64,000 nt of DNA from Isoetes taiwanensis. Lineage: Eukaryota > Streptophyta > Lycopodiopsida > Isoetales > Isoetaceae. Where the stretch lies: positions 10,581,240 through 10,645,239 of the forward strand of contig JAJEKV010000013.1 of NCBI GenBank assembly GCA_021234155.1. The letters are read 5' to 3'. The position numbers and the translations under genes were made by a program. The notes beneath the pieces were generated by a model, which saw only the letters and a program-made list of their open reading frames with translations, did no database searches and was not told where the DNA came from. Below, one piece after another: positions 1-64,000 of the stretch. Numbering within the stretch: position 1 is the stretch's first letter; each line of letters begins with the position of its first letter.

Positions 1-136
1 CTTGCTCCAGCATCATCAAATTAGGGCAATCGAAAGAGTCCAATACAAAAAATAAGATGGAGGTACTTTGATGCATTCTGTGTGTGTACTTTCTGCATTA
101 CGTTATTAGATTGAAGCATACCGTATTTATTCTGCA

Positions 137-312
137 GGTACCTTGATACTTTCAGCCCCAAACAAGGAACTTTTGTATCGAACATGGGTCTACTGCCCTC
201 CAGTTTATGCCAGATGGAACCAAAGCATCATAATTAATCCATACATCGGGTTGTCTTCTGGAGTTCAGGATTCTGTTGTTTGCAATTCGATTGCCACTGT
301 TCACAGTTCAAG
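137..312 (+). other. Candidate coding exon, product unknown
   Basis: The stretch is bounded by a polypyrimidine-CAG acceptor (TTTATTCTGCAG ending at 136) and a donor-like GTAAAC at 313, and one frame is open across it. The translation contains YRTWVYCPPVYARWNQS followed by IIINPYIGLSSGVQDSVV, which has the look of protein rather than random sequence (W, Y and P in a dense mixture). I do not recognise the family. It may belong with the next candidate exon at 935, but the intervening 620 bases show nothing coding. It could equally be a chance open frame between cryptic splice sites. Confidence 0.3.
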
Positions 313-934
313 GTAAACAGAAGATTCACAATCCTTATTTATTTTTATTTTGTAAGATGTTCAAGGGATGTCCACCTTCTTTCTACCTGTTCTTTTTTGG
401 AGGCTGGACGGCTCCAGTGATGTGTATCATTAGAGGGCGATTCTTGGACCATATTGAACTCGACCTTGAACACTTTAGAATATGTATGCAGGCTGCTGAA
501 TATGATCAAACATAACATTTCCCTGACTTGAGAGCATTCCTACAGTGATTGAAGCTTATGGAATAAGGGTCAATTTTCATCAAATGTTGTAAGTGCTTTG
601 AGCTTTTAGAATGTGTTGTCTAGGGCTTCAAATTGCTCTTTATATAGGTAAAAGTTTCAGACTTAAGTAGTGCCGCTGATATAAAAGTGCATTTTCCTAA
701 CTGTTGAACAAGCAAGACTGGCACGTCTCATTACTGCCTTTGCGTACAACCCAATTTATTAGCAGTGCCGTTAGACCATCTGGCTGGAACTGGCTGCAAC
801 TTGTGTACAACTTAGGTTTGAAGCGATGTTAATAGTTGATTATTTAGACGTGCCTTGCTCATTCTGTTTTTTCATTGTTTGTAATATCATGCCTTCGACT
901 TTGTTAAATTTTGACATTCATGTCCATTCTTCAG

Positions 935-1255
935 GAGTACTGTTTTTGCCTTGAAGGTCTACAGAAGGTATCAGAAACACAATTAACTTTGCGGCTGACG
1001 AAGGAAATCCTTACACAAGCAACTCAAGCTCAATATTCTAGCGATCTCGACTCCCCGAGAAGCCCATTTTCTAGCGATCTCTTCTTTAGCATTACATTGC
1101 CATTGTTGTTTAGAGTTATTCACAAATTTTCAAGCATGGCAAAAGATAATTTTATAATGATCAAGTTGGTACCTATATATTTGGAAGTGACAGGCTTGCA
1201 AAGAGTGCTTGAATTACACTCCAAAATATACTGTGAGCTTCTTCATCATGAATAA
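935..1255 (+). other. Candidate exon / terminal ORF, product unknown
   Basis: After a CAG acceptor at 932-934 the frame is open to a stop at 1253-1255. The first 50 codons are polar and helix-like (EYCFCLEGLQKVSETQLTL, then LTKEILTQATQAQYSSD). The rest becomes hydrophobic and AT-driven, so a real exon may end earlier. A short internal repeat (TTCTAGCGATCTC) occurs twice within 50 bases. I recognise no family. It could be the 3' part of the gene that includes the candidate exon at 137-312, but no evidence ties them beyond strand and order. Confidence 0.25.
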
Positions 1256-2027
1256 TGTTGGTCTATAAACTATCACATTTCTCTGTAGAAAATCTTGGGC
1301 CTACAACAAGTTCACAAGTAAAAAATGGATGCAGGAACAACTCTAGAAATAGCTCCTTGAGGTACACATAGTTTTAAATGATAAAGTAGTCACTGCTAGC
1401 TTGGGACACCACAAGGTTTCACAAACAATCAAGCATAAGTTTACGTAAACAAGCCATATCGAAATTGCACATATAAGATTTCCCTTTCTTCCAATTATAA
1501 GTCATAATTGCAAGGGATGACAATATATGGCACACACTTATCCGAAAAATCTCTTAATATCTCACTTATGATTTGGGATTATATTTTTAAAAAGGTTATG
1601 CAAGGGATTCTTGGCATATCCCATGCATAGTTTGTAATTCACATGGTCTATATGTTATTCATAAACCTAGAACCACACATCTATAATGAATCACTCTAAA
1701 TCTCATAGGATCACATTTATTCCACGTAAATTTACTCCTTTCAAGATGATTCAATTCCAAAAACCTGACAGTCTAATCGCAATTGTGTTGATTACACTAA
1801 GGTCTACTATCTTTCACAAAATCCTAAACCATTGTAAGCACCAACAAACACCCTAAATTGTATGCAAACCATGCCATCTATCCTATTCCACCCAATGCAT
1901 TCCATTATTCCTACATGTTCCACGGAGCATAGTTAATGCTCGACCTTCTTAAATTGACCTAACATTTTCACAATTTGGGCTCCATTACAACTAAGAACAC
2001 CATTACATTTAAATCGTTTTATTCCAC
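1256..2027. other. AT-rich stretch with no recognised gene
   Basis: I see no convincing coding frame, RNA gene or repeat unit here. The sequence is uniformly AT-rich with short simple runs. Confidence 0.5.
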
Positions 2028-2135
2028 CTACAAAAACCATTATGTTTATCCAGTCTATGCGTCCACGACTAATGCTCGCACCTACAAATACCATTATGTT
2101 TATCCAGTCTATGCGTCCATGACTAATGCCCGGCA
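2028..2135. repeat. 54-bp tandem duplication (2 units)
   Basis: Two adjacent units begin CTACAAA(A/T)ACCATTATG at 2028 and 2082 and differ at only a few positions. Both contain TTTATCCAGTCTATGCGTCC followed by ACTAATGC. The second unit runs into the GC hairpin of the Helitron-like end. Confidence 0.9.
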
Positions 2136-2156
2136 TCGCCGGGCACACGTTTCTAG
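2118..2156 (+). mobile_element. Helitron-like 3' terminus
   Basis: A perfect hairpin (GCCCGGC, loop ATC, GCCGGGC, at 2128-2144) is followed after 8 bases by CTAG (2153-2156) and a T. Helitrons are known to end in a short GC-rich hairpin closely followed by CTRR and to insert between A and T. The last 40 bases are almost identical to the ends at 20030-20068 and 31220-31258 (opposite strand), while sequence further inside is unrelated, as expected for nonautonomous Helitrons sharing only termini. A 9-base match (TTGTATTTT) a few bases outside the CTAG weakens the case for the exact end point. No Rep/helicase gene is present. Confidence 0.5.
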
Positions 2157-2229
2157 TTGTATTTTATTAATCATCTCACTACATTACATACAAAGATGTA
2201 CCAAAAGCTACTGTGTTGATAATAATCAC

Positions 2230-2717
2230 CTTTGCCTGGTACACAGCACTAACGGCAATTGTTACTCGTCCTGAAGTCAAAGGAGCCATGAATGCACCAA
2301 ACCTCTGAAAGATAAATGTTTTGAGAGCGAATCAAGTATTATTTGGTAAAAAATTCCACAGAACAGTAATAAAGTTCAGCACGAAAAAAACTGCAAATTT
2401 CACATGCTATTGACCTGATCAGGATCACTTATAGAGCTAACATAATGTCCTTTTGGAGTGACATCTGCAACTGAGTTCAACAAATTCTCCCGAGGAACAC
2501 GTATGTTATCAAACCTAAAGAGTACAGAGTATCAACTAAACTTTCAGAAGAAACAATAAAAATGAAATATTTACCAAATACGGCCATTACCAACTCCATG
2601 CAGCCCGATTTTATGACCAGAATAAGCTATTCGTATTTTCTGAACATGCTTTGCCATTTTCATCTATGATCTGTGCTATAAATGCATGAACCCCTTCATT
2701 TTCCCAGCCATGTGTAG
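2230..2717 (-). pseudogene. ACX: Peroxisomal acyl-CoA oxidase (ACX3-like) gene fragment, three exons
   Basis: Three consecutive exons, 2717-2575, 2514-2415 and 2304-2230, are read on the minus strand and separated by short GT-AG introns. They translate to the middle of a plant acyl-CoA oxidase, the FAD enzyme that makes the first double bond in peroxisomal beta-oxidation. Visible blocks are GVHAFIAQI, GHKIGLHGVGNGRIW, FDNIRVPRENLLNSVADVTP, GHYVSSISDPDQ and RFGAFMAPLTSGRVTIAVSA. Splice phases join correctly (CGTATTTG + GTTTGAT gives R-I-W-F-D). One extra base after DENG in the first exon shifts the frame, and I find no upstream or downstream exons. The sequence below 2230 runs into the Helitron-like end. 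It is therefore a gene fragment or pseudogene, unless the frameshift is a sequencing error and the other exons lie outside the window. The ACX3 subtype is judged from memory of the family. Confidence 0.75.
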
Positions 2718-3296
2718 CTGAGCAAAAAATATAGTGTGTGTAGCATGCTGCAAACATTTTCCTTATTCTCAGCAGATATATTGCGCAGAAGATAGTACTA
2801 CCGTGGATTATCATTGGCAACAAGTATTTCATGAAGACAAGAACATTAAAAAAATACTGAAGGTTATTGATAATATCAAATTGACAGGCACGAAATGGAA
2901 CTTCTACTATTCGCCACAAATTGTTGTTGCTGCGATAAGGATAAATACTGCCTAACCTATCAAACTGATAGCATTTTATATGAATGAATACCAAGAGTAG
3001 TAGTCCCGAGCAACCAAAGACAGATACAAGGAATGGAAAACGCAAATAAATCACCAAACCTCCTAAATCCCTCTTCAAAGAAACTCACAATGGTTGAACC
3101 GACATATGTTCTTATTTACGGATCGATTGAGACGCCGGTTACCCGGTTAGAACATCCGCAATCCGTAATGCAAACCGACCGCCGATTTCAGAAAACAAGG
3201 GTTTTGAGCAAATCCACCAAGATATCCCGGTATATTCCAAAGATATACCGTGGATATACCACAAACCCACATAAACAAGGATTTGCTCCCTAGGGG
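2718..3296. other. Intergenic, no recognised gene
   Basis: No acyl-CoA oxidase exon continues into this stretch. Around 3210-3260 there are imperfect palindromic repeats built on GATATACC / GGTATATC, with no assigned function. Confidence 0.4.
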
Positions 3297-3690
3297 AAAC
3301 CCAAAGCGAAAAAGAAAAAGAAGGAGGGAAATGGTGGGGAAAAGAAAAAGGGGTATAAGAGAAAATGGACTACGAAAAATGTGTTGGAAAGGGAATAGAA
3401 AAAAGAAAAATCAAAAGGAAATGAAGGGGAAAAGGGGAAATGAAAGGGAAATGAACACGCCAAAAGGTAAAAGAGAGAAAGGGTGGGGGAGAAGGAGAGA
3501 AAGGAAAAGGAAAAGTCCATCGGGAAAAAAGAAAGTGAAAAAGGGGAGAAAAGGAAAGTAGAAAAGGAAATGTGTAAAAAAAACGAGATAAAAAAGAAAA
3601 GAAAAATAGGAAGTGTTGTGTAGGGAAAACGAGGAAAGGGGAAAAGGAAAGGGATAAACGTGGGGTAGAGCAAATGATAAAGGAAAAGAG
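3297..3690 (+). repeat. Polypurine (GA-rich) tract of about 390 bases
   Basis: The plus strand is almost entirely A and G, with repeated motifs such as GGGAAA, GGAAAAGG and AAAGAAAAA. Open frames on both strands here (Lys/Arg/Gly-rich on plus, Phe/Pro/Ser-rich on minus) are compositional artefacts. Long homopurine-homopyrimidine tracts can form triplex or H-DNA. Whether this one does is inference. Confidence 0.9.
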
Positions 3691-3715
3691 AAACGGCGTC
3701 GGATACTTTAACAAT

Positions 3716-5290
3716 GGAGTACTTTTGGGCTATTCATGCTCTCTTCTCTCATTCTACTTGAGTGTATCATTTATGTGTTCTCGGCTTATGCCCAAAGAAT
3801 GCTTTGGCACCGCTTCAACAAATTAAGTCGATTTATCCAGGTTTTGAGATAAGCAGATAAATTTGCTTCTTGAGGCTAGTTGACATGTTCCCTCTATAGT
3901 ATTTATGTCTAGTGCCTTCTCCTTCGTCGTTATCAGCCGTTGTTGAGCCTGTCCTCCCTAGGTCGCTTGTCCCACCCTCCCACCCTCTTGTGCCTTTGGA
4001 CCTTTTATAGTTCGGCCTTTAATCCTCGACTGTTTTTCTTATTTGGTCACTTGCTTTCATTTCTTTGTTCTTACTTAGAGATAGCCCCTATTGTGGGTGA
4101 TCTTGAGTCCTCGTGCAATGATTGGTGGTCCTTGTGCCAAGTCTTGATTTTGTAGTGGCTCTCTTTTCATGAGTGGTTGCCCCTTTGTGTTCAGGTCTTT
4201 CTTTCATTAAGGGATTTAGTGTTGTTGTGATGGTCCTCGTGCCAGAGTAATATTCGCCTTCATGCCAAGTAGTAGGAAAAATGTGGATGTTGTGGTGGCC
4301 CTTGTGACATGAGTTTTTTGGCCCCCATGCTAGCGATTTGGTGGCCCTCGCCCGCAGTATGGCCTTTGTGTTCCGTGGATGTTGGATTGGTGGTTTTGCG
4401 GTGTTATAGGTCGAGGTCGATTGATATGAATGTGCTTGTCGTCATGGTGGTTTTCTTCGGGAGTGGCTCCTTATGCCATGTTAGCTTGGAGATGGATTGG
4501 ACCTATATGCATGAGCTGCCTCATGGAGTTGGGATGTCGTTATATGAGTGGACGTCTCTTGAGTTTGATGAACTTTGTTTTGGTGGGGTCGTCGTTTGCG
4601 CATAATAGAGTTGAAGGCTTACAAATCTTCATGATAACCTTGTAGTCAATTATTATACGACTTTGTGTAATGATATCTGTGTATTTTTTACATGCCCAAA
4701 AAGGCCGGTGGGCATGAGGGGCTTTGTTTGAAAGTATTGAAGAATCTGTACATTTTTCTTTTTCAAGTAAAGAGGAGGACTCCCATGGCTCATTCATTCA
4801 TTCATTCATTGCATGGTTGTTGGTCTGTGTTTGGAGTTCAACTAGACTCTAAAACTAAATTTAATTCAATTGGTAATGAAAAGGCATACACAATAGTTTT
4901 TTTTTATATATATAGATAAGTATAGCAAGATGTGGAATAGAGAACCAAACATTGAATCTTGGGTTTGGTCCATGAACGACATTTGCGTCAGGAGTATTAA
5001 GATAGAAGAGGAATTGAAAAATGCATTATATGATGAAAGATAAACTGCTTAGTTGAAGATAGTTAACATCCTGGAAGAAAAAAAAAAAGCATAAGACTTG
5101 GCATGGGCATTAGGCTTATGGCAAAAAAATGATAAATATTGGAGCAAAAAAAGATGGATATAATTGGTTAAATCTTTCGTATGGAATAAATTTGTAAGGT
5201 AAAAAGCTAAGAACTTTTTTGATATATGTTTTTAGGGTTTCAGTAGAGCCGAGAATGTCTCAAGATGGAGACTACCAGATTATCCGGCAT
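3716..5290. other. Long stretch without recognised gene; degenerate GGTCCTTGTGCCA-like motif repeats
   Basis: Between about 4100 and 4350 a G/T-rich motif of the form (T)GGTGGTCC(T/C)(T/C)GTGCCA recurs irregularly (near 4120, 4220, 4290 and 4330), suggesting an old degenerate repeat. A CATT microsatellite lies at 4792-4810. The small open frames have no recognisable protein features. Confidence 0.35.
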
Positions 5291-5297
5291 TGCCTAG

Positions 5298-5853
5298 AAT
5301 GCCATCGATCCGAACCATCGGATCGGGTATTCTCGAATGGGCTTAACATGCATCTCTTGCATGCATGCATGCATGCATTGCAGCTTTGGGTTTGTTTTGG
5401 GATCGCTTATTTCTTACGGTTTCTTCATTGACTTCTCATCGACGCTTTTCTCCTCTCTCGCCAGCTCCCTTGACTCTTTTTTTTTTTTTTTTTAACAAAG
5501 TGGGAGGGACTTCTCCTACTTGGCTTGATAGTTTAGCGTATTTTTCCATGTTGGGACATGTTCTTCCCCGATCTTGTCCCTTTGTGGCTATGCTTCAACC
5601 TTCACCTCAATCCCGTTTTGATAAGGAAGTTCTCTTTTTGTCGGGAGCTTTTGTCTATTTTCATGTGAGCCTTTATTCGAGAATGCCATCGATCCGAGCC
5701 ATCGGATCGGTATACTCGAATGAGCGAACACGCATCTCTTGCATGTATGCATTTTTTGGGGCTCTGATTCGCTTTGGGGATCGCTATTTCTTCATGTGTT
5801 CTTCATCAACTTCTCATCGGCGTTTTTCTCCTCTCTCGCCAGCCTTTGACTCC
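5298..5853. repeat. Direct duplication of a ~175-bp segment with a palindromic head
   Basis: Segment 5298-5478 is repeated at 5681-5853. Both start GAATGCCATCGATCCGA, pass through CCATCGGATCGG, ATCTCTTGCATG and ACTTCTCATCG, and end TCTCCTCTCTCGCCAGC. The head is an imperfect palindrome (CGATCCGA/GCCATCGGATCG). The first copy has an expanded GCATGCATGCATGCAT run at 5360-5377 and is followed by a poly(T) run (5478-5494). A related flank (TTTTGTC-TTTCATG-AGCC-TTATTCGAGAAT) occurs at 5650-5683 and again at 6205-6240. Confidence 0.85.
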
Positions 5854-6249
5854 TACCCATCCTCCCTTAATGTGTATATTATTGTCAACGTTGTTTTTTT
5901 GTCGCGTGGCACACGTGACCAGCCCCTCATTTTTCGAGGTTGTTGTTTTTTTATCCTTGTGTTCTAGTTTGTTGATGTGCAGGTACTGTGGGATGCACGA
6001 CGCCATCTTCTTCAAGCTTCATGGATTTCTCGTGGGGGAGCATTTTTGCAAACTTTACGTTGTGTCCAAGCCCTTGCCAAGGGCTTATCACTAGGGTTTT
6101 CCACGAAAAATCCCAGGGGAGGGGGGTTTTCTCGGGTCCAAATTACCCACTCTCAACCATTGCGTAATTCTCACAGATGAATGAAAAGCCTAGCTAGCGG
6201 GTGCTTTTGTCCGCTTTCATGCAAGCCCTTATTCGAGAATTATCCTTAA

Positions 6250-6826
6250 GGCTAGACCCTAATCGGTAAGGGTATGGAAAGCCAAGCTTTAGTACATTCG
6301 CTAGTAAGAACCGGTAGCATGTGCTTTATAAGAAACAGACATTTGAATTTCTCCGTATCTCGAAAGTAAGAACCGAAGAAGCCATGGGCGAAAAGAAAGG
6401 GGATCTCAATATGGCAACCTAAAAAGGATTGCAAAATGCGATGCAAAAAGCTAATTCAGGGAAAAAGGATTTATCAATATAGAAAGTCTGTGGTCATTCC
6501 TTCCTTAAGAGCCTGCAATGCTGAAGAGAAAGCCAGGGACAATTGCAGTGCAAGCAAGAAACATGAAATTAACATCCCAGCCAAAAGCAAGAGTGCACCT
6601 CCTAGTTCTAAGATCATGGCGCTTGCAATCACTTTCGAACCTCAAAAGTGAGAAGCATAGCAATAAAGTCTGGGGAGACTTACAATAATCCTATAGTTAG
6701 CAGATCTGAAGAATGAAACAAGAAGATTTTGATCCATGCTGGACAAACTTCAAAGGTTTGATTAGATAATGTAGTATGCATTGTTTTAATTTAAAATAAC
6801 AAGCAGCTAACTTAGATGTAGCTGAT
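6250..6826. other. No recognised gene; one short hydrophobic minus-strand frame
   Basis: A minus-strand frame starting near 6620 reads MILELGGALLLLAGMLISC and continues hydrophobic to a stop near 6474. This resembles a single membrane segment or signal peptide, but there is no family match I can name and no splice context. I see nothing else. Confidence 0.2.
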
Positions 6827-7140
6827 GCTATTACCAACTGATCAATTCGACACTGAATTACAAATAACCTCAATTTCATATTAGCAACTGGCCAATTCTG
6901 CAATTGATTACCAACAGCCTCAATTTCATTAGCAACTGACCAATATGGCATTAGATTACCACTAGTCTCAACTTCATATTAGCAACTATCCAATCTGGCA
7001 TTGGATTATCAGTAGTCTCAACTTCATAGTCAACTGATCAATTTGACATTGGCTCAACTTCGTATTAGCGACTGATCAATTTGGCACTAGATTACCGAAT
7101 AGTTCAGACTCATGTCAGCTGATCAATTTAGCATATCATT
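6827..7140. repeat. ~50-bp minisatellite, six to seven diverged units
   Basis: Units have the form AGCAACTGATCAATTTGGCA, then TTAGATTACCA, then TAGTCTCAACTTCATATT. They recur at roughly 48-52 base spacing from 6835 to 7130, with substitutions and one shortened unit (about 7031-7067). No coding or RNA feature overlaps it. Confidence 0.9.
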
Positions 7141-8025
7141 GATGCCTGACGCTAACACTCATCTCCCATGCCCATCACACAACTCTTGCCAACCATAACT
7201 AGGGTTGTCTTTTTCCAAAACTACTCTTGATATTCCACTTATCATTGCCTACAAGTTTTAGTAATATGCCTTCATGTTTGAGTCATGTATGTTCTTGTTG
7301 TCATACCATAACATTTGGATCTAATAACTACAAAAGAACATAAATAGCTATGACAAAAGGGCATCCGATAATATTATATCACACTAACATAACACCTAGC
7401 TTCTTCAGTTTTGCTAGTAGTGACCATGTGTTGGTTGGGAAAGATTAACCAACTCGTAGGTAAGACAGTTCACACCCTTTAATGCATGTATACGTACAAC
7501 ATAATATTGAACAAAACTTATGCATCGCTGACAATATGATGTAGTGATGGACTACTTTAGCATGAAAGTGATGTCATGTACTAATTCAATCTTGGCAAAT
7601 AATTTGCAACGATCCTCTGTTAATATTTATATCACTGTTGATATTTATACATCCATATCAATGTGATTGTAAAGAACATGGAAAATGAATGTGGCAAACC
7701 AAATTCATGAAAACAGAAAAAAAGGGTATGTGAATTTACTAGTAAGTCCATTTTCCTTCTTTCTCTTGTTAATAGATGCTTGACAAATATCATAATTTGA
7801 CATGGAGTGATCTTTGGCGTTTCAATCACAAGTTAGATAAATGTCATAAATTAAAAATGGAGTGATCTTTGGAGTTTCAGGCATCATCTTATATTTTAAC
7901 GTTTAATAAGCATATTGCATCAAGCCCTAATTTGAATGGCTGAGGTCATTTGATCGCATTCAAAGGCCGAGATTTATCGTACAACTTTCCACCACCGTGA
8001 TTGGACATACTTTAATCTCTTAGGG
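7141..8025. other. AT-rich intergenic sequence
   Basis: No recognised gene. A short repeat, (C/A)ATGGAGTGATCTTTGG(A/C)GTTTCA, occurs near 7802 and 7857 in direct orientation. Confidence 0.4.
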
Positions 8026-8112
8026 GTAAAGGGAAAAAGAAAAAGGAGAAAAGGAAAAAGGAGAAGGAAAGAGAAAAGGAGAAGGAGAAGGAAAAAGGAG
8101 AAGGAAAGGGGA
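8026..8112 (+). repeat. Polypurine tract (GGAGAAGGAAAA-type)
   Basis: About 85 bases of nearly pure A/G made of AAAAGGAGAAGG-like units sit immediately upstream of the truncated 5' end of the LINE that follows. It may be a pre-existing tract in which the LINE integration ended. Confidence 0.85.
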
Positions 8113-9878
8113 TACTTTCTTCTTGGCCTCGGGCATTCTTCTGAATTGGGGTAAGTGCTCCGCATTATGGGCCCAGCTGACTCCGCCTCCCCCTTGTTTG
8201 GCTCTATTCCCTTGGAAGGTGCTTCCAGATAACGTGTGTACTAAGATGTTGGGTATTCCCTTTGGAGGGGATGTTTCCATGGGGAGGGTGTGGGATGAGA
8301 TTTTGCAGGGGTTGTAGAAACACCTCAATTGGTGGAAGGGTAGAAAGTTGTCCATGGCAGGTAGGATCACTATTGCCAAGTCAGTACTTTATAGCACTCA
8401 TGTGTATACAACATCTCATGTTAGCTCCCCGGGTAAGATACTGTGCTTTGGATAAGATTGTTCGGGATTTTGTGTGGGGCGGGATGATGAAGGGGCTGTT
8501 GTTAAAGTGGCTTGGTGGAAGTGTCTCTGCTCCGGGGAGGATGGGGGCTTGGCCATTCTGGATTTGGCACTGCATAGTAAGGTGTTAGTCTCCAAGTTTG
8601 TTTGGAGAATTCCGCAGGATGGAGCATCTTCTCCTGGTGCTTGCCGTTGTTGTTCTCTTCGCCATTGTGTGGCGTTTGGGAAGCCGCCTGCGCATGTGGA
8701 GTTGCCCCCGGGCACTGTTTGTCTCCGGCCTTTCCCACATGCATCCCCTTTCTCACCTGGGGTGTTGTGGGCTTGGGATCATGTGCGTGTGCTCTTCCAG
8801 CTAGATTATGCCTCGGTTTATCACCACTCTTCTCCTTTCTTGTGGGTTCCTCTACCCCTGCAAGACTTGCCCATGGTCGCCACCGCATGCTCTGGACGCT
8901 GAGGCCCGTTGGAGGCGAGCTGTTGTGCTCACCTTGGAGGATTGGTATTGGAGTGGTCAGCTAGCTTCATGAGAGTTCTTTTCAGCTTCGCTTTTACGCT
9001 GAGGGCGCAGATGGATCGGGCTATCCGGGAACAAGTGGCGGGGAATATTCCGCTACACATACCTATAGTCCCTCGGGATGATGTGGTGGTGCAGGTTTGG
9101 AAGGTTCATCCGATGTTGTGTCTTCTTGTTTTGCGGTCTTGTTACGTGGTGTTTGGCTATTCATGACACACGCCTTTCGTGCAAGTGGTCTCGCGCAGTT
9201 TCCTGGTTCTCGACCTTCCGGTTTAGACGTGGACATGGAGCTCCCCTTCCCCACGAAGGTTAGGGTGCTTCGTGGAAGGTGGTGCACCGGCCAGACGGGT
9301 GAATGCCCTTGTGAGTCGGCTTTAGTCGGGTGTGAGCCCTCTCTGCCCTTGTTGTGGCCTTCATCGTGAGACTGTGGAGCATTGTTTGGTTTTATGCCCT
9401 CACTTGCAGGCTGCCTGGGATTGGGTTAGGGCTCTGTTTCAGGTGAGATTGACTAGCCAGCAGTTGCTGCTTCATGTGTATCCTGGTGCTTGGCCGCTCT
9501 TCCGGCAGCAAGCCTTGCATCTGTGCGTGGCTTGGTTGGTGTGGCTGATTTGGAAGCGGCGGCGGTTGTGGATCTTTCAGGGGATTCAGCAGCCTGCAGC
9601 CTCTCTGATTCCTCGACTCAGGTACAAGCTATTTCAAAGCTTTCTGGTGTTCCCCGGATTAGTAGAGCGAAAGTTTGCCATTTGGCAAGACTTCTTGGGT
9701 GTTGTAGATGGTGATGGTCGGTTTGTACAGCAGTAGAGTTGCAGTTTTTCTGTGAGTTTGTTGTGGAGTGTCGAGGTATCGCTGTCTCTTTGGGGCAGTT
9801 CACCTTCCTCCTCACTTGCTTTGTAACATTACCATTCTTTTAATATATTGATGACACAGTTCTTCAAAAAAAAAAAAA
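8113..9878 (+). mobile_element. 5'-truncated LINE (non-LTR retrotransposon), poly(A) tail
   Basis: The insertion is GC-richer than its surroundings. It begins inside the reverse transcriptase thumb region and runs through a zinc-knuckle domain to a 3' UTR ending in 13 A residues (9866-9878) after TTAATATATTGATGACACAG. The missing endonuclease and RT core, the poly(A) end and the order of domains are those of a 5'-truncated plant L1-type element. Several frameshifts separate its reading frames. I did not find a clear target-site duplication by eye. Confidence 0.85.
8123..9736 (+). pseudogene. LINE reverse transcriptase C-terminal part with zf-RVT zinc knuckle, frameshifted
   Basis: Reading across frames gives the usual plant LINE order. 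First comes the RT thumb (ASGILLNWGKCSALW, then KMLGIPFGGDVSMGRVWDE, KHLNWWKGRKLSMAGRITIA and KILCFG). Next is the block VKVAWWKC plus GGLAILDLALHSKVLVSKFV. The last 134-codon frame (9332-9736) holds the zf-RVT knuckle CPCCGLHRETVEHCLVLC (C-x2-C-x8-H-x4-C) followed by WLVWLIWKRR. Breaks near 8317, 8475 and 8902 and internal stops make it non-functional. The catalytic YADD is absent because the copy is truncated before it. The zinc-knuckle ORF is the best preserved piece. Confidence 0.85.
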
Positions 9879-10885
9879 AGAAGGCTGACTTTAATAAAAT
9901 CAATGAATGGCTCTTGACCCACTACTACCTCCAATCATGTAAGTGATATATGGAGACAGGAAAAGGGCATACCCATGGGATTTTCATGGTTAACATGTGT
10001 ATTAAAAAATGCTGAGCAAGTTGTGCCCTGGAATAAGCGTGCCTTGTGCCTGCGTAAAGTCAAACCCAACCTATTGTAGAGCATTATGTGCTAAGAAACA
10101 TAGAATATGTAGGTAACTTGAATACATGCAAAAGAATAGAATAGAATAGATTTATTGGGAAATATTCACAAGTGCAGAATATGCAAAAACTTGATGAGTC
10201 CTACTAACATATCCTACTAGAAATAAACCCATTGGGAATTGTCCTAGAAGGAAGGAAGGAAGGAAGTTTATTTTAAATAACGACCTAGTAGCATATTTAT
10301 ACCTGATAAATGTGTAATTTTATTTATATGGCTTTTGTATCCATTAGACATGTTGGAAATAAGGGACCCTTTGGAATTAAATACAAAATTCTAGGGTTGA
10401 AAAATCTTTTTGGGAGAATTGGAAGATCGTGATTGCTATAGCACTGGCATGCACAGGTGTGGCAGAGCTAAGACCCATTAGGCAAAATTAAATATTGACA
10501 TCCATAATTAATTTAGTATGTGGAAAAAACACATGCAAATTGGATCGAATACTTGATTGGAAGAAATATGGCATAGCCACACTTAGGGTTTGCAGACAGC
10601 CTGCGGCCTGTGCATACTCCATGTTGACAAATTGATACCCAAGAGAGATTTCGTCTGCATCTGGTTACTTGATCTGGTCGCCATAGCTCAAAAGAAGAGT
10701 ATGGATTAGAAGAAGAGGTGTTGTTACATACAGAAGACTAGGCAACAAAATTCTTCGGTTGGAAAATTTTTGGTAGATTGGAGATTTTATAAGGAATAAA
10801 AAGGAGAGGAAAAGAGGCTATGAAGCCAAACATTGATATGGAGATAGTAATGCATGCCATTTGGGCAAATCGAAATGGTGGTTCC
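9879..10885. other. Intergenic, with a short (GAATA)n run and a GAAG microsatellite
   Basis: No gene recognised. (AGAAT)-type repeats lie at 10132-10151 and a GGAA run at 10250-10266. The former matches the tail type of the LINE at 10886 and could be the scar of another, almost completely lost copy; that is only a suggestion. Confidence 0.4.
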
Positions 10886-12529
10886 AATAGAGAATAGAAT
10901 AGAATAGAATAGATTTTTAGCGTCCACGGAGACCGACTGGCCTATGGGACCCAAACTAAAAAGAGAGCAGCAAGCGTATTACTGGCAGGATTAAAAAACC
11001 CCCGCCCCGAAGGGTTTTCGAGGGAAAAACCTTAGCAGTAATAGGTTTGCTGGCATGCTGTACAATTGTGTAGGACAGTTCAATACCGTCCCGGAGGACA
11101 CAACTGAGTCCGCGCATCCATAACCTCCTGGAGATATGACCCCAACAAACCCACTGACGCCGTATTCAATAACTCATGCAACGGTTGGCCAGGCACTAGT
11201 AATCGAACATATCGCTCTCTGATATGGGCAAACGCTGGGCAGATCTGGAGGGCATGACATTCATCCTCAATGGCGCCCTGGTGGCAACACTGGCAAAGCC
11301 TTTGCTCTCGTGCTTCCCGAGCCCAACGTCCTGTCTCAATGCGGAGGCGATGTGCACCCGTGCGAATGGAAGCTATAAGCCTGCGCTTCTTCATAGGCAA
11401 CTGGGTGTACAAGTACTGGTGTGGGCCTCTCGTGAGCCTGGGATTGACTTGCTGCTGATAGTGTGCCAGCTTAACATGCGTCAGAGCATCTGCATCCCAG
11501 AGCTTGCGAAGGAAGGTAGCATCTAGGTACAACTTAAGTGCCTTGTGATCTTTCTTTGTCCTGACATGTACGCATCTGTTTGCCTGTACACCCCAGCGTG
11601 AGAACCACTGAGCTTGCTTGTCCTTCCAGCAGGCTTTCAGGCGTTGAGGACCCATCGCCATGGCCAAAGCAAGATTGGGCAAACGTGTATCACCCATAGC
11701 GACCACCTTCTGGAAGTAAATGATATGGCGTTCCAATGCAGCCCGTTGAAGGGGTAGAAAACCTGTCTCCTGGAGTAGGATCTGGTATGGAACTGTGGAC
11801 TTTACCCCAAGGGCTCGTGCCAAGAAGGCTTTCTGCACCTGCTCGAGGTCATTCCAGGTGTTGAGGGATATCACCGGACCCCACACTTCTGCCCCATATA
11901 AAAGGACCGGCTCGACCAATGCCCGAAACAAGTGTGACTGGTGGCCCCAAGCATACAACTCTGCCTTGTGGCTGTTGTTCTGCATGGCATATAGTGCTTT
12001 CCATCCTGCCGTGACCCGCAACCTGATGGCAGCATCCCAATGGGTGGTAGTAGAGAACTCAATCCCCAAGTACTTGTAGGTCGGAGCCACCTCTACATCC
12101 TGTCCCTGGTAAGTGAATGAGGGAAGCCTTGGCTGACGGGATGATGAAACTAGCAGCACCCTAGTTTTGGCCAAGTTAACCCGCATGCCGGTGAATCGGC
12201 AAAAAGTGTCAAGAGCATCCAGGTGACGTTGCATGTCCTCTGGAGTATAGGCCAGGAGGTTGACATCGTCAGCATATATGAGTTGCCGGATTGTGTGATA
12301 CATGAGATGGGCGCCCGCACTTCCATGCTCAGAGAGCCAATCTTCCAGCTGGTCAATGTACAGGCCAAAGAATGTGGGGGAGAGGGGGCAACCTTGACGC
12401 ATTCCAATACTACTGATTACCGGTTGTCCTGACGATGTGATACGGCTTGAGCATGCCTCGTATAGCCTATACACTGCATTCTGCAAGTCAAGGAGAGTCC
12501 CCAGCTGCCGCAGTCTGTCCCAAAATTAG
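10886..12529 (-). mobile_element. 5'-truncated LINE with (TTCTA)n tail
   Basis: The minus strand carries an RT C-terminal ORF, a ~165-base 3' UTR and a tail of TTCTA repeats (10886-10912 on plus, reading AGAAT) instead of poly(A). The 3' UTR shares with the element at 42290-46221 the block GGGTCCCATAGGCCAGT plus GTCTCCGTGGACG and a GTTTTTTAA...AAACC(C)TTC section. That shows they are the same family and fixes the 3' end. The 5' end stops abruptly at about 12529 within WDRLRQLG, exactly where the 76-bp tandem array begins. The element is much GC-richer than its surroundings. Confidence 0.88.
11080..12527 (-). CDS. LINE reverse transcriptase, C-terminal 480 codons, open but truncated
   Basis: The frame stays open from the truncation point (FWDRLRQLGTLLDLQNAVYR) to the stop at 11080. 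From the first Met it is 468 codons. It contains the RT motifs RQGCPLSP (residues 30-37 from that Met) and YADD (71-74), then the VNLAKT block, YLGIEFST of the thumb, the LYGAEVWGP stretch, and a C-terminal knuckle C398-x2-C401-x9-H411-x4-C416. The N-terminal endonuclease and the first RT motifs (including the first catalytic Asp) are missing, so it cannot be an active polymerase alone. Over the shared region the copy at 42-46 kb is full of frameshifts while this one has none, which suggests a more recent insertion or better sequence quality. No promoter is evident. Confidence 0.85.
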
Positions 12530-12722
12530 GTATGCCTACAACCTTCTATAACTGTATTGATATCATGAAAAAAAAAAAGAAACGTGTTTTCCACATTTAA
12601 AATCACGTATATTTACAACCTTCCTATAATCGTTTTGTATCATGAAGGAAAAAACAAACGTGTTTTTCACATTTAAAATCAGGTATATTTACAACCTTCC
12701 TATAATCGTTTTGTATCATGAC
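12530..12722. repeat. 76-bp tandem repeat, ~2.5 units
   Basis: Units begin at 12530, 12606 and 12682. Each reads GGTATATTTACAACCTTCC (first unit slightly diverged), then TATAATCGTTTTGTATCATGA, an A-rich spacer, and CGTGTTTTTCACATTTAAAA. The third unit is partial and ends after ATCATGA. Confidence 0.92.
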
Positions 12723-15700
12723 GCCAAACCACATATAGTTTACTCGATGGTCAACCACTATAGAATATCGTAATAACTATGCACTTAAAATTACAACAAT
12801 GATTAGTACTATAAAATATCATACTAATTATGTATCTTGCCCAAAGTGTTAACTTTGAGAGGAGGGCCAGTGTGCCAGTCCATTGCATATTACCTAACAA
12901 AGATCTTGCACAACAATACCAACCGCCTAACATATCCGTGTGGACGATTGTCATCGATAGCCGTGGGCTAAGCTCCTTCGGGGCGCGGTTACAACGCATC
13001 GTCACCCGTGGGGATCAAATCTTATGGGTTGTTCTGTGCCTAGAAGAATACTATTATATTTATCCTTGTTTGATTAATACACATGTGAGAACTAACAAGA
13101 TAGGATAGTGTTAAGACACAATTTTGGAGAAAAGCAGAATATAAACGAAAATGTGCACAAGCCTAAGACTATAATATGGAGTAAGCAAGATTGAGGGGAA
13201 AGAAATTCCACTTATATTACATATGCCACCAATTAATTTGTAGCACAAAAATCAATCTATAAGTGAATACTTTGAGCTAGAAAATGCGGCAATATGTAAG
13301 AGTTAAATCAGGAGCTAGTTCTTATGTCATGATATGGGTCAACTATCATGGCTTGATTGGTCATTTGATAAACACTACGTTGTGCACTACATTTATCTAA
13401 CAATACGTAATTCAATTTCATTTTTCATCCTCCACATTTATCTAACAATATGTAATTCAATTTCATTTTTCATCCCTTTTCTTGTGTCTCCTTTTTTGGT
13501 GCTGAGAGGGTCCTTGGATTTGACATGTTTTCTTTTCGGGCATGCTCCCATGAACTTCACGAGCAATTTCCATCATTTTCTTCAGTACAACTCCTATCCC
13601 ATTGCCCCCAAGCCCGCCTTTACTTGTTAGTTGGATTTATCTTTATGGTATTTTTTAGCAACAATTTTTTTTTTTTTTTTTTTAATGCTCCATCTCCCCT
13701 AAGCTTGGGAAGGTTTTGAAATCTGAGCACTAGCAGTGGTTGTGTTATGTTGTATGGAATAGAACTTGCACAAATTAAACCAATGATATGGCCATATGGG
13801 TTTCCTCAATGCTCTATGGCTAGGGACTTGAGTGGTCTACATTCTAACTAGATTGGATGTGGACTTTAGTGATTGAATAGTTTAGAAAAACTACTGAGAT
13901 GATTATCTCCTTAAAATTCTAGATCACGAGAATGTGATTGCTTCGTCTAAAATGACTCTCCTGGGGCAATAGTAGAATATGGCCTTAAGGGAAATATACC
14001 TTGAAAAATGATGATGGACTTGGGATGATACAAATGTACCATGGTGTATAACCAACAGAAAATGGTGTGTCAACAGAAAATGGTGTGTCTACAATAATGG
14101 TGTGTACATGTTAACTTGATGGTGCCAACACTTGGGTGTTGACGTGTACATTGTGTATAGCATGTTCTACTATCCAAAACCTTGGGATGCTTTGAAAACC
14201 AGATACACGAATGCACCCTCTACTTTGGTTCGACATGATGGACGTTCAATATACAAAGAAATATCTTCTGGAATACTTAGGGGAATAGTTATCTAAGGCC
14301 TTGAGATGTCTTACAGCTAGGATTCCCCTGGGAGTGCACCTTGGAAAAAGGTTGTGGTTTTGAGCTTTCACAAAATATACCGTGGTATATGCATAACAAT
14401 AAAAATCTGGGCCATACTCACAAGTACATAGTACAAAGGTATGGTAGGCGGTTTACATTTAACCCTAACATGTATTCTATTGTATGGACGTAACTTTTCC
14501 AGAGTACCGAAACCTAATACAGTAGAGGAGATTTCTTGCAAATGGCCTATCTGTAGCGGATCGCCTGTAGCGGACTGCCTGGCTTCAATACAATAGAGGC
14601 ATTTTCTTGATAAAAGCCTATCTGTAGCGGATTGCATGTAGCAGACTGCGGATTGCATGCAGCAGACTGCCTGGCTTCTACAATTCCGTCTCTATATCTG
14701 CAGTGGCTCATTTGAGTTCTTAGATTTCGGATTTAGCTTAGCTGAGACGAAGCTTAGTCATAAGAGGCATGCTGATGGCTACTAGGAATGCTTCTACCCA
14801 GTTTATCATTGCAAATTCAAGATGAAGATAACTTGGACTTGGATTCAGACAACTATCAGGTTCTTTTTTGCATTTGCTATTATATATGATGTTAATACAG
14901 CTTGGTTAAGAGGATAGTGCTTCTCTCGTTACTCTGTACATAGAAAGCATATACTCTAGTGCTGGTTATATAATTATACAATGGCAAGAGCCTTGTTATA
15001 ATAGTTTGAGGGATTGGGTATGTTAAAACTCTGATTTCTTATGAACCGTGAATGCTGTAGGCATAAATTTCCAACTTCATATCCTTCTTTGCTTAAATTA
15101 ACTGAGGGCAAAAGGCACAATATGTGATCAATGATAAACTGAGAGTCCTAATGTACCTTTTGGCCCTTGCATCTTTACCGGGTTTACCGCTAATGTTTGC
15201 ATGGTTGGCTGCAGGTACCTGAGTCTCTTCTCATTGTAGCTTATGCTTTCAAAAAGTTTTTTTCTGCTTGAAGGAATATGAAGAATTTGAAGATAAACAA
15301 GCCAGAGATTTGCTACTTGAAATCTTTGTGTAACTCTGAATAGATCTTAAACTATTTTAAGTGCACTGAATGATCGTGGGCTATACTCTACAAATGATAG
15401 TGAGCTATACTCTACAGGTTGTGGTAAGCTTTATGAAATTTTAGACAAGGCTGCATGATGGTTGACATCCAATTATGTAGCATGAACTAATTGTAAATGT
15501 CATTTTTAACATTATGAACATGGTTTGTTTTTGACATTATGTACATGGTATGGATTCAAAATAAGAAAGGCGATTGCATACATTATAAACTTGTGTAATA
15601 AGTACTTTGTTACACTCTAATATAATGACTTTAATGTCTAAAGGCATATTGTTATACTAAAATGGCTTATCGGCAATGGCTTTAATATTCGGGGATTTCA

Positions 15701-15883
15701 AATGTAACAAGCTTCAAAGACAAATATTATGAGAAAGTTTATGGCTTATCTTTGTTGATGTTTTTGATGTGGATGGGACATGGGGTACCATGCTAGAAAG
15801 GCTCATTCTAGTAATGGGAGGATAATCTTGCCCAAGGGATTGGCCGAGGCGGATGTCCGGTCTAGTTTTAACTAGTTCGGGCC

Positions 15884-15884
<1 letters not shown>
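12723..15884. other. Long AT-rich interval without recognised gene; several short tandem repeats
   Basis: No gene recognised on either strand. Repeats seen: a 45-bp duplication at 13390-13480 (CATTTATCTAACAATA then GTAATTCAATTTC); CAACAGAAAATGGTGTGT repeated at 14045-14105; and a nested CTGTAGCGGA(T/C)TGC / GCAGACTGC repeat with GCCTGGCTTC at 14510-14690. A poly(T) run lies at 13666-13683. Confidence 0.5.
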
Positions 15885-15915
<31 letters not shown>

Positions 15916-17285
15916 AGGAAAAGGAAGGATTTTATTAATCATAAATTTAAAACATCTCTGAAATGGGGCTCGAGCCCAAATAGAAAGTATCTATCACACA
16001 AGACCCAAGCCAAAAAGCGCAATCAAAACTCATCTGTTTGAAAAAGAACACCATCGAGCCAAATTCCACTTGTAGGAACGAGGATTGTGTGAAGGAGGGG
16101 AGTATCGGAGGGAAGATAAGTTCGAAGGAAGCCTAATTGCGGCGGTCGAGGGGAAAGAGTGGGTAGCGAAATAGGCATGGCAAAGGGGGGGGGGGAGGGA
16201 GCAATCCGTTAATTTCAGCCCAAGAAGGGGTAAGCAAGAGCAATTCATCAATAGGGACTGGATTATATCCAATAGTACTCAAAGACCTCACATCTACCTT
16301 TGTGGTAGTAATACATGGATCTCCGACAAGAAAACTGCTTCTCGTCGGTGAGCGATTGTGAGCACCAATGAATTTGTGCAGAATATGAGCATTATGCGCC
16401 TCTTTTCGGTAGGAATTTGAGTCGAAAAGGTCGCTCTAACGGCTTTGTGCAGGGGTCCCCGAAAGTGATGGGCGGGGGACATCATCCTGAGAATGGTCCC
16501 CACGAAGACACGCACAACATGCTTGTTCAAAAATCTTGCGATCCACAAAAGAGTTCGGGTCAATCGAGGGGAGTCAAAAGCAGGACATCAAAGAAATTAG
16601 ACTTGAAGGATCCCCAAAGCATCCAATCTGAATCAAATTTCTCTCGTTTTATAGCCTTGTGAGCCATAGCACACCTAGTGAGCTCAAATGGAAAATTGAG
16701 CTTCATCCAGTTAAGATCACACTTCTTATTTGCCAGTGCCACATTATTTCTGTGCTTCCAGACAATCCATAAGGCTAGTTGAAAGATGGTTGAGTTGACC
16801 TTGGAATCCTGAGGTTGCAATAATTGAGCAGTATTGGAGATGGAGTCCATATCTGGGATTCTCAAATTGGAGCTAATTTGGGACAGCCAGCTCCAGAAGT
16901 CCTTAATTCTCGGGCACTTGAAGATATGAAGGACAGATTCATCATGGCTACCACAAAGAGAGCAGAGAGGGCTATGAACATTCTTGAATTGTCTCTTGAT
17001 CATATTAGTGTTACAGAGAAGAGCATTATGAAGGACAAGCCAGACAAAGACCTTAATTTTGGGGCAGTGATAAGATTGTTTTCTTAAACTTTTTTAAGGA
17101 GAGGCCTTGGAGGAAGGCATGCTTTCTCTTTTTCTGAGGGAGGCAAGCATGATAAATTTTGGAGACTTTATAACTCCTCTTGACTTTGAAGAACCAATTC
17201 AGAGGAGAGTGGCTCTCACCCTTACCATCCTTACCCAAAAGAGGAGAGTATGACCTCACTACCTGCTTATAAATAGCTCTATGAG
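15885..17285 (-). mobile_element. 5'-truncated LINE with 30-nt poly(A), minus strand
   Basis: Thirty T residues (15885-15914) mark the poly(A) tail of a minus-strand element whose 3' end reads ATTAATAAAATCC...TTCC before the tail, typical of plant L1 elements. It runs leftward from about 17285, where its frame meets the aspartic protease fragment on the same strand. The coding part is AT-rich, unlike the two GC-rich LINE families in this window, so it is a third lineage. Copy 2 of the large duplication begins inside it. Confidence 0.8.
16560..17285 (-). pseudogene. LINE C-terminal region with zf-RVT knuckle, frameshifted
   Basis: Reading leftward: YKQVVRSYSPLLGKDGKGES, then SPLNWFFKVKRSYKVSK, then after a frame change KIKVFVWLVLHNALLCNTNM, then IKRQFKNVHSPLCSLCGSHD and ESVLHIFKC (C-x2-C-x8-H-x3-C), then ALWIVWKHRNNVALANKK. 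This is the conserved C-terminal zinc-binding region of plant non-LTR retrotransposons. The frame beginning at 16563 downstream of it has no clear match. At least two frameshifts separate the pieces, and the RT catalytic part is missing. Confidence 0.78.
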
Positions 17286-17850
17286 TGGCTCCTCCCCAAC
17301 AGTGATGCTTTGGAGGTGGGGAAAGTATTGTATCTTGTCAAAAATAGGGGCAGAACCAGGGGAAGGATGTAGGCTGGGGGGAGAGGCTCCAAAGAACAAG
17401 GCGCTATCGTCGTTTTTGGTATAATTGGCAAGACAATAGGAGAATGGTCCATTGAAAGGCATTTGAGAAGGGGAAGAGATTTGATCTAGTCCAAGAAGTT
17501 CACCACCATGATCAAAAACACCACTCGTAGTATGTGCACATCCCATGGCTATGCTTCCAGTTTCAGAGTGACTGGAAACGGAATGAAAGGTTATATTTTC
17601 AATGGTATATTTTTCCAAATCCGGAAGGTGGTCCCCCCAAGTGGGCGGCCCTCTGTTCTCGATCCTGGGACCTTTTGATGCCCTTTTTAACATGCTTTGT
17701 AATTTCGTGCTTACAGCCACTTCCCTATCTACATTCAGTTCCTTGTCTACGTGCTCTGTAATTCTTTCTACTTCCTTACCCTCTGCTGCCGCTGCTACAA
17801 CTAAGAGCAATACGGACCAGATTACATTGTTGCGCTCGAAAATTCTGTTG
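17259..17850 (-). pseudogene. Pepsin-like (A1 family) aspartic protease fragment, truncated
   Basis: The minus strand encodes a signal-like hydrophobic segment (WSVLLLVVAAAAEG), a short propeptide-like region with STKLQSMLKRA, and then the central part of a plant nepenthesin/CDR1-type protease: SETGSIAMGCAHTTSGVFD, GELLGLDQISSPSQM, PFSYCLANYTKNDDSALFFG and LQSITVGEEPLIE. In active enzymes two catalytic Asp motifs (DTGS-like and DSGT-like) flank these blocks. Here the segment that should hold the first is deleted between propeptide and core, and the second is lost because the LINE begins at about 17285. The start codon region is also damaged in this copy; the second copy retains an ATG further upstream. 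It is a pseudogene with no proteolytic potential. Confidence 0.8.
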
Positions 17851-18559
17851 GGAGGTGAGTTACTTATAGTTTTTTTGCCTTTGTCAAAAGGTAGACATAA
17901 TCTTTTGCTTCCTGTGGCCTTTTAACCTTTAAGGACGTCAGCAAATCTGGAATGGAAGACGGTATTTTTTTTGGATTTTGCAGATGGTTTGGCTTCTTTT
18001 GCCCTAAGCTCTCCACTTTCTTCAGCTTCGAGAAGTCTTGGGTATGTTCCTCTTACTTCTTTCATCTTGGCGCTCTGATGCCTTGCATATTTCTATATTT
18101 CTTGGAGTTTAGTTTAGGGTATATCTTCTCCCAACATCGCCAGAACTGAGCTCCTGATTTTTTACTGGAAGCCACTTGTGAAGGCATCCATCTTCCCTAG
18201 ACGGAAAAAAGCAAGTGGAATGCTATCGTTTTCTTTTGGCTTGTACTAAGAAATCGAGGACCTGCATTGCATGCGGCTAATGCTTGCATCAAATTTCCAA
18301 AATAGTTTCAAGCTTCCCTCCACGTTAGTAAAAATTTTAAACAGTGAATTTATGTTTCATTCATCATATTCAATCTTGCAAGAGCAGATGCTATTTCCTT
18401 GGCATACTACAGACCAGTTGCAAGTTACTTCACGACCTCTCATAAAGGCAGGATAGAAGACTTTTAGGGTAATACAGTAATTCAGCAATTGCGAATTGCG
18501 AATAGATCAGACTTAAGAAATTGTAAATAAGACCAAAATGCAAACGTGAAATGCACTTT

Positions 18560-18632
18560 TGGAGAAGTGTGGTATCGATCCCCATACCTCTCGCATGCTA
18601 AGCGAGCGCTCTACCATCTGAGCTACATCCCC
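18560..18632 (-). tRNA. trnA-AGC: tRNA-Ala (anticodon AGC), possibly decayed
   Basis: The minus strand reads a 73-nt cloverleaf beginning GGGGATGTAGCTCAGATGG with D-arm, a 5-bp anticodon stem CTCGC/GCGAG around the loop TTAGCAT (AGC at 18597-18599), and a T-loop ATCGATA. Box A (TAGCTCAGATGG) and box B (GGGATCGATACC) are intact. Two stem mismatches appear: T6 opposite T in the acceptor and one G-A in the T stem. The usual plant tRNA-Ala has neither, so it may be a recently degenerate gene or contain sequencing errors. No intron, and CCA is not encoded, as normal for nuclear genes. Confidence 0.85.
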
Positions 18633-18666
18633 TTATTAGGATTAATCTCATGCTTTTTCTTTAGGG

Positions 18667-18690
18667 CATGTACCATCTGAACTACATCCC
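18667..18690 (-). pseudogene. tRNA-Ala 5'-half relic
   Basis: GGGATGTAGTTCAGATGGTA on the minus strand repeats the acceptor/D-arm half of the tRNA 35 bases away and then loses similarity. It may be a partial duplication of the tRNA gene. It is also present in the duplicated copy at 29796-29820. Confidence 0.7.
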
Positions 18691-20029
18691 TCATTATTAC
18701 TGTGATTTTGTTTCCTAGAGCATTGGAGATAGGATTCTATGTTTCTGGAATGGTCAGCAAGCTAGCATGCAAATCAACTTCCTCTTTACATATGAGCAAC
18801 AATTGAGAAACTCATCCCAAGGAGATGAGCCAAGTAACCGTGATGGGCTTCCTCTACTGTTTCCATCTATATATTGTTAAGCTTAGCATCCACTGTAGCA
18901 ATTTTGAAATATGTATAACTAGTGGGCACCATAATAAGAGTAATATATGGCGGATTAATACATGTGTAGGATCCTGCTTATTCTCAACCAAAGAAAGAGA
19001 GATTCTGTTTTAGATAAATAAATCAGAGTGTTTAATTAGCTGTGTAGGAATTGCATTCTTGGAACAAAACCAACCATAATGTCCTCGAGACTTTGCTAGA
19101 CAGTTTAAGCAGACCCTACAGTCTTGCATGGAATAATGACGACATAATTTACTGACAGTACTTTGTCTTTGAGGCCACTTATATAGGCCTACATCTATTA
19201 TTCAGATCATCCAATCGTTTATGTAACATGAAACTCTGGCACATATTCACCAACAACGGAATTCAGCAAGGCAGTCTTAGGTTATCTGTTGCACATCATT
19301 TGCTTGCATAATCTTCGATCGGAAAACTGTCCTTATGTGTACGTTTGTCTAGCTAGCTCCCGATCAATCTGAAGGATTGAGAATGCATAAAATAAACAAT
19401 TTCATTAGTTAAGCTTATTCTGATGTATGCATTGGTCTGCTCTTTATCTCCACAGGTGGTGGCCATTGCAGTTGTTATCTCCTTAGCTTCTGCCTTTTAT
19501 GTATTTTTCATCCTGTTTCTGGGAAACAAAGTGTTAAGTACCATATTGTTGCAATATTTTCTCCACTGGTATGAATTTTTTTCTCTTATATATTTCCATT
19601 AAAATGATTTAACATTGACAAGCCAATATACTGTTCTCTGCTGTGGGAAGGGAAGGAAGCTGGGCACTCATTTTTCACAATAAAGGTACTGGTTTCTATC
19701 ATAATTTATCAATTCTATCTATATAAAGTGTTTAAATTGGAAGTTGCAGCTGTTTTTTTTTATATGTCCTCATTTCTTCTACTGCCAAATAGAGCATCCA
19801 TCTCACTCCAGACCACTCACATAACGTCCGTACTGCTACAAGAGGCATAATGAGCAACTGATTTTCCTAAAAGATTATCTGTTTCATGTGTTTATTAAGA
19901 CCGTAAATCCCTCTCTACATATAGCACAAGGAATCTTAATACATCATGCTTGCAAGCAAGCAAAACTCTATTAAACTCTACTAACCTGTTCTATTTGTTA
20001 AAATCTGGACTCCATGAAAATACAACAGA

Positions 20030-20068
20030 CTAGAAACGTGTGCCCGGCGATGCCGGGCATTATTCATG
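20030..20068 (-). mobile_element. Helitron-like 3' terminus (copy 1)
   Basis: Reverse complement of the end at 2118-2156: hairpin GCCCGGC/GCCGGGC (20042-20058), then ACACGTTT and CTAG (20030-20033 on plus). The element would extend to higher coordinates. Its 5' end is not identified. Confidence 0.5.
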
Positions 20069-20380
20069 GACATGAAATGGGTAGATGAGAGTTTGTAAGT
20101 TGAAGGAATGTTGTAGATTTAATCCTGCCTTAGAAGGAATGGACTGCTAAGATGTGAATGGTACTTTGCCCCTCTTGTAATGCCAATACCATCACTCCAT
20201 TTAAAGGAACATTGCAACAAAATGTATCAAGGCCATCCTTCCTTGACACTGCCCCACAATGATGGCATGTGTTGCTCATTGTCCCCACAAACATTTCAAC
20301 ACACACTTCTTAGATAGGCATATACTATTGGCATTCTAGAATAATCACCTACTAAGGTGGAACTCTAGTTAGAGTGTCTA

Positions 20381-20442
20381 CATACTCTTTGTCTCAACAT
20401 GCCATCAATGGCATACTCTTTGTCTCAACATGCCATCAATGG
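20381..20442. repeat. 31-bp tandem duplication
   Basis: CATACTCTTTGTCTCAACAT followed by GCCATCAATGG occurs at 20381 and 20412 without change. In duplication copy 2 (about 31577-31640) the same pair is present but diverged. Confidence 0.9.
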
Positions 20443-22867
20443 CAAAAAACAGATCTGCTTGACCCAAGGGATGGATGGTGAATCGGAAAGTTTCAAGGGT
20501 TCCTTAAGAAAAGCTTTCATGCCATTCAACAAAAATATTCCCACACCAATGTGTGTAGATTGTCATTGAGATTGAGAATGGCTGCAAAAGAGCTTAGAGA
20601 TCAGAATAGTAGAAAAGACATAGACTGGCATAGAAAATTTGAAATTCAATTGGTATACAAAACTCAAAAGAATATCACAGCACCAATAAATAAGATAGCC
20701 CGCTTTTGTGTATAAATTGCAATAGGCCTCTGCCACAAATAAATGATGGGAAAAAGTTAAGTCCAAACTTAATGCAATTTTGTTTTCCATGTGTATCATA
20801 TAGAGAATATCTATAGCAATTGAATTCGAACCGTAATGCAATAATTTTCTGTGTATGATGTAGAGAATATCTAGCATTACACTTGACGTTCAGCCTGCCA
20901 TAGATCACATAAATAACTTTGCTATATACAACCTTGAAACTGTAGACACATGTTACACTACGTTATTAATTTTGAAAGGAGGCCAAGCGAGGAATTTACC
21001 ATAATGCCTCTTGTGTTCAAGACTATTGCACCCTTGTTCCTTAATGTTGGCAATGTGGAATGATATTCACCAAGAAGGCCAAGAGAGAAATTTACCACAA
21101 TGCTTCATGTTCAAGACTATTGCACCCTATGTTGTTTATTGTATGCAATATGGAATGATTCACATGAAGCATCCATGCAATTGCATTCTATGTCTAGTAT
21201 TAGAAAGTCAGAATGATAATCATACAACTAGAACATCCATGCACTTTGTGCCATAGAGAAACAATTGGATATGCACCCTAGGTAACATTGGCAACTTGGA
21301 ATGATAATCATACAACCAAAACATAGAGAAACAATCCATGCTCTGAACAATCGATGTGCGCCATATGGAAACTGAACAATCAATGTGCTTTATGGTAAGG
21401 CAAGCATTGGACACCATTGTAGCATTGATAGCAAATATAAGGCATTAAATTTTGTAATTTACGGAGGTAAAAGGACCACATGGAGATAATAGGGACTTTG
21501 GTATTGAAAATGAAAATGTGTGGGGAAAGGGGAAACTGTCCCTGGGGAAGGGGAGATGAATGCCGCATGCGGCATTACATGTAACAGTGGGTGTCCGATC
21601 TATTTCGGCACAACTACCCACACCTTGCCTTTTAAAAAAGAAGATATGCACGTCCGTAGGTCCCATGACGCAATAGATACAATAGATCCATTTCATTACA
21701 AACAATTGTCATTTGCTCGTCTCATACTCATACTGCAAATGATATTATCAAAAACACCCTATTGTAAGGTTTGAGCTTACTTCAATCCCAAGTATCGTGT
21801 ATGGCTATAATTCTTTGCATATGTGGCTGCCAATTCAGTTGTAGTGAGGACCAATTTAAAATAATCTGTTTAAAATGCTTTATGTATCTGTGGCTAGAGC
21901 ATATATCTAAAATTTAATAAGGATCCAGAGATGCACCAAAATTTAAAAGTAACTGAGCAAATTGTCCCCTTTTACTCCCCTGTATAAAGGGCAAACGCAT
22001 AGAATGCTCCCAATACTTGCTTTAGTAGATGACAAAATGTGCAACGTGGCCAACAAATCAAACATATAAGACAAACAAATCAAAGCAATTGCATTTATCA
22101 ACAATACAAAAGAATCTAATTTACCATTAATTCTAGATTGTTTATAAAGATATTATAGTAAAATTATCTTCTCTAATTCATAGAAATAGATGCAGCAAAA
22201 CAAACTGTGTGTTTATGAACTCATGATGATGTTTGGAAGAAAATAGAAGCTGAGATGAAAATGTACACTAAAAAAAAAAAAACCTAGCATTTGTTCCTCC
22301 ACCAGCATACATGCATTTATACCAGAAAATTACAATAAATCTTCAAAAGGTGAACAAATGGCTATAAAAAGAAATAGATGTAGCAAATACAATCGGCAAA
22401 AAACTTGACTTGTGATACACTCAAATTGAAATGAAGCAATAATCAAATGACAGTAAGTCTAACTCGCTAGTTGCACACAACATGGCTTGTCATGCATCTC
22501 TAAGTTGTATAAGGATGAAGCGTCTTTTCAAAAGTAGACTCTACGTATGCGGTGACGGCGGCATGGGTTCGATAAAATCCTACCTAATAAAGATGGCCTT
22601 AAATCAATAAAAGAAAAATTCATATTACCTTAAGGGTAGAAGCATGAAAGGGTGTCTTGTATTTCTTGCAAATTGATGTAAAAAATACACTAGCTTAAAG
22701 TGAATTTAAGGTAAAATTTGAATTTTACATGGGTCACCTATCATTAATGCTTTTGGTCCACGTGAGATTCTTTGCAATTATTTTTGGCAACCCGCGAATT
22801 TGGGGGGCGTTTTGATTTTGAACTCCCTCCACGAGTTTGAAGCTACCGGATTGAAACCCCTTTCTCA

Positions 22868-25800
22868 TTGGAACCAAGAATAGGATCCCCATTTCTATGC
22901 TGTTTGATCGATCTTGGAATGTATGAAGCTATGGCGAGAATCAAATTCACCGGCAACAACAAATCGGATCTTGTTCTTGAGGAGGACTTACCATCAGATT
23001 CGAATTTTGCTATTGAGGAGGACTCTACATGCATTTCTTACAGGGGACAACCAATCTTCATCAAAAGATGCAAGAGAGAGGCGGATATGGGACAAAACAC
23101 AGTTAGAAGAAGGGTGAATGATTCTATGAATCACATACTAAATCAAGTTTCTAGATTGAATCCAAAAGCGAAAAAAACTTTTGGAAAAATTGCTCCGGAT
23201 AGTAGATTGGACTTTTTATTTGGCCCTTGTTTGGAAGGCCTAAAGAGGCTATTGTGAAAAGAGATTTATTTGAAAACCTTAAGGATGGCCTCCAAGAAGT
23301 GAAGCGTGCTAATAGCAATGACAAGCTTGTTTGCCAAACACGTGTTCTTTCCATGGTAGTTGGAAAGGAAGGAGTATTACAACCAGACCACAGCGGGACC
23401 AAAATCCTCAAATTGCATCCTAGAAATATGAAGCTAGCAGCGTGAAAAGGAGGAAAAAAAATGTCCTTTGTGTGGAGCAAATCGTGGGCATTAGCGGGGC
23501 CAAAGCCAAAAAAAATGCCATAGATCAGGGCTATGAAGGACAGAGTTGTTCGGGTTACGGTTAGATAATACAAAAGTATCACCAAAGGTAAGAGATGTCA
23601 TGAAGAAAACAATTGATTACATCGACATTACAGTGTACATGCTAGTATTTTAGGGTCATGGAGGAGTCACATAGTTTTTGAATTTTTCGATCCAACATCA
23701 AATGTACTTTAGCTAGGAATGTATGTAGTCATGTAGATGTTTTCTACATTTTTTGCGGTGTGATAGTCTTTTACGTACAAGCATGTTCCACATCATGCAT
23801 CAAGAAATGTTATTCGAGTTTTTCTTGTAGAAGTTATATTGACATGCTTTACATTGAATCCAACTTGAAGGTATACTTGAAGCTAAGCGTAGAGATGTGC
23901 TCTGGATGTAAGAAAATAAAACTGAAGGAAGCTACTTGTAGGAATGTAGTAGATGTCAAGAAAATATGTGAATGCTTTTCATAGAGTAGCTATTATGTAA
24001 GGATGTGGGGTTTTGAGGAAGAAAGTACTTAGATGTAAGAATGTGGAAGATACATTAAAAACATATAGAATGTACATTCTAATATTTTGTAAGATTCGGC
24101 CCCGTGTACTTTTTTAAAGTGAATTATACCAAATCTTTGTTGATCGAAGATCAAAAAGTCAAAATTGGCATCGAGCAATTCAATACTTAAAACCTCCTTG
24201 CATCACGAAAGCTAAAGGGGAGGAATACCTGCTGTTGTGTGAAGCATGAGCAGGCAGATTTATATAAGAAGGCTTTCAATATGATGAGGTCAAAATTCCA
24301 CGAGAATTGTACTTGCAATTGCAATGTGTGTGCTTCAGAAGTTAATGCCGGGATTTGCCAAGCTAAGAAGCAGAATTATGATAATGTGAGCACGCTTTGG
24401 AGAGCCATGGTATGCCCGAGGGCTACCCATGAGGAGTGGCACAAGCAAGCCCCGCATGGAAACAAAATGTGACGTTGTGGGAAATTGTTAATTGAGTTGT
24501 GTCCCAGAGAGAAGGATGGAAGCATCGAGGATTCATTCGATTGGCAAGTCTATAACTATGTTAATGAACCTTCAAAGAAGGAACTTCCGGGTCAAGTTAG
24601 TTGACAAGAAGAAGGCGGTCTAAAGGAGATGTTGGACAACATGTTAGACCATATGTCTAAGTTTATATATCACAATTTTGTGGCACATTAGCAAAGCAAG
24701 CGGTTCAAAAGAATGCATCACGAACACTTGGCGGCGATTCATTGCTATCGGTTTGTTGATTTTTAAAAATTATACTTTGAAGCCATTCAACGTGATTCAA
24801 GCTCGACATTGGTACAATGAACAAATTAGTATTCGGTTCATATCACCATGTTCAAGGTAAATGGCGATTGAGAAAAATGTGTGCACTCATTTATTTGCAG
24901 GGCGATAAAACTCATGATACCCACCGTACAAGATGCATTCAAGATGCACCTCAAATGGTTGCAAGAGAATGGTGGTGGCCATTTGAAATACCATTTGGTT
25001 TAGTCCGATGGTTGTGCAGCCAGTTTAAATCTAGAAAGAGCATTCTATCATGTGACAAGATACCATGTTCAACATAAGATAAGAATGCGGTGGAATTTCT
25101 TTGGTTCAGGACATGGGAAGGGAACACCACGATGGGGAAGGGGCAATCTCTAAATTGTGGCTTGAAGCGAACAAAAGGAAAAAGGATGGGAAGATAGTAA
25201 AAGATGCAAAGAAGCTGCGTGTCAAGTATTGAGGGGAGAAAAATCGGATGTGGAGAGGGTATGCGGGAGGTGACCGGCATTGATCGGTCCCAAGCACATG
25301 ATGTACTTCCAGTAAAAGGCATGCAATCACTTCATTGTGTGTCTTCAATAGACTCAAACGATGCTACAAAATTATTATGCGAGACCTCTTTCATGTTTTT
25401 GCAAAGCATGCATCAATTTTAATTGGCCTGCTTGTGAGAATCTTCGACCATTGTGGTAGGTGGGAGTTCACGAAAACTAGAGCCAATTAGTAAGATCAAT
25501 CTCGGAGATGTTGATGAGGTCAGGGGATTTATGGGCAAATGACGAGGGATAATATTGACGAGACCACTGCGGGTTGGTGATTATTTTGGATGCTTCACGA
25601 CTCGGACAATCATGAGGGGTCCCCATTATATCCTTCAATGCACCGAGGTAAAACATGTACTTTCGTAGATACCATGGATGACTATGGAAACTTATTTTTG
25701 GTGAGGTGATGAGGTTATTACATGCAACTACTTCGAGCTGATCCCTAGTTTATCGCCAATCAAGGTTACTAAAAGAGAAGAAGGTTTTTTGTCCCCTCCA

Positions 25801-25950
25801 GTCTGTAATAGGGGGTTAAGCCGCATTGGAGCCCAGGTCAAGCACAAGATAAAAAGGTCTTTGCTTATGCATATGAACTCTCGATATTGGCACGAGATGC
25901 TATTAGGAAATCACCACGAGATTGTAGATGTCTTGTGAATTTCTGTTCTT
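22868..25950 (+). pseudogene. Transposase-like gene of the SDGC / GHGKGEHDG family, divergent member (copy 1)
   Basis: Reading across frames gives, in order: an acidic then basic N-terminal region (EEDLPSDSNFAIEEDST, then KRCKREADMGQNTVRRRVND); a helical part (KRDLFENLKDGLQEVKRA); a segment LYQIFVDRRSKSQNWHRAIQ; and a Cys cluster (NCTCNCNVCASEVNAGICQA) followed by STLWRAMVCPRATHEEWHKQ. Then follow the core blocks VDF-x-NYTLKPFNVIQARHW plus YNEQISI, SDGCAAS at about 25007, and RMRWNFFGSGHGKG running into HHDGEGAI (about 25093-25145). These align block by block with the gene at 53888-57552. Multiple frameshifts and stops make it a pseudogene or a badly sequenced gene. An invariant SDGC Asp and the HGKG/EHDG residues would fit an RNase H-like nuclease core, but that is inference. 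C-terminal limit is approximate. Confidence 0.7.
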
Positions 25951-26400
25951 GTATCAAGTTTACCTTTTGTACATCGGGCTACATAATTATTGTCATGTGT
26001 TTGGCCAGAACAATTGATCACTTGTTTTCAATATTAAAGTGAATACATTGGCGTGTAGGTTCAAGACACTTGTACATGTAACACTGAGACACTTGTACTT
26101 GTACTGAAAACTCAAGGTTAATGGCTACCTTAGGTTAATGGTTCATATTTAAGTGAGTGTATATATGGTAAGAGCCATTTGGAAGTGCCTAGTGTTGTGG
26201 TTTTGAATTTGCTTGTTTGATCTGTGCTTACAAAGTACAACTTATCTTGACATAGCTTTCGGTATGCCTCTTTTAAAACAATGGGGACACTTATATTGTA
26301 TCCTTTAGAATGGGGACTTATATGGGGACACTTATGTTGTACCCTAAACCATAACTTTGGCTACTTTAGAATTGGTGGGGTCTTTATTGACCTTGTAAAA

Positions 26401-26760
26401 TTAAAAAGTGTTAACACAAAGTGCAAGGTTTGACATCTTACACAAAGTGCACAAAGTGTTAACACCTTGATGCAAGGTTTGACATCTTGACACAAAGTGC
26501 CAAAGTGTTAACCACTTTATGTTGTACCCTTGACATCTAACTTTGGCAAAGATCTTGAACCTTGGGGCCTTTATTGACCTTGTAAAAAATAAAAAACAAA
26601 CACGAGTTTTTTTTTTCCTTGCCACATATACAAGTTATTTAACACTTGTGCACAAAGTGTTAACACCTTGTCTAAGTGTTGACATCTTGTCCTCACCACT
26701 TATAGCAGAAAATTATTTAACACGTGCACAAAGTGCTAGTACTTTTTATGCAATGTTTGA
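26401..26760. repeat. Interspersed minisatellite of CACAAAGTGTTAACACCTTG and AAGGTTTGACATCTTG motifs
   Basis: Two motifs alternate irregularly: CACAAAGTG(TTAACAC) and (G)CAAGGTTTGACATCTTG. There are at least six occurrences of the first and four of the second, on the plus strand. The same array is found in copy 2 at 37680-38045. Confidence 0.85.
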
Positions 26761-26879
26761 CATCTTGACCATACAACTTATTAACATCTCCCTCCCTAAT
26801 TGTGCTCACGACAATACAATAGGCAGAATTTGTGTCAAAATAGTACGTGTTCCTGATGTCCAAAATATTGACATGTGAA

Positions 26880-27640
26880 TTAGGACTTCAAAATTTACCA
26901 CAAAGCGTATTATCTCATGCATGTCAAAATTTGTATCTCATGTACATGGTCAGGAAATTACAAAATTGTCGATGCACTTGTCCATCTCAATCCCATGTGG
27001 GCTCGATATCATGATCCGCGATGTGGTTGGGAAGCGAAATGTGCGCCCATAAAAACTTAAATACGCACTGGCATTTGAGGTTGAAAGTATCCCATCAAGT
27101 GGTGTACCTTCACCTCCCTGGTCATGGACCCCATGAAAAGTTGGAGTCCGAAAAGGGTCTTGAGAAAAAGAATGTGAAGGTACATAGTCCGAACCGAATC
27201 CACCGCACAGCCAAGAAGTCCAAAGTGTTGGGGACTTGGTAGTGAGCCGAGGAAAAGAAATGGGATGTATCAAGCATACACTATCATCAAACCCATCTCA
27301 AATGATCAAGTCATGTAAGATCATGACCCTACATTCATCATCTTGGAGCACTCCATCCAACCCCATCTCAAAATGATCGTTACAAGACCATGACCTCACA
27401 TTCATCATCTTGAAGCACTCATCTAATATGAGCTTGTTATCAATAAGTGGTAGAACTTTCATGAGGATACTGCAGAAACGTAGAAATGAAAGACATACAA
27501 AACACTTGGGATAAATTGACACCGGGTAAACCGCATACTACGTTTTAGAATAAATGCCATATACAAATCCTAATATGTCATTTTTTTTAAAATTAATTGG
27601 TTGAGGCACCTCGCCAAGTACATCCAGCAATACGTACGCA
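26880..27640. other. End of duplication copy 1; 70-bp tandem duplication
   Basis: Units starting CATCTCAAA(A)TGATC at 27294 and 27364 share ATGACC, ACATTCATCATCTTG and GAGCACTC / GAAGCACTC. No gene is recognised. The junction to copy 2 contains about 15 bases (GCAATACGTACGCAT) not present at the far end of copy 2. Confidence 0.7.
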
Positions 27641-28343
27641 TAAAGACCTTAATTTTAAAGGTGAGTAAGATCGCCAATTTGATAAGATTGTTTTCTTAAA
27701 CTTTTAAGGAGAGGCCTTGAGGAAGGCATGCTTTCTTTTCTCGAGGGAGGCAAGAAGATAAATTTTGAGATTCTTATAACTCCTCTTGACTTTGAAGAAC
27801 CAATTCAGAGGAGAGTGCTCACCCTTACCATCCTTACTCCAAAAGAGGAGAGAAGGACTCACTACCTGCTTATAAATAGTTTTATGGAGGGTCTCAACAG
27901 TGATGCTTTGAGGTGGGGAAAGTATTGTATCTTGTCAAAAATAGGGCGTAACCCGGTGGGAAGGATGAAATGGGGAGAGGCCTAAAGAACAAGGCGCTAT
28001 CGTCGTTGGTATAATTGGCAAGACAATAGGAGAATGGTCCATTGAAAGGCATTTGAGAAGGAAGAGATTTGATCTAGTCCAAGAAGTTCACCACCATGAT
28101 CAAAAACACCACTTTGTATGTGCACATCCCATGGCTATGCTTCCAGTTTCAGAGTGACTGGAAACGAAATGAAAGGTTATCAATGGTATATTTTTCCAAA
28201 TCCGAAGGTGTCCCCCAAGTGGGCGGCCCTCTGTTCTCGATCCTCGGACCTTTGACGCCCTTTTTAACATGCTTTGTACCTCTGTGCTTACAGCTACTCT
28301 ATCTACATTCAGTTCCTTGTCTACGCTGCCTGTAATTCTTTCC

Positions 28344-28586
28344 ACGGAAAGGATCATTGGCTTCGTCTGCCCCGTCCTCCAATCAGCATGCCATATGGCA
28401 GTTTTTCTTTACCTGAAAAGAGACCAAGAACAGAGGGAAGAACAGGAGCGATGCCCAGCGACTGCTCAACGGATCTACTCTGCATTCAGACGTTTTTACC
28501 CTTGATTCAGAGTTTTTACCCTGCATTCAGAAATTTTTACTCCGCATTCAGCCGCCGCAGAACGAAGCCCAAATGATCCTTTCCGT
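28344..28586. mobile_element. MITE-like element with ~24-bp terminal inverted repeats
   Basis: ACGGAAAGGATCATT-GGCTTCGT at 28344-28366 is the inverted complement of ACGAAGCCCAAATGATCC...TTTCCGT at 28562-28586, with two extra bases in the right arm. The element is absent from the corresponding place in copy 1 (about 17765-17775). A further ~110 bases (28587-28696), also absent from copy 1, follow on the right, so the true insertion may be larger than this element. No transposase is encoded. Superfamily unknown. Confidence 0.7.
28480..28551. repeat. 20-21-bp tandem repeat inside the MITE-like element
   Basis: CTGCATTCAGACGTTTTTACC at 28480, CTTGATTCAGAGTTTTTACC at 28501, CTGCATTCAGAAATTTTTACT at 28521 and a partial CCGCATTCAG at 28542. 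Confidence 0.9.
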
Positions 28587-28718
28587 TATAGAAACCTTCG
28601 GCTCAGTTTTTTTCGCCTGAGTCAGCAGGACTGAGCTTCCGCGCGTCGGCCAGCTTCCTGGCAGAAAATATCAGGCCAGGGCCTTTCCTTTATACTTCTC
28701 ATTCTCTGCTGCCGCTAC

Positions 28719-29120
28719 AACTAAGAGCACATGGACCAGATTATTACAGACATTGTTGCGCTCTGAAAATTCTGTTGGGAGGTGAGTTACTTATAGTTTT
28801 TTGCCTTTGTCAAAAGGTAGATAATCTTTTGCTTCCTGGCCTTTTAACTTTAAGGACGTCAGCAACTGAATTTGAAGACGGTATTTTTTTCGTGGATTTT
28901 GCAGATGGATTTGGCTTTTGGACTAAGAGCACACGGACCAGATTATTACAGACATTGTTGCGCCTGAAATTGTTGGGAGGTGAGTTACTTATAGTTTTTT
29001 TGCCTTTGTCAAAAGGTAGATATAATCTGTTTCAGGCTTTTAACTTTATGACGTCAGCAAATCTGGAATGGAAGACGGTATTTTCTGTGGATTTTGCAGA
29101 TGGATTTGGCTTCTTTTGCC
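28719..29120. repeat. Nested ~202-bp tandem duplication in copy 2
   Basis: ACTAAGAGCAC(A/A)(T/C)GGACCAGATT at about 28719 recurs at 28922. Both units continue through TGTTGGGAGGTGAGTTACTT, the CAAAAGGTAGATA stretch and GATTTTGCAGATGGATTTGG. Copy 1 has this segment once (about 17798-17995). Confidence 0.88.
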
Positions 29121-29693
29121 CTAAGCTCTCCACTTTCTTTAGCTTCTGAGAAGTCTTGGGTATGTTCCTTTACGCTACTTTCATCTTGGCGGCTCTGATG
29201 CCTTGCATATTTCTATATTTTTGGAGTTTAGTTTAGGGTATATCTTCTCCCAACATCGCCAGAACTGAGTCTCCTGATTTTTTGGGGGAACCCACTTGGC
29301 TGAAGGCATCCATCTTCCCTAGACGGAAAAAAGCAAGTGGAATGCTATCGTTTTCTTTTGGCTTGTACTAAGAAATCGAGGGACCTGCATTACATACGAG
29401 AAGCTGAAAAATGCTTGCATCAAATTTCAAATAGTTTCAAGCGCCCTCCACGTTAGTAAAAATTTTAAACAGTGAATTTATGTTTCATTTCATCTCATAT
29501 TCAATCTTGCAAGAGCAGATGCTATTTAGTATACTACAGACCAGTTGCAAGTTACTTCACGACCTCTCAAAAAGGCAGGATAGAAGACTTTTAGGGTAAT
29601 ACAGTAATTCAGCACCATGAGTGCCCCCGGGAATAGATCGAACTTAAGAAATTGTAAAAAATAAGACCAAAAATACAAACGTAAATGCACTTT

Positions 29694-29757
29694 TGGAGAA
29701 GTGTAATTATCGATATACACTCATGCTAGCGAGCGCTCTACCATCGACTACATCCCA
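29694..29757 (-). pseudogene. tRNA-Ala(AGC), second copy, broken
   Basis: Counterpart of 18560-18632. The 5' arm of the anticodon stem region is shortened (CTCATGCTAGCGAGCG on plus), the D arm has lost bases, and the T arm reads ATTATCGATATACAC. It cannot fold as a tRNA. Confidence 0.8.
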
Positions 29758-29795
29758 CTTATTAGGATTAATCTCATGCTTTTCAACTGCTGGGA

Positions 29796-29820
29796 GCATG
29801 TACCATCTGAACTACATCCC
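29796..29820 (-). pseudogene. tRNA-Ala 5'-half relic, second copy
   Basis: GGGATGTAGTTCAGATGGTAC on the minus strand is the counterpart of 18667-18690 and is better preserved here than the neighbouring full-length tRNA copy. Confidence 0.7.
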
Positions 29821-31219
29821 CTCCTCATTATTGCACAACGATTTTGTTTCCTAGAGCACGTTGAAGTAGGGTTTACATGTTTCTGGAGACTCATTGTATT
29901 CGCAAATCCCCGAAGCTTTTTCACACACACACCTATACATACATGAGCAACAATTGAGAAATATCCAAGGAGATAGGCAAGTAACTTGGAAATGGAAGGC
30001 TTCACTACTATTTTCCATCCTATATATTGTTAAACTTAGCATCCCACTGTAGCAATTTTGAAATATATTGCTGCTTCTGTATTAGGCACCATAATAAGGA
30101 AGTAATATGCTTGTAGGATTAATACATGTAGTAGGATCCTGCTTATTCTCAACCAAAGAAAGAGAGATTCTGTTTTAGATAAATAAATCAGAGTGTTTAA
30201 TTAGCTGTGTAGGAATTGCATTCTTGGAACAAAACCAACCATAATGTCCTGCGCTACACTTTGCTAGACAGTTTCCCAGAAGCAGACCCCACTACAGTCT
30301 TGTATGGAATAATGACGGTACATAATTTACTGACAGTACTTTGTCTTTTGAGGGCCCACTTATATAGGCCTACATCTATTATTCAGATCATCCATGGTTT
30401 ATGTAATATGAAACCACAGTACATATTCACCAACAACGGAATTCAGCAAGGCAGTCTTAGTTTATCTGTTGCACATCATTTGCTTGCATAATCTTACGTC
30501 GGAAAAACTGTCCTTATGTGTGCGTTTTCTAGCTAGCTCCCGATTCAATCTGAAGGATTGAGAATGCATAAACAATTTCATTAGTTAAGCTTATTCTGAT
30601 GTATGCATTGGTCTGCTCTTTTATCTCCACAGGTGGTGGCCATTTGCAGTTGTTATCTCACCAGCTTCACTGCCTTTTATGTATTTTCATCCTGTTTCGG
30701 GAAAGTGTTAAGTACCATATTGTTGCAATATTTTCTCCACTGGTATGAATTTTTTTCTCTTATATATTTCCATTAAAATGATTTGCTATTGACAAGCCAA
30801 TATGTTGCACATTCTCTGCTGCACATTGGGAAGGGAAGCTGGGCACTCATTTTCACAATAAAGGTATTGGTTTCTATCGTCATTTATCAATTCTATCTAT
30901 ATAAAGTGTTTAAATTGGAAGTTGCAGCTATTTTTTTTTTATATGTCCTCATTTCTTCTACTGCCAAATAGAGCATCCATCTCACTCCCAGACCACTCAC
31001 ATAACGTCCAGTACTGCTACAAGAGGCATAATAATGAGCAACTGATTTTCCTAAAAGATTATCTGTTTCATGTGTTTTATTAAGACCGTAAATCCCTCTC
31101 TACATATAGCACAAGGAATCTTAATACATCATCTAGCTTGCAGAAGCAGCAAAAAACTCTATAAACTCTACTAACCTGTTCTATTTATTTAAAATCTGAC
31201 TCCATGAAAATACAACAGA

Positions 31220-31258
31220 CTAGAAGCGTAGGCCCGGCGATGCCGGGCATTATTCTAT
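31220..31258 (-). mobile_element. Helitron-like 3' terminus (copy 2)
   Basis: Hairpin GCCCGGC/GCCGGGC (31232-31248) with CTAG at 31220-31223, counterpart of 20030-20068. The spacer between hairpin and CTAG differs by two substitutions. Confidence 0.5.
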
Positions 31259-34081
31259 GGACATGAAATGGGTAGATTAGAGTTTGTAAATGAAGGAATG
31301 TTGTAGATTTAATCTGCCTTAGAAGGAATGGGCTGCTAAGATGTGAATGGTACTTTGCCCCACCGTAATGCCAATACCATCACTCCATTTAAAGGAACAT
31401 TGCAACAAATGTATCCAAGGCCATCTTCCTTGACACTGCCCCACAATGATGGCATATGTTGCTCATTGTCCCCACAAACATTTCAACACACACTCTTAGA
31501 TATAGGCATATACTATTGGCATTCTAGAATAATCACCTACTAAGGTAGGAACTCTGAAAGAAAGTTAGAGTGTCTACATACTTTTGTCTCAACATGCCAT
31601 CAATGGCATATATTTTGTCTCAATATGCCATAATGGCAAGCAGTGCCACTTGACTCCCAAGGATGGATGGTGAAGATGGAAGTTTCAAGAGAGGGTTCGC
31701 CAGAAGAAGCTTTCTGTACATTCAACCCAAAATTACACCAATGTGCAGCCAGATTGTCATTGAGGTGCAAGTGGGCAAGAGCAGAGATGAGGAATAGTAA
31801 AAGACATGGTAGCATAGAAATTTGAAATTCAATTGGTATACAAAACTCAAAAGTATCAGCACCAATAAATAAGATAGCGCTGCTTTTGAAATTTTGATAA
31901 AATTAAGGTGCAATAGGCCTCACAAATAATAAGTGAAGATTCGATCAAACTTTTAATGCAATTTTTGTTTTTTCCATGTGTATCATATAAGAATATCCTA
32001 TAACCAATTGAATTAGAACCGTAAATAAATTTCTATATGCGCAAATCTGAGAATATCCCCAGCATTACACTTGATTGCATTTTGCCATAGATCACATAAA
32101 TAACTTTGCTGTATACAGCCTTGAAGGCTGGCAGACACATGTTACACTACGTTGTGTGGTACGAAGGAGGCCAAACGAAATTTACCATAAAAATGCCTCT
32201 TAGTATTCCAAGACTATGCACCTGTTCATATTGTTGGCAGTATGGAATGATATTCACGCGAAGGCCAAGAGAAATTTACCACAATGCTTCATGTTAAAGA
32301 ACTAAGCCCCACTTATTTGTTTTATTGTATGCAATATGGAATGAGGATTCACATGAAACATCCCAGTGATACACTGCGTTTCTAATAATACAGTATTAGA
32401 AAGTGGAATGATAATCAGCCACAGCTAGAACATCCATGCGCTTTTGTGCCATAGAAACAATTGGATATACGCACAGTACAACATTGGCAGCAGGATGATA
32501 ATCATACAACCAAAACATGGCGAGAAACAGTCCCGTAGCTTTGAACAGTCATTAGTAAGCCATATGGAAACTGAACAATCAATGTGCTGTAGTGGGCAAG
32601 CATTGGACACCATTGGCTGGCATTAGTATGAGTATAAGGCATTAAATTTTGTAATTTACGAGGTAAGGACCATATGGAGATAATAGGGACTTTGTGGCAG
32701 TAATCATGGCAAGGGGAAAACTGTCCCTGAGAGGGGAGGAGATAGATACCGCATACAGCATTACATGTAACATTTTCAGCACAACACCACACACTGCCCT
32801 TTTAAAAAAAGATATACGTCCGTGGGTCCCCATGACGCAATAGGCTACAATAGATCCATTTCATTACAAACAATTGTCATTTTGCTCGTCTCATACTCAC
32901 TGCGATGATATTTGTCAAACACTATTGTGTAAGGTTTGAGCTTGCTGCTTCGAAATCCCAAGTATCGATGGCCAGCGAAAGCTATAATTCTTTGCATATG
33001 TGGCTGCCAGATTCAGTTGTAGTAGCGGACCAATTTAAAATAATCTGTTTAAAATGCTTTTGCAACCCATCTGTGGGCTAGAGCATAGTGGTCTAAAATT
33101 CTAATAAGGATCCGTAGATGCACCAAAATTTAAAAGTAATCGAGCAAATTGTCCCCTTTTACTCCCCTAAGATAAGGGCAAACGCATAGAATGCTCCTAA
33201 CACTTGCTTTCTTTAGTAGATGACAAATGTGCAACAATGGCCAACAAATCAAAACATATAAGACAAAACAAACCAAAGCAATTGCATTTATCAACAATAC
33301 AAAAGAATCTAATTTTACCATTAATTTAGATTGTTTATAAAAGATATTATAGTAAAAATTATTTCTCTAATTCATAGAAATAGATGCAACAAAACAAACT
33401 GCATTGTGTTTATGAACTCATGATGATGTTTTAAAAGAAAATAGTTTAGATGAAATGAAAAATTAAAAAAAAAACCTAGTATTTGTTCCTCCACCAAACA
33501 TACATGCACATTTTATACTTAAAATTACAATAAATCTTCAAAAGGTGAACAAATGGCTATAAAGAAATGAATGTAGCAACACAATCGCAAAAAACTTGAC
33601 TTATGATACACTCAAATGAAATGAACACAAACAATGTCAAATGACAGTAAGTCTAACTCGCTTAGTTGCACACAACATGGCTTGTCATGCATCTCTAAGT
33701 TGTATAAGGATGAAGCGTCTTTCAAAAGTAGACTCAGAGTGCTTTTGAGGCAGCACGGATGGGTTCAATAAAATCCTACCTAATAAAAAGATAGAATTTA
33801 AATCAATAAAAAGAAAAATTCATATTACCTTAAGGGTAGAAGCAAGAAAGGGTGTCTTGTATTTCTTTTGCAAATTGATGTAAAAAAAAATACACTAGTA
33901 ATTTTAAAGTGAATTTAAGGAAAACAGCCGAATTTATATGGGTCGCCTATCATTAATACTTTTTGGTCCACGTGAGATTCTTTTGCAATTATTTTTGGCA
34001 ACCCCACCAATTTGGGGGCACACTTTTTATTTTTTGAACTCCCTCCACGGGATTGAAGCCTACCGGATTGAAACCCCTTTC

Positions 34082-37000
34082 TCATTTGGAACCAAGAAAT
34101 AGGATCCCCATTTCTATGCCTGCTTGATCGATCTTGGAATGTATGAAGCTATGGCGGAGAATCAAATTCTACCACGGAACAGTCAGACCGGATCTTGTTC
34201 TTGAGGGACTTTACCATCGAGGTCGAATTTGCTATTGAGGAGGACTCACATGCATTTCCGGGACAACCAATCTCATCAAAAAGATGCAAGAGAGAGGCCG
34301 GATATGGGACAAAAAACGTATTAGAAGAAGGGTGAATGATTCTATGGAATCACATACTAAATCAAGTTTCTAGATTGAATCAAAAGTAAAGCTTTTGCTG
34401 AAAATTATTATGGGATAGTAGATTGGACTTTTATTTGGGTCTGTTGTTGGAAGGCCCTAAAAAGAGGCTATTGTGAAAAAAGAGATTTATTTGAAAACCT
34501 TAGGATGATGGCCTCAAGAAGTGAACTAACTAATAGCAATGATGTTTGTCGCCCAAACACGTTGTTTCTTTCCATGGTAGTTGGAAAGGAAGGTAAGACA
34601 CAGCAGAACCTGCTGGCAGGGAAGGCCAAAATCCCCCAAAATTGCATCCTAGAAATATGCGACTAGCAGCGAAGGAGGAAAAATGTCAGCACATTATTGG
34701 AGCAAATCAGGCATTAGCAAGACTTAAAGCTAAGAAAAATGCCATAGATCGTGCTATGAAGGGAGTTGTTAAGTTCACGGTTAGAAGATAATACAAAAGT
34801 ATCACCAAAGGTAAAAAGAATTGTCAAGAAGACAATTCAAGACATCGACATTAATTACATGCTAGTATTTTAGGGTCATGGAGGAGTCACATAGTTTTTG
34901 AATTTTCACGTCCCCTAACATCAAATGTACTTTAGCTAGGAATGTATGTAGAAAGTCATGTAGATGTTTTCTACATTTTTTTTGCGAGAATTATTGATAG
35001 TCTTTAACTGTGACAAGCATGTTCCACATCATACATCAAGAAATGTTATTCCGCTTTTTCTTGTAGAAGTTATATTGACATGCTTTTACATTGAATCAAC
35101 GAAGGTATACTTGAAGCTAGCTTTGTAGAGATGTCTTCTGAATGTAAGAAAAGGAAAAGCGAAGAAGGAAGCTACTTGTAGATATGAAGTAGATGTCGAA
35201 ATATGTAGATGCTTTTCATACAGAGTATTGTAGCTGTTAATAAAGCAAGGATGTGAGTTTTGAGGAAGAAGTAGCTTAGATGTAAAAAGAATGTGGAAGA
35301 TACATTAAAACATATAGAGATAATACACGTTAATATTTTTGCCAGATACGGCGGTCGTACTTTTACTTACGAGGCTGAATTATACCAAATCTTTGTTGTC
35401 GGCATCAAAAGTCAAAAGAGTGGCATCAGGGCAGGTCCGAATACTTAGGCTTACTCCTTGCATCACGAGAAAAGCACAAAAGGGGAGAATACCTGGCACA
35501 TTTGTGTGAAGCATGGCCGGCCGAATTTATAAGAAGGCTTTCAGCTATGATGAGTCCAGAATTGGACGAAGAATTGTACTTGCAATTGCTGTGTGTGCTT
35601 GAGGAAGTTAATCACGAGGATTTGCTGCTTCAAGCGAAATTATGATATTGTGAAGACGCGGCTTTGGAGAGCCATGAGTATACAGAGGCCGTGAGTGGCA
35701 CAAGCTAGCTGCATGGAAACAAAGATGGCGGTTGTGGGGAGAAGCGGTTAATTGAGTTGTGTCCACGAGGAGAGAGAAGGATGTAAAACTTGCTCGGGGA
35801 TTGATTAGATTGGCAGAGTCTATGAAAGAAGAAGAAACTATGTTAATGAACAGCTAAGAGACTTCGCGAGATTGGATTGACAAGAAGAGGCGATTAAAGG
35901 AGATGTTGGACCGCACATGTTGACCATATGTCTAAGTTGCTATATCACAATTTACACATTTGGCTGGCGCATTGGCGGGTTCGAAGGGTACATCTGAACA
36001 CTTAGCGGCGGGTGTTGCTATGTTGTTGATTTTCGAAAATTACAAACCATTCGAAAAGCATTGATTCAAGCTTCACGGCATTGGTACAATGAACAAATTA
36101 GTATTACCAGGTTGCGCTTCACCATGTTCAAGGTAAATGGCAGATTGAAAATGTGTACTCAACATTGGGGAACGATAAACTCATTTTTCCACTTGCATTT
36201 TAGAAGTTATTCCAAGAAGATGCGCACTCAAATGGTTGCAAAGAGAATGGTGGTATGCACCATTTGAAATACCATTTGGTTTGAGATGCAGATGGTTGTG
36301 CAGCCAGTTTAAATCTGAAAAACATTTCTATCTGTTGTAAGATACCATATTCAACATAAGATAAAATCAGTGGAATTCTTTGGTTAGAAGAGGGACAATA
36401 GGGGAAGGGAACACCACGATGAGAAGAGGCAGAGAGGAAAATCTCTAAATTGTGACTTGAAGAGAATAGTAAGAAAAAGGATGGGAAGATAGTAAAATGC
36501 AAACTATTTTAGTGTCCAGAGTGATGAAAGAGGGAGAAAAAAATAAGTATTGAAGGGTACGATACAGGGAGGCATTGCGACATTGATGGTCCCAGCACAT
36601 GATATGTACTTTCGTAAAAGCATGCAATCACCCATTATCAATGAAACTCAAAACGATACTTCTAACAAAAATGTAGCCAGGCCTACTGCTTTTTAGCTGC
36701 CATCCCGAATTTTGAAGAAGGTAGCACAACTTACGAAAATCTTGACCATAGCTAGTGAGGTGATTCACGAAAAACTAAGAAACGATATACGTCAATGCAA
36801 AAGAATGACTGATGAAATTTGTACTGGGCAAATGGCAGGGATAATATTGACGTGCTGCCGAGGTCCCAGTGATTATTTTGGATGTACTTCGGAGCCTTGA
36901 TCTCTTGGTCCTTATACCATCCTTGATTGCAGTAAACACAATATTACTTTCGAGGTAGATACCATGGATGACTATGGAAAGCTTGTTTTCGGTGGTAGGG

Positions 37001-37215
37001 TTATTACATGCTGGCTGCGGTCCTGGTATATGGGAATCTGAGGGTTACCTACTGAAGAAGGTTTTATACCTCCACGTGTGGGGGGTGCAAAAACGCGTGG
37101 AGCGATCCAGCACAAAAGAGGAATGAAAAAGAAAAGTATATGCATATGAAGCCCATCTCGATGCCGAGATGCTTTATTAGGAAATGCACGAATTATGCAA
37201 ATGCTTTTAGCAATT
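34082..37215 (+). pseudogene. Transposase-like gene of the SDGC / GHGKGEHDG family (copy 2)
   Basis: Duplicate of 22868-25950, more heavily frameshifted. Recognisable pieces are the N-terminal basic region with ATGCAAGAGAGAGGC, KRDLFENL, the AATTGTACTTGCAATTGC part of the Cys cluster (about 35570), HWYNEQIS (about 36080), DGCAAS (about 36288) and the HGKG/HDG region near 36395-36425. TCTCTTGGTCCTTATACCAT and similar inserts absent from copy 1 occur near the end. No frame is long enough to be functional as written. Confidence 0.65.
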
Positions 37216-37679
37216 TACATTCTTTGTATCCAAGTTTTACCTTTGTATGAGGCACATAATTGGTTGTCATGTGTTGCCGTGAGTGTTCGTCACTTGTTTT
37301 CAATATTAAAGTGAATACATTGGCTGGTAGGTTCGAGCGCAATACATGTACCAGAAGACACTGTACTTGGCAAGCAAACTTCAAGGTTAATGGCTGCAGC
37401 AAGGTTAATGGATTTCACATATTTAAGTAGGTATATATGCTATGGTAGAAACCATTTTTGGAAGTGCCTAGTATTTGTAGTTTTGATTTGCAACTGTCCA
37501 CGTACTAAAGATAACTTATAACGACATAGCTCAGTATGCCTCTTTTAAAAAAACAATGGGGGACACTTTATATTGTATCCTTTAGAATGGGGGGACTTAT
37601 ATGGGGACACTTATGTTGTACCCTAAACCATAACTTTGGCTACTTTAGAATTGGTGGGTCTTTATTGACCTTGTAAAAA

Positions 37680-38045
37680 TAAAAAGTGTTAACACAAAAT
37701 TTTAAGTTTGACATCTACACAAAGTGCTGAAGTGTTAGCACTTGTGCAAGGTTTGACATCTTGACACAAAGTGCCAAAGTGTTAACACCTTGTGCAAGGT
37801 TTGACATCTGACTTTAAAGTTGCACAAAGGTCTGAACCTTGGCGACATTATTGACCTTGTAAAAAATAAAAAGGGGACACGAGTTTTTTTTCCCTTTATA
37901 CAAGTTATTTAACACTTGTGCACAAAGTGTTAACACCTTGTGCCTAAGTGTTGACATGTTTGTCACACCACTTATAACGTAATTATTTTAACACGTGCAT
38001 AAAGTACTAGTACTTTTTTGCAATGTTTTGACATCTGACCACTTA
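37680..38045. repeat. CACAAAGTGTTAACACCTTG array, second copy
   Basis: Counterpart of 26401-26760 with the same two alternating motifs. Individual motif copies gained or lost one to three bases. Confidence 0.85.
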
Positions 38046-38585
38046 TACAACTTATTAACATCTCCTCCTAATTGTGCTCGACAATACAATACACCCGAAT
38101 TTATTATGTCAGTAACACATGTTCACAATAATCATCATGACATAATTAGAACTTCAAAATTTACAAGCGTATCTCATGTACATCCCAAAATTTACAACTA
38201 TATCTCATATTTGCATGATGGAAATTTACAAAATTGAAATGATACACTTGTCCACATCTCGAGAAATCCCATGAGGCTTTTCGGTGTCATGAAGTCACAC
38301 GATGGGATGGAAGCAAAAAGAGATGTGCACTTATCCCAAAAACTGAAATACCTTGCACTAACATTTTAGGGGATGAAATTGTATCCCATCAAGTCAATTT
38401 GTACCTTCACACTCCCTCGTCATGGACCCATGAGAAAGTTGGAGTCAGGTGCGAGAGAGAGGAGGGTTCTTGGCAGAATGTGAAGGTACATAGTGGGAGT
38501 GCGAGTCACCGCACGTAAGTCAAGTGTTGGGGACTTAGTGAGCTCAAAAGAAATGGGATGTATCAAGCATACACTATCATCAAAC

Positions 38586-38733
38586 CCATCTCAAATGAGA
38601 ATCCCAAGTCATGTAAGATCATGACCTCCACATTCATCATCTTGGAGCACTCATCCAACCCATCTCAAATGATCCAACTCATGTCAAGACCCACTGCGAT
38701 TTCACATTCATCATCTTGAAGCACTCATCTAAT
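38586..38733. repeat. 70-75-bp tandem duplication, second copy
   Basis: CATCTCAAATGA-starting units at 38586 and 38661, counterpart of 27294-27425. Confidence 0.8.
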
Positions 38734-40347
38734 ATGAGCTTAAGTTGTCAATAAGTGGTAGAACTTTACGAGGATAATTTAAGAACAGGAGAAATGAAAA
38801 GACATACAAAACACTTGGGATAAATTACGACCTTTGGCCGAGTAAACCAGATACATGTAGCTTTTAGAATAATGCCATATGGCACAACTTAATATGTCAT
38901 TTTTTAAAATTAATTGGTTGAGGCACTACCAAAATACATCCAAAATTTTGAAGGCAACTAGGCCAAAACAAAGTCTGATTTTTTATGCGAGTGATTCCAT
39001 TAGGGCGCTGAAGGTATTACCGGTATCCAAATTTTATACAGCTTATGATATCGAAGCATAAACCAAAGTGTTGATCAAACCGAAAATTGACTGTTCATCC
39101 ACAAAACTCATAAACAAATGGTTAGATTCATCTACCAATCGACACATCCAATGGCTTCTCCATCTTCACACACATTTTAGCGAGGGCTTCTTTGCGTATA
39201 TGCTTCGCCGCCTAGCGATAATCGTGTGTGAAAACGGCCTCATAACTCCGTGCATAGTGCATTAAAACAAACAGAAATGTAAAATGGTGTAAACTAAAAG
39301 CTTGCAAGAGAATTGACACTTACCTTCAACTCCCAGGCTCCTTATTTTCCACAACCTACGTTCTAAATTTGTTACGCTGTGCCATCTTTTTTTACAAGCC
39401 TTAATTAGGCCGGTCCGGTGTTTGAGGTACTTCCAAGATGTTCAAGCCCCTTCACATTATTGACTACCGGCGAATAAAATCAACACCGCTGAGGTTTGAC
39501 TCATTGATCAATATCTAGCGTATGAAGCCCTGACATGCACATTTAAAGTAGAAATGTAAATATTAAGTAAATGTAAATGGATGGGAAAGTACAGGAAATG
39601 CATACCCTCTAATTGCCTACTCATTTGTCGCAAAAGCTTTTAGACTATTCAATATAAGTGAACTGGATGGTGCAATAAGAACTATAGGATTCCTACGCAA
39701 AGGCAAATATAGCCAACACAGTGCTCATTCTCAAGCAGGTAGAAGAACATCTTGGCATTTTGACATAACCGGCCCTTTCATCCCCTTTGTTTCCGCGATA
39801 TCTACAATGTTTCTTGAGGCCCTGGGGTTTTTCTTACTTGCTGTAGCTTCCTTGAACAAGTGAAAGTTAAAAGATGGATAAAAGAAAATCTTGTTCTTCC
39901 ACTCGATGGCAAATTATGATGGTACCTACAAGAAGATAAGGTCATAATTATACTTCATTATAAATACACAAAGAATAGGAGATGAAATAAGGAAATTACA
40001 TCTACAACACCTTGTGCATACACATAAAATACGTTCAATAAGGCGGCTTGTCAATAGGTACGTAGTTCTTCAAGGTCAATATCGCCATTCATTGATCTGG
40101 GGGGCTATCCTTTAGGGAAATTTCGTGTAAGAACAACACGACCACCTACAAGGATCAAATTGAAGTGTCAAGTATCATGCAGTATAAAAACAAATGTTTC
40201 ATAATATTACTAGCATCAAGATCGATTCTTCACCGGATTTAGAATCTTCAAGATTTTGTGTCTTCAACAGATTTTTGCCTACAAGAAATGGTGTGAGTTG
40301 GAAGAAATGGTGAGTTAAGATGAAGTGCATAATTTTCTTAGCTGCGC

Positions 40348-40602
40348 CTAGCCGGTGCATCCTTTCTCTGCTCGAGTTTTCCGCTTGTTATTGGGGGAGC
40401 ATCCTCCTCCTTCATTTATAATCATTTCTATAGTCACGTGCTTTCTTATCTTCATCTCGCTATAACCAAGTAGAAATATGCAATTCCCATGAACAAATGT
40501 TACTGCTTGATGAGCTTTAAAAACCAAACTAGTTACAAGTTCACGCCATTTTTTTCGCAGCAAATGGAAAACATATTGAGCTTCAAGACCAAAGAAGTAC
40601 AT
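40348..40602 (-). other. Unrecognised 84-codon ORF, possible exon
   Basis: Starts with ATG and reads MYFFGLEAQYVFHLLRKKWR, then KAHQAVTFVHGNC and SEMKIRKHVTIEMIINEGGG. The mixture of residues is protein-like in a region that is otherwise AT-rich, but there are no motifs I recognise and no supporting splice structure. It may be a decayed transposon or host exon. Confidence 0.2.
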
Positions 40603-41618
40603 ATGAAGTGCTCGAATAGGTAGTGTAAGACAAACACAACTAAAGAATTAAGTAGCTAAATACTTATACTATCAAAAACAAGTTAAAAAGAACATTCATT
40701 AAATGGCGCACCTATTGTAGAAACCTCAACAATACCGGTACTTTTCCGTGGGCAAAGGGGATTTTTGGTCAATATTCTCGGCCACCTACTTCACCAGATG
40801 AATGGACAAATATAAGCTAAATTAATGATGACACTATACAAAATAAAAGTGTCTCGTCACCTTTGATAGAAACTCGTTGTCGTCAAGGAAGCCAACTCTA
40901 AGATCCAAATTTGGGATCTTCGAAGACTAATTCCACCGCAATCACATCTTACAAATTAGCAACTCAAATAATATTGAAGCTTATATCAACTCAATTAAAT
41001 TTGAACTTATCGATTCTGGCATTGCCATCTCCACAAACTTTCCTGATTCATTTTTTTCCCGAGCCGCGGAGAGAATGCCTTAATAGGGTGATGCGCTGAT
41101 GTAGAAGGAGTCCCACGACATGGCATCATCCTTGGTTGGTTTAGGTTCGAGACATCCCGAGAATTTCAGGTAGCAAGGTTCTTCCTTCAAGGAATGGCTT
41201 CACACCGCATATGACAATGGCTAGTTAGCTAGACTCATATCTGAAAAATTCTACATGTTTACAAATCATCTACATGTTTACATTACAGCCGCTTACAAAG
41301 AAAGTTTCTTTTTGATGCTCCCTGTTTCTGCAAAACAAAAAGTAAATGTAATCAAAACTAACAAACAAGGAATCAAGAATGTAAAGTGTCAATAAATGTA
41401 AGTCATGCAAGAAAGCATCTACATGAGACAGATCTGCAAGTTATGCAAGAAAGCATGTACATGACAGAAATTTAAGTGAAGCAAGAAAGCATGTACATGA
41501 AAGAAATGTAAATGACAGAAAGAATGTACAGATCCAAATCCAAGCACCTTGAACTACATTCATTCTCCAGAACAACAAAACTTAAGTCTATGTAGAAGGT
41601 AAATGTCGATTCAGTACT

Positions 41619-41873
41619 CTACCAAACAAATACATATCTAAAAATAAGCACTTGCATATCAAAAAGTATTCCTACACTGTAAAATGAAATCAAGTGAACA
41701 GAATTACCTTGAGTAGAAATTCCCATATTTGCACGAAGTTCTTGAGGCCAAAGACAATGAAAAACACACTGGTTCGAAGTAGAGACACGGTATGAGACAC
41801 AAAGAAGGCAGTAGGGATGTCCACATGATGGAAACACCAAAATACTATGCCAAGGCATGCATTGCAAGATCAA
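41619..41873 (-). other. Unrecognised ORF with a RING-like cysteine pattern
   Basis: The frame includes HSILVFPSCGHPYCLLCVSY, in which CGHPYCLLC matches the C-x-H-x2-C-x2-C centre of RING fingers, with cysteines before (LQCMPWH) and after (NQCVFHC). The outer C-x2-C pairs of a canonical C3HC4 RING are not clearly present, so this may be a decayed exon or a coincidence. No neighbouring exon was found. Confidence 0.22.
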
Positions 41874-42434
41874 GATGTGTTCTTCACATGAGGATTTGAT
41901 GCCTTACTATCTCACGCAAGAACAGGATCGATGCAAGGTAATTACATCTGATGTTTCAAGATGTAACATCATGTCCTTTATCCTACTCTTTCACTAATTT
42001 CATTCATCTCCAAATCCTTGCTGATTTCATGGATGGCAAGTATAATGTCTCCGTGAACTCTAAGTCATGTCTTCATTGGCTTTGTTAAATTTTTTCATCT
42101 CCTCCATAAAACTTGATTTTTCCTCTTCAAAGTAACTTTGCCAATGCCATTTGCAAATCTATGCCCCGCTGCCTTTAGTGTCAATTTTGGCAAGTCGAAA
42201 GTGTTTATCGCGGCATCGATTTTTGGACAACCCCTACTTAATGTTTCTCTCACTCTCTAGCCCGCAAATCTCTATCAAGAAGCTCATACCTAACCCGTGA
42301 ACAGAGACCCGTGAGCCGCAATGTGGTAGTGCGAGGCCCGACGGAGGAGTCGAGAACATCTCACTTCCCCACTCCGCATTAACGCATCTTGACCGGATGA
42401 TGTTCCCAAAGACCGTGACCATTGGAAAGGCGGA

Positions 42435-43600
42435 GTGTCATGGAATTCAGCCTCGGACGCTTTCCCGGTGGTCATCTTCACGCTTGAGAGCGTGCATGAG
42501 CTGGTGGCCATCCCAAAGCGGCCGGGCCGGAAGTTGAAGGGGACAGCTCAGACGCTGACCGACTTGACCCCCAATGACGTTGAAGAGACCCGGCGTGAGC
42601 TGGCCAAAGTCGGACGGGCCAGACATGGAGGGGCAGCTGGCTGGTCCGGGAAGGGATGCGGAATTCGTGCAGCCAAATGTGGATGTGCACCTTCGCCCCC
42701 GAAGTCCCTCTCGAGGCGCACGTGCATCCACATCTTCCACTCCCCGGGACCACCACTACCATCGGGACCTGGCGATGCATGCCACTAAATAGGGATCGTG
42801 GCCTCGGCCTGTGGTATCCCCGAATTGCCGCGCTTTCCATGGCGTAAGGGGATAGCCTCACCTGGCCGCCATGGACATGGACCTTATCTTCCTCATGGAA
42901 ACATGGGAACATGCTGGTCACGTGCTACCTGATTTTGCCAGATACCGCTTAATTCGCCTTCAATGAGTGCACCGGAAAACGAGGGACACTGGAGGAATTG
43001 GGCGGTTACTACCATACTTTTGGCCCAATCGGCCTCCCCGCGCAAGGCGTATGTGCACAACGTATACGGGTACGAGTGCAGAATACCGGACGGCAGCCCT
43101 CCTCTTTGTGGCGCTTTGCTACTTCCCGCATGATGAGAGCAACTTTACCACACGCACTTGGATGTGGATGGCGTGAGCCCTATGTCGATCTATATGATGA
43201 CATACGCCAGCATGCATAATTGGGCAAGGTCATGTTGCTTGAGACTTCAATGCGCCAAACAGTGGACAGAAAGCAGATCCCAAAATTTGACCTCTAGCCG
43301 AGGATGTGTTGCAAATGACCCCGCAGAGATGGTTTGGCCAAGGGCGCCGATGACGCCAGGTGTGACACCTGCATGGCCGCAGCCGCCGCTAAGTCGGGCA
43401 AGATCTTTGACCCGGTCATTTGCAATGGTTGGCATGGGCGGGCCCTCCGCCGCTTCATTTGTAGACGGAGAACTGTGGGGGCGGCACCAGGGTGGTGGAT
43501 TACGCGGCTAGCGCATGAGCAATGCCTCACACTTGATCACCGCTTCGCAGCTCCGGACAGTGGCCGGACGAGGAAGTAGACCACCATCAGCCCGCGCTCT
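42435..43600 (+). pseudogene. LINE N-terminal region and apurinic-type endonuclease (EEP) domain, broken
   Basis: The first open part has RPGRKLKGTAQTLTDLTPND and EETRRELAKV, with no known motif. From about 42870 the EEP fold motifs are visible across frames: LIFLMETWEHAGHVLPDFA (the E-T-W motif), ALLFVALCYFPHDESN, a GDFNA motif in which the Gly codon is now a stop (GHVA-stop-DFNA near 43228), VICNGWHGRAL (about 43416), WWITRLAHEQ, and a (S)DHH-like VDHHQP near 43578. This endonuclease nicks target DNA in target-primed reverse transcription. It is inactive here through stops and shifts. Confidence 0.7.
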
Positions 43601-44239
43601 GCAGATAGATTGGTGCCAACCGAAAGCACCCATTGCCCCAAACACCCCACAAAACCACGGTAAGGCCCGACTATGATCATGCGGGCGGTCTATGCGCAGC
43701 ATGCTTTGAGCATGAGCTGCCGGAGGCCGCAACTCCCCACACAACAACAACAGACGGCTCCAAATTAACCAGTCCCTTCGAGGGTAGGGGACAGATGCTT
43801 TGGGAGAGGCCGCCTCGACGATCCACGTGGGCGGGGCAATCACCTTCCCTCGCAATCACCGGTTCGATGGACTAATGTCGGGGAGTGAAACGATGCCTCC
43901 GCCAAGTGCCGGACCCCACCATTCGCCTCGCTGTGCCGCCCACACACCGCCCTTCCTCAAGACCAAGAAAGCTGTACCTTGCAGAGCACCAAAGAATGAT
44001 GTTTGGTCTTCTAGACCGCCACCCTAGGGCCTTCTCGGGGAGAAAGGTCTTGAGTAAGCCTCAGACACTCTACTGTGGAAAATATTACCGAGGAACAATG
44101 GGTGAGATACTTGCGCCACTCGTGATGACCCAATGGGAAGCCGGCACCGGCATTCAGAGCATGTGCCTAGCAATCGGGTCATTACCGGCGGGGATGTCAT
44201 AATGGCCCGTAAACGCCTCGCAAACCGAAGGCGCTAGAT

Positions 44240-46015
44240 TTGGATGGTATGCGTGCGAGCTTCAAGTGGGGTCGGCCCCCAATGGTGCCGCTTCACAAAG
44301 ACTTTCAACAAGGCATTGCAAGAAGGTTTCCTCGCGACCGACTACCGAGAGTTGTGCCCATATACAAAGTGGGGGACCCCACACCAAAGTACCCAACCAT
44401 CGCATTCATTATGGGAGGCTCGCTCTTTGCCAAGTTGCTTGCCGGATTCTTGAGCGGCGCATTGACACTTTGGGCGAGGATGGAGAAGTGCTGCTCACGC
44501 AGTAAAAGCCCGCCTCCAAGATTCTACTATTGACCATATCTTCACTCACAACACTCATAGAGGATAGCCTAATCGACTAAACTGCATCGCTGTTTTGTGG
44601 ATTTCGCAAAGGCTTTTGACACAATGCTGCCTGGATAAGTTGTGGGATAGATTGAGCCTGGGGACCCCCGCCGACTTGCGTAATGCTATATACGCATTCA
44701 TAATGCAGGCTTGCTCCTGGCCGCCTCTCACAATCGCTGTCGGGAGCCCGTTGTTAGTAGCATTGGGGTGCGCTGTATGCCCTCTATCCCCGACGGCTCT
44801 CGGCTTGTACATTGACCAGCTAGAAGAATGGCTAGCCGAGCACCGGGAGGCGCCGCTGATGCACCACATAATCCGCAACTCATATATGCCGATGATGTTG
44901 ACCTGCCGCATATACCCCTGCAGGACATGCAACGCCACCGGATGCTTTGGACACTTTTTGCCAATTCATCGACATGAGAGTTAACTTGGCCAAGACAAGG
45001 GTGCTGCTGGTCCCATCATTCGCACCCACGCCTTCCCCTCATTCACTTACTGGGTAGGTGTAGTGGAGGTGGCTCGGCCTTATAAGTATTTGGGCATTGA
45101 GTTTTCTACTACCACACACCGGGATGCATCCATCGTTACGGGTCACCGCAGCCGGAAAGCCCTCAGATGCAATGCAAAACAATGGCCACAAGGCATGGAG
45201 TCAGTATGCATGGGGTCACCAGCACACTTGTTCGTGGCCTTGGTTGAACCGGGTCCTCCCTATGGGGGAAGTGGGGGGGCTGATATCCCTCACCACTTGG
45301 AACGATCTAGAGCAGTACGAAGGCCTTCTTGGCGAAGCAATCGGGAGTGAAATCCACGGGCCCCATATCGATCTTGCTCCAGAGACAAGGCTTCCTTCCA
45401 TTACAGAGGGTCGCTACTGAACGTCACATTATTTACTTCCAGAAGGTGGTGGCTATGGATGAAGCCCGACTGCCCAACCTTGCTTTGGCAGTGGCGATGG
45501 GCCCGCAGCGACTCAAAGCCTGCTGGAAAGACAAGCAAGCCCAATGGTTCTTGCTATGGAATGTGCAGGCACACAGATGTGGACCAGTGCATACACCGAA
45601 GGAACGCGCTGCCTTGAAGCAAAATTTTGGATGCTTGCTTCATGGCCAAGCTTTGGGATGCAGAGAGGCCCCGCCACATGTCAAGGTGGCAAATTATCGA
45701 CGCCAACAGTTAATCCCATGTCACACGGGGCCCACACCACTACCTGCGCACCCATCTACCCATGAAAAGCGCAGGTGATTGCTTCCTTCCATTCGCTGTG
45801 CACATCGTGGAGATGGATTCGAGCCGCTGGAGACAGAGGCCAATGCCGCAACAGGCCATTGAGGATGAAAGTCATGCCCTCCGTGCCCGTCGGGCGACAG
45901 CATATCCGGCTCAGATGCTCGGCTAGTTGTGCCCCATCGCCTTGCATGAGCTATATAGGTTTGTTGGGATCGGTGAGGTAATGGATACGCTTTGACCGCT
46001 TATGCCCCCCGTCCG
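44240..46015 (+). pseudogene. LINE reverse transcriptase and C-terminal region, frameshifted
   Basis: Across frames the RT motifs are VPIYKVGDPTPKYP, the first catalytic motif FVDFAKAFDT (44594-44625), LGLYIDQLEEWLAEH, IYADDVDL (about 44881-44905), RVNLAKTRVLLVPS, YKYLGIEFSTTTH and RHIIYFQKVVAM followed by RLKACWKDKQAQWF. These match the frame at 11080-12527 closely, but with a frame change every 50-150 bases. The zinc knuckle of the C-terminus is not intact (RQRPMPQQAIEDESHALRAR-like remains near 45835). It is a dead copy, or one whose sequence is badly indel-damaged. Confidence 0.82.
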
Positions 46016-46221
46016 GACATTAACACCTGCATTTCTTGGATTATGTATATAATCAGGCAAAGTATGTCAAGATCCTTATTGTTACTAAGGTTTTTCCTTA
46101 AACCCTTCTGGCGGGGTTTTTTAACCCGGTAGTAATATACTGGCCGCTGCTCTCTTTGTACTTGGGTCCCATAGGCCAGTTGGTCTCCGTGGACGATAAA
46201 ATCATATTCTATTCTATTCTT

Positions 46222-46329
46222 GTCCTTCAACTCCTTCAATCTGCTAATCAAGATAGTAGCATCCACAAGTCTACTCTCAACCAATTTCTTCAACCCATCC
46301 ATCCGTACTAAAACCGCCTCGTATGGCAT
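46222..46329 (-). other. Protein-like 36-codon frame cut by the LINE tail
   Basis: The minus strand from an ATG at 46329 reads MPYEAVLVRMDGLKKLVESR and VDATILISRLKELKDK, and then enters the antisense of the LINE 3' end at 46221. It looks like a genuine helical host (or other element) sequence at the insertion point. Upstream, another frame reads RCYTCGDPKIVQCKIC, a Cys-rich phrase. The family is not recognised. Confidence 0.25.
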
Positions 46330-48420
46330 TTACCTTGCATATTTTACATTGGACGATTTTAGGGTCACCGCATGTGTAACATCGACTCCTTTTGCTCTTT
46401 TTAGCGTAAATAGCATTCTCCTTTACCTCATTCGGTCAATTTGTATGCCTTTGTAATGAAGTGCAAAGGCCCTTTGCAAAGTACAATGGAATGTGATGGT
46501 TATTGATCTCCGCCTTGCTGAATACATGCTCATATTTTTAAGAAAATCTGCCATCCAAACCCCTTGATCCCGGCATCTTGGTAACCCCTAACACTGGTGG
46601 TTCAGAGCCCCAAACATCATGAACCACTTGCAAATGCACTGAAAACCGAATCAAAATTGTAGGTCCTAAGTCGCCTAATGCTAACCTTGAACTCTCGCCG
46701 CAATGAAGATTTTCCAGAGTTGTCTTTAGTTTCCTCACGCCGCCGATGGCTTAGGCTCGGGTTGCCATGGGCTTCAAACCCTTGGTTCTTGGCGACTTTC
46801 CTCGACTGATCCGACCTTGCCGCTTCATTGCTTCTTGCTGCTACTAATAGGGCTTGATCAATCACTAATGAATGCACAAAATCACACCCTCCAGCAGTTT
46901 AAAACCCTAGCTACCGGGGTCTAGGTGATAATGGGAGAGTATCGGCTTGGGGGTCCATGATTGACCTTGCAAAGGTCTGGCTATGGCGGGAGCAGCAGGG
47001 TTGGGAATGGGCGGGATCAAAGAATCGAGGAAGGAGGTCTTTTTTTTTTTAATTTTTGAAAATTAGTGCATTAAAGTTTCCCAACCCGTTTGAAAATTAG
47101 GTACCCCCTAATAAATGAGACCTCAAGGGGAATTTTTTTACATTTTGCCAAATGTAAATGTATAAAAGTGTCCCTTTTTTTGCCCACCCTTTCATGCTTC
47201 TACCCTTAAACATGCAAATAAGCTCTTGAGGATAAGCTCTTTAGGAAAGAAATCTGGAAAAGCACAAATACAATGAGACAATGACATAAAAAGCATCATT
47301 ATGGTGCTTCAAAAAGGCTTTGGAAAAGAAAAACTTGATATCTCAACATCTCAACTAAAATGACGATGTATTTATATGGTCTCGCAGACAAAATCAAAAT
47401 AATCAATAGGGTCATGCATTTCAAACTAAAGAAAAGACATCTGCTATGAGCAACCTTACATGTTGCACCAAAATCAAACAAAATTAGCAGTCCTCAACAA
47501 AAGACCCATTGCAAAGATAATATGTTTGATCATGAAAATCCAAAAGAAATTTCAAAAAAAAAGTGATTACTTCCAGCAAACAAAAAAGTTATTGAAGCAT
47601 AAAAAAAAAAAAACAAACATGATTTTCTATAGAATGCTGATCCAGCCTTACTGGATCTTGCCAATACTTTGCTCTGCTTTGTGACTGCTTGGATTTATTA
47701 TCTTGGATGCCAAAATGGAAGTATACATTGACAAATAGATTTTTTGAGTGATTGCAACAGGGCATATGGATGACCAATGGTCACTGCAATCGTATTATTC
47801 CTTGAAGCCAACAGCAGCCATCCAGTATATTTGTATTACTACATATATTTCTAGAGCTAGAAATAACTCAATACTTATAATGTTTCCTTGTCCAAGATTC
47901 CATAAGTTTGGAACAACAAAGAAGATGGAAGTTAAGTCTGCCGGGTAGCTAATTTTACCCTCTTATCCTAAATTAATAGTTAATTATATGAGCTTCTTAA
48001 ATATATTACTTGCTGATGCATGCTAATACAACAAAGCACCTGCGACTAAAGCTCCAAAGGCCAAGAACTCTGAATGAAAGAGAAGAAGCCAACAGTAACA
48101 GATGCACAATCAATTGACCATATTCCAGACAAATCACATTAGGAACATCAACAACAAAATGGCCCATATGACTTACATAGGACTGCTCCAGACCGTCCAC
48201 AATTCCTGCAACTTAGCCTTTAGGGATCCAGGCTGTCAACTGGCAAAGCTTGGTATCTTTACTCATAACTCTTTTGTGCTGAGCAAATAAGCTGCCTTAG
48301 AAGTTCTTTTGCATTTTGCTGCAGTAAAGCATTGGTTTAAGGTAAAGAAAATAGAAGACACAAAGAATTTGAAGCAGAAAATGAAGAAATAAGAAACAAA
48401 TTCACATAAGCAAGAAACTC
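46330..48420. other. No recognised gene
   Basis: AT-rich with poly(T)/poly(A) runs (47039-47050 and 47600-47612). The frames at 46538-46877 on the minus strand are weakly protein-like, but no start, splice or family evidence was found. Confidence 0.4.
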
Positions 48421-48422
48421 CC

Positions 48423-48524
48423 AGCATAGAAAAATGGCCCTGGACCACAGATTTTGACCTCAATATAGCACTGGGTAAGCAGCATAGAAAAATGGCCCTG
48501 GACCACAGATTTTGACCTCAATAT
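48423..48524. repeat. 58-bp tandem duplication
   Basis: AGCATAGAAAAATGGCCCTG followed by GACCACAGATTTTGACCTCA is exactly repeated at 48423-48466 and 48481-48524. Confidence 0.95.
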
Positions 48525-49797
48525 GATGCATGAACCTGGCAGATGTTGTATTAACATGCAGTGTTTATGAGAAAAGATCTAATTAACCAACAAATGGGAC
48601 AAAGTTATTTACATGATCTGCACAATGGTGAAGCTCCATAACAATGGTATTAGGCTTTGATCTGGCGCACAATCAGGGTAAAAGTATCTCAAGGATTTAA
48701 CATAAGCTTCCACATAATTCTGCATATAATGCATTTGACAACAAAGCATAACAAAATCTGAAAGTAGTTAAGATTATAAAAGGAACGACACTCACAAATA
48801 ACAATGACCTATGAAAATTTGAGAGTTCCAATGGATGCCATCACCAATGGATGAAAAGAGCTCTTACAATCTGAATGCAATACTATTATTGGAATTCAGA
48901 AATGAAATTTTATAAGCTAAACAGAAATGATCATAACAGTTACCTTCAGATACAACATTTATTTTTGCCCTGACAAAATCCTGCTGGAATAGGATGCACA
49001 GACAAAAGAACCAGCTATTGCATCAAATGGAATGGCATGGCTCTTGGCCGTGGATATAGGCAAACGCAATTCAGAATTTGTGAAGTAAGAAGATCAATAT
49101 CTCCAAGGAAGTGATTTCCGTGATTTTTTTTTATCAGTAACAAAGAGTTCAATTAAAACCTCTAGTTTCTATACTGTATAATGAATTACTGGAACTTAAG
49201 AAAGAACTTACCCCTGTAACAGAAATAACTTACCACTGTAACATTGCAATCCTGCAAAAAAAAGATACGACTTAATAGCGCCAGATCATGTACTTCGAAG
49301 GGGCTGCAGTGTTGCAAGGCATCTGTGCCATAGCTCAACCTGCAAGCTGCAAATCTGAGTAGTCTAATATGTCTTCCTTAGATCCTTCACAGATAGCTTG
49401 ACACACCTTAAATCATGGGAAATTATTGCTTTTGTTGTTGCAGAAGTATATAAGGAAGGTGAAGACAAAGAACAAATCTCAAAGAAGAAGACATAAGCAA
49501 TACCTTTAAGTTAAATGGGGCCAGCTCCTGGTTAATATGACATCTGTATGGGAGTCAGACAAATGCAGTTGATTGCATGTTGCTGCCCTCAAATGACATG
49601 TTGCTCCATTGATGGCTTCGTAAGTGTGTATGTCTGGGGGAATGAATAATATGGAAGGAGACCAGATTGTATGTAACTCGTCTATTCATGCTCTTCCCTG
49701 TATAGAAGAAGACAAAATTTGAAGCAGCGCAAACAAAATAAAAGTGCTTGCAAAAACATGGCGCGATTATGTTAAAGCCATCTTCTCAGAATGTACG

Positions 49798-50262
49798 TTA
49801 GCCTAGACCTATAAATCCGGAAAAAAAAATGAAAATGTAAATCACCTTGGACAAACGGAAAACCGTAAGGCTAAGCTTTTCATGAAAAATTGTATGCGCT
49901 CCTGTTTGTAGAAATGAAGGGTCCTGTAAGTTTAGACTCAGATCCGTCAAACAAAGAAAAATGAAACTGCAAAAAAAGCTCACTCCAAATAAAATGAACA
50001 CAGCAGGACCCATCTCAAGAAGATGTGGCGCATAGAAGAAGCAATCTGAAACGCCCGAATCCTCCTGAAGCGCCAAAGCCATTGAAAACCCCGAGGTTTT
50101 CAGAAATTCAAATATGAATTTCTTCGACACGAATACAGAGAGGTGGAGAAGTTGAGCGGCCAAATTCAAATTTATCATTTGCGTCCCGGAAGGGGTAAAA
50201 GGGAATGCCGCATGCGGCGTAACATGCCGCGTTCCCTGGCACAATTCCCAACACGCTCCCAA
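49798..50262 (-). other. Unrecognised ORF, candidate first exon of a small membrane protein
   Basis: From an internal ATG near 50086 the minus strand reads MALALQEDSGVSDCFFYAP, HLLEMGPAVFILFGVSFF and CSFIFLCL, which gives a short polar start and one clear hydrophobic segment, then a polar tail to a possible donor near 49843 (CCAAG|GTGATT). The upstream part overlaps the repeat with GCCGCATGCGGC, so it would be promoter or UTR. No family is recognised and no downstream exon could be joined in frame. Confidence 0.2.
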
Positions 50263-50329
50263 AATAAAAAAGAAGATAAGATTTTTAAGCTGTTACAAGG
50301 ACTAATCTACTAACCTGTTATCTTTCTTG

Positions 50330-53300
50330 AAATCCAGACACCATGAAAGTAGCATAGATAAGATTTTTAATGTATATGGATGGATTATGGATATAATATG
50401 TAAACTTAGTTTGGTGATATGCAAGAAGGTTGTAACTGGCTTTGTCCCTTTAAAATATCCAGCTGATGTTTCTGCTTTAAAGTTTTTGAAAAAGGGCCTT
50501 GATTGACAGTTATAGCTGCAATAGATTCCAGGAGGCTATGGAGAGCTTTCTCTGGAGAAGCGAATGACAGAGTTGAGTTTTTCATTGAAGGAGAACTGGT
50601 TGTCAATGCATACAAAAACGTTTAGACACAAACACGCCACCAGCTCCATCAAGATTTTCACGATCCAAAGTATCTTGGTTGCAGGTTTAAGACAGCTTGA
50701 AAGTCCTGCTTGACATGGAAACAAACAACCCGGGCGCTAGCATGCCTAGCATTTCACCTATATGGGATTTCAAAATTCTGACCTATTCAGAGCCTGTTGA
50801 AGCTTTGGCTGGAATGTAAAGATGGCTGGTTCTTTCGTCTCAATTCAACGAATGGGTAGCTTGATGGAACTTCAATGCCATCTTCATGAGATTAAGTAAT
50901 GTGTTTGTTCAACATGGGAACAGCTACCCAATAAATGGGTTCAACAAGGAAAAATATTTTGAACTTATCCTTGGTTGGTTGCTTTACACAACCAATCTAT
51001 ATGTTCATGCACAAGCCCGGAGCAAATACTATGCCAGCTATGCAAAAATGGTGGAAGCTGATGAATAATTTTTCTTTCCATGTCTGCATATTATGAAAGG
51101 AAAGGTTCGACAGTACTTTAAACCATGGTGCCGCAGCTGTGACCAGAGAGGTTTAGCTTTATATGTCTATAAACTCATTATCAGCTACAAAAGGAGAATG
51201 AAAGCAAATGTTGACCTCTTTCTTTGCACGGTGCATTGGGAAACTCCGGCAAAGGCATATTTTCGATTTTGAAATGCCAACTCACCGCCTAGCGGGGCAA
51301 AGTGGCGAAGCTATTCCGCACAAAAATTGTTGATTTCGGAGATTGGCCGCAGCAAAAAAAAACACAAACCGGCATTTACTAGCATAAAAGATGTCGTAAC
51401 AAATTTCTTTAAGCAATCCCCACTCGGGCCGTCTAAAATTTATTGCAAATAACAAAAAGAGAGGGATCATGGAAATAAACGAAACAAAACATTGAAATAG
51501 GGAAGATGTCCGTTTTAAAAACACGGTTGCAATGCTTCTATTAAACCACCAAACCATCGTTGCGTAACTCGTGAAACAACGGAAGCAAATGAGAAGGATT
51601 AACCCTATATCGCCAAAGGATACGCTTTTATTTGTTCACCGAGTTGTAGAACCGACATTCTGGTCGCCCACAAGCTTTATGCAAGGGCGTTTGCTTTTAA
51701 AAGCTAGGTTGGGAGGTAAACAACACAGCGCTGGAATATAACTGAGAGCCAAAAAGTGCTTTGCGATACCATTTTCGTCCTATTGCTGCCTGAGCTTCGC
51801 TCTAATCCCACTCTCTTCTCTGCCTTTTATTTCGTTAATCTATTATTTGTTAGCAAGATCAAGATGTCTAATTTATGATCCAAACTTGTCTTTCTTGGCA
51901 AGATCAAGGTGTTGTTAAGGCACTGTTACTGCACTAAGTTTTAGAGCCCACTGTTGCCATCCTTCCAAGTCATCCATCCAAACTTGCGATGTCCAAATGT
52001 TGTCCCCTGGGTCCCTGGGTCGCCAAGAAGCCCATTCCAAGCTTAAGAATAAAAAGCATTAATAACCTCTTCTTGCTATAGTCTTGTTGTTTACCCACCG
52101 TTTCATAGGATCAATCCCTGTTTCTATTAGCATTTTGATCTGGTTAGAAAATGATAACGAATTGGTTGTGATCCTATGGGATCCGGCTGTAAATTTTATA
52201 TACAGGAACGATCCGATTCAAAATAATAAATTTGGATTGGCCAAAAAAAATACAGGAAATTTTTCGATAGTAGGAAAAAGGTTTCCCCAACGCTGCTCAT
52301 CGAATTGTAGATCAAAGTAACATGAAAAGAAAATTAGAGTTCGTCAAAGGGACTTTACCAAAACACTAGGTTCCGTTGGGAGCTTGACATGGATCTTTGG
52401 CTTAACCAGGGTATCAGATCATTTGTTATCCAGTGGAAGACACATAACTAGGCCTCATGTTTTTCTATTACATTTTTGTTTATATTTACTTGCTAGCTTT
52501 GTATTGAAAGCTAGACATTGCTTTTACATGATAAAGAATTGATGTAAGTTGTCAGGACTCTTTCTTGCATTTTATCTTCGTTCCCCTTTCTTTCCCCTCC
52601 TTGGTTCTTTTTAAGATATTAAATGTGAAATGTATATTCTAGCAGTGCCCCACGCGATTGGATCCATTTTGTTATAGTTAAAAAATCAGATGGTATGATG
52701 TGTTGCATCCTGTCTACTTTTAGTTCTGAGCAAGCTGAAAAGAACTGATCAATAGCAGAGAAAGCATATTGCAATAATCTCCGAGAGGCAGTTGCCCTCT
52801 GTCGAGATGCAACAAAGTCTAAGGAGGACTGCTCGAACAAAGCCAATTTGGACTTGAAAAACTAGGCAAGATAATAATACTTGACACAATGTGTTCATGG
52901 GAACAAAGAGATCGTTTTATGGATTGAAGTAGCTGAACACAATTCAGATTTGGTAATTTCAAACCGAATAAAGGCGTAACGAAGATCCGCTATGAGGAGG
53001 CGAAGAGATTTCACCAGTAGCATCAATGGAAGTATTCTCGAGACATCTTTTGCGGGTTTATCACCAATGTAGTATGGCTACTATTCTACTAATATCTAAA
53101 ACCAAGAGATAAAAATGCAATTTACAAATACAACAAAAGGGATAAAGGTAAAACACGGTGAGCAAAAAGGGATAAAGGTAAAACACGTGAGCCATCGGTT
53201 CCTCCCGTAAAATCTACTCCTTTGATCATTTCCTTAAGCATACATTCGCAACCGATCCGATGCAGTCATTCCGTAGGTATGAGGTGAGTTTTGGTCTCGA

Positions 53301-53887
53301 CACAACTTAAACAAACAATTTGAAAATCCGATTTATTGCTAGCATTTAGCGCTTGTTATTAATTATTAACACCTATGATCTAACATTTATAAGAAAGGCA
53401 GAAGCGAGGGATGTTGCGTGGATCGTCCGACTAGATTGTGCTGGTGGGACAAGAACCGCATTATGAGAGGTCCTTTATAGAATTATGGCACATGTCAACT
53501 AGATTGGGACGGTAAGTGCATCGTGATGATTGATATGACCTCTACGCTATTATTACTATCAAATCATTATAGATATATGGGTCCAAAATGCTAGACCCTA
53601 GCATTTTAGCACGCCCTGGACATGCGTCTTTGGAAATGTCTTTGGTAGAACTTCATGCCCAAAGTTTCGTCCAACGGTGTATAAGGATGCATGTATGGCC
53701 AAACGGGTGCCATACATGTGTTTTTTCGTCAAACACTCTCTCTCTACTTGGGAAAAGAATAGCAAGAACGATTTGGAGCAGGTTTGAGCTTCGGAATGGC
53801 AATTTTGCAGCCATATCATCAATTTTGTATGAATCGGTTGCATTCAGCGGGAAAAATTGGGATGAACCATTTTCTTTTGATTACAGG
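50330..53887. other. No recognised gene; one 30-bp tandem duplication
   Basis: AAAAGGGATAAAGGTAAAAC is repeated at 53135 and 53165. Short frames at 50886-51068 and 53588-53938 are unassigned. The end of this stretch supplies an acceptor (TTTTGATTACAG, ending at 53887) for the transposase-like gene. Confidence 0.45.
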
Positions 53888-56800
53888 TCTTTCTTCAAAG
53901 CAGTGGAGAGCAATGGATTGGGAACGACGTTTCTCTGAATCTATTGCTAGAACTGGTTCAGTATTGAATTGTAATGAGTTGCTCTCCAATCTTCACCATT
54001 ACGAACACGTAACTGCTGAATTTAGTGGTATTTGCTCCAATTTGGCACAATCGATTCTTCATGAGAAAGCAAATTCTAACCCTAGACCTTCTGCCAATGA
54101 AATGTGTCCTAAAAGTAGTGAAGATTTTGGTGATGAACATGATCATGAATTTGGTGATGTAGGCCAATCTGGTCTATTCAATGAAACTGCAAAATGCAAT
54201 AGCAATGGCAATTGCAATTGTGATGCTGAAAGAAGGCGCCTTGAAGCTGAAAGGAAGCGAATTTGGAGACAAAAGAAGAGGGATCTTGCAAATGCTAACA
54301 AAGAAAATCATTCCCCAGCAAAGGTAAGCATTCGAAGGAAGCAACAATTGTCCAAAAAGCTGGTTGGTTCTATGAAGAAAGCAGTAGCAGAAATCTGCGG
54401 TGGCCTTCATCCTGATCTTCTAATGCTGCTAAAGCACTCAATCTTATCAATGAAAATGTTATCACTGATTACAAGACAGTAAAAAAAGTTGTGGAAAATT
54501 TGAAGAGCTCATTTGATTCACATAAATTGGCTAGGAGGACTGATGTCTTGAGGGCCAGGACTGCTACCATGGTTTACATGGTAGATTCAAACATTATGCG
54601 TTCGCCTATATCTAGAACATTTAATTTGAGCAGAAACATTGTGAGTGCAGCAAGAACTAGAAGAGTCTTTGCTGAACAGGGTGAGGGACTGTGGTCTATG
54701 TTTACAAGAAGAGTTAGAAGTGATAGATTTTCGGATGAGATTAGAAAAATTGTTGTGGAATATTGATTTTGCTAATACCGGGTTTAGCCCAACAAGAAGG
54801 ATGTTTTAAAAATAAGGATAGCACGAAAACAGAAGGTGCTTCATCCTTTACATTTCTTGGAAGAGACTCAGGTAACACCACTGTTATGTTTATGATAATT
54901 ATTTTGTTAGCACTTTTCAAACTCGTAATGATCATATTTTTCCTTGAGCAGGTGGCTTTCTTTCAGCGTTTCAAAATAGACCATCCTGAGCTTAATATCT
55001 CATTGACAGCATTTGTAGCTTTGAAACCAGAGTTTGTCAGGAAGATAAAAGATCGGGAGACTTGTTGTTGTGTTCATCACATGAAATTGGATTATATCAG
55101 GTTAGCAATTAACAAAATGAGGAATGATTCCAGGATTCATGGTCAAGATTGCACATGCAATTGTGTTGTATGTGGCTCTGGGCCAATTTGCTTAGCTAAG
55201 ACGAGTACTTACATGTCTACTAGTGAGTTGTGGAGGTCTTTGACTTGTCCTAAGGCTGAAACTGAGGAATGGTACAAGCATGAATGTCTGCTGCTCCAAT
55301 GTAAGAAGTGCGGCCCCTCAAAGCTTCCCGTTTGTCCAAAACAGAAGAAAGACGAGCACTATATGATTGATTGGAAAACATTTGAACAGGTATCCTCCTA
55401 AATTTTTAAGTTTCTTATGTGTTCTGTTATAATGATGCTAAAGTGTTAAAATAAGTTGTTTTCAAGCTTGATTTCCATGTAGAGTCATATGCATAAGCTC
55501 TCACCATGTGCACGTAGGGCTTGATACTATTCAGTTAAGCCAATCAGTGATGTGAATTAGGATATTGCACAGTCTGCAAATAGTGGTCTAGGACGGGCTG
55601 ACAAGAAGGATTAAACAGTTAAAGTCTGGCTTTTCAAACTAATGCATTCTATAGTTGGTTTATGCATAAATCTGAAAATAGAGGTAACTTATTGATACGA
55701 TTATGCATTTGTGTGCTCTTCTATCTGCAAAATGCTTATGTTGTCTGTTGTAAAACTGCAGGTCCATGACCAAGTTGAACACATTGATGATAAGGGGGCC
55801 TCCAAAAGTAGGAAGAAATCTGTGGTCAAACTTGCATACAAGACCACTAGCACTGCAGTTGTGCTGGAGCATGCCGAAATTGTTTTGAAAAACTTTATAC
55901 CTCATAACTACGAGGCCAGATGGCAAGCACAACAATTTAGAAATTGTCTAGCCACATTTCACGAAGGTACAGTAGTCTCAATGATTGATTTCGCTTAGAA
56001 CTACACCTTCAAGATTCAACAAGAGATTCAGAGCTTGCATTGGAGGAATGACCAATATAGCATATTGGTCCACATCACCTACAGACATGCTCCTACAGTT
56101 GATGCAAGTCATTTGAACGAATTAGAAAGAAGGATAATAAAAGAAACACATTTTTATATTAGAAACGATCGAGAACATGATGTATTGTTTGTGCAGCACT
56201 GTCTAGACAAGCATGCTAAATTCCTTGAGTAGGAACGTGCGCACATAAACGAGCACATCATTTGGTCCGGACGGCTGCCCATCGATTCAAAGGGGCTAGA
56301 CAATTCTTTTTATCTTGGTAGGTCTTTCCAAGCAGCGAGGTGTTAGATAAAGTGTAACTATTTTGGTTCCTATCATGGAAAAGGTATTTGTTCATTTAAT
56401 ATTTCTTACTTCTGTTTTTTTTTCAGCAGGCATGGTTGTTTTGCTTAAATATAAGGACATATGTTTGATACAATAGAGCAAGATGTTGCCACTAAAACTA
56501 CCAATTGTTATTTCTTTCCTCTACTGAGGAGAACATGATGGAGTGGGGTTGTGATAAAGCTAAAGGCAATGACATTTGAAATGCTCAAAAGGGATTCTGT
56601 TCTATTGCAAAATGCTCATGATGATCTGTAGTCTTTCTGAAGCAACACTTTAGTAATTGCCAACATTTAGAAGACAAGTCCATATTCAGGTATATTAATT
56701 CAGTCAAAGTATAAGCATTACTTTTGAACAATAGTATGCGCATTTGTGTTGAGAAATTATGTAAGACATCCACTATGCTACTGCAGATTCTTTTGGGAAC

Positions 56801-57552
56801 TAAAATTGGACGAGGTGGATAGGAGTCAGAGATTTGACTGCGAAACCTTAAAAGGCTCGAGCAAGTTTCATGCCATTCGACCAGTGCAGAGATTAGACCC
56901 TAGCCAAGTTGCCCACATGAATTTTTCTTGCTTTTGTCATGCTTGTTGGAAGGGAAAGTATAGCAAGTTGCATGAATAGGTCTCGAATTGGGACATGGCA
57001 ATACTCTGAGCTCAATCCTGGTGTGCTAGATTTAGCAGAATTGGTGGATGGCCCTGTTTTTGAGGGTGATGCAGATTGGAAGTCAGATATTATTGATATT
57101 GGCGATAATTTTGTTTGTAGTAGCGTAATTTGGAAACAAAGAAAATGCTGATTTTTTACTTGCTTAGATGCACGAAAAGTAAACATGTAGTGGAGAAAGC
57201 ATTTAAGGATCCTTGGGGCCAACATTTTGCCAGAAAGGAAGTTGTCTTAACAGGTACTTGGTATGAAAATCTTGGCAATGGGATGTTCGAGTTGTTAAGA
57301 AGAAAACCAGATGCCAATGTATACAGCCACTTGGTCACAACATGCAATTTTGAGTTGATCCACAAAGGTGGTGACATGTACTATTTGACAGAACACCTAC
57401 ATGAAATGATCATGGATAGTTTGCCTGACATGTCTACAATAACAGTTGATGTTGCTGGAAGTTCTGGAAGCAGTGGTCAAGAACAGGAAGATGACATTGT
57501 GACTGCACCATGTAAGAAAATATCGAAGAGGTCAAAAAATTCTGCTCCTTGA
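53888..57552 (+). pseudogene. Multi-exon transposase-like gene, SDGC / HGKG / GEHDG family
   Basis: Exons with GT-AG introns: 53888-54871, 54952-55389, 55762 to about 56386, one or more short exons including 56527 onward, and 56787-57552. The N-terminal part has a CNSNGNCNCD stretch and a basic coiled region (ERRRLEAERKRIWRQKKR). Next come helical blocks (KKVVENLKSSFDSHKLARR, RTFNLSRNIVSAARTRRVF). A Cys/His cluster follows (CCCVHH, DCTCNCVVCGSGPICLAK, LTCPKAETEEWYKHEC). Then the core: MIDFA-stop-NYTFKIQQEI, SLHWRNDQYSILVHITYR, WSGRLP (a shifted SDGCP) near 56261, CNYFGSYHGKG (56356-56386) and GEHDGVG (56527-56545). The C-terminal part has FDCETLKGSSKFHAIRP, FCHACWKGKYS, FYLLRCTKSKHVVEKAF and VYSHLVTTCNFELI. 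One frameshift near 54425 and a few stops break it. The RNase H-like nuclease role is inferred from spacing of invariant Asp/His/Glu. The family has no name that I can give. Confidence 0.7.
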
Positions 57553-57599
57553 TTCTGATTAAACAATAGTTGGTGGCAATGATCATCCTTCTGCATAAC

Positions 57600-57860
57600 T
57601 GACGTTAGCAAGCAGACCAAGGGCTTTGGAAATGATAATGAAAAGAATAAAAGAATGAGACCAAGGGTTCATGTACAGCAGTAAGAAATGATAATGAAAA
57701 GAATAAATTCTTTAATGTTGGTTAATTTTGAGTAAGTTATGTTCGATTAGAGGTAAGTTATGTTCGATTATGTTCGATTGCATGGTTTAAGATTTGTACA
57801 TGGTTTAAGATTTGCATGGCTTATGTATATTTGCATGGCTTATGTATATTTGCTGTTCTT
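57600..57860. repeat. Nested short tandem duplications
   Basis: GAAATGATAATGAAAAGAATAAA occurs at about 57628 and 57686; GTAAGTTATGTTCGATTA at about 57733 and 57752; CATGGTTTAAGATTTG at about 57782 and 57801; GCATGGCTTATGTATATTT at about 57814 and 57834. They fill the gap between two convergent genes. Confidence 0.88.
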
Positions 57861-57894
57861 CATCCTCTGATTTAAATTTCGTTTGCCAATACTT

Positions 57895-58636
57895 TCACAA
57901 GAAGGTGGCTTCTAAATCCAAGTAATCTTTCTTCTTCTCTTCTGCCATAGCAGCTAAGGACTCTAACAGTTTGTCGGAACTGGCCAAACTGCCTTCAATT
58001 CGGAGCAGTTCTTGCTCCTTCTCACGTAATGTCTGCTCAATCTCATTTTTTTCATTAAGAAGACGCTTCATTTCACAACTAATGGTGGTAATGTTCCCCT
58101 CAAAAGAGTCCACTGTTGGACCTCGTCTCCGTTTATTGATATCATTGGAGCACTTTAGGGACTCTGCTGCAAATTTTGCCCAATCTACCTTGTAAGCATT
58201 TGGAGCAGCCTGGGCGCGGAAGGTATGAGACCATGCAAATGCTCAGGCAAACAATGTTCTAACTTCTGAATTCTTAAGGCCTCTCTGGTACACTCGAAAG
58301 ATGAGATCATGCAATTCGTCTTCAAATTGTGGCTGGATTTGAGAAACATGCAGTTTACCACCACGAAGATGGGACTTCCATACCATTTCAAATTCTTGTG
58401 GACTGACATCCTTCTTCTTGACCGTCCTAGCTTGGCGGCCATTGTTGGATAAACCCCTAAGGATGTGGAATTCCTCCTTGTTATTGGCAATAGGAAGCTG
58501 AAAAAAATGTCAAGCTAATAAGTATGTGTATAGAGCCGCATGCATATTAGTTTTCTTGCCAAATAAGTACCTTTTCTCGTGACGTGAACATCTCACAATC
58601 TACACGTTATGCTTTAGTGTTGTACATGTAGCAGCC
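57895..58636 (-). pseudogene. Two-exon gene with C-terminal coiled coil, family unknown
   Basis: Exon 58636-58571 (GCYMYNTKA-stop-RVDCEMFTSREK) joins through a clean 73-nt GT-AG intron (58570-58498) to exon 58497-57895. The joined frame reads LPIANNKEEFHILRGLSNNG, RQARTVKKKDVSPQEFEMVW, SHLRGGKLHVSQIQPQFEDE, a stop after RTLFA, then WSHTFRAQAAPNAYKVDWAK and a strongly helical tail (EMKRLLNEKNEIEQTLREKE, LESLAAMAEEKKKDYLDLE). Splice signals keep the frame, and only two stops interrupt about 220 codons, so decay is recent or partly technical. It converges on the transposase-like gene with their ends about 340 bases apart and could be its companion ORF or an unrelated host gene. Confidence 0.55.
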
Positions 58637-61600
58637 TAAAATTTCCAAATGAACAACAACAATCTACCTAGCATAAAAAAATTATCAGAAAAGACAGCAA
58701 AAATATTAGAGATTTATTTCATAAAAATTGTTACCTGGCTCCATGAAGAAATTAAGCCTTGCTTCGAAGAATCCGTTAACCTGCTTAAACAATTGGTTGC
58801 ACAAAAATTTGAGACACCATTAAGAAGGAAAGTTTAATTGATAACCAAGTTAAATAGAGGCATCAAAATTTAATCCAAACATAGGTTTTAAAGCATGCAA
58901 ATTGTAGAGGACATAGTAACATTCACATTGCTTAGTTCTAGAAATGCTGGGATTTTTTAGAAAAGAATCTATTCTGTGCAGATAATTTCACTTTACCTGA
59001 AATGCAGAGATAACATCAATTTTAGCCTAAAATCCTGGCCTGAGAAAAAACCATGCATTAGACTTCTGAAACATGTTTATATTCACAAGTTCTTCCTTCA
59101 ACGATGCAGATTATGAAAGAATAGCAAAAATGAAACCGACTACATGTTACCTGGAGAGCTGCCTCAAGAAATCCGGTCTCTTCGAAATAGGTTCTCCCGC
59201 TCTCGAGCCTTCATGCCATTCTGTCCCTTCAAAAAAAAAAAGGGAAGCCCTTCCGCCCGTCATCGAATTTCTTTGCATACGTCGAGACAAGCACAAAAAA
59301 AAGTGCTAAAAAGTGCTACAATTTCGTTTTTTTGCTTAGGTCTAGCATTTTTTCACCCATATGGCATTCAAATATTCGGACATATTGTGTTTGTTGACGA
59401 TTCTCCATTATTATTATCATCATATCATATCACATAGATTTGAAATGGGATTATGTTATGTTTTGAAATTAGGAAACGTGCCCATTTAGTTCCATATAAA
59501 TAAAGAGTGTTATCAAATGTTTGGACATGGTTCAGGCTACTTGAGGTGCTCGACTTTGCACTCCTCATATTCCTAAGGTAGCCCTCTTGCTCATTGCATT
59601 GCTAAGTCTCCCCTTCTCATCCATTTTTTCCTCTTATAATGTTATAGGCCTATACTATTATTTGTTATTTCAAGTTATTAAACATAACTCAAGTTATTTA
59701 GATGCTCAATGTTTTATGAGTTGACAACGGCCCTTCATTTCAGATGGGCATGCCATTGCCGGAGGCCATTGTTATGATGACGTCTAAGATAAAAAAATTT
59801 CTATATATAACAATTAAAGGGAAGGGAGATGAGTTATACCACGTCGAGTGTGGTTGTCAGAGCTTCTTTTTGATACATTATCTGTGGATCGTTTTCTCCC
59901 TAATTCCCTTCTTAATAAACTAGAAGTAATGGAAACAAATTATCCATCTGGCTTCATATTCTACTACCTTGAAAAATACATGGGTTGTGGCTCCCTTGGC
60001 CCTGTAGGCATCTTCAAAGTGGAGGCGAAATGGTGGATGGTAGGATAGAGGTTGGGATATTCAGTTACAGTTAATTTAGTAGTTGACAGTTGGTCATGTG
60101 TGGATTATCGAATGTACTTTGAATATTTTAATACTGATATTGGCACATATTTAATGTTACGCGGAGGTGTGGGGTTTGATATGTGCATGTTTAGATCTAT
60201 TTTAATTTGGTTTTTCACTCTTGCATTGTAGTACATGGCAGAATTAGTTGAAAGGACCGCTGAGGCTATAGTTGTAGATAATGGAATTGATGAATCCTCA
60301 ACTGCACATATGAATACACATTTGAACAATAAAAAGAAGAGCTACAATGTATCTGGGATGACTATTGGGAAGCGCAATCTGCAGAAGTACAGAGGAAATC
60401 AGATTGCCTTGCATATAGCATCATATAGGAAGCGTACTCCTCAAGTGATGACGAAGAAATTGCAGCCACAAGTGGATAGACATGTATTATAAGATACATA
60501 TTTGTGAGACGATGGCGTGATCGAGGAAAAAGACTTTTAGATGAATTGATCACTTTGTGTGCTTGTGATATTTAGATAATCATGCTATTAATATGGATGT
60601 ATTATAAGACACATATTTGCAAGACGGTATATGCTAGCAGTATAAGCCGATTATAAGATATATATATTATGAGATGAATTGCAAATTATGCCATTTTATG
60701 CTACATAATAAATAGACAATATTTTTTAAATGTTAAAGTAATGATCTATGTTGTAGAAGGAACGATGAATTGTATTAGACCCATCACAAGATATATGTTG
60801 TGAGATGAATTGCAAATTGTGTCGTGCATATTCACACGGGGGGTGACTCCGGGCATCGAGGAGTCGTTGGATGAGCATATATGCCTTTTATTCCTCGATC
60901 TAGACCGGTATATAGATCCTCGTTTGTGGGGTATGCCAGTGCACAAGTTTTGGTATCTTCAGATATAACATAGTTTATAAATACTATAAGATTTGAGACA
61001 ATGTAATATATGGTGTTGATTTTGTACATGTATAACATGATTTTAAGGGCTCTCCTTCCCCCTAAATCACCCCCGTGTGAATATGCACCCAAACCAAAGG
61101 GGGATTAAGGGGGAATTTTATTTTTAAGTGTGGAATGCAATGGTTTGTATTAATTAATGTTAATGGTAGTTATGTGTTGGTAGTTATGCTAAAAAATGTT
61201 TTTGGCCCTTCGGGCCCCAAGAAAGGAGGTAAACTTTAATGGCCTTAGGAATTGTGTAAAGATTGATGAAAAAAATAGAAAAGCATTTAATACAAACCAA
61301 ACAGTTGCATAATTCTCATCATATGATTATGTGAGAATCGATAGAAATATCAACATATTGCCACAATTTATTGAACTTACATGGCATAGCAAATACTGTA
61401 GCATCAATATAAACATATTGAATATGCGTGGCATAGCGAATACTGTAGCATCAAACACTCCTTTGAGATTTAATAAACGTGTGTGAATAGGGACGACATT
61501 TGTCTACTTAATGCTTATAAATTTGGTAGCGTAAATCAGATTAATGAAACAATGCATGCCGACCTTCAAAATACCAAAGAAGATTGTTTAACACCCAAAA

Positions 61601-62018
61601 GAATAAATATTTCAAAATGTGGTATTCCTACTAGATCTCGTAAACATTATGTACCGGGTTCTACATTAAATAGCAAACAAGATAAAGGGAAAAAAACGGG
61701 TAATAGAGGCGGTTGAGGCCCCGATCTTGAAGCCCGATCTTGCATGTTAACAGGATTTCCTTCAAAGATCACCACGTAAAATACATTCATTTCAAAATAC
61801 ATTCATTTCCATGGATCGTGGCGTGATAACATTGGTGCGCTTACGCGACAACCTATTTTCAAAACGGATGTCTCACTTCTAATAACAAACCCACTCTCTC
61901 GAACACACAATTGCACCCTCATGCCCTGAATATACCAAGGCAAGGGTTACAATTTATAAACCGATGGAGGAATGAAAATGATATAAATGGAATCCTAGAT
62001 ACCTCGTGAGATGATCAA

Positions 62019-62023
<5 letters not shown>
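58637..62023. other. No recognised gene; unidentified frames
   Basis: Plus-strand frames 59848-60048 (YYLEKYMGCGSLGPVGIFKV), 60235-60492 (MAELVERTAEAIVVDNGIDE) and 61483-61716 (CGIPTRSRKHYVPGSTLNSK) are protein-like, but I cannot assign them. Repeats of TATTATAAGA(T/C)ACATATTTG with GA(C/T)G at 60486 and 60600 and ATGAGATGAATTGCAAATT at 60670/60800 crowd the 60.5-60.8 kb interval. Confidence 0.4.
60717..60777 (+). repeat. Direct repeat shared with window end (unit 1)
   Basis: TATTTTTTAAATGTTA followed by AATGATC and GGAACGATGAATTGT matches 63924-63984 over about 60 bases. It may be the terminus of an unidentified element. Confidence 0.7.
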
Positions 62024-62049
<26 letters not shown>

Positions 62050-62050
62050 T
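62024..62050 (-). mobile_element. Poly(T) run marking a minus-strand retroposon tail
   Basis: Twenty-seven T residues are followed by GAAGGCAAGATATTTATGCAAAGG and, within 100 bases, by frequent A/T-rich 3'-UTR-like sequence. This resembles the reverse complement of plant LINE 3' ends. The minus-strand frame upstream (62122-62466) has no RT motif, so the element is very short or too decayed to name. Confidence 0.4.
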
Positions 62051-62899
62051 GAAGGCAAGATATTTATGCAAAGGTTTATTGCAGCTTCTAGGCACTTTAT
62101 TGCCCTTTGTTGTTCGGGGACTCAAAATTTATGGTTGAGCCTCGAATTCATGGTGCACCCATCAAGATATCGGATGTAATAGTCCCGAGAGACAAGCAAA
62201 GACACTAGTGAGTGTGAGACGCCTAAAAGGCAACCAAAGATCCAACTTGAAATTATAATAAGTGCACTTTCTTCCTCTAATCCGAACAAAGCAAAAGCAA
62301 ACATCAACAGAAGCTTTGAAATACGAGAGGTGTCGATCAAGAAAAAAAGCATACTTGGCAAGCATGGTGTCCAAGACAAAACAAAACGCATTTTGGTAAG
62401 CATAGGTCCGTCACGACAGAATGAACATTCACAATAGAATAAATCTCGATGCAAAGTCCGGAGCATTCGATGAGAAGCTCACGACAACAACAAGAACCCT
62501 AAAATGCGTAAACACAAAACATAAAACCATTCATTTACCAATTTGTACTACTTGCCTTCATTGGATAAAGCTGCAAGGCTTGATGCAGATAGTCCAAGGA
62601 CTCAAAAATCTACTTCTTCGTCAAGAAAATTGCCGAAAAAATAAAGTAAAAAACCGAACCTTTTTGAGACATCGAGAAGTTAAAAGATACATGTTGTCCG
62701 CATACGGAACTTAACATCCATCAACTGTTGACCTTAAAGGAGAAACATCCTCAATGTCATTTGGTATCAAGGCACCATGTAGGTCCGGGGCGTTAGAATA
62801 AGTGCCATTCAAAGATAGTCCTATTATTATCCACGACTTACGTCATTTGTCACATTGGACTCCTTTTCGTCTTTGCTGCCGCTTTTTCTACAAAGCTGC

Positions 62900-63364
62900 C
62901 TATTTAGGGTACAAAATGTGATCACTTATCTCAGTAGGCATTCTAGGATGAAATTGGATGAATACAATGTTTCGACCCAATAATACGGGGGCATAGCCAT
63001 GACGCTTGGAGTTCCGTTTCCAAAAGCTCAATATCCTTCTCATTCGCTTGAGCAGTGCAGTAGCATGGCTAACAAGATCTTCAAAAGGCAAAGTGCATAT
63101 ACTCATAGACTTTATAATGTCAATGTCGTTAGTAAGAGATACGATTTTATCATTCAGCTTTTGAACAAAAGCAGCTGTTTTCTCACCTGGAAATAAACGT
63201 GAGGCTCTCAGTCTATAAGGAAGGAAAAACACACCTGAAGGGAACACAGAAAAATTACCGGAGTTCGGATATGCAGGCATCTGGCAAGCTCTATGTAGAG
63301 CTTTGCATGACGACTCCAGACGTGAGCAAAAGGTCTTGAGGTCAGAACAAAATGTAGCGGCCAT
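62900..63364 (-). other. Unrecognised 154-codon ORF
   Basis: ATG start at 63364. The sequence begins MAATFCSDLKTFCSRLESSC and includes FPGEKTAAFVQKLNDKIVSL and FEDLVSHATALLKRMRRILS, a helical, basic-ended composition that looks like protein. No conserved domain is recognised, and there is no adjacent exon I can join. In this AT-rich context a 154-codon frame from ATG is longer than most chance frames, but not decisive. Confidence 0.3.
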
Positions 63365-63526
63365 GGCAGGACTTCAATAGGCTTTTCGAATTTCTGTAGC
63401 AGACAAGCAGACCGTGACATGCAATTCTATATGTCTTCAAGGGGTACAATGGTGGAACCGTCTGAAGAAATCAGACCTCCTATTTGCAGATCTCTTCAGT
63501 GCTTTAAAGCAACGTCATACAGATAG

Positions 63527-63622
63527 GATAGGAAAACTTGGCCCAAGATCTGAGTTTCAGCATAAATTACACTATGTCACAAACCCGGATAGGAAACCTT
63601 GGCCCAAGATCTGAGCTTCAGC
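63527..63622. repeat. 61-bp-period direct duplication
   Basis: GATAGGAAA(A)CTTGGCCCAAGATCTGAG(T/C)TTCAGC is present at 63527-63562 and 63588-63622. Confidence 0.92.
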
Positions 63623-63923
63623 GGAATAGCAAGAGTCGTAAACAGAGCCCATAAGAAATCGAAACTTTTACCCTAAAATTTTACCTAAAGTAAACAGGCC
63701 CGAGCCTTGCATGGCACGCCTCCTTATAAAAATAATAGAAAAAAAAACAAAAGGAGTAAACCATTGCAGAATTGAATTTTGTCAACAATAAATGTGATGC
63801 GTACTCTATAAATACTAATTAGTAGATCTTGTGTAATACGGCCATCAAATCTCATAAAAACCATAGAAAAAAATGTATAAAAATCTAAAACAAACCCCCT
63901 GTTATAATGCTAGATATTGATAG

Positions 63924-63984
63924 TATTTTTTAGATGTTATAAATAATGACTCATGTCTTAGAACGAACGATGAATTGTGTTAAT
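63924..63984 (+). repeat. Direct repeat shared with 60717-60777 (unit 2)
   Basis: TATTTTTTAGATGTTATAAA through GAACGAACGATGAATTGTGT. If the two copies bound one element it would be about 3.2 kb long and include the poly(T) scar and the 154-codon ORF. This is speculative. Confidence 0.65.
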
Positions 63985-64000
63985 AATGCCATTTCTCTCT

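Follow-up and report, generated by a model that had tools for sequence, protein, structure and literature searches.

A putative two-gene DNA transposon family absent from the searched domain libraries in the lycophyte Isoetes taiwanensis

Introduction

What kind of gene lies at positions 53888-57552 of a 64,000-nucleotide stretch of the Isoetes taiwanensis genome (contig JAJEKV010000013.1; hereafter the window, to which all positions refer unless another region is named), and does it belong to a mobile element or to an ordinary host gene family? The original prediction, made from the sequence and its open reading frames, described a transposase-like gene family with several exons and a set of regularly spaced core motifs, for which terminal repeats were still missing. 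Motifs resembling its HGKG and SDG signatures are presumably also present in uncharacterised animal proteins, and no account of such an element was found in the titles and abstract openings of the open-licence literature. Here, we have compared the locus with its relatives throughout the assembly (1,658,258,908 bases in 1110 contigs). The stretch is very probably (at a rough probability of 0.85) the decayed remnant of a cut-and-paste DNA transposon with two genes, the first of which (gene A) is presumed to encode the transposase. The family to which it belongs is a genuine family of DNA transposons that were once mobile; it is absent from the domain libraries searched and possesses an unusual second gene (gene B).

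Extent and ends of the element

The element occupies 53579-59358 (5780 bp, forward strand), as delimited by inverted ends, 4-bp flanks and the borders of similarity between copies. Its left end, GGGTCCAAAATGCTAGACC (53579-53597), and its right end, which reads GGGTGAAAAAATGCTAGACC on the reverse strand (59339-59358), form an imperfect inverted repeat beginning with GGGTCC on the left and with GGGTGA on the opposite strand. The left end of the family is GGGTCCAAAAATGCTAGACC, in comparison with which the window copy is one A shorter, and its right end, read on the other strand, is GGGTGAAAAAATGCTAGACC. The tetranucleotide ATAT adjoins the element on both sides (53575-53578 and 59359-59362). In an alignment of seven regions, similarity to the window started at 53575-53579 in L003, L004, L005 and L007 and ended at 59360 in L003, and it began later, at 53718-53719, in L002 and L006. 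Termini of the form GGGT...ACCC are found in the window, L003 and most other elements, and full elements of the window family span 4.8-9.3 kb, apart from a 232-bp deletion copy (L019) that has kept both ends and is flanked by TAGG. The terminal repeats missing from the original prediction have thus been located; the interval that it proposed does contain the exons of gene A but covers this gene only.

Several other features were observed in the window. A perfect 19-bp inverted repeat, with its arms 227 nt apart, gives 60824-61088 a MITE-like appearance, and a similar stretch is present in L004. On the reverse strand, a 481-aa open frame (11080-12525) resembles, by eye, a LINE reverse transcriptase, and a 220-aa open frame (17259-17921) resembles, again by eye, a plant aspartic protease, near which lies a tRNA on the same strand (18560-18632).

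Target-site duplications and empty sites

Flanks were compared in 13 elements with both ends read, including 12 of the window family (the window copy, L003, L008-L011, L013-L017 and L019) and one second-lineage element situated in the window. L001, which represents the same insertion as the window copy, and L002, L004-L007, L012 and L018, in which the right end was unread, were left out, and the right border of L011 was placed at the CCC of its mutated end. Identical 4-bp flanks were present in 10 of the 13 elements (ATAT, ATCT, GTTT, AAAA, TAAT, TGCC, TTAA, ATAT, TAGG and TTAA), compared with 5 of 156 mismatched left/right pairs; when the positions were shifted, none of the 13 agreed at any of 19 shifts. 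The three elements without matching flanks are L016, whose ends are mutated, and L008 and L009 (contig C1037, 13578944-13594187), which are neighbours with similar flanks and whose AGCT flanks agree crosswise, as if they had recombined after duplication.

Empty sites were sought by joining the flanks of an insertion with one copy of the duplication, which was done for three of ten prepared insertions. An uninterrupted site corresponding to L014 was found on contig C1030 (99% over 110 of 110 bases). The best site for L019 lies in a repeat and was 93% identical over 110 of 110 bases (40 of 1550 first-look candidates scored), and the best site for L010, 86% identical along the full query, exceeds it in length by 8 bases and is hence weaker. 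Taken together, the empty sites and the 4-bp duplications indicate insertion in the manner of cut-and-paste transposons, and insertion by transposition may be regarded as demonstrated by these sequence comparisons; the target would be cut with a stagger of 4 bp, giving rise to the 4-bp duplication.

The same observations bear on the explanation that a host gene family has been spread by segmental duplication, without transposition. Both flanks of L001 (contig C1073, 5459952-5469951) are common with the window over nearly the whole 10 kb, and this region is best described as a segmental duplicate of the window element and its flanks; the neighbouring L008 and L009, with their similar flanks, also fit such a process. 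As an explanation for the family, however, segmental duplication is contradicted by the 4-bp duplications and the empty sites, and in L003, L004, L005 and L007 the similarity begins at the inverted end, so that we consider it extremely improbable. The data are equally at odds with the copies being single-copy orthologues at syntenic positions without mobile ends. Alignment of genomic copies, which had been suggested as a way to find conserved ends and target-site duplications, recovered both, and the mobility implied by a transposase-like gene family is borne out by common ends, matching 4-bp flanks, empty sites, a deletion derivative and dispersed copies. On the whole, the original interpretation is partly supported, the RNase H-like nuclease that was proposed along with it being a putative one (see below).

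Copies in the genome

Searching the genome with a 501-bp probe, for which 40 of the 49 first-look candidates were scored, returned 42 matches, more than chance would produce; in 11 of them, counting the window, identity was 90-100% over 409 bases or more. Probes for the right and the left end gave 40 and 46 matches, respectively, some of the latter being two pieces of one copy. The window family as analysed here comprises 20 regions, namely the window and L001-L019, of which L001-L007 came from the 501-bp probe and L008-L019 were added after the end probes. Within the element of L001 there is an insert of approximately 1.1 kb, and L005 carries a diverged relative (piecewise identity of 30-57%) on the strand opposite to the element, at about 3565-4889, which is reversed and adjoins the close copy.

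More distant relatives were approached with protein queries. For the exon-3 protein of a relative there were 8156 first-look candidates, and each of the 150 that were scored matched (E <= 4.4e-80). A second-lineage query gave 4805, of which 150 were scored, and the MULE model PF10551 gave 1021, with all 150 scored places above the cut-off. Since these first-look totals are rough, come from queries of different lengths and are not copy numbers, the abundance of the family is described as very many copies.

Structure of gene A

Gene A of the window lies on the forward strand and consists of five exons. Exon 1 (53913-54871), located by tblastn with a relative and by its donor GT, starts with MDWERR, contains a basic stretch and has stops and a frame change. 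Exons 2-4 were defined by frames, tblastn and splice borders: exon 2 (54952-55389) is open and contains a Cys/His cluster with CTCNCVVC; exon 3 (55762-56383) encodes the core from DFAEN to HGKG, with internal stops and with SDGC off frame; and exon 4 (56529-56689) encodes GEHDG and the subsequent helix region, with a frame change. Exon 5 (56787-57552), placed by tblastn and splice borders and searched as two pieces (e5 and e6), is broken. The four introns have GT or AG at each of their eight borders with the exons (positions counted by eye), in agreement with the predicted multi-exon structure. In tblastn searches with relatives' exons, stops were seen in exons 1, 3 and 5, and the frame changed in exons 1, 4 and 5; the window copy of the gene is therefore broken.

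The core motifs were found where the original prediction had placed them. CTCNCVVC in exon 2 and HWRNDQYSI in exon 3 lie in open frames, exon 3 finishes with YFGSYHGKG and exon 4 begins with GEHDG, and SDGC is indeed shifted, the exon-3 frame of the window reading ...HIIWSGR in comparison with WSDGC in relatives. In L013, e5 and e6 form a single 260-aa frame, and gene A is thus assigned five exons in this relative. Other lineages have fewer introns, as illustrated by a 570-aa frame in L020 and by a 629-aa frame in L050 that starts upstream of the Cys cluster and reaches almost to the C-terminus.

Conserved residues, selection and fold of the gene A product

An alignment of 14 cores (A2; 35-57% identity to the first row, two lineages) was used to examine conservation. 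The Asp of DFAEN/DFSEN (D1) is invariant in the 13 rows that reach it, the Asp of SDGC (D2) in all 14 rows, including that of L020 with SDDC in place of SDGC, and HGK is kept in 14 of 14; the Asp of HDG (D3) and a Glu further on are each found in 11 of the 11 rows reaching them. The number of intervening residues is 40 between D2 and D3 and 53 between D2 and the Glu in both L050 and L020, which represent one lineage each, and the spacing between D1 and D2 is 83 residues in L050 and 93 in L020. In view of this invariant acidic set at fixed spacing, a DDE/D nuclease is the favoured reading, and we infer that gene A encodes a DDE/D (RNase H-like) transposase. DFAEN would supply the first and SDGC the second Asp of a metal-binding set, the third ligand would be the Asp of HDG or the Glu that follows it at a distance of 13 residues, and the Cys/His cluster of exon 2 may, together with the basic N-terminus, bind the element ends.

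Values of dN/dS were 0.07-0.21 in the 13 of 66 pairs for which they could be computed (dS being saturated in the rest) and 0.11-0.21 in the six pairs with dS up to 1.03, in a non-random sample of members chosen for their open frames. Purifying selection on gene A can be considered shown at this level of comparison.

Structure prediction, which had been proposed as a check for an RNase H-like fold, yielded low-confidence models only: two AlphaFold runs with the window sequence of exon 3 alone, both single-sequence, had mean pLDDT values of 36.8 and 54.1, and Foldseek gave no match in the PDB at E <= 0.001. The second model contains three strands, a further strand and a long helix, an arrangement compatible, at low confidence, with an RNase H core. 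The top Foldseek matches (RAD52, a TBP/TFIIA complex and an LPS-biogenesis structure; E 0.09-0.14) were dismissed as meaningless.

Searches against protein families and other genomes

With the exception of a Peptidase_C48 fragment in L062 (see below), the window exons, their relatives and the A2 members reached no family cut-off in Pfam, NCBIfam or PHROGs. The profile search for RNase H-like or DDE families that had been suggested likewise returned no Pfam family at the cut-off for the A2 members (0 of 14). Five Pfam families were listed for A2 at E <= 1, each in one of the 14 members and none at the cut-off. The best of the weak Pfam matches, to Pro-kumamolisin (A2; E 0.0073, 17 bits, cut-off 23.5) and to the IFT80 propeller (E 0.00023, 20.4 bits, cut-off 27), were rejected. 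Two profile searches of the PDB gave no relative at E <= 10, and a phmmer match in the PDB to a ubiquitin hydrolase-like chain (E 0.13) was judged to be due to chance.

Profile A1 had no match at E <= 1e-3 in viral and prokaryote genome contigs, nor had A2 in viral contigs, and tblastn found nothing in phages and plasmids at E <= 0.1. A DNA pattern for HGKG..DG occurred at no viral and 27 prokaryote loci; the best tblastn match of these loci with the core (E 0.18) was judged to be a chance one.

Gene B, the second lineage and a distant subfamily

The second gene lies on the strand opposite to gene A. In the window, a fragment of it was detected at 57901-58485 on the reverse strand (tblastn with piece g2a, 95% identity, residues 1-195 of 231), which is Lys/Glu-rich, coiled-coil-like when read by eye, and interrupted by one stop; the piece with the RING part (g2b) had no tblastn match in the window. 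In relatives (L013, L003 and others), gene B encodes a Lys/Glu-rich, likewise coiled-coil-like protein with a C-terminal RING-type finger, and a homologue adjoins gene A in the distant subfamily represented by L020 (30% identity, E 1e-15), for which an inverted-repeat search revealed no element ends. RING fingers follow the pattern C-x2-C-x(9,39)-C-x(1,3)-H-x(2,3)-[HC]-x2-C-x(4,48)-C-x2-C. In its strict form, this pattern was present in one of three gene B proteins (L020), and with the last Cys pair relaxed in all three (L020, L013 and L062), compared with 0 of 2000 shuffled sequences for each protein; matches to Pfam RING models were below the cut-off. Gene B, convergent to gene A, is probably an accessory factor, and its product would most simply be a ubiquitin ligase acting on a host protein or on the transposase.

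Two copies of the second lineage are also located in the window, both on the forward strand. One is a 13.4-kb element at 33834-47205, with ends GGGTAGAAGC..., TTAA on both flanks and a broken core at 35572-36105; the other (22634-27625) has a left end and remains of gene A (24155-25208), its right end not having been found. Because both left ends are preceded by the same flank, one of the two copies is probably a partial duplicate. A fragment of Peptidase_C48, a ULP1-type protease, was detected in another member of this lineage (L062, 3607-4005, forward strand; 21.2 bits, cut-off 20.7), in one of six scanned pieces of L060 and L062, and two pieces of L060 from the corresponding region had no match. 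Since the C48 region of L062 aligns to L061 between the left end (920) and the right end (10000) of the latter, we infer that the fragment lies inside the element. Putative protein-modification genes comprise a RING-type gene in the three subfamilies looked at and, in one lineage, the fragment of a ULP1-type protease.

Relationship to known DNA transposons

Pfam contains transposase models for hAT, PIF/Harbinger, CACTA, piggyBac and other families, and none of these reached the cut-off with the window exons, the relatives or A2. MULEs, some of which carry ULP1 in plants, are DNA transposons like the present family and bring to mind the ULP1-type fragment in one second-lineage copy; however, their target duplications are 8-11 bp rather than 4 bp, and PF10551, which was positive at 150 of 150 scored places in this genome, matched none of the 14 A2 members at E <= 1. 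Tc1/mariner elements are described as having a 2-bp TA duplication (PMC10741241), in contrast to the 4-bp flanks seen in 10 of 13 elements here. According to the same account (PMC10741241), Ginger elements produce duplications of 4-6 bp, a range that includes the 4 bp found here. The ends of Ginger are TG...CA and its enzyme is Gypsy-integrase-like, whereas the present termini are GGGT...ACCC and all 14 members lack a Pfam family at the cut-off.

The nearest known kind by duplication length, size and ends is Sola as described in the literature. Sola elements are characterized, in the reviewed summary of the superfamily, as DDD transposons with 4-bp duplications, variable ends and sizes of mostly 2-9 kb, some exceeding 15 kb; they occur in moss and are uncommon in flowering plants (PMC10741241). 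A Sola1 element is on record for Physcomitrella (PMC9033089), and for amoebal Sola2 elements, 4-bp duplications rich in AT, ATAT among them, are described (PMC3627910). The family studied here shares with them, as so described, the duplication length, the inverted ends and the element size (4.8-9.3 kb in the window family and 13.4 kb in the second lineage, beside the 232-bp deletion copy). It may also share a DDD/E-type acidic set, in which D1, D2, D3 and the Glu are all invariant where present and the third ligand would be D3 or the Glu. It differs in its RING-type second gene and in its very many copies in a lycophyte genome, as against the rarity of Sola in flowering plants.

There is, in our estimate, about an even chance that the family is an ordinary, Sola2-like or similar member of the Sola superfamily that has escaped annotation in this plant, with its accessory gene as a minor variation. 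The ATAT-type duplications of amoebae and the occurrence in moss agree with this assignment, along with the duplication length, the size of full elements and the D-D-D/E set, so that homology to the Sola transposases would be expected; the summaries of Sola cited above make no mention of a RING gene, though they do not exclude one. A new eukaryotic DDE/D transposase superfamily, lying outside every described one, is a more tentative possibility. In its favour, no A2 member reached a Pfam cut-off in a genome where every scored MULE place did so, and there were no NCBIfam, PHROGs or PDB matches; on the other hand, the listed features of Sola fit, and lack of a Pfam match does not mean lack of a match in Repbase, where superfamilies are defined first by transposase similarity (PMC4455052).

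Implications

Whichever superfamily the decayed two-gene transposon belongs to, the domain libraries miss the enzyme encoded by gene A, and in plants its genes may consequently be annotated as host proteins of no known function. The core of DFAEN, SDGC, HGKG and HDG is conserved enough for a model that would find relatives elsewhere. It is a speculative and rather unlikely proposition that these elements constitute a separate eukaryotic DDE/D superfamily with protein-modification genes of its own, and that few DNA transposons in a lycophyte genome are as numerous. Should the genes of RING type and ULP1 type truly belong to the element, the transposon may act on the protein modification of its host.
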